IMG/VR virus record: IMGVR_UViG_3300031566_000395
Coordinates: 1-22,617 of that record
DNA from: a virus
Length of the DNA stretch: 22,617 nucleotides
Direction: 5' to 3' (one strand)
Positions 1 to 22,617 of the stretch are shown here, one piece after another (positions within the stretch are counted from its first letter, which is position 1; each line of letters starts with the position of its first letter). A model generated the notes under the pieces. The model searched no databases, was not told the DNA's origin, and saw nothing but the letters and a program-made list of their open reading frames with translations. A program made the position numbers and the translations under genes.

Positions 1-1
1 A

Positions 2-403
2 ATTCTTGATATTGGAACTAGGTTTGGTAACTCTGCTCTTGCACTTTCCAAGAACGGAAGAAATAAAGTTATCAGTTATAATATTATTGAAGAAGGTGCA
101 TCTAATATTGAAAAGAAAAATATTACTTGGATATTGAAAGACTTTCGTGACGATAGTAATATTGAGTGGAATAAAGTAGCCCTCATTCTTCTTGATGTAG
201 ATCCACATGACGGTTCTAAGGAAAGAGAGATGTTAGATTACTTGTCTGAAATTGATTGGTCTGGTAAGATTGTCTTTGATGATATCAACTTAAATGGTGG
301 TATGAAAAATTTCTGGAATTCTCTTCCAGACGAGAAAAAACAAGACCTCTCTGAAGTAGGTCATGTTAGTGGTACTGGTATTATGGAGTTCAATAAAAAA
401 TGA
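2..403 (+). CDS. Methyltransferase-like protein, 5'-truncated by window edge
   Basis: The frame is open from the left edge and ends in TGA at 401-403, so the gene starts outside the window. The first visible residues read ILDIGTRFGNSALALS, which resembles motif I (the glycine-rich S-adenosylmethionine loop) of class I methyltransferases. A later DVDPHDG and an IVFDD strand also fit a Rossmann-type fold. No first methionine is visible; an in-frame TTG at 134 lies in mid-domain and is an unlikely start. The stop overlaps the ATG of the GT11 gene (ATGA), so translation is probably coupled and the protein may modify a sugar or the product of the same glycan pathway. The methyltransferase call rests on fold-like motifs; the substrate is unknown. 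Confidence 0.6.
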   Translation: MLDIGTRFGNSALALSKNGRNKVISYNIIEEGASNIEKKNITWILKDFRDDSNIEWNKVALILLDVDPHDGSKEREMLDYLSEIDWSGKIVFDDINLNGGMKNFWNSLPDEKKQDLSEVGHVSGTGIMEFNKK

Positions 404-1191
404 TTGGTTTTAATCACCTTGGTATTATTGGAAGACTGGGTAACCAGATGTTCCAATATGCAACACTCCGTGGTATTGCGAATACTCACGGTTATGAGTT
501 CACTATTCCTGAAAGTGACTTTAATGATGAGTGGAATGACCATCAACTTTTTGATGCATTTAACCTTCCATATCTAAAGAGTAAAGGAAGAGTTTCTGAT
601 AAGTTTCTACAAGAAAGACAGTTTAACTACGATTCTGAACTGGTTGAACAGTGTCCTGATGATATTAGTCTTTATGGATACTTTCAGACAGAGAGATACT
701 TCTCACACATTGCAGACTCTATCAAAGAGGACTTCACATTCAAGAAAGATGTAGTCACAAACTGTAAAGAAGTTATGGAGGAACTCTCAGAACCCATTGC
801 ACTTCATGTCCGTAGGACTGACTATGTGGAGAAGTCACAAGACCATCCACCTTGTAGTCTAGAGTATTATCATACAGCACTAAAACGTTTCAATGAAAAG
901 AGACCTGTTGTTATCTTTACTGATGATGTGCAGTGGTGCAAAGACCAGGACATCTTTTCACCTGATCGTTTCCTTATCTCAGAGACAGGAAACAATGTGT
1001 ATGATTTGTGCCTTATGACTCTATGTACTGATTATATCATTGCAAATTCTTCATTCTCTTGGTGGGGTGCATGGTTGAGTCAGAATCCTGATCCAAAAGT
1101 TATTGCTCCTAAGACTTGGTTTGGTTCTACTGGTTATACCGCAAAAAATAATACTGTAGATATTGTTCCTAAGCGTTGGACTAAAATTTGA
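400..1191 (+). CDS. Glycosyltransferase family 11 (fucosyltransferase-like)
   Basis: The 263-residue protein carries GRLGNQMFQYA at residues 11-21, HVRRTD at 136-141 and SSFSWWGAW near 217-225. These are hallmarks of family GT11, which includes bacterial alpha-1,2-fucosyltransferases; HxRRxD is the GDP-fucose-binding motif. Length is near the family norm of about 280-300. No signal peptide or membrane span is seen, so it should act in the cytoplasm. The start ATG overlaps the upstream stop, and its own TGA shares a base with the next ATG (TGATG), placing it in a coupled glycosyltransferase operon. It may decorate host lipopolysaccharide or a virion glycan. Family assignment is strong; donor and acceptor are inferred. 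Confidence 0.85.
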   Translation: MIGFNHLGIIGRLGNQMFQYATLRGIANTHGYEFTIPESDFNDEWNDHQLFDAFNLPYLKSKGRVSDKFLQERQFNYDSELVEQCPDDISLYGYFQTERYFSHIADSIKEDFTFKKDVVTNCKEVMEELSEPIALHVRRTDYVEKSQDHPPCSLEYYHTALKRFNEKRPVVIFTDDVQWCKDQDIFSPDRFLISETGNNVYDLCLMTLCTDYIIANSSFSWWGAWLSQNPDPKVIAPKTWFGSTGYTAKNNTVDIVPKRWTKI

Positions 1192-1946
1192 TGTCTAAAC
1201 TTTCTATTGCTATTCCAACCTATGAGATGAATGGTCAAGGTGCTACATATCTCAAAGAGTTGTTTGAGACTATTAAGTTCCAAACATTTCAAGATATTGA
1301 AGTTTGTGTATCTGACCACTCACAGGATGATAGTATCCTGGATGTTTGTGGTGAGTATGCAAACTATTTTACTGTTCAATACTATAAGAATGAAGAGAAG
1401 AGAGGTAATGGTCCGGCCAATACTAACTCTGCTGTAGAGATGTGCAGTGGAGAAATCACTAAGATTATCTTTCAGGATGACTTACTTATTAGTTCTACCG
1501 CACTTCAAAGAATTGTAGAGACTTATGAGGAACAAAACTGTAAGTGGTGTTTCAATGGGTTCTTACACACCAATAATGGTAGAGAACACTTCCGACCAAT
1601 GATTCCTAAATGGACACCGGAAATGTTAGAAGGTCGTAATCTTCTTGGTAGTCCTTCTGGCGTTTCTTTTCTTACTAAAAAGTTTCTACCATTCGATGAA
1701 GAATTAGTATTACTTATGGATACTGATTTCTATCACCGAATGAGGTATGATCATGGTATGCCATATATTATTGAAGAACATCTAACATCAAATAGAGAAC
1801 ATGATAATCGTATCAGTTCTTCGACTGTTAAATATAATGCTAGGGTAGAACACCCAGAAGGTCCTTGGTTAGTTAATGCCGAAGAACTTAATTATGTCAT
1901 TGACAAACATTTAGAAACAAGAAAGTATCCAGATGAAGAAGTTTGA
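1191..1946 (+). CDS. Glycosyltransferase family 2
   Basis: This 251-residue protein begins MSKLSIAIPTYEMN, the typical nucleotide-binding first strand of GT-A family 2 enzymes. It has FQDD near residues 94-97 as the likely metal-binding DxD equivalent and a C-terminal acceptor region. The ATG at 1191 is preferred over a TTG three bases upstream because it overlaps the previous stop as TGATG. The gene overlaps the next glycosyltransferase by 14 bases. It probably transfers an activated sugar in the same pathway as its neighbours. The sugar and acceptor cannot be read from the sequence. Confidence 0.82.
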   Translation: MSKLSIAIPTYEMNGQGATYLKELFETIKFQTFQDIEVCVSDHSQDDSILDVCGEYANYFTVQYYKNEEKRGNGPANTNSAVEMCSGEITKIIFQDDLLISSTALQRIVETYEEQNCKWCFNGFLHTNNGREHFRPMIPKWTPEMLEGRNLLGSPSGVSFLTKKFLPFDEELVLLMDTDFYHRMRYDHGMPYIIEEHLTSNREHDNRISSSTVKYNARVEHPEGPWLVNAEELNYVIDKHLETRKYPDEEV

Positions 1947-2760
1947 TTTAACAAGGGCGACCTTTATCATCCCAATCAGAATAGAATCTGATGACAGATT
2001 GAGGAATGTAATTACCTCAGTCTGTTTTTTGTTGTCTAATTTTGATACTAATATAATTATCAAAGAGGTTGATAAGACCTCTGTGTTTCATGAGAAGGCA
2101 CTCCCACAGATCAAAGATTTTTGTGGAGACATTGGTGACCTAACTCATGTGTTTGAACAGTCAGACTCACCTTCTTTTCATAGACAGAAGGTTCTGAATG
2201 ATATGATTATGATGTCCACCACACAAGTGGTTGTGAATTATGATTGTGATATTATCCTTCCTATTGCTTCCTACATGCAAGCGTATGATAGGATTGTAAC
2301 TGGAACATCTGATGTTGTTTATCCCTATGGTAGTGGTAACTTCCAACTTCAAGTATTTGGAGATGACCAAGTTGTTACTAACTTTCTTGTGAATGAGTTT
2401 GACTTCTCTGCATTCAAAGATGTATTAAAAGTCTATGATGCAAAGTATGGATTTGTTCAGTTCTTCAATAGAGGTGTCTATATTGAAGGTGGATTAGAGA
2501 ATGAAAACTTTGTTGCATATGCCCCAGAGGATGTTGAAAGACATTATAGATACACTACACTGGGATACAGTGTTTCTAGAATCAATGATGTAATCTATCA
2601 CTTAGAACATTCTAGGTCTCCAAACTCATGGTTTAATAACCCGTTCATGCATTCAAATAATGTTGAATGGGAAAAGATTCAGAGGATGGACAAAGAAACT
2701 CTAAAGGAATATATCACTAGTCAAGATTATTATAAGGTGAGAATTGATGGACAAAAATAA
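1933..2760 (+). CDS. Glycosyltransferase, GT2/galactosyltransferase-like
   Basis: The 275-residue protein starts with a GT-A-like strand (ATFIIPIRIESDDRLRN). It has a DCD metal motif at residues 104-106 after VVNY, and a C-terminal GLENENF...PEDVERHYR segment that resembles the acceptor-side domain of polypeptide and beta-1,4-galactosyltransferases, where the acidic residues contact the acceptor. It overlaps both neighbours by about 14 bases and belongs to the same translation-coupled operon. It is less canonical than the GT2 gene before it, so the exact family is left open. It likely adds a further sugar to the same glycan. Confidence 0.72.
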   Translation: MKKFDLTRATFIIPIRIESDDRLRNVITSVCFLLSNFDTNIIIKEVDKTSVFHEKALPQIKDFCGDIGDLTHVFEQSDSPSFHRQKVLNDMIMMSTTQVVVNYDCDIILPIASYMQAYDRIVTGTSDVVYPYGSGNFQLQVFGDDQVVTNFLVNEFDFSAFKDVLKVYDAKYGFVQFFNRGVYIEGGLENENFVAYAPEDVERHYRYTTLGYSVSRINDVIYHLEHSRSPNSWFNNPFMHSNNVEWEKIQRMDKETLKEYITSQDYYKVRIDGQK

Positions 2761-3535
2761 GGCAGTATTCAAACTCAAAAATATTGGCCCAATCTATTGT
2801 ATCAATCTCGATGATCAACCTGAAAGATGGGAGTACATGGAGAACCAGTTCAAGTACTGGGAGATTGAAAACTACACTAGAGTCTCTGCGTATGATGGTA
2901 GAGAGGATGACCTAAGTGAGATACTCAAGGGTCGTTATCCAGACATGATGAGTTCTGGTGAGATTGGTTGTACTACATCTCACTTGAAAGCAATCAAACA
3001 ATTTTATGATTCAGGTGAACCCTATGCAATCATGATGGAAGATGATTGTGATCTTGATCTGGTAAGGTTCTGGAACTTTACTTGGCAAGACTTCTATGCC
3101 AAGATTCCTTATGACTGGGATGTATGTCAGATTGCAATTATCTGTACAGGAGATATTCATATCAAAGTTCATAAGAGGTTTGTGAATGAGTTCTCTACTG
3201 CATGTTATTTGATCACACGTCACCATGCAGAGAAATTAATTCGTCTTCATTGTAGAGGTGACAAGTACAAACTGGACAATGGTGTCAGACCACGTCCAGT
3301 TGCTGATGACCTGGTGTATAACTCAGGTAACACCTACGCCCTTCCACTCCTTCTGTATAAGACGGAACTGGGTTCAAGTATTCATCCTGACCATGTTGAT
3401 GCATTCCACAAAGGAAATTATCAAGCTCAGATGAATTTCTGGAGTCAGAAGGGAGCACAGATGTCCATCAACGAACTGATGGAGTTTGATCCTTACCTGG
3501 GTCGGGTATCTGATCCAACACAACAAAAGGGTTGA
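2747..3535 (+). CDS. Glycosyltransferase family 25 (LPS-type)
   Basis: The protein has 262 residues from the ATG at 2747; a TTG three bases upstream is less likely. It reads IYCINLDDQPERWEYM near the start, then RVSAYDGRE, GEIGCTTSHLKAI and MMEDDCD (E98-D99-D100). This order is the signature of GT25, whose bacterial members add galactose or glucose to lipopolysaccharide. It is the last gene of the glycosyltransferase run. Its stop TGA lies inside the -35 box of the next promoter (TTGACA at 3532-3537), so the operon ends without a separate spacer. Family call is firm; the linkage made is not known. Confidence 0.87.
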   Translation: MDKNKAVFKLKNIGPIYCINLDDQPERWEYMENQFKYWEIENYTRVSAYDGREDDLSEILKGRYPDMMSSGEIGCTTSHLKAIKQFYDSGEPYAIMMEDDCDLDLVRFWNFTWQDFYAKIPYDWDVCQIAIICTGDIHIKVHKRFVNEFSTACYLITRHHAEKLIRLHCRGDKYKLDNGVRPRPVADDLVYNSGNTYALPLLLYKTELGSSIHPDHVDAFHKGNYQAQMNFWSQKGAQMSINELMEFDPYLGRVSDPTQQKG

Positions 3536-3567
3536 CAAGATCACACTCTTATGGTATATTATAAATA
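3532..3567 (+). promoter_or_regulatory. Dual early (sigma70) and late (T4-type) promoter
   Basis: TTGACA at 3532-3537 is followed by a 17-base spacer and TATATT at 3555-3560, a near-consensus sigma70 promoter. TATAAATA at 3560-3567 matches the T4-type late promoter and shares its first base with the -10 box. The two together suggest transcription both early and late. The -35 overlaps the stop codon of the preceding glycosyltransferase. Confidence 0.8.
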
Positions 3568-3570
3568 TAC

Positions 3571-3692
3571 TGGTGTTAAGGGTTATCTTAACACTAAGTA
3601 ATAAAACCGATCTCCGCAAACTTGAGCAAGGTTTTGTATGATAAAATCAGAGACAAGTCGAGTCTCTTAACATCCGTAGGTTAATCTCTACG
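3571..3692 (+). promoter_or_regulatory. Structured 5' leader with several hairpins
   Basis: The leader of about 140 bases before the exported-protein gene holds consecutive inverted repeats. GTGTTAAG at 3573-3580 pairs with 3587-3594 around a 6-base loop. AAAACC at 3603-3608 can pair with GGTTTT at 3630-3635. AGAGAC at 3649-3654 pairs with 3662-3667, and CGTAG at 3675-3679 pairs with 3688-3692. No known riboswitch class was recognised. The structures may stabilise the mRNA or control translation. Confidence 0.5.
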
Positions 3693-3713
3693 AGAAAAAA
3701 AGGTAAAACAAAA

Positions 3714-4085
3714 ATGTTCAAATCTGTATTCGCAGCAACTGCTGCTCTGTCCATGTCCGCTGGTGCCGCCCTTGCAGGTCCCTACGTCAATGTAGAAGCT
3801 AATTCTGGTTGGACTGGTTCTGATTACGGTGGTACCGCAACCGATCTTCACGTTGGCTACGAAGGTAGTATTAGTGAGTCCACTTCTTACTACGTCCAAG
3901 GTGGTGCAACTATCGTCAGTCCTGATGGTGCTGAAAGTGACACTGTTCCTTCTGGTAAGGCAGGTCTCGGTCTTGCACTGACTGATGCTCTCGGTGCATA
4001 TGGCGAAGTCTCCTTCGTCGGTTCTGGCGATAGTGACATTGACCGTGGTTACGGCACCAAGTTGGGCCTGAAGTACAGCTTCTGA
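3714..4085 (+). CDS. Exported small beta-barrel-like protein
   Basis: The 123-residue product starts with a textbook signal peptide: K3, a hydrophobic core and ALA before G22 (cut expected after A21). The mature part is Gly, Ser and Thr rich with alternating aromatic and small residues. It ends in a GTKLGLKYSF strand with a C-terminal Phe, the usual signature of an outer-membrane beta-barrel strand recognised by the BAM machinery. About 100 mature residues would give only a small barrel or an assembly of subunits. An AAAAAAAGG tract about 10 bases before the ATG is the probable ribosome site. The gene stands alone between a strong dual promoter and a terminator and is richer in G and C than its neighbours, which suggests high expression. 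A role in changing the host outer membrane, for example blocking superinfection, is inference. Confidence 0.72.
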   Translation: MFKSVFAATAALSMSAGAALAGPYVNVEANSGWTGSDYGGTATDLHVGYEGSISESTSYYVQGGATIVSPDGAESDTVPSGKAGLGLALTDALGAYGEVSFVGSGDSDIDRGYGTKLGLKYSF

Positions 4086-4094
4086 TATTCAATA

Positions 4095-4123
4095 TAGACA
4101 CATAAACATCTAGATGTTATACT
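4095..4123 (+). promoter_or_regulatory. Sigma70-type promoter just upstream of a terminator hairpin
   Basis: TAGACA at 4095-4100, a 17-base spacer and TATACT at 4118-4123 form a good promoter. The spacer contains the palindrome AACATCTAGATGTT (4105-4118). Transcription should start near 4130, inside the left arm of the terminator at 4125-4149, so this promoter's own transcript would not form that hairpin. Confidence 0.6.
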
Positions 4124-4124
4124 A

Positions 4125-4149
4125 GGGATGCGACGGCATCCCTTTTTTT
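4125..4149 (+). terminator. Intrinsic terminator abutting the next start codon
   Basis: GGGATGC at 4125-4131 pairs with GCATCCC at 4136-4142 around a 4-base loop, followed by seven T. The ATG of the next gene follows directly at 4150. It would end transcription of the exported-protein gene. Confidence 0.85.
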
Positions 4150-4365
4150 ATGGAATATACTCCACCAACTCTTTGTATCAGAAGTATTACTCCCTCTGAT
4201 ACTACAGGTAAAGTACTTATAGATATGCCATCTATATGGAGAGATAGCGATACTATAAACACTCTAGAGATTGACGAAACAATAGTTGAATTTATTATGA
4301 GTGAACCTTTCGTTGTACCTATGTGTCCCCCTGGATGGCCAAATCCCCCTACTGATGTAGAATGA
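4150..4365 (+). CDS. Small hypothetical protein
   Basis: The 71-residue protein has no family I recognise. It is soluble-looking, with a proline-rich C-terminus (MCPPGWPNPPTDVE). The ATG follows a terminator T-tract with no room for a Shine-Dalgarno site, so its mRNA would have a leader of only about 20 bases from the promoter at 4095-4123. Its stop overlaps the next ATG (ATGA), linking it to the small membrane protein downstream. Confidence 0.65.
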   Translation: MEYTPPTLCIRSITPSDTTGKVLIDMPSIWRDSDTINTLEIDETIVEFIMSEPFVVPMCPPGWPNPPTDVE

Positions 4366-4550
4366 AAAAATATTTACTAACCGTAGTTACAAATCCTGCA
4401 GCTCAAGTATCAGTCTCCTTGTTAGGGATACTGATATTGATAAGTGCATTACACAATCATGCTCACTATGAGATGAGTAATGATCCTGATGGATATGTGT
4501 ATCAATGGTATAAGAAAAACCCTGAGAGATGTAAGTACACTCCCAAGTAA
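4362..4550 (+). CDS. Small single-span membrane protein
   Basis: The 62-residue protein has one hydrophobic segment at about residues 14-30 (QVSVSLLGILILISAL), then a polar tail with WYKKNPERCKYTPK. It is coupled to the upstream gene by a 4-base overlap. No homologous family is recognised. A strong promoter for hli follows after its stop. Confidence 0.65.
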   Translation: MKKYLLTVVTNPAAQVSVSLLGILILISALHNHAHYEMSNDPDGYVYQWYKKNPERCKYTPK

Positions 4551-4561
4551 CTTCACAAAAC

Positions 4562-4590
4562 TTGACAAATATTTAACATTACTATATAAT
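4562..4590 (+). promoter_or_regulatory. Consensus sigma70 promoter of hli
   Basis: TTGACA at 4562-4567 and TATAAT at 4585-4590 are separated by exactly 17 bases, a perfect consensus. It would drive the hli and ferredoxin block early using unmodified host RNA polymerase. Confidence 0.88.
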
Positions 4591-4616
4591 TATGTAATAG
4601 TTCTTTACATAAGACA

Positions 4617-4835
4617 ATGACAGTCACAACTAATGATCGTGGACAACAGAACATGTGGGCACAAGAACCCCGTATGTACGTGGATCCAATTGCTGCAGAA
4701 CGTTACGGTTATGAAAGTTATGCAGAACGTGCAGAAAAAATGAATGGTCGTTTTGCCATGATGGGTTTCGTTGCCGGTCTTATCTCTTATGCAACAACTG
4801 GGAGTCTCTTCTTCTTCGGTGCCTTTGGTATCTGA
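4617..4835 (+). CDS. hli: High-light-inducible protein (Hli)
   Basis: The 72-residue protein has the one-helix chlorophyll a/b-binding signature: AERAEKMNGRFAMMGFVAG at residues 37-55, in which the Glu, Asn-Gly-Arg and Met positions match the ExxNGRxAMxGF motif. A hydrophobic span to the end (GLISYATTG, FFFGAFGI) follows. Hli proteins bind chlorophyll in the thylakoid membrane and dissipate excess energy, protecting photosystem II. Cyanophages commonly carry them next to psbA or ferredoxin genes, as here. It has its own consensus promoter. A second, shorter Hli lies at 5410-5517. Confidence 0.93.
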   Translation: MTVTTNDRGQQNMWAQEPRMYVDPIAAERYGYESYAERAEKMNGRFAMMGFVAGLISYATTGSLFFFGAFGI

Positions 4836-4882
4836 TAAGTGATGATTTCACAACACATGAATGTAAAAAGGAGTACTTGACA

Positions 4883-4969
4883 ATGACACAATTTTTCTTT
4901 ACTATAACTAGTGTAGCCTTCTTTGTTTTGTTGGCTTACTCAGTAGAAAAATTATCAGAGACTTACTAA
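4883..4969 (+). CDS. 28-residue single-span membrane peptide
   Basis: A short frame encodes [20 protein letters not shown] followed by VEKLSETY. Residues 3-19 form one transmembrane helix with a short charged tail. A strong Shine-Dalgarno site (AAAGGAG at 4867-4873) lies 9 bases before the ATG, one of the best in the window. The stop shares a base with the ferredoxin ATG (TAATG). Size and layout recall small subunits of photosystem II or cytochrome b6f, but I cannot match it to a named one. Its place between hli and ferredoxin suggests a thylakoid role; that is inference. Confidence 0.68.
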
Positions 4970-5262
4970 TGACATTCAGTGTTACTCTTCGATCTTCGGA
5001 CGGATCTGAACAAACTATCGAATGTGATAGTGATCAGTATATTCTAGATGTTGCCGAGGAACAAGGTATCGATCTTCCATATTCTTGTCGAGCAGGTGCA
5101 TGTTCATCTTGTTGTGGCAAGCTTGTAAGTGGTACAGTTGATCAAAGTGATCAATCATTCTTGGATGATGATCAAATTGAAGAAGGATTTGCACTTCTAT
5201 GCGTCTCATATCCTACCTCAGACTGTGTAGTCGAGACTGAAAAAGAAGAAGATCTCTTTTGA
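4969..5262 (+). CDS. petF: Plant-type [2Fe-2S] ferredoxin
   Basis: The 97-residue protein matches photosynthetic ferredoxins in length and motif. Cys40, Cys45 and Cys48 (CRAGACSSC) plus Cys78 (LLCVSYP) ligate the cluster, and the acidic C-terminus (EKEEDLF) fits docking to reductases. It accepts electrons from photosystem I and passes them to NADP reductase or other ferredoxin-dependent enzymes. In infected cells phage ferredoxin has been proposed to supply reducing power for phage metabolism, including bilin synthesis. It is coupled to the 28-residue membrane peptide upstream and followed after two bases by another small gene. Confidence 0.95.
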
Positions 5263-5264
5263 TT

Positions 5265-5435
5265 ATGTCGAATCACAATGCTCTCTATGAAGATATGGAG
5301 AGACTAAATGCCCTTTATGAAGAGCTCTGTTGGGCACATGATGATGAACTAATATTCACACATGAAAATGGCAGAGTCGTTATCTACAACAATACACAGG
5401 AGAAAACAAATGAACGAAAGAGCAGAACGTATTAA
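5265..5435 (+). CDS. Small acidic hypothetical protein
   Basis: A frame of 56 codons starts at ATG 5265, three bases after the ferredoxin stop, and reads MSNHNALYEDMERLNALYEE at its N-terminus. The first half looks helical, with a repeated NALYE/LYEEL pattern. The C-terminus overlaps the mini-hli gene by 26 bases. No family is recognised; the tight packing and protein-like composition support a real gene. Confidence 0.6.
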   Translation: MSNHNALYEDMERLNALYEELCWAHDDELIFTHENGRVVIYNNTQEKTNERKSRTY

Positions 5436-5517
5436 TGGTTGGGCAGCAATGCTGGGTATCATCGCAGCCATCGGTGCATACGCGACCACTGGTCAGCTGA
5501 TTCCAGGTATTTTTTGA
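5410..5517 (+). CDS. hli: Minimal high-light-inducible protein (35 residues)
   Basis: This short frame encodes MNERAERINGWAAMLG followed by IIAAIGAYATTGQLIPGIF. ERAERINGWAAMLG is the Hli chlorophyll-binding motif (E, N-G, AM-G), and the rest completes one membrane helix, so the protein is reduced to the bare pigment-binding helix. Cyanobacterial Hli proteins are usually 40-70 residues. CAGGAG at 5398-5403 is a Shine-Dalgarno site about 6 bases before the ATG. The stop overlaps the ATG of the next membrane protein (TGATG). It sits 3' of ferredoxin and is probably co-transcribed with it. Confidence 0.85.
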   Translation: MNERAERINGWAAMLGIIAAIGAYATTGQLIPGIF

Positions 5518-5651
5518 TGTTAATTTTAGGTTCTATTCTTCTAGGAACCTTCATCTTCTACTCTGTCTTCTTTACTGATGACATTGACGATGATGGGCCC
5601 CCAGATGATGGTATGATGCAACCAGTATACCAAGGTGTAGGGTCTCATTAG
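5517..5651 (+). CDS. Small membrane protein with acidic tail
   Basis: The 44-residue protein starts at ATG 5517, which overlaps the mini-hli stop. Residues 2-20 form a membrane helix (LILGSILLGTFIFYSVFF), followed by TDDIDDDGPPDDGMM, a strongly acidic segment. A longer frame from an upstream TTG would run through the mini-hli gene and is rejected. Position suggests a role alongside Hli at the thylakoid, but no function is known. Confidence 0.7.
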   Translation: MLILGSILLGTFIFYSVFFTDDIDDDGPPDDGMMQPVYQGVGSH

Positions 5652-5662
5652 AGTCCCTTTTT

Positions 5663-5670
5663 AATAAATA
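5663..5670 (+). promoter_or_regulatory. Probable T4-type late promoter
   Basis: AATAAATA within TTAATAAATAAATTAAC is a one-mismatch variant of the late motif TATAAATA. It lies 22 bases before the ATG at 5692, in the only sizeable gap of this region, and could start late transcription of the small-membrane-protein run. Confidence 0.45.
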
Positions 5671-5691
5671 AATTAACACCGCTTTCATCAA

Positions 5692-6117
5692 ATGCCAGAG
5701 GAAGTTACCAAGAAAGAAGAACCCCAAAAGAAGGGTATTCTGGGAAAAATAAAAGAGGCAACTGATGACAAAGAAGAACAGATTGCTATTTTGTCTACTT
5801 TTGTTAGGCTTGGCATCCTTGTTTGGAGTGGCGGAATACTCACACTCGCTTATATTAAACTACCCCCTGCACTGGGAATCCCCGAACAGAAACTAGATCC
5901 TACTTTTATCGCAAGTGTCTTTACTGGGGTGCTTGCGACTTTTGGCGTTCAGGCGGCAAAGAAAAATGGAGAAGCTTCCAAGTCAGGTGGTGATAATGGA
6001 GTTACCAAAAAAGATATGGAAAGATTAATTGAGACAGCATCACAAACTGCTCCTTCACAAACAATTAGAATTGAACAGGCACCTGTTGTAATATCTGCGG
6101 TAGAACCTAAAGGTTAA
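5692..6117 (+). CDS. Two-span membrane protein, possibly holin-like
   Basis: The 141-residue protein has a charged N-terminus (KKEEPQKKG), two hydrophobic segments at about residues 38-58 (LGILVWSGGILTLAYI) and 72-88 (FIASVFTGVLATFGVQ), and a polar tail of about 50 residues. Two helices with a charged C-terminal domain and a late-type promoter fit the topology of some phage holins, but nothing in the sequence proves this. Structural or other membrane roles are equally possible. Its stop overlaps the next ATG (TAATG). Confidence 0.6.
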   Translation: MPEEVTKKEEPQKKGILGKIKEATDDKEEQIAILSTFVRLGILVWSGGILTLAYIKLPPALGIPEQKLDPTFIASVFTGVLATFGVQAAKKNGEASKSGGDNGVTKKDMERLIETASQTAPSQTIRIEQAPVVISAVEPKG

Positions 6118-6311
6118 TGTGTACCATCATTAATTATGGAATTGCTTTCTTTCAAGTAGTAATTTTGAATTGTATACAACCTGTCAATTGGCAGTACTGT
6201 TATCGTGTGGATCAATGGTTAGTCCAGGATCTTCAGTATGCATGGGAATTGAAGATAGGTAAGGTTCATCCCTATCAGACTGAGAAAGAATACCTAGAAA
6301 GTTTTAAGTAA
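6117..6311 (+). CDS. Small hypothetical protein
   Basis: The 64-residue protein begins at the ATG overlapping the upstream stop. The first third is hydrophobic (INYGIAFFQVVILNCI) and the rest is aromatic and polar (NWQYCYRVDQWLVQDLQYAW). No family is recognised. It may be a membrane-anchored protein co-translated with the two-span protein before it. Confidence 0.6.
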   Translation: MCTIINYGIAFFQVVILNCIQPVNWQYCYRVDQWLVQDLQYAWELKIGKVHPYQTEKEYLESFK

Positions 6312-6378
6312 GGATCTCATAACAAACCACCATTCCTAAGGAACACCACTATAATAGATAATGTAGTTGATAATCAAC

Positions 6379-6510
6379 ATGACTTTATCTCACGTATTAC
6401 TTTGGATATCAATCCCATTTGTAATCACTACAGTACTGTTTGGATTTTACAAAGGGGAGAACGTTTATTATGAATCAGATAAGTACGACGGGAATGGAAC
6501 CGCACATTAG
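6379..6510 (+). CDS. 43-residue single-span membrane protein
   Basis: A frame from ATG 6379 encodes MTLSHVLLWISIPFVITTVL, then FGFYKGENVYYESDKYDGNG and TAH. Residues 4-24 make one membrane helix, followed by a polar tail. A TATAAT-like box at 6350-6355 lies upstream without a clear -35. The gene overlaps the next frame by 41 bases. The translation is protein-like and fits the run of tiny membrane proteins here; no family is recognised. Confidence 0.6.
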   Translation: MTLSHVLLWISIPFVITTVLFGFYKGENVYYESDKYDGNGTAH

Positions 6511-6694
6511 AAGTCGTTATGACTTTGCAATGAGTTCATTCTCCAGAATGTATGGAGTCAAGAATGTACTAAACTCACAAACTATACCAACCTTCTGTAG
6601 AGAGTGGGCTATTGATGATGAAAAAAATATACCAACAGGAACATTAACAACAGTTGATTTCTATTTTAGAGACTTATGGATGAGGGACAATTAA
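6470..6694 (+). CDS. Small soluble hypothetical protein
   Basis: The 74-residue protein starts at ATG 6470, supported by AAAGGGGAG at 6451-6459 about 10 bases upstream; an earlier TTG in frame is rejected. It reads MNQISTTGMEPHIRSRYDFA and ends YFRDLWMRDN. It has no membrane segment, unlike most genes around it. The C-terminal end overlaps the next micro-gene by 19 bases. No family is recognised. Confidence 0.68.
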   Translation: MNQISTTGMEPHIRSRYDFAMSSFSRMYGVKNVLNSQTIPTFCREWAIDDEKNIPTGTLTTVDFYFRDLWMRDN

Positions 6695-6759
6695 TTGTAA
6701 TTAGTTTTTATACTTTCATTGGATTATTTTTATTTGTACTTTCTTTAATTTCAGAATAA
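6676..6759 (+). CDS. 27-residue single-span membrane peptide
   Basis: The frame encodes MDEGQLIVISFYTFIGLFLF and VLSLISE: a short acidic N-terminus and one hydrophobic helix. A GGATGAG context gives little ribosome-site support. The stop overlaps the next ATG (TAATG), and four further genes follow in the same end-to-start fashion, which is the best evidence that it is translated. Confidence 0.5.
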   Translation: MDEGQLIVISFYTFIGLFLFVLSLISE

Positions 6760-6845
6760 TGACACACTATATTACAGCAATGCTAATACTAACTTCAATA
6801 ACATCATTTGTTTTATGGGGTATCAATAACGCGTATCCATCATGA
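6759..6845 (+). CDS. 28-residue single-span membrane peptide
   Basis: ATG 6759 overlaps the upstream stop. The product reads MTHYITAMLILTSITSFVLW and GINNAYPS, with one membrane helix at about residues 4-20. It overlaps the next gene by four bases. No family is recognised. Confidence 0.5.
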   Translation: MTHYITAMLILTSITSFVLWGINNAYPS

Positions 6846-6931
6846 TGAGTGGTCTTTTTGTATTCTTATTTGTCATACTACTGGTTAGTGGTATGGAATT
6901 AACATGGGCAGTTAAACAAGGAAAGAGATGA
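6842..6931 (+). CDS. 29-residue single-span membrane peptide
   Basis: The frame starts ATGATG at 6842 and reads MMSGLFVFLFVILLVSGMEL, then TWAVKQGKR. One strong membrane helix is followed by a basic C-terminus, giving a clear expected orientation by the positive-inside rule. It overlaps both neighbours by four bases. Confidence 0.55.
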   Translation: MMSGLFVFLFVILLVSGMELTWAVKQGKR

Positions 6932-7089
6932 TGTTACAGTTTGCTAGGTTTTGTGGGACTGTACTAAACAACCCATACGGATTAGGATTCCTATCATCTA
7001 TTTTAATTTTGGTTCCCATCGTGGGAATGTGGGCAGTTCATAAATATCAGTGGGAACACTGGGAACCTTTCACGAGGAAACATAAATGA
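6928..7089 (+). CDS. 53-residue single-span membrane protein
   Basis: The frame starts at ATG 6928, overlapping the upstream stop (ATGA). It reads MMLQFARFCGTVLNNPYGLG, then a hydrophobic span at residues 19-36 (LGFLSSILILVPIVGMW) and a Trp/His-rich basic tail (HKYQWEHWEPFTRKHK). The stop overlaps the next ATG. No family is recognised. Confidence 0.6.
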   Translation: MMLQFARFCGTVLNNPYGLGFLSSILILVPIVGMWAVHKYQWEHWEPFTRKHK

Positions 7090-7295
7090 ATCCAGTAATT
7101 TTAATCGGTTGTTTTACGCCACTGGTTTTAATTTTTATAGTAATGAAACTTGCTGTGTGGGTATCTGCTGTTAACGACGAAAAAAACTATGTCGGAAAAG
7201 AACCTTTACGAAAACGGGGACCATTCTTGGACAATGTATATGCAGACGTTGACGAAGAGGAAGAAGAATATGGAGATCGCACAGACTATAGATAA
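7086..7295 (+). CDS. Small membrane protein with acidic tail
   Basis: The 69-residue protein begins MNPVILIGCFTPLVLIFIVM, one N-terminal membrane helix, and ends in a strongly acidic tail (DVDEEEEEYGDRTDYR). It overlaps the previous stop by four bases. The poly-Glu codons double as a GAGGAAGAAG ribosome-site-like run for the next gene at 7270. Function unknown. Confidence 0.68.
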   Translation: MNPVILIGCFTPLVLIFIVMKLAVWVSAVNDEKNYVGKEPLRKRGPFLDNVYADVDEEEEEYGDRTDYR

Positions 7296-7419
7296 TGCTC
7301 TTTATCAACACTATACAATTGAACAAGGAAAACCTGTACCAAACTGGAGATATATAAAAGATCAAGACTGGTGGTATGAATATCTTAAAAATTTAGGATT
7401 AGATCCAAGAAATCCATGA
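7270..7419 (+). CDS. Small soluble hypothetical protein
   Basis: The 49-residue protein is taken from ATG 7270 (MEIAQTIDNALYQHYTIEQG), with GAGGAAGAAG just upstream. Earlier in-frame starts at 7150 (TTG) or 7189 (ATG) would give long overlaps with the previous gene and lysine-rich sequence that looks like an out-of-frame shadow. The rest is Trp- and Tyr-rich (PNWRYIKDQDWWYEYLKNLG). The stop overlaps the next ATG. Confidence 0.62.
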   Translation: MEIAQTIDNALYQHYTIEQGKPVPNWRYIKDQDWWYEYLKNLGLDPRNP

Positions 7420-7625
7420 ACGAAGAAGAGTATTATGATGAGAATTATGACTACACAATAAGTGTAAGAATAGAAGATATAAAGCTCCTACATCACTGTG
7501 TGAAAGAAACCATTAAGTATTGGCCAGGAGCTCCAGCCAGACCTTATGAAGAACAGGAACAGTTATGGGCCCTAAGAGATAACTTATTTAAAATAATACT
7601 TGAGTACCAATTTAATAATTCATGA
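7416..7625 (+). CDS. Small acidic hypothetical protein
   Basis: The 69-residue protein has an acidic Tyr-rich start (MNEEEYYDENYDYT) and a helical remainder containing WPGAPARPYEEQEQLWALRD. It has no membrane span. It is joined to both neighbours by ATGA overlaps. No function can be assigned. Confidence 0.66.
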   Translation: MNEEEYYDENYDYTISVRIEDIKLLHHCVKETIKYWPGAPARPYEEQEQLWALRDNLFKIILEYQFNNS

Positions 7626-7828
7626 ACTTATTACTACATCCACATACTAATGTAAGCGATCCTGTGTGGTCGGTCATTTTTATGGTCTTTCTTTCTCTTT
7701 GTATGGCTGGTTATAGTATCTACTATATACTAGGAGTTGATGAAAGAGAATCTCATGGGAGCAATGACGCCACCGAGCAGGAAGAGCTGCTACAACTTCC
7801 GAGTGACGGAGATCAATCGTGTTCTTGA
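7622..7828 (+). CDS. Small membrane protein overlapping the nuclease gene
   Basis: The 68-residue protein has a membrane helix at about residues 15-37 (DPVWSVIFMVFLSLCMAGYS) and a polar tail. Its last 89 bases overlap the start of the nuclease-like gene in another frame, so one of the two ends may differ from the call. The ATG overlaps the upstream stop (ATGA), which supports this start. No family is recognised. Confidence 0.62.
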   Translation: MNLLLHPHTNVSDPVWSVIFMVFLSLCMAGYSIYYILGVDERESHGSNDATEQEELLQLPSDGDQSCS

Positions 7829-8216
7829 TGGTGATACTATTGATGTTACAATTGATCTTGGTTTCGATCTCTACAAGAAAGAGAGAGTTAGAGTCGCGGG
7901 TGTCGATACACCAGAAAAGAGGACGAAGAATCTAGAGGAGAAGGCACTTGGAATCGACGCAACCAACTGGCTCAAAGAGAAATTGGAAAGTACTATTGCT
8001 GGTGACGATGAGTTGTCTGTTAGGACTGAACTTGTTGGTGGCGTCGGTAAATATGGCCGTCTTCTTGGTTGGTTATACATTGGGGACGAGTCAGTGTCCC
8101 TTAACGAGCAAATGATTGCCGAAGGATATGCGTTACCCTATGCAGGTGGAACAAAAGACATGAACCTGGAATTGTTGAGAGAGATTAGACGTAAGTTTGG
8201 AACTCTAGTAGAATAA
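7740..8216 (+). CDS. Staphylococcal-nuclease-like endonuclease
   Basis: The 158-residue protein has the thermonuclease signature. LDGDT places Asp32 as the calcium ligand, and RVAGVDTPE supplies Arg51, Asp56 and Glu59 with the same spacing as Arg35, Asp40 and Glu43 of staphylococcal nuclease. YGR at residues 105-107 supplies the second arginine. All catalytic positions are present, so it should cleave DNA or RNA in a calcium-dependent way. There is no signal peptide, so it acts inside the cell, perhaps in host DNA breakdown or nucleotide recycling. The start may be ATG 7740 or a later ATG (7755, 7764); conserved sequence begins only near residue 19. Confidence 0.88.
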   Translation: MKENLMGAMTPPSRKSCYNFRVTEINRVLDGDTIDVTIDLGFDLYKKERVRVAGVDTPEKRTKNLEEKALGIDATNWLKEKLESTIAGDDELSVRTELVGGVGKYGRLLGWLYIGDESVSLNEQMIAEGYALPYAGGTKDMNLELLREIRRKFGTLVE

Positions 8217-8219
8217 TAT

Positions 8220-8381
8220 ATGAAATTCAATTTAGATATGGAGGACTATACGATCCTCATTAACGCACTTCATTATTATAAGAAGGTTGAGAAGAAAGGA
8301 AACTTTCAACAGTATGACGAGAAAAGAATAAACTCTCTCCGTGATAAGATGGCCAAACAGATAACTAATCTTTATACATAG
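8220..8381 (+). CDS. 53-residue hypothetical protein
   Basis: The frame from ATG 8220 encodes MKFNLDMEDYTILINALHYY and a lysine-rich helical tail ending NLYT. It follows the nuclease stop by three bases. It has no membrane span or known motif; the helical, charged pattern suggests a small DNA- or protein-binding factor, which is only a guess. Confidence 0.62.
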   Translation: MKFNLDMEDYTILINALHYYKKVEKKGNFQQYDEKRINSLRDKMAKQITNLYT

Positions 8382-8394
8382 AAAAGAACTTTGA

Positions 8395-8679
8395 ATGAAT
8401 AAGATGCAAAAAATTGTAAACGGTCTTGCTATTTTCTCTAGTCTTATTTCCTTAACCGTCGTTGGTGCTGGTGGTTATGTCTATCTTGAAAAGGACAATA
8501 TTATTGAAGGTGTCAAATCTCAAGTTGCTGGTGCAGCAGCAGAAGCAATTTCTGGAGCACTTCCTGGAATGATGGATTCTGCAATGCCAGAACTTCCTGG
8601 TGCTACTGGTGGTGCGATTCCTTCTACTCCTGGTACAAGTGGTGGTATCGGTGGTGGGACACCAGGTCTTCCATTCTAA
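8395..8679 (+). CDS. Membrane-anchored Gly/Pro-rich protein
   Basis: The 94-residue protein has an N-terminal hydrophobic segment at residues 9-31 (GLAIFSSLISLTVVGAGGYV). An Ala-rich helix follows (GAAAEAISGALPGMMD), then a low-complexity Gly, Pro, Ser and Thr tail ending GGTPGLPF. The first segment lacks a clear signal-peptidase site, so it is more likely a membrane anchor. It lies just before a larger virion-type gene and is probably co-transcribed with it. Function unknown. Confidence 0.68.
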   Translation: MNKMQKIVNGLAIFSSLISLTVVGAGGYVYLEKDNIIEGVKSQVAGAAAEAISGALPGMMDSAMPELPGATGGAIPSTPGTSGGIGGGTPGLPF

Positions 8680-8685
8680 AATTAA

Positions 8686-9471
8686 ATGAATATCCCTCGT
8701 ATTGGTGCTAATCAAATTAGAATCGACAGAGTTGATATTCTACCAGTTAGAAGTATACTAAATGATGTACCTCCGATTCAAAACCTTGATCCCCCAGTCA
8801 CTATTCAGATAGGTAATCCTATCATTGACATGCCTGGGTGTGTTGAGGCGCACGAAAGTAATAACCCACTGAATGAGAATAGTAACGATGCAAGAGGAAT
8901 CGTTACTTATTGTGATGGAAATATTCCTAGTTTTAATCCACCGGACTACAGCGGTTTGGAAGAATTAGAAACACCAACTCAAGAGGTTGATACTAGGTTT
9001 GAGGAACCAAAGGAATCAAATACAAATACGGATGGGAAAGATAATTTACCACCACCTTCACTAGAATGTCCTACAGCTGTTCAGAAAGCACAAGAACCTG
9101 TAGGGACATATGTCAATGGATATAGAGAACAGGTAACTGAATATAAGTTGATCGATGGTGTCTGTGTTCAGATTACAGAGACTGTAGGTATCCCGGAACA
9201 AGTCTTGGCTGGTCTTCCTAGTGGTGGTCAAGTAATGCAGGTTGGTGGTATTGCAGTGATTGCAACTACATCTGCACTATTAGCAAAACCGTTGGCGGAC
9301 ATACTATTGAAAGTAGTCAAACCAACGGTTAAGAAAGTTACAAAGAAGATTGCCGCTATTCGGGGGAAACAACTGAAGACCTTGTCTGTAAAGGAGCGCC
9401 AAGCAGAGCAGCGGGATCGGAATCAAACGATTGCAAAGTTGAAGTCTGTGAAGGCGAAGACGAAGAAGTAG
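8686..9471 (+). CDS. Probable virion-associated protein
   Basis: The 261-residue protein has a Pro- and Asn-rich N-terminal half, a central GTYVNGYREQVTEYKLIDG segment and a hydrophobic stretch (VGGIAVIATTSALLAKPLA) at about 190-207. The C-terminus is very basic (KKVTKKIAAIRGKQ...KAKTKK). No enzyme motif is seen. Size, composition and position next to other probable structural genes suggest a virion or assembly protein; this is inference. The last 116 bases overlap, on the opposite strand, the end of the convergent gene at 9356-10174. Confidence 0.65.
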   Translation: MNIPRIGANQIRIDRVDILPVRSILNDVPPIQNLDPPVTIQIGNPIIDMPGCVEAHESNNPLNENSNDARGIVTYCDGNIPSFNPPDYSGLEELETPTQEVDTRFEEPKESNTNTDGKDNLPPPSLECPTAVQKAQEPVGTYVNGYREQVTEYKLIDGVCVQITETVGIPEQVLAGLPSGGQVMQVGGIAVIATTSALLAKPLADILLKVVKPTVKKVTKKIAAIRGKQLKTLSVKERQAEQRDRNQTIAKLKSVKAKTKK

Positions 9472-10174
9472 GTCTAGGGATAGAATGACGATGTTGTGGA
9501 ACAACAGTAACATTCTGAACCACTACATCAGCACAGATTTTATAGTAAGGACTTCTGGGATGAAAACTAATTCCAGATTTCATTAACTCACCGCAGTTCT
9601 TGAGTCTTGCAATCTCAAAGTCCAGTCTCTTATTAGCTGTGATTTGTTGTTGCAATTCAATTTGAGTTTGTGCTGCCAACTTACATTGATCTTGAAGAGT
9701 CTTGTCTAGAGGACGAGACCAAGTAACAGAAAATCCAAGACCTAAATTGTAATTATCTTTCTGTCCAGTTCTTACAGGGATTTCATATACAACACGTCCT
9801 GGATTATCTGGGATGCCATCACCAATGCCATTACCATCCTCATCAAAACGACCTGTGAAATCAGTCACATCGTATACAGGGTCATTGTAGTATGGTTCCC
9901 AAGGTAATGACCTGGAGACTGCTCCAGTAACGTATGGTGTAACATTCATTGTGGGACCTTGACACTGAATACCTCCCCCGTAGGTGTTTGTAATATAAGG
10001 TCCCTGGAGGACTTGGATGGCTTGGTTGGTAACTGAACCAGAACTATTAGCAACAGGGGCAGCACTAGCACTGACACCCCCAACAGAATTTGCAAGAACC
10101 TTTGTAGGGGATAATAAACCAATTCCAAGCGATGCAAGTATTACTAGATTAACTCTCTTCTTCAAAAATTTCAT
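9356..10174 (-). CDS. Exported protein with coiled segment, cyanophage type
   Basis: Taken from the ATG at 10174, the 272-residue protein begins MKFLKKRVNLVILASLGIGL with a signal peptide and a likely cut after VLANS or VLA. An alternative ATG at 10207 would add 11 polar residues in front of it. After a Ser/Val-rich linker come YDVTDFTGRFDEDGNGIGDG, which looks like a calcium-loop pattern (DEDGNGIGD), and a helical Gln-rich stretch (QTQIELQQQITANKR) that could coil. The tail is Ser/Pro rich. It is the last of three reverse-strand genes that all have signal peptides. No Shine-Dalgarno site is evident. Exported envelope protein or virion component are both possible. Confidence 0.68.
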   Translation of the reverse strand: MKFLKKRVNLVILASLGIGLLSPTKVLANSVGGVSASAAPVANSSGSVTNQAIQVLQGPYITNTYGGGIQCQGPTMNVTPYVTGAVSRSLPWEPYYNDPVYDVTDFTGRFDEDGNGIGDGIPDNPGRVVYEIPVRTGQKDNYNLGLGFSVTWSRPLDKTLQDQCKLAAQTQIELQQQITANKRLDFEIARLKNCGELMKSGISFHPRSPYYKICADVVVQNVTVVPQHRHSIPRPTSSSSPSQTSTLQSFDSDPAALLGAPLQTRSSVVSPE

Positions 10175-10304
10175 ATTATAATAACTATTGTGTTCAAATA
10201 AGTTCATAGTAGTTATAATCTTCAGTCAATGAAAGTCATAGACTTATCTGGTAGTATATATGGTCCTTTTACTGTATTATGAAAAGATGAAGCGTTAGAA
10301 AAAG

Positions 10305-10733
10305 TTACTGGCTAAAAATGGAAGTCGTATCAGTTACTGACTCTATCAACGTTTCTCTTTGAATAATTGTTTGGTTTTGAAGACCAGGCCCGCTGTATGT
10401 TTCTGTAAACTGAAAGGCCGCACCAGGATTTGTTTGTGTGAAACTCGGCCTGTTTGATAATCCTACCCATCGTGAAGTCACTCCTTCTATATTATTAGGG
10501 GTTGTTTGAGTTCCAGGACTCAATTCCCCTGATGCTGTAATTCCACTGCCAGTCACTGAAAATTGATATCCAGTACTGTAGTCCATCGAATTGATGGTTT
10601 CTGTAATCTGTTGTGTAGTCTCTGTATGACTTGTCATACTGCCCTGGCTGAAGTTTGGGACTACTGGTACACCATATGCTGGTTGAAGTGACCCTAGTAC
10701 CAAACTCAACAATCCGATTTGGATTATTTTCAT
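10305..10733 (-). CDS. Exported Ser/Thr-rich protein
   Basis: The 142-residue protein begins MKIIQIGLLSLVLGSLQPAY, a signal peptide with cleavage expected after AYG. The mature part is rich in Thr, Ser, Gln and Gly (TTQQITETINS, FSVTGSGITASGELSPGTQT), typical of beta-rich fibrous or surface proteins. Its ATG overlaps the stop of the upstream reverse gene (TGATG on that strand), so the two are co-translated and share the SGSGI motif, suggesting related folds. Function unknown. Confidence 0.72.
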   Translation of the reverse strand: MKIIQIGLLSLVLGSLQPAYGVPVVPNFSQGSMTSHTETTQQITETINSMDYSTGYQFSVTGSGITASGELSPGTQTTPNNIEGVTSRWVGLSNRPSFTQTNPGAAFQFTETYSGPGLQNQTIIQRETLIESVTDTTSIFSQ

Positions 10734-11227
10734 CAGTCGATGACAGTGATCTCGGACACAAATTGTCCTGTTGCCGTAGTACCAGCGCCACCGGCTGTTA
10801 CTGTGAGAGCACCTGTAGTCGCTACAGTACCAGCCAAAGATCCAGCAACACCAGCAGTGTAAGAAGTTACATTACTGAAGTTGGGGATCTGACCGACAGT
10901 AGCAGCACTACTTGGGATTGCATCACCCTGTGTGAAAGATGTGCTATATGTGAAAGCATTTCCATCAGTTGCCTGAGTTGCTGCGATAGTTCCAGGAGAA
11001 TAGATGCCACTAGTAATACTGCCAGCAGAAATAGTTCCTGCTGTGGTGCCATCAGTAGTATTGATACCACTACCTGAAATACTATAAGAATTACCAACTC
11101 TTGTGGCAGTTGATCTAGCAGCTTCAACAGTCAGTTGAATGCTAGAACTCTGACTACTAACAAGCCCTCCAGCATTTGCAACACTGGCTGTCATCATTAA
11201 CATAATAAAAGGTAAGAACCTTTTCAT
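10733..11227 (-). CDS. Exported Gly/Ser/Thr-rich protein
   Basis: The 164-residue protein begins MKRFLPFIMLMMTASVANAG, a clear signal peptide with cleavage after ANA. The mature part is built of short Gly, Ser, Thr and Ala repeats (TTDGTTAGTISAGSITSGIY, GVAGSLAGTVATTGALTVTA), suggesting a beta-solenoid or adhesin-like fold. It contains the SISGSGI motif that recurs as SVTGSGI in the following gene. It is first in the reverse-strand operon and has a late-promoter-like site at 11254-11261 upstream. Confidence 0.74.
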   Translation of the reverse strand: MKRFLPFIMLMMTASVANAGGLVSSQSSSIQLTVEAARSTATRVGNSYSISGSGINTTDGTTAGTISAGSITSGIYSPGTIAATQATDGNAFTYSTSFTQGDAIPSSAATVGQIPNFSNVTSYTAGVAGSLAGTVATTGALTVTAGGAGTTATGQFVSEITVID

Positions 11228-11253
11228 TTGTTATCGAACTCATACACTGTTTT

Positions 11254-11261
11254 TATTTATC
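11254..11261 (-). promoter_or_regulatory. Probable late promoter, reverse strand
   Basis: Read on the reverse strand this is GATAAATA, one mismatch from TATAAATA, 27 bases before the start of the 11227 gene. It sits back to back with a forward late promoter at 11273-11280. Confidence 0.55.
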
Positions 11262-11272
11262 TAAAGGCGATC

Positions 11273-11280
11273 TATAAATA
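11273..11280 (+). promoter_or_regulatory. T4-type late promoter
   Basis: A perfect TATAAATA lies 33 bases before the ATG of the zinc-ribbon gene at 11314, in an 86-base divergent gap. Confidence 0.65.
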
Positions 11281-11313
11281 TACTTACTGTATAGGAATGA
11301 ACAGTTTACTATA

Positions 11314-11571
11314 ATGTCCGATAAAGAGCTATCTGACCTGTCATTTAACAGGGAAGAATGCCCCAAGTGTGGTGCAGTATGGTTAAATGGTAATCATATA
11401 TGGAGGACAGGCAACAAAGGTAATGAAGAAACTCTTCATAACTTAGTCTGCTCAAGAACAAATAATCCTCAATGTATTAACAAAAAATACAAAAAAGGAT
11501 TTGTCTATGAAAAAGCAGACTCCTGGGAAAAGAGATCTAAATTTATTGAAAAGTGGAATCCTAATGAGTAA
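11314..11571 (+). CDS. Small zinc-ribbon-like protein
   Basis: The 85-residue protein has CPKCGAVW (Cys16, Cys19) and a second pair, Cys46 and Cys54 (VCSRTNNPQC), consistent with one zinc site. The rest is basic and aromatic. Such small zinc proteins often bind nucleic acid or proteins, but no specific family is recognised. It starts the forward side of the divergent pair and overlaps the next gene by eight bases. Confidence 0.72.
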   Translation: MSDKELSDLSFNREECPKCGAVWLNGNHIWRTGNKGNEETLHNLVCSRTNNPQCINKKYKKGFVYEKADSWEKRSKFIEKWNPNE

Positions 11572-11725
11572 AAATCAAGTGAAGAAAGAAGAACTTAAAG
11601 TAAAAGTTCTAAAACTTAAAGACGAAGTATATAACGAACCAAAAACAGTTTGGCAAAAAGAAAAAGATCTAGCCCATAAGTATCTTAATAAGGTGTTAGA
11701 TATTCTAGAAGAATATAGATACTAG
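11564..11725 (+). CDS. 53-residue charged helical protein
   Basis: From ATG 11564 the product is MSKNQVKKEELKVKVLKLKD followed by more charged helix ending LDILEEYRY; a longer frame from 11501 would lie inside the zinc-ribbon gene. Leu and Ile fall at regular spacing, so a helix or coiled coil is likely. It overlaps the upstream gene by eight bases. Function unknown. Confidence 0.62.
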   Translation: MSKNQVKKEELKVKVLKLKDEVYNEPKTVWQKEKDLAHKYLNKVLDILEEYRY

Positions 11726-11730
11726 TTCTT

Positions 11731-11874
11731 ATGAACCCGGACAAGCCTAATCCTACAGGGATTGAGCCAGTCTGTCAAGTGGCTCTAGAAAAAGGGTTGA
11801 CAGACTATCAAAACTCTGTTACTATAAATAAGTCGAGAGGTTACGGAACCAACACATTCCTTAATCATTTGTAA
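11731..11874 (+). CDS. Possible small protein overlapping the psbA promoter
   Basis: A 47-codon frame starts at ATG 11731 (MNPDKPNPTGIEPVCQVALE), five bases after the upstream stop. Its first 20 residues look protein-like, but the last 25 codons run through the psbA promoter (11797-11830). No ribosome site is seen. It may be a real small gene or a chance frame. Confidence 0.3.
   Translation: MNPDKPNPTGIEPVCQVALEKGLTDYQNSVTINKSRGYGTNTFLNHL
11797..11830 (+). promoter_or_regulatory. psbA promoter, early and late
   Basis: TTGACA at 11797-11802, a 17-base spacer and TACTAT at 11820-11825 form a sigma70-type promoter. TATAAATA at 11823-11830, overlapping the -10 by three bases, is a perfect late motif. 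The -35 lies in the right arm of a 10-base inverted repeat (AGTCTGTCAA at 11769-11778, TTGACAGACT at 11797-11806). Confidence 0.75.
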
Positions 11875-11972
11875 CACCCCTTCAACCAAGACCTATAGGG
11901 TGTATAAACACGTCTTTCATATCTCTATCTTAGGGTGATAGAGAAATAGTAACTCCACCATTCCCTGATGGT
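11874..11972 (+). promoter_or_regulatory. psbA leader hairpins
   Basis: Three inverted repeats follow each other in the roughly 160-base psbA leader. ACACCC at 11874-11879 pairs with GGGTGT at 11898-11903. TCTCTATC at 11922-11929 pairs with GATAGAGA at 11937-11944 around a 7-base loop. ACCAT at 11957-11961 pairs with ATGGT at 11968-11972. There is no Shine-Dalgarno site before the ATG, so leader structure may affect stability or translation. Confidence 0.5.
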
Positions 11973-11993
11973 CTTACTTTTTTGTTCAAAACA

Positions 11994-13073
11994 ATGGCTA
12001 CAACTCTTTCAAGGCAACAATCAACCTCACCATGGAATGATTTCTGTGAGTGGGTAACATCAACTAACAACCGTTTGTATGTTGGTTGGTTCGGTGTGTT
12101 GATGATCCCAACTCTGTTGGCAGCAACCACCTGTTTTATTATCGCATTTATCGCAGCACCCCCAGTAGACATCGATGGCATACGTGAACCAGTTGCTGGA
12201 TCGCTCCTCTACGGAAATAACATTATTTCAGGAGCAGTTGTCCCGTCTAGCAATGCAATCGGACTACACTTCTATCCCATTTGGGAAGCAGCCTCGCTTG
12301 ACGAGTGGCTCTACAACGGAGGACCATTTCAACTGGTCGTCTTTCACTTCCTTATCGGTATCTTCGCTTACATGGGACGTGAATGGGAACTTTCTTACCG
12401 ATTAGGTATGCGTCCATGGATCTGTGTTGCATACTCTGCACCTGTTGCAGCAGCATCAGCAGTCTTCCTGGTCTACCCCTTTGGTCAAGGTTCATTCTCA
12501 GACGCTATGCCTCTTGGTATCTCTGGCACCTTTAACTACATGCTTGTCTTCCAAGCAGAACATAACATCCTGATGCACCCCTTCCACATGTTGGGAGTCG
12601 CTGGTGTCTTCGGTGGTTCATTGTTCTCAGCGATGCATGGTTCTTTGGTTACATCTTCACTCGTCCGTGAGACGACTGAAACTGAGTCACAGAACTATGG
12701 TTACAAGTTCGGTCAAGAAGAAGAGACCTATAACATCGTCGCAGCTCATGGCTACTTCGGTCGTTTGATCTTCCAATATGCATCATTTAACAACTCTAGA
12801 AGTCTTCACTTCTTCCTGGCTGCATGGCCAGTAGTTGGAATCTGGTTCACCGCTCTTGGTGTTTCCACCATGGCTTTCAACTTGAATGGTTTCAATTTCA
12901 ATCAGTCTGTGATTGATGGTCAGGGTCGTGTCCTGAACACCTGGGCCGACGTGTTGAACCGTGCCGGTCTCGGCATGGAAGTGATGCACGAAAGAAATGC
13001 TCATAATTTCCCACTAGACCTTGCAGCAGCAGAAAGTACTCCTGTAGCACTTACTGCTCCTACTGTTGGTTGA
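11994..13073 (+). CDS. psbA: Photosystem II D1 protein
   Basis: The 359-residue product is full-length D1 with every functional residue in standard numbering: Tyr161 (YZ), Asp170, Glu189, His190, His198, His215, His252, Ser264 (QB site), His272, His332, Glu333, His337, Asp342 and Ala344, after which the C-terminal tail is removed. Position 130 is Glu, the high-light D1 form. The ATG at 11994 is chosen; a TTG 12 bases earlier would add four non-D1 residues. D1 is rapidly photodamaged, and phage copies keep photosystem II working during infection. The gene has its own early/late promoter, leader and terminator, is richer in G and C than its neighbours, and contains no intron. Confidence 0.99.
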
Positions 13074-13100
13074 GTTAGTTAGAAAAACTGAATACTAAAG

Positions 13101-13125
13101 AGAGGGACCTTCGGGTCCCTTTTTT
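13101..13125 (+). terminator. psbA terminator
   Basis: GGGACC at 13104-13109 and GGTCCC at 13114-13119 form a stem closed by a stable TTCG tetraloop, followed by seven T. Flanking A/T bases extend the stem. This is a strong intrinsic terminator 30 bases after the psbA stop. Confidence 0.93.
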
Positions 13126-13136
13126 AATGCTTGGAT

Positions 13137-13165
13137 TTTATATATAGTTAAAGTTATGGTATAAT
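13137..13165 (+). promoter_or_regulatory. Possible promoter for the HNH gene
   Basis: TATAAT at 13160-13165 is a perfect -10; a weak TTTATA at 13137-13142 lies 17 bases upstream. It follows the psbA terminator and would start transcription about 5 bases before the HNH ATG. Confidence 0.45.
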
Positions 13166-13176
13166 AGGTTTAACTA

Positions 13177-13599
13177 ATGATTACTACTATGAGAACCTGT
13201 AATGTATGTGAGGAAGAGAAACCCCTTTCTGAATATTACAAGATCAAGAAAGATGGTAAGTTTTACCACGGAAAATGTAAGAAGTGTTATGTCAAGAAAC
13301 AACAGGAAACATATTGCCCAAAGAAAAAAAGAAATGAAAATTTAAGAAGAAACTATGGTATAACTCTGGACCAATACAATCAGATGTTGGTAGAACAGAA
13401 AGGTGTATGTAAGATATGTGGCACTGATGACTCTGGTGGTAGACAAACTGGTAGAGGTTCTGTGGACAGTTTCTATGTGGACCATTGTCACGATACTGGT
13501 AAGGTTCGAGGCCTACTATGTAATACCTGTAACAGAGCAATGGGCCTGGTTGGTGATAATATAGATACTCTTTCCAGGATGATAAAATATCTTCAATGA
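13177..13599 (+). CDS. HNH endonuclease, endonuclease VII-like
   Basis: The 140-residue protein has an N-terminal zinc site (Cys8, Cys11, Cys34, Cys37). This is followed by YGITLDQYNQMLVEQKGVCKIC, DHCHDTGKVRGLLCNTCNRAMG and a helical end. Cys78, Cys81, Cys115 and Cys118 bind zinc, and Asp102-His103 with Asn119 form the active site, as in the recombination endonuclease VII family (T4 gp49 fold). Many free-standing phage homing endonucleases share this fold. It lies directly 3' of psbA, a position where other cyanophages carry a psbA-targeting homing endonuclease, so a homing role is more likely than junction resolution. ATG 13189 is an alternative start. Confidence 0.88.
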   Translation: MITTMRTCNVCEEEKPLSEYYKIKKDGKFYHGKCKKCYVKKQQETYCPKKKRNENLRRNYGITLDQYNQMLVEQKGVCKICGTDDSGGRQTGRGSVDSFYVDHCHDTGKVRGLLCNTCNRAMGLVGDNIDTLSRMIKYLQ

Positions 13600-13697
13600 T
13601 AACCACTAATACTCCAGACAAGTTAGCTCAAATTATTAGAGACACTTGGCCACAGTTGTATCGACCACATAAGAAGAATGGGAAAGAAAAAAAATAA
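13596..13697 (+). CDS. 33-residue hypothetical peptide
   Basis: ATG 13596 overlaps the HNH stop (ATGA) and the frame reads MITTNTPDKLAQIIRDTWPQ, then LYRPHKKNGKEKK. It overlaps the next gene by 20 bases. Size and coupling match other micro-genes in this phage; no function is known. Confidence 0.5.
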   Translation: MITTNTPDKLAQIIRDTWPQLYRPHKKNGKEKK

Positions 13698-13911
13698 AGG
13701 AAAATCTATATGGAGAATATGGGCAAAGGCACTTGGAGAAAAAGGATCTAAATGTGACAGAGAATCAGACATCATTGCTATGGTTAGGAGTTTTATATTC
13801 CTCACATATCTCATTACTAATGTGGCTATTGTTTCAAATGTAGTAAGACACTGGAACAATAATGGAAATAATGATATAATACATAATGAAGTTCTTCAAA
13901 AACAATCTTGA
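13678..13911 (+). CDS. Small membrane protein upstream of talC
   Basis: The 77-residue protein starts MGKKKNKGKSIWRIWAKALG, a basic cytoplasmic segment, then has one membrane helix at about residues 37-57 (SFIFLTYLITNVAIVSNVV). Its last codons overlap the TTG start of talC (TTGA), so the two are translated together. I recall a similar KSIWRIWAKALGEK protein beside talC in other cyanophages, but its function is unknown. Confidence 0.72.
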   Translation: MGKKKNKGKSIWRIWAKALGEKGSKCDRESDIIAMVRSFIFLTYLITNVAIVSNVVRHWNNNGNNDIIHNEVLQKQS

Positions 13912-14567
13912 AAATATTTTTAGATACTGCAGACCTTGACATGATCACTCCTGCATATGAGACTGGTCTCATTGATGGTGTCACAACAAACCCCACACTC
14001 ATTCTAAGAAGTGGTAGAACCCTTCAAGAGGTTGCACAGGAACTCTCAGGTCTCCTGGCATTAGAAAGTATCTCTACAGAGGTTGTAGCGGATACTTCAG
14101 GAGAGATGTTGAACCAGGCCCAAGAGTTTATTACTATCTCTCCAGCAATAACCATTAAAGTTCCTTGTACTGTTGAAGGACTGAAGGCATGTAAGGAATT
14201 ATCTAAAGTTGGTGTAAAAACCAATGTCACCCTTGTCTTCTCAGTTGCACAAGCAATCTTAGCAGCAAAGGCAGGAGCAACTTATATCTCTCCATTCATT
14301 GGTAGATGGGAAGATAATTCAGTTGATGGTTTGGAATTGATTCAGAAGATTAGGAAGGTCTATAACCAACTCAATACAAAAGGTCTTAAGACTCCTCAAA
14401 TTTTAGGAGCATCAATTCGTGATGTGAGACAGGTAGAGAAGTGTGCAGAGTATGGTGCAGACGTTGTTACCATTCCTCCTATCGTATTTTGGAAGATGTA
14501 TAAGAACGTTATGACTGATAAAGGACTGGAACAATTTAATCGGGATTGGGATGACGCAAACAGGTAG
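13908..14567 (+). CDS. talC: Transaldolase, TalC/FSA type
   Basis: The 219-residue protein starts at a TTG codon. The N-terminus (M)KIFLDTADLD is the conserved family start and the next ATG is inside the first barrel strand, so TTG must be used. DGVTTNPTL, ITIKVPCT with the Schiff-base Lys84, TNVTLVFS, ISPFIGRW and ILGASIRD follow in family order, forming the short, single-barrel TalC enzyme found in cyanophages rather than the longer host TalB. It interconverts sugar phosphates in the pentose phosphate pathway and is thought to favour NADPH and ribose production for phage DNA. It is coupled to the membrane protein before it. Confidence 0.96.
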   Translation: MKIFLDTADLDMITPAYETGLIDGVTTNPTLILRSGRTLQEVAQELSGLLALESISTEVVADTSGEMLNQAQEFITISPAITIKVPCTVEGLKACKELSKVGVKTNVTLVFSVAQAILAAKAGATYISPFIGRWEDNSVDGLELIQKIRKVYNQLNTKGLKTPQILGASIRDVRQVEKCAEYGADVVTIPPIVFWKMYKNVMTDKGLEQFNRDWDDANR

Positions 14568-14581
14568 AAAATCTTTATAAT

Positions 14582-14589
14582 GATAAATA
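14582..14589 (+). promoter_or_regulatory. T4-type late promoter variant
   Basis: GATAAATA lies 19 bases before the ATG of the virion-type gene at 14609, in a 41-base gap after talC. It differs from TATAAATA at the first base only. Confidence 0.55.
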
Positions 14590-14608
14590 ACTAAAAAGTA
14601 TTTGTAAG

Positions 14609-15256
14609 ATGAACTCTCAAGATATTCGCAATCTTCAAGAAGCATATAATCAAGTCTATCAAGTTGATGAAAATTTACTTAGATCTTTAGATACAGGTGA
14701 TGCAATTCTTGAGTACCTAGTTGCCGAAGGTTATGCTGATACTAATGAGAGTGCATTAGTCATTATGGCGAATATGAGTGAAGAGTGGAGAGGTAATATT
14801 GTTGAAGTTATAAAAACAGTTCTTGCACCAAAAGGTGGTGTGGCTGGTGCTGTTCAAGTCAAGCAAACAAAGACTCCTGGATTTTTAGGAACTGGAATTG
14901 GATCTAAAACTGTCAGTACACCAATCCCCGGTACTTTCACTAGAAATACTCCAGGAAGACGGTCATCAGGTCCTAGATCATTTGATGCTGCTGGATCAGG
15001 ATCTAGTGGAGCCAGAGCAGAAATGGGAGATAGGTCTGGACCAACTGACACTGAAAGATCTAGATTTAATTCTGCTTTGACATCAAAACATACTAAAGGT
15101 GATAAATCTGTCACACCATCCCCGAGAGCAGTTAATCAAAGAGCAGCAGCACAAAATCATAGTGGACTTATGCCAACTAGAGGTGGGAGGAGAGATAGGA
15201 CGGATACAACCACTATAAACTATGAAAAACCAAATCAAAGTTGGAGAGGATATTGA
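14609..15256 (+). CDS. Probable virion/head protein, cyanophage type
   Basis: The 215-residue protein begins MNSQDIRNLQEAYNQVYQVD, a start that I recall as common among cyanomyovirus virion proteins. It goes on with ILEYLVAEGYADTNESALVI and MSEEWRGNIVE. The remaining two thirds is a disordered Gly, Ser, Thr and Arg-rich region. A late promoter variant lies just upstream, which fits a structural role. Translation ends at TGA 15254-15256, but the frame stays open for 54 more codons that look like real protein (next entry), so readthrough is possible. Confidence 0.72.
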   Translation: MNSQDIRNLQEAYNQVYQVDENLLRSLDTGDAILEYLVAEGYADTNESALVIMANMSEEWRGNIVEVIKTVLAPKGGVAGAVQVKQTKTPGFLGTGIGSKTVSTPIPGTFTRNTPGRRSSGPRSFDAAGSGSSGARAEMGDRSGPTDTERSRFNSALTSKHTKGDKSVTPSPRAVNQRAAAQNHSGLMPTRGGRRDRTDTTTINYEKPNQSWRGY

Positions 15257-15421
15257 AGGTGGGCAAAGTATAGAGCAGCAGAGGACGCTTCATACGAAAC
15301 TTTCTACACGAAAAATATTTTGTTGAACAATGGCCTCCGTGAATGGATGATGACTATTGACCAACCACACGAAAACTTTCCTGTAATTGAGGAAATCCTT
15401 CCAAGAGGTAATGCTCTCTAA
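15257..15421 (+). other. In-frame coding extension after TGA, no start codon
   Basis: Directly after the TGA of the preceding gene, and in the same frame, 54 sense codons read [20 protein letters not shown], then [20 protein letters not shown] and [14 protein letters not shown] before TAA. The translation has the aromatic/acidic balance of a real protein, unlike the repetitive region before it. No ATG lies near its start; the first in-frame ATG leaves only 24 residues, though a TTG pair near 15320 could start 33-34. It may be a gene that has lost its start, a readthrough domain, or a gene with an unusual start. The TAA lies at the start of a repeat whose other copies begin at true stop codons, which supports translation to this point. 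Confidence 0.5.
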
Positions 15422-15437
15422 ACCACTTCCCAAACTG

Positions 15438-15469
15438 ACCACCACTCCTGATTCAGGGGTGGTTTTTTT
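15438..15469 (+). terminator. Intrinsic terminator in repeat copy 1
   Basis: ACCACC pairs with GGTGGT; inside, CCTG at 15447-15450 pairs with CAGG at 15454-15457. Seven T follow (15463-15469). Confidence 0.85.
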
Positions 15470-15476
15470 ATAAATA
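15469..15476 (+). promoter_or_regulatory. T4-type late promoter in repeat copy 1
   Basis: A perfect TATAAATA starts on the last T of the terminator tract, 21 bases before the HNH ATG at 15497. Confidence 0.65.
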
Positions 15477-15496
15477 AAAGTAGTTAAGTTATTTTT

Positions 15497-15772
15497 ATGG
15501 CAAAAACTGCTGCTGATATATCTAGAAGAGAAAAGAAAATGATTTACATAAACAGCAAGAGGAATGTTCCTTGTGTTGATTGTGGACAAACATTTCCAGA
15601 GTATTGTATGGACTTTCATCATAAAGACCCTTCAACTAAAAATGAAAAAGGAAAACAATCTATTAAGAATAGAATGAAACACTATAGTGATGAAAAAATT
15701 AATGAAGAACTTGAAAAATTTGTGGTATTGTGTGCGTGTTGTCATAGAATAAGACATCATTCTGGTAGATGA
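15497..15772 (+). CDS. Small HNH endonuclease
   Basis: The 91-residue protein has PCVDCGQ (Cys26, Cys29), DFHHKDP with His41-His42 as the general base region, and LCACCHRIRHH (Cys79, Cys82, His83), matching compact phage HNH nucleases with a structural zinc. It is bounded by two copies of the terminator-promoter repeat and reads from a late promoter, so it looks like a self-contained mobile cassette. Its stop codon is the first codon of repeat copy 2. A homing or DNA-nicking role is likely; the target is unknown. Confidence 0.85.
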   Translation: MAKTAADISRREKKMIYINSKRNVPCVDCGQTFPEYCMDFHHKDPSTKNEKGKQSIKNRMKHYSDEKINEELEKFVVLCACCHRIRHHSGR

Positions 15773-15787
15773 CCACCTCCTAGACCG

Positions 15788-15817
15788 ACCACCTCTTCTT
15801 GACAAGGGTGGTTTTTT
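15788..15817 (+). terminator. Intrinsic terminator in repeat copy 2
   Basis: ACCACC at 15788-15793 pairs with GGTGGT at 15807-15812, extended inside by CTT/AAG, followed by six T. Its right arm lies within the spacer of the overlapping promoter. Confidence 0.82.
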
Positions 15818-15827
15818 ATTGTATAAT
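15799..15827 (+). promoter_or_regulatory. Consensus sigma70 promoter in repeat copy 2
   Basis: TTGACA at 15799-15804 is in the hairpin loop; after exactly 17 bases comes TATAAT at 15822-15827. Both boxes are perfect consensus. It drives the two-gene unit ending in rimK. Confidence 0.88.
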
Positions 15828-15850
15828 ACTCTTATAGTCAATCAGGAACC

Positions 15851-16294
15851 ATGACTTACGAAGCCACCGTACAATTCAAGTTTGATGCTACATATACTCC
15901 CACATACAGTGGTGGAAACATTACTGATGACTACATCCCAGAAGAACATTACCTGATCACAGCACCTGCTGCTGATCTCAATGCCAAGCAATACTTCAAA
16001 CTGTTTGAGAAGTTCATGTTGTGTGTAGGTATGTGCCCCAGTTCTATTCGTTCTGGTGCTATGTCATTGGTCTTCAATGATATGGTGCTTGAAGAAGAGC
16101 AACGTAAGATATGTTGTGAGTATGATATCACGATGAATGAAGACCTGGATAAGAAGTTTGAAGAGTGGAAGATTCGTGATGAAGAATGTGCAAAGCTGCG
16201 ATCTAACTACAAAAATAACTTTGGTAGTGAACCCAAGATCAAAGGAGATTGGGAGCAACATGGTGCTGATAAACTTGATGGTGATGTAAACTGA
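15851..16294 (+). CDS. Hypothetical protein paired with the RimK-like ligase
   Basis: The 147-residue protein starts MTYEATVQFKFDATYTPTYS, a beta-rich N-terminus, then has a region with several Cys (CVGMCPSS, CCEYD) and a charged helical C-terminus. AGGA at 15844-15847 is a fair ribosome site. The stop overlaps the ATG of the ATP-grasp gene (TGATG), so they form a two-gene early unit between repeat copies 2 and 3. It could be the ligase's substrate or partner; this is inference. No family is recognised. Confidence 0.7.
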   Translation: MTYEATVQFKFDATYTPTYSGGNITDDYIPEEHYLITAPAADLNAKQYFKLFEKFMLCVGMCPSSIRSGAMSLVFNDMVLEEEQRKICCEYDITMNEDLDKKFEEWKIRDEECAKLRSNYKNNFGSEPKIKGDWEQHGADKLDGDVN

Positions 16295-17184
16295 TGAAAC
16301 TCTGGATGCTTGGTAATCGTCTCACCACAGAGATCTATGAAAGACAAAGATTTGTTGAAGAAGCAGATAAATATAATATCGATCTTCGTTTGGTTTATGC
16401 TGACGAAATTGATTTGATTGTATCCAGAGATGACCGTAAATCTATTCGACATTGTAATGATATTGTTTCTCTGCCTGACGGCATACTTGCTCGCACTGGG
16501 AGTGGCACTGACTATTTTAATCTCAGTGTTCTCAGACAATTCGAGAGAATGAATGTCCAAACTCTTCCTAATTCTGCTTCTATTGAAGCATCAAAGGATA
16601 AGTTTCATGCCAATCAAATTTTGGCACAAGCAGGACTTCCTATTCCCAAAACTATGCTGACTAGATTTCCATGTAAATCTGAGTTAGTTGAAAAGGTAGT
16701 GGGATTTCCTTGTGTCCTGAAAGTTATAACTGGATCACATGGAAATGGTGTTTTTCTTTGTGAAGACGCTAAACATTTTGAAGATTTGTCGGAACTTATT
16801 TCTTCTCTTGACTTTAAGAATTCTATGATTGTTCAGGAATATATTAAAGAATCAGAAGGAAGAGATCTGAGGGTAATTGTTATTGGTGGTAGAGTTGTTG
16901 GTGCTATGCAACGCAAATCTACTGATGGTTCATTTAAAGCCAATATTTCCCGTGGAGGCCAAGGGGAAGCATATGATGTTGACGACGAAATGGAAATGCT
17001 TAGTATTCAAGTTGCAAAAGCTCTTGATCTTGATATTGCTGGTGTTGATTTATTATTTCACAGTGATGGATACCGAATCTGTGAAGCAAACTCCTCACCA
17101 GGATTCAAAGGATTTGAAGAATCATTAGGAATTAATATTCCTCAGAAAGTTTTTGATTATGCCAGATTGAGGACAAATTCTTGA
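16294..17184 (+). CDS. rimK: RimK-family ATP-grasp ligase
   Basis: The 296-residue protein matches RimK in length (about 300) and order. An N-terminal pre-ATP-grasp domain is followed by SIEASKDKFHANQILAQAGL with PKT, then CVLKVITGSHGNGV (phosphate-binding loop), EYIKESEGRDLRVIVIGG, DIAGVDLLF and CEANSSPGFKGFE, where Glu264 and Asn266 bind the metal. RimK adds glutamates to ribosomal protein S6 in E. coli; relatives make other peptide-like bonds. A phage copy could modify host ribosomes or another acceptor. It is full-length and driven by the repeat copy 2 promoter. The ATP-grasp call is firm; the substrate is open. Confidence 0.88.
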   Translation: MKLWMLGNRLTTEIYERQRFVEEADKYNIDLRLVYADEIDLIVSRDDRKSIRHCNDIVSLPDGILARTGSGTDYFNLSVLRQFERMNVQTLPNSASIEASKDKFHANQILAQAGLPIPKTMLTRFPCKSELVEKVVGFPCVLKVITGSHGNGVFLCEDAKHFEDLSELISSLDFKNSMIVQEYIKESEGRDLRVIVIGGRVVGAMQRKSTDGSFKANISRGGQGEAYDVDDEMEMLSIQVAKALDLDIAGVDLLFHSDGYRICEANSSPGFKGFEESLGINIPQKVFDYARLRTNS

Positions 17185-17199
17185 CCACCTCCTAAACCG

Positions 17200-17230
17200 A
17201 CCACCACTCCTTGACACGGGGTGGTTTTTT
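17200..17230 (+). terminator. Intrinsic terminator in repeat copy 3
   Basis: ACCACC at 17200-17205 pairs with GGTGGT at 17220-17225, with further C-G pairing inside, followed by six T. Confidence 0.82.
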
Positions 17231-17240
17231 ATTGTATAGT
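17211..17240 (+). promoter_or_regulatory. Sigma70 promoter of the purine operon
   Basis: TTGACA at 17211-17216 and TATAGT at 17235-17240 are 18 bases apart. The -35 lies in the terminator loop. It should start the transcript covering purS, purC and purM early in infection. Confidence 0.82.
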
Positions 17241-17264
17241 GTCTACAGGTAAAACTAACCAAGA

Positions 17265-17492
17265 ATGTCATACGAATACGGATCAAAAGAATTCTATGCA
17301 GAACAATTTGCTGATTTGATTGCAGATGTTCAACATGACTCACCAGAATTTAGTGACAATCTAGTTGCTGGCTTCTTGCTTGCCCTTGATGACTGGCGTC
17401 AGTATCACGTCAAGCAAATTCTAGAACTAGACAGAGTTGAATTTAAACTCAATGACCAAAATAGTGACCACATGACAAACACACCTAGATGA
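17265..17492 (+). CDS. Small hypothetical protein
   Basis: The 75-residue protein begins MSYEYGSKEFYAEQFADLIA and contains DNLVAGFLLALDDWRQYH, a helical, acidic protein without a membrane span. It is the first gene after the repeat copy 3 promoter and overlaps purS by four bases. The pattern looks familiar from other cyanophages, but the function is unknown. Confidence 0.7.
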   Translation: MSYEYGSKEFYAEQFADLIADVQHDSPEFSDNLVAGFLLALDDWRQYHVKQILELDRVEFKLNDQNSDHMTNTPR

Positions 17493-17764
17493 AATTTAAA
17501 GCATTAGTATTTGTCCGACTACGATCACAGGTTGATGACTCCCCAGGTAATGCTGTGAGAGACGCCTGTAAGCGATTGTCTGAACTCAATATCAAGAAAC
17601 TTAGATTGGGTAAGGTCATCGACGTTTGGTTGGAAGCAGAGAGCAGAGAGTATGCTGAGAAGGAACTTGAAATGCTATCTGATAGATTCCTTGCCAATAC
17701 AGTCATGGAAGATTGGGACTATGAATTGACTGAGATTGAAACTTTCCCACCAGGTATTGAATGA
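17489..17764 (+). CDS. purS: PurS subunit of FGAM synthetase
   Basis: The 91-residue protein has the size and pattern of PurS: an N-terminal beta strand, a helix (AVRDACKRLSELNIKKL), RLGKVIDVWLEA and MLSDRFLANTVMEDWDYEL with LANTVMEDW near the end. PurS bridges PurL and PurQ in the enzyme that converts FGAR to FGAM, step four of purine synthesis. Neither purL nor purQ is in this window, so it must work with copies elsewhere in the phage or with host subunits. It is coupled by ATGA to both neighbours. Confidence 0.88.
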   Translation: MKFKALVFVRLRSQVDDSPGNAVRDACKRLSELNIKKLRLGKVIDVWLEAESREYAEKELEMLSDRFLANTVMEDWDYELTEIETFPPGIE

Positions 17765-17958
17765 TGGAAGAATTTAACACACCAGGATCCAATAAGAGTT
17801 GGATGGACGATGGGTTCAAGAAGTATGCTGCTGAATGGCAACTCAATAATATTGAGAAACTATTGAATGCTGATGTAAAACGATGTCGTGTATATAATAG
17901 TGACAACCGAGATGAAGTATACAATCAGATTACTATTACATACAAGCAGGAGGATTAA
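17761..17958 (+). CDS. Small hypothetical protein
   Basis: The 65-residue protein (MMEEFNTPGSNKSWMDDGFK, then mainly helix and two strands, YNQITITYKQED) sits between purS and purC. Its 3' end carries AGGAGG (17948-17953), the strong ribosome site of purC. No family is recognised. Confidence 0.66.
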   Translation: MMEEFNTPGSNKSWMDDGFKKYAAEWQLNNIEKLLNADVKRCRVYNSDNRDEVYNQITITYKQED

Positions 17959-18656
17959 TGAAAGTAATTATTGAAGGCAAGGTCAAAACTGTATACGCTG
18001 GTGACGATGCTGATCGTGTCATCATTGAGTATCATGATAAGGTGACTGCTGGTAATGGAGAGAAGGAGGATCATCCTTTAGGAAAAGGATCCCTCTGCTG
18101 TAGCATCTCATCTATCATCTTTGAGAAACTTTCCAAAGAACTTATCCCAACTCATTATATCAATATGGTTGGTGCTAACAAGATGATATGTAAGAAGGTA
18201 GATATAGTTCCACTGGAAGTTATTTGTAGGAATCGTGCTGCTGGATCTATTGTTCGTGAGACAACTCTCAAGGAAGGTTGTCCACTACCGCATCCTATTG
18301 TTGAGTTCTTTTTGAAAGATGATACCAAACATGATCCTCTCTTAACACCAGACCGTGTGCGTTTGATGGGATATGATCCAGAACCTTTTGTTGAGATGAC
18401 ACTAAGGATAAATGATTGCCTTCGTCAGATGTTCTACATTATGGGTATTGATTTGGTTGACTTCAAGATTGAATATGGTTATACTGCTCATGGTGAGTTA
18501 CTACTTGCCGATGAGATTAGTCCTGATAGTATGAGACTCTGGAAGATTGGTAGTGATGAAAGATTTGATAAAGATCTATTCAGAAAGGACGAAGGAGATA
18601 TCGTTCCTGCCTATCGTTATATTCTTGACCGACTACAACCACTTGCAATCCAATGA
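17958..18656 (+). CDS. purC: SAICAR synthetase
   Basis: The 232-residue protein is full length for bacterial PurC (about 235-240). GKVKTVYAGDDADRVIIEY forms the N-terminal ATP-binding sheet (a usual family motif is GKTK-hydrophobic). It is followed by DKVTAGNGEK, PLEVICRNRAAGSI, YTAHGELLLADEISPDSMRL and DKDLFRK. It joins aspartate to CAIR to give SAICAR, the eighth step of IMP synthesis. AGGAGG four bases before the ATG is the best Shine-Dalgarno site in the window, hinting at high translation. Confidence 0.95.
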   Translation: MKVIIEGKVKTVYAGDDADRVIIEYHDKVTAGNGEKEDHPLGKGSLCCSISSIIFEKLSKELIPTHYINMVGANKMICKKVDIVPLEVICRNRAAGSIVRETTLKEGCPLPHPIVEFFLKDDTKHDPLLTPDRVRLMGYDPEPFVEMTLRINDCLRQMFYIMGIDLVDFKIEYGYTAHGELLLADEISPDSMRLWKIGSDERFDKDLFRKDEGDIVPAYRYILDRLQPLAIQ

Positions 18657-18913
18657 CCGAAGAACAACTTGATAAGATCCGTTTTAGATTTGGTGGAGAC
18701 TGGTATGATACTTGGTGGTTAGCAATCAGTGAAAGGTTTGATTCATTAAACTCATTAGCATCGTGGGAACCAAGTTTCTTTGATCTCATCAATAAAGGAT
18801 GGTTAGATATGTACTACATACCCCCAAAGAAACAAACTCAAGAAGAGTATATTAAATCCTTCCTTAACTCCAACCCATACTATAACGAGAAGTATTACGG
18901 ATATGAAACATGA
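18653..18913 (+). CDS. Small aromatic-rich hypothetical protein
   Basis: The 86-residue protein (MTEEQLDKIRFRFGGDWYDT...) is rich in Trp and Tyr, with FFDLINKGWLDMYYIPPKK and NPYYNEKYYGYET. It is soluble-looking and overlaps both neighbours by four bases inside the purine operon. No family is recognised. Confidence 0.66.
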   Translation: MTEEQLDKIRFRFGGDWYDTWWLAISERFDSLNSLASWEPSFFDLINKGWLDMYYIPPKKQTQEEYIKSFLNSNPYYNEKYYGYET

Positions 18914-19140
18914 AACTAATTAAGTTCACCCGTGATTGTGATTTTGGACAAGATTGGTATGTCCAAGTATTATTCACCAAACGATGGGCACTTTTTCAAG
19001 CATCAGCACATTGGTATGAGTATCCTGTTTGGCCTTTTCTTCAAATCCAATCTGGTATGGGCAATCTAATTTCTATTTTGTTTAGTGTCTATAAGTTTGG
19101 ATTCAATATTGGATTACTGGAACGCACTTGGAGAGTTTAA
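18910..19140 (+). CDS. Small hypothetical protein
   Basis: The 76-residue protein begins MKLIKFTRDCDFGQDWYVQV and is aromatic and beta-rich, ending with a mildly hydrophobic stretch (MGNLISILFSVYKFGFNIGL). It is coupled to the gene before it by an ATGA overlap. Function unknown. Confidence 0.66.
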   Translation: MKLIKFTRDCDFGQDWYVQVLFTKRWALFQASAHWYEYPVWPFLQIQSGMGNLISILFSVYKFGFNIGLLERTWRV

Positions 19141-19142
19141 CA

Positions 19143-19415
19143 ATGAAACACCACGTCCCTGATGAGATTAGAAATAATGGTTTCGACTGCTTTAGAAGTT
19201 TGAACCAAGCAGAGCGAGCAGTTGTTATGTTTGGTGAGGATGAGTATCGTAAATCACTAGACCTTGAGAATGATGATGCTGAGTGTTGGAAGATACCAAG
19301 TGGAGAGTCAACAACCTTTGTTGGTTGGAACCCCATGTGTATCCCAACAATGGATTACATCGTATGGAAACTAAAACGTCGTGAACAAATTGCCAGAGGT
19401 GAAATCGTTGGATAA
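19143..19415 (+). CDS. Small hypothetical protein
   Basis: From ATG 19143 the product is 90 residues (MKHHVPDEIRNNGFDCFRSL...); a TTG at 19128 would overlap the previous gene. It is soluble, with acidic middle DLENDDAECWK and a basic end (KLKRREQIARGEIVG). It lies between purC and purM without a recognisable function. Confidence 0.66.
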   Translation: MKHHVPDEIRNNGFDCFRSLNQAERAVVMFGEDEYRKSLDLENDDAECWKIPSGESTTFVGWNPMCIPTMDYIVWKLKRREQIARGEIVG

Positions 19416-19578
19416 GTTGACAAAGGAAGAGATGAGAACTAAGATCAAAGAGTTCTCTGCAATTCTTAAAAATCAAAGAGTGTATTGGGATGAAGAGGAC
19501 AAGAAAGGATTTACATATTCTTGTGATCTAATCTCACAATCATTGATTACTTTATACATTCGTTTAGGAAGAGACTGA
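19408..19578 (+). CDS. Small charged helical protein
   Basis: The frame can start at GTG 19381 or 19399, TTG 19408 or ATG 19432. TTG 19408 gives (M)DKLTKEEMRTKIKEFSAIL with only eight bases of overlap and AGAGG about 10 bases upstream, so it is preferred with doubt. The product of about 56 residues is helical and basic/acidic. Its stop overlaps the purM ATG (TGATG), supporting translation. Confidence 0.58.
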   Translation: MDKLTKEEMRTKIKEFSAILKNQRVYWDEEDKKGFTYSCDLISQSLITLYIRLGRD

Positions 19579-20513
19579 TGGACTATAAAACTTCTGGTGT
19601 TGACATTGAAAAGGGTAGAGAGTTTGTAGAAGAACTCAAAAAGAAAGTACCTAACCTTGGAGGATTTAATGGTATGATACAAATTCCACCAGAGTATGAA
19701 CAACCTGTACTAGTATCTGGTGCTGATGGTGTCGGAACTAAAATTAATATCTGTAGGATTGCTAATGATTACACCACTATTGGTCAGGATCTCGTTGCTA
19801 TGTGCGTCAATGACGTTATATGTTCTGGTGCTAAACCATTATATTTTTTAGACTATATCTCCACTAAAAAATTGGATGGTAACGTCAATGATATCATTCA
19901 AGGTGTGATTGATGGTTGTCTTATTTCTGGAATGTATCTTCTAGGTGGTGAGACTGCCGAACACTTTAGAGCAACTGACTATGACCTTGCTGGTTTCTGT
20001 ACTGGTATTGTAGAGAAGAATGATATCGTTGATGGTAGTAACATCAGACCTGGTGATGTAGTCATTGGTATTGAGAGTAGTGGATTCCATAGTAATGGAT
20101 ATACTCTTATTAATGATATGCTGTCTAGAGATTTTATCTCATATAAGTACATGCCAGAGCTTCTGATACCGACTACCATCTATGCCCGTTTAATCCAGCA
20201 CCTATTGGATGAGGTTCCTATCCTAGGCATGGCTCATATTACAGGTGGAGGACTACCTGAAAACCTTCCTAGGTGTCTTCCAAAGGGTCTGACTGTTGAT
20301 GTGGACTATGGAGCATGGGATGTCCCAGATATATTTGAGATTATTCAGAATGCAGGTAATATTTCTGATGATGAGATGAGAAATGTATTTAATATGGGCA
20401 TTGGATTCTGTTTGGTGGTGCCACAAGAGGTTGCAACATTAACTCAGAGCTTGATTGCTGATACTCCATTTGGTATGAGGTCTTGGGTCATTGGAGAAGT
20501 GGTGTCAGTATAA
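19578..20513 (+). CDS. purM: AIR synthetase
   Basis: The 311-residue protein follows PurM throughout: YKTSGVDIEKGREFVEEL, LVSGADGVGTKI (ATP loop), QDLVAMCVNDVICSGAKPLY, LLGGETAEH, IESSGFHSNGYTLI, AHITGGGLPENLPR and VFNMGIGF. It is shorter than E. coli PurM (345) with trimmed loops and C-terminus, as expected for a phage version. It uses ATP to close FGAM into AIR, the step after the one PurS serves. It is the last gene of the operon; a promoter-terminator junction follows 15 bases after the stop. Confidence 0.96.
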   Translation: MDYKTSGVDIEKGREFVEELKKKVPNLGGFNGMIQIPPEYEQPVLVSGADGVGTKINICRIANDYTTIGQDLVAMCVNDVICSGAKPLYFLDYISTKKLDGNVNDIIQGVIDGCLISGMYLLGGETAEHFRATDYDLAGFCTGIVEKNDIVDGSNIRPGDVVIGIESSGFHSNGYTLINDMLSRDFISYKYMPELLIPTTIYARLIQHLLDEVPILGMAHITGGGLPENLPRCLPKGLTVDVDYGAWDVPDIFEIIQNAGNISDDEMRNVFNMGIGFCLVVPQEVATLTQSLIADTPFGMRSWVIGEVVSV

Positions 20514-20528
20514 TGACTGTCACATGGT

Positions 20529-20558
20529 TTGACAAATACTACTAAAACCTGTTATAGT
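20529..20558 (+). promoter_or_regulatory. Sigma70-type promoter at purM terminator
   Basis: TTGACA at 20529-20534 and TATAGT at 20553-20558 are 18 bases apart. The expected start, near 20565, lies in the left arm of the terminator hairpin, so the transcript of this promoter cannot form it. Confidence 0.7.
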
Positions 20559-20559
20559 T

Positions 20560-20586
20560 AAGGGAGTTCAAAGCCTCCCTTTTTTT
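20560..20586 (+). terminator. Intrinsic terminator abutting the next start codon
   Basis: AAGGGAG at 20560-20566 pairs with CTCCCTT at 20575-20581 around an 8-base loop, and a run of seven T (20580-20586) touches the ATG at 20587. It ends the purine operon. Confidence 0.83.
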
Positions 20587-20928
20587 ATGGAATACTCTGA
20601 GTATATTGAGATTAAAACCAAAGTGGATGATGCCAAACAAGCACGAGTCCGTATTGGAGTCTCTTGGTTACTTCATATGTTCACTGTTCCACCTGTTGTT
20701 TCTGTTGTTTATTCGGTAAAAACAAACAACTGGATTCCTACTCTTGCAGCAACAGGTGTTGCATTGCTTGCAGCACCAATCTCACTGGTTGACTTTGGTC
20801 TGACACTTGCAGTTGCACCTCCTGTAACATCTGCGGTTCTTGTTCATACCAAGGCACAAGAAAAACGTCGTAAGTTGGGTATTTTTGGTCCTGAACAGGC
20901 AGACAAACTTGTATATGAGGCACTATGA
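20587..20928 (+). CDS. Multi-span membrane protein
   Basis: The 113-residue protein has a charged N-terminus (MEYSEYIEIKTKVDDAKQAR), hydrophobic segments at about 25-42 (WLLHMFTVPPVVSVVYSV) and 48-87 (WIPTLAATGVALLAAPISL...), and a basic C-terminal end (KAQEKRRKLGIFG). Two or three membrane helices are likely. It has no Shine-Dalgarno site because its ATG follows a terminator T-tract. Function unknown. Confidence 0.72.
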   Translation: MEYSEYIEIKTKVDDAKQARVRIGVSWLLHMFTVPPVVSVVYSVKTNNWIPTLAATGVALLAAPISLVDFGLTLAVAPPVTSAVLVHTKAQEKRRKLGIFGPEQADKLVYEAL

Positions 20929-21233
20929 TGATCGGAAACCTAGAAGCTGAAGATCGAGTACTAGATACTCCATCTGTTTATGAACAAGTTGCTTCTCTTG
21001 TCCAAAAGTACGGATGGGAAGCAGGTGACAATATTGTAGTTGAAATGGCAGGGACTCAAGTTTCTGGTATTGATGTGGGCGAAGTCTATAATAAGAAATG
21101 GCAATCACCTATTGGGACTCGTAAGTGTAATAAAGAAGCATTTATTGTTATTAAAAATCTTTCACGAGACCCATGGACACCTTCTCAACCTATGGATAGA
21201 GAACACAAACCTCAACACCCTTACGAAGTATGA
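20925..21233 (+). CDS. Hypothetical protein
   Basis: The 102-residue protein starts at ATGATG (20925 or 20928), overlapping the upstream stop. It has a beta-rich centre (GDNIVVEMAGTQVSGIDVGE) and a Pro-rich C-terminus (DPWTPSQPMDREHKPQHPYE). No family is recognised. It is coupled to the glutaredoxin gene by ATGA. Confidence 0.68.
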   Translation: MMIGNLEAEDRVLDTPSVYEQVASLVQKYGWEAGDNIVVEMAGTQVSGIDVGEVYNKKWQSPIGTRKCNKEAFIVIKNLSRDPWTPSQPMDREHKPQHPYEV

Positions 21234-21484
21234 CATACACAATTTATTCTAAGGATGGTTGTCCTTTCTGTACTAAAGTCCAACAGGTTCTACAACTTAC
21301 AGAACAGAAACATGTAGTCCTTAAACTTGGTAGAGACTACACAAGAGAGGAGTTTTATTCTAAGTTTGGTAAGGGTTCTACATTTCCTCAAGTTATATTG
21401 AATGTTGAGGGCCCTGATGACGGAACTCATCTTGGTGGATGTACAGAAACTGTTAAATACCTGAAGGAAAATAATATTGTTTGA
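21230..21484 (+). CDS. nrdC: Glutaredoxin
   Basis: The 84-residue protein has the dithiol active site CPFC at residues 11-14, the cis-Pro motif STFPQV (Pro53) and the GGCTET segment (69-74) that binds glutathione; this is a full glutaredoxin of usual size. It reduces disulfides with glutathione and, in T4-like phages, such proteins donate electrons to ribonucleotide reductase, which would link it to the purine genes upstream. Cys71 in GGC is an unusual extra cysteine near the glutathione site. The T4 symbol is used by analogy; grx would do equally. Confidence 0.92.
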   Translation: MTYTIYSKDGCPFCTKVQQVLQLTEQKHVVLKLGRDYTREEFYSKFGKGSTFPQVILNVEGPDDGTHLGGCTETVKYLKENNIV

Positions 21485-21837
21485 TGGACAACCAAGATCT
21501 CTATGATATCATTGAGCACACAATCGATTATGCATTTAATGGAAAGTACATGCTCAACATGTATGACTACCTAGTACTTAGTAAGTCATCAAAAAAAGAT
21601 GTTGAAGAGTTTCTTGAAAGTTCATCAAGAAAAGAGATTGATGAACTGATTAGTGACCTAGATAATTATCTTGAAGGTGGTTCTGATGAGAAACACAAAC
21701 AATTGAGAGAGGGTTATGGTTATCTGGGTAAACCAGAAGCCAGAAAAATAAGAAACTATTTGAATGGTATTGTTGAGGATGCTGTAAAATATGGAAGAGA
21801 AAAAAGACCAGGAAGAAAAAGAAAACCCTCTAAATAA
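21484..21837 (+). CDS. Charged helical hypothetical protein
   Basis: From ATG 21484, which overlaps the glutaredoxin stop, the product has 117 residues (MDNQDLYDIIEHTIDYAFNG...). It is acidic and helical in the first two thirds and ends in a strongly basic tail (KYGREKRPGRKRKPSK), suggesting nucleic-acid contact. No family is recognised. Confidence 0.7.
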   Translation: MDNQDLYDIIEHTIDYAFNGKYMLNMYDYLVLSKSSKKDVEEFLESSSRKEIDELISDLDNYLEGGSDEKHKQLREGYGYLGKPEARKIRNYLNGIVEDAVKYGREKRPGRKRKPSK

Positions 21838-22030
21838 GAGAAATGATGATGAACCTCAAGAAATTAATAGAGGTTTAGAGTTGTTATTGAGAAAAAAACA
21901 AAGGAGAGAAAGACGACCAAAGACTTTTGAACTAAGGTTTGGAAAGTTGGTTTCTCTCTTCAATAGAGAAATTAACTTTTACTTTAATGTTCATCTAGAC
22001 ATAAAGAAAGTAAGTTCTCGGAGAGATTAA
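21791..22030 (+). CDS. Small basic hypothetical protein
   Basis: The 79-residue protein starts at ATG 21791, inside the end of the previous gene (47-base overlap); no later in-frame ATG exists. It has a charged N-terminus (EEKKDQEEKENPLNKRNDDE) and a basic centre (LRKKQRRERRPKTFELRF), then an aromatic strand-rich end. Function unknown. Confidence 0.66.
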   Translation: MEEKKDQEEKENPLNKRNDDEPQEINRGLELLLRKKQRRERRPKTFELRFGKLVSLFNREINFYFNVHLDIKKVSSRRD

Positions 22031-22249
22031 ATGGAAACAGCAATCATTATATTGTCCGTTGCAGTCACAGCACTTTTTCTTTTAGTAGGAACTCTCCTAG
22101 GTTGGTTAGTAAAAGATTACCTAGACCAAACAAGAATGCCATTCATTCATCCAGAATTTTTTGATGAGAATGGTAACATCATACCAGACGAAATTTTATC
22201 AGTGAGATTTGAAAATGACTTCATCAGCGAAGACGAAGAAAACGACTAA
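22031..22249 (+). CDS. Small membrane protein
   Basis: The 72-residue protein has one N-terminal membrane helix (AIIILSVAVTALFLLVGTLL, residues 4-23). A positively flanked linker (VKDYLDQTRM) and an acidic tail (ISEDEEND) follow. It starts right after the previous stop and overlaps the next gene by 35 bases. It resembles a small membrane protein I recall in other cyanophages; no function is known. Confidence 0.72.
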   Translation: METAIIILSVAVTALFLLVGTLLGWLVKDYLDQTRMPFIHPEFFDENGNIIPDEILSVRFENDFISEDEEND

Positions 22250-22617
22250 CACAAAACTACCACCAAATCCATTTATCTTTGAGATTTTGGACTTGGTAAG
22301 TGCGCAAAGATCAAAAGCAAAGAAGATTGAAATTCTTCAAGAGTATTCCACAGAGGCACTCAAAGCAATTCTAATTTGGAACTTTGATGAGACTGTGATC
22401 TCACTTCTTCCAGATGGTGAAGTTCCCTTTGAGAAGAATGATGTTCCTCTAGGGACTGATCATACTTCTCTGAGGAAGGAATGGAAGAACCTTTATCACT
22501 TTGTAAAGGGCGGTAATGATTCACTCTCCAAGACCCGTAGAGAGACTATGTTCATTCAGATTCTTGAAGGTCTTCATCCTCAAGAGGCAAACATTCTTAT
22601 TCTTACTAAAGATAAGA
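22215..22617 (+). CDS. Conserved cyanophage protein, 3'-truncated by window edge
   Basis: A frame from ATG 22215 stays open to the right edge (134 codons visible). It begins with a basic Thr/Lys-rich stretch (MTSSAKTKKTTNTKLPPN), then FIFEILDLVSAQRSKAKKIE, AILIWNFDETVISLLPDGEV and FVKGGNDSLSKTRRETMFIQ with ILEGLHPQEANILILTKDK. I recognise this pattern as a protein of unknown function widely found in T4-like cyanophages (probably DUF6433). It is soluble. A role in replication is possible but unproven. Confidence 0.72.
   Translation, partial: MTSSAKTKKTTNTKLPPNPFIFEILDLVSAQRSKAKKIEILQEYSTEALKAILIWNFDETVISLLPDGEVPFEKNDVPLGTDHTSLRKEWKNLYHFVKGGNDSLSKTRRETMFIQILEGLHPQEANILILTKDK

Follow-up and report, generated by a model that had tools for sequence, protein, structure and literature searches.

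The window analysed here, the whole stretch of 22,617 nt at positions 1 to 22,617 of IMG/VR virus record IMGVR_UViG_3300031566_000395, carries ORFs annotated as D1/psbA-like, high-light-inducible, ferredoxin and transaldolase-like, and judged from its sequence its source is a marine T4-like cyanophage. The present study concerns a cassette at 4095–4150, described here together with its flanking genes, all on the plus strand. Upstream lies a 123-aa gene (3714–4085) assigned to phrog_417 and Pfam Phage_OMP (PF24653, cyanophage outer membrane protein-like beta barrel), to which a strong sigma70-type promoter detected by promoter scan at 3532–3560 (TTGACA-17-TATATT, with TG before the -10 box) probably belongs. 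The gene is followed by a -35 box TAGACA (4095–4100; TTTACA, TAAACA or TTGACA in relatives), a 17-nt spacer and a -10 box TATACT (4118–4123). Next comes a terminator stem-loop, comprising a left arm AGGGATGC (4124–4131, from sequence and folding), a loop GACG (4132–4135, from folding) and a right arm GCATCCCT (4136–4143, from folding and paired changes), and a tract of seven T (4143–4149). The T-tract touches the start codon of the first gene after the cassette, a 71-aa phrog_3997 gene (4150–4365) with its ATG at 4150 and without a Shine-Dalgarno site. A second gene of 62 aa (phrog_2587, 4362–4550), of a kind that directly follows the cassette in most relatives, precedes the next promoter (TTGACA-17-TATAAT, 4562–4590, a 12/12 match), which stands before the high-light-inducible gene. 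The cassette promoter spacer also contains a 14-bp perfect palindrome, AACATCTAGATGTT (4105–4118, unstranded), whose last base is also the first of the -10 box and which is conserved in most cassettes.

The hairpin at 4124–4143 consists of 8 bp with a folding energy of -14.1 kcal/mol (z -5.2), a stability equalled in 0 of 200 shuffles, and is the clearest terminator-like site within positions 1–12000. With its U-tract, the segment 4124–4149 has the features of an intrinsic terminator, namely a GC-rich hairpin above chance expectation, paired changes in relatives and a run of U. The original prediction had described a promoter TAGACA-17-TATACT, a T7 tract touching the ATG and the lack of a Shine-Dalgarno site, all of which are as read at 4095–4150. 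Its hairpin GGGATGC/GCATCCC is likewise present; its placement of the -10 box one base before the hairpin needs correction, because A4124–T4143 adds an eighth pair and the -10 box directly abuts the stem. The promoter itself has a score of 10/12; its -10 box is preceded by TG, and its -35 box is one position off consensus. Promoter-like matches are frequent in the AT-rich DNA of the window (50 in 12 kb versus 36.5 expected), and because single hits are common by chance the match in the window proves little alone, so that comparative evidence is needed. The same frequency would suit a reading in which the Phage_OMP gene simply ends at an ordinary intrinsic terminator, with promoter-like boxes that are vestigial or due to chance, and in which expression of the downstream genes starts elsewhere. 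Also in its favour, the Phage_OMP gene of S-SKS1 (L399) and of about 25 contigs ends with the palindrome AACATCTAGATGTT abutting a promoterless terminator that has no -10 box.

Since a blastn search of named phages with the 67-nt cassette gave no match, the comparison was based on viral contigs, from which cassettes were gathered by a scan for the Phage_OMP (PF24653) gene and by pattern scans. A total of 126 complete, distinct cassettes retain the -35 box, spacer, -10 box and stem. Within the -10 box, A2 and T6 are kept in 126/126 while positions 3–5 vary (TATACT, TATGAT, TATAAT, TATATT, TAGAAT and others), and all but one cassette match the consensus at five or more of six positions. The -35 box also varies (TAGACA, TTTACA, TTGACA), though 117 of the 126 match at five or more of six positions; 114 have a 17-nt spacer, the -35 variants standing at a spacing of 16–17 nt. 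The gap between -10 box and stem ranges from -1 to +1 across the 126 cassettes. In the stem, 13 distinct arm versions, transcribed manually from the cassettes found, give 99% paired cells, and three pairs are changed on both sides. Of the 125 cassette loci with a downstream ORF, 115 have the start codon immediately or 1 nt after the T-tract. Mostly, a phrog_2587-like gene follows the cassette directly, whereas a phrog_3997-like gene comes first in about 26 cases including the window; two further arrangements are singletons. Relatives that lack the cassette of the window after the Phage_OMP gene often have an unrelated cassette of the same design, at least as regards the -10 box (L041, L060, L066, L069 and L070). 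Conservation of the boxes through function-preserving changes in 126 cassettes speaks against their being accidental or vestigial.

A second, unrelated copy of this arrangement is present in the window itself (20529–20589, plus strand), where TTGACA-18-TATAGT is followed by a 3-nt gap, the hairpin GGGAGTTCAAAGCCTCCC, a T7 tract and an ATG at 20587. To place both copies among other terminators, a non-redundant set, mostly cyanophage, was compiled from the fetched viral contigs together with the genomes of nine cultured marine cyanomyoviruses. Strict cases were defined as sigma70-type promoters scoring at least 10/12 with a -10 box ending 0–4 nt before the first G-C pair. With the cassette family left out, 26 of 391 non-redundant terminators were strict cases, compared with 0.4 expected from flanking positions, and at most three were found in any of 200 dinucleotide shuffles. 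Gaps of 0–2 nt between -10 box and stem predominate in marine cyanophages, and strong -10 boxes are rare elsewhere upstream. The start codon was touched by 27 of 32 overlap terminators (score at least 9) versus 39 of 359 others (P 8e-19), so that the ATG touching the T-tract, pointed out in the original prediction, is part of the same recurrent pattern. Genes downstream of the overlap terminators at this score belong to 15 families; given this diversity and the start-codon contact, the terminators cannot be accounted for by common descent from a single locus. As an arrangement of sequence elements, the architecture thus extends beyond the cassette family of the window. The excess of 26 over 0.4 and the associated start codons weigh further against an ordinary terminator with fortuitous boxes, a reading that we regard as very unlikely.

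Many of the contigs had been fetched via the cassette, the palindrome or the neighbouring Phage_OMP gene, and overlap frequencies in contigs are therefore not unbiased; some of those fetched via the palindrome may not be cyanophage. In the cultured genomes alone the association with start codons persists (10/20 versus 20/175, P 1e-4), and eight cases at a score of at least 10 were found among 197 terminators, most of the nine genomes having come from the same similarity search. This first class of overlap was at or near background in RB49, phi1, T4, KVP40, the freshwater phage S-CRM01, the podovirus Syn5 and 0.8 Mb of the host WH7803, and at the strict score these comparison genomes contained almost none (one in KVP40).

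Transcription from sigma70 promoters normally starts about 7 nt after the -10 box. Based on this spacing, the cassette promoter is predicted to start near G4130 (4128–4133), at the end of the left arm. RNA folded from 4130 retains -1.9 kcal/mol, compared with -14.1 kcal/mol for the full hairpin; from 4128, 5 nt after the -10 box, four pairs remain (-3.0 kcal/mol), a modelled residual hairpin that is probably too weak to terminate, though not nil. Over 35 members of the class, a start 7 nt after the -10 box shifts the median hairpin energy from -12.0 to -0.1 kcal/mol, with the hairpin abolished or nearly so in 35/35 when folded from the predicted start, and the base at this position is a purine in 29 of the 35. 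As the -10 boxes stand 0–2 nt before the stem, a start 6 to 8 nt after them falls in the left arm. This placement fits the pattern expected if the terminator stops transcripts of neighbours and spares those of its own promoter. The earlier proposal that the promoter is positioned so that its own transcript lacks the left arm is accordingly in agreement with both the -10 position statistics and the folding from the predicted start.

Attenuators, too, classically place a terminator immediately ahead of a start codon. In that case transcription would begin upstream of the stem, and the choice between termination and read-through into the gene at 4150 would fall to a factor of the phage or host. 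Promoters placed for such a role are rare: at a score of at least 10, only three stood at gaps of 5–14 nt versus 36 at gaps of 0–4 nt. The leader is moreover too short for an alternative antiterminator fold and the cassette has no match in Rfam, and we consider attenuation highly improbable.

We instead favour, with a probability of roughly 0.8, a composite terminator-promoter-start-codon module of marine cyanomyoviruses, in which a start inside the left arm lets the transcript escape the terminator. RNA polymerase arriving from the Phage_OMP gene would transcribe both arms and the U-tract and then be released. Polymerase recruited at 4095–4123 would start near G4130, and because this lies at the end of the left arm its RNA could not form the hairpin; it would pass the U-tract and continue into the gene that begins at 4150, its leader being about 20 nt long and lacking a Shine-Dalgarno site. 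The upstream unit would thereby be insulated from the downstream unit, a single short stretch doubling as the 3' end of one unit and the promoter and leader of the next. In any RNA that does read through, a stable hairpin would stand immediately ahead of the AUG, likely a second brake acting on translation. The mechanism of a promoter that starts inside its terminator is well supported, with a start site and termination that we infer. The recurrent family, the second copy at 20529–20589, the spacer palindrome and a resemblance to known phage motifs called promoter-early stem-loops (PeSLs) were absent from the original prediction.

The surroundings of the cassette bear traces of gene exchange. 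Contig L002 matches the window at 95% identity as far as 4152, where the similarity breaks, and homology returns at 4560, at the next promoter; these otherwise near-identical regions differ in gene content exactly over the interval from the cassette to that promoter (L002 1493–2279 versus window 4150–4562). One gene swap thus appears to end at the cassette ATG, which fits what is expected of a shuffling joint. Rare hybrid cassettes (L113, L160 and L305) combine the left half of one version with the right half of the other, meeting at the palindrome as if recombined there. Changes to the palindrome in relatives are mirrored in some cases (TATCTAGATA, ATCATCTAGATGAT) and one-sided in others (AACATCTAGGTGTT). 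A search for ATCTAGATGTTATA with one mismatch allowed found no occurrence in the first 11 cultured phage records, the exact palindrome was absent from four further cultured phage records, and no copy within one mismatch was present in the host WH7803. The palindrome may act as an operator, or it may be no more than a joint for recombination.

The break in homology at the ATG, the hybrids and the differing genes that follow the cassette would all suit a site that is mainly a PeSL-like recombination joint, its DNA being kept since homologous exchange there brings new genes and transcription control being secondary. A mere homology tract would not be expected to change its -10 box, -35 box and stem in ways that preserve function, nor to recur in non-homologous copies, and we give this reading very low odds. 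Within the composite module that we prefer, a conserved cassette beside exchangeable genes would still probably act as a site where modules are exchanged, a role that has been proposed for T4-type PeSLs.

PeSLs are reportedly found in RB49, phi1 and other T4-type phages, as treated by Arbiol et al. 2010 and Comeau et al. 2014. The cassette resembles them in joining a sigma70-type promoter, inferred from its type to be early, to a stem-loop terminator between genes. Like PeSLs it may also mark boundaries of exchanged modules, a role that one clear breakpoint pair and the hybrid cassettes would fit. PeSLs of T4-type phages are described as motifs that combine a promoter with a stem-loop and are linked to the shuffling of genes (PMC4503421, PMC3950731), and they are also treated in PMC5348500. 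In RB49 and phi1 a complete promoter stands 25–60 nt after the stem (about 40 nt) in 14/42 and 12/40 terminators, respectively. The stem-loop there comes first and the promoter after, whereas the -10 box in the window abuts the stem from upstream, overlapping the terminator; the cassette is further set apart by a predicted start within the stem and by a T-tract that runs directly up to the start codon. Because order and overlap differ, we count the cassette as a PeSL-like variant and not as a member.

A related logic is known from T4, where long transcripts of the gene e, soc, 49 and I-TevI leaders form a hairpin that is escaped through a promoter at its 5' strand, late transcripts of gene e lacking the 5' strand of the inhibitory hairpin (PMC3014915). 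RNA initiated at the cassette promoter is similarly predicted to lack the 5' strand, but the T4 hairpin blocks ribosomes and is paired with late promoters, whereas that of the cassette is predicted to end transcription and is paired with a sigma70-type promoter. The transposase genes of IS10 and IS50 are shielded from outside transcription by an inhibitory hairpin that arises in read-through RNA but cannot arise in RNA begun at their own promoter, a protection that differs from the cassette in acting on the ribosome binding site and in belonging to transposons. A literature search on overlapping promoters and terminators, conducted mostly among papers outside subscription, returned nothing of this kind beyond PeSLs. 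The cassette would move the truncation logic of the T4 lysozyme type from translation to termination, and would allow compact phage genomes to set independent transcription units back to back, about 55 bp ending one unit, starting the next and forming its leader. The predicted start sites can be tested in the cultured phages Syn9, S-PM2, S-SKS1 and ACG-2014d. Automatic annotation of terminators and promoters in cyanophages would change, and the design offers a very short insulator for synthetic circuits.

Two sister geometries of promoter-terminator overlap were also identified. In the second class the terminator lies inside the promoter, the -35 box being in the loop or right arm and the -10 box beginning 8–13 nt after the stem; 40 cases were counted among marine cyanophage terminators versus 2.2 expected, and none in RB49, phi1, T4, KVP40, S-CRM01, Syn5 or 0.8 Mb of WH7803. 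An example in the window (17203–17240) has a -35 box TTGACA in the hairpin loop, the T-tract as spacer and a -10 box TATAGT just after it. In the third class the terminator ends in a T-tract that leads directly into a T4-type late promoter TATAAATA, as at 15441–15476 of the window; 22 cases were found in cyanophages versus 1.4 expected, and the class is also present in RB49/T4. Together, the three classes of promoter overlap account for 115 of 401 non-redundant terminators (~29%). It seems rather probable that promoter-terminator overlap is a standard building block of marine cyanomyoviruses, occurring in three geometries, each letting a gene's own transcripts escape the terminator that stops those of its neighbour. 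A short TGTCACA-like motif was also often observed directly before second-class hairpins in cultured cyanophages, for example in S-SKS1 (L398) and S-CAM9 (L373).
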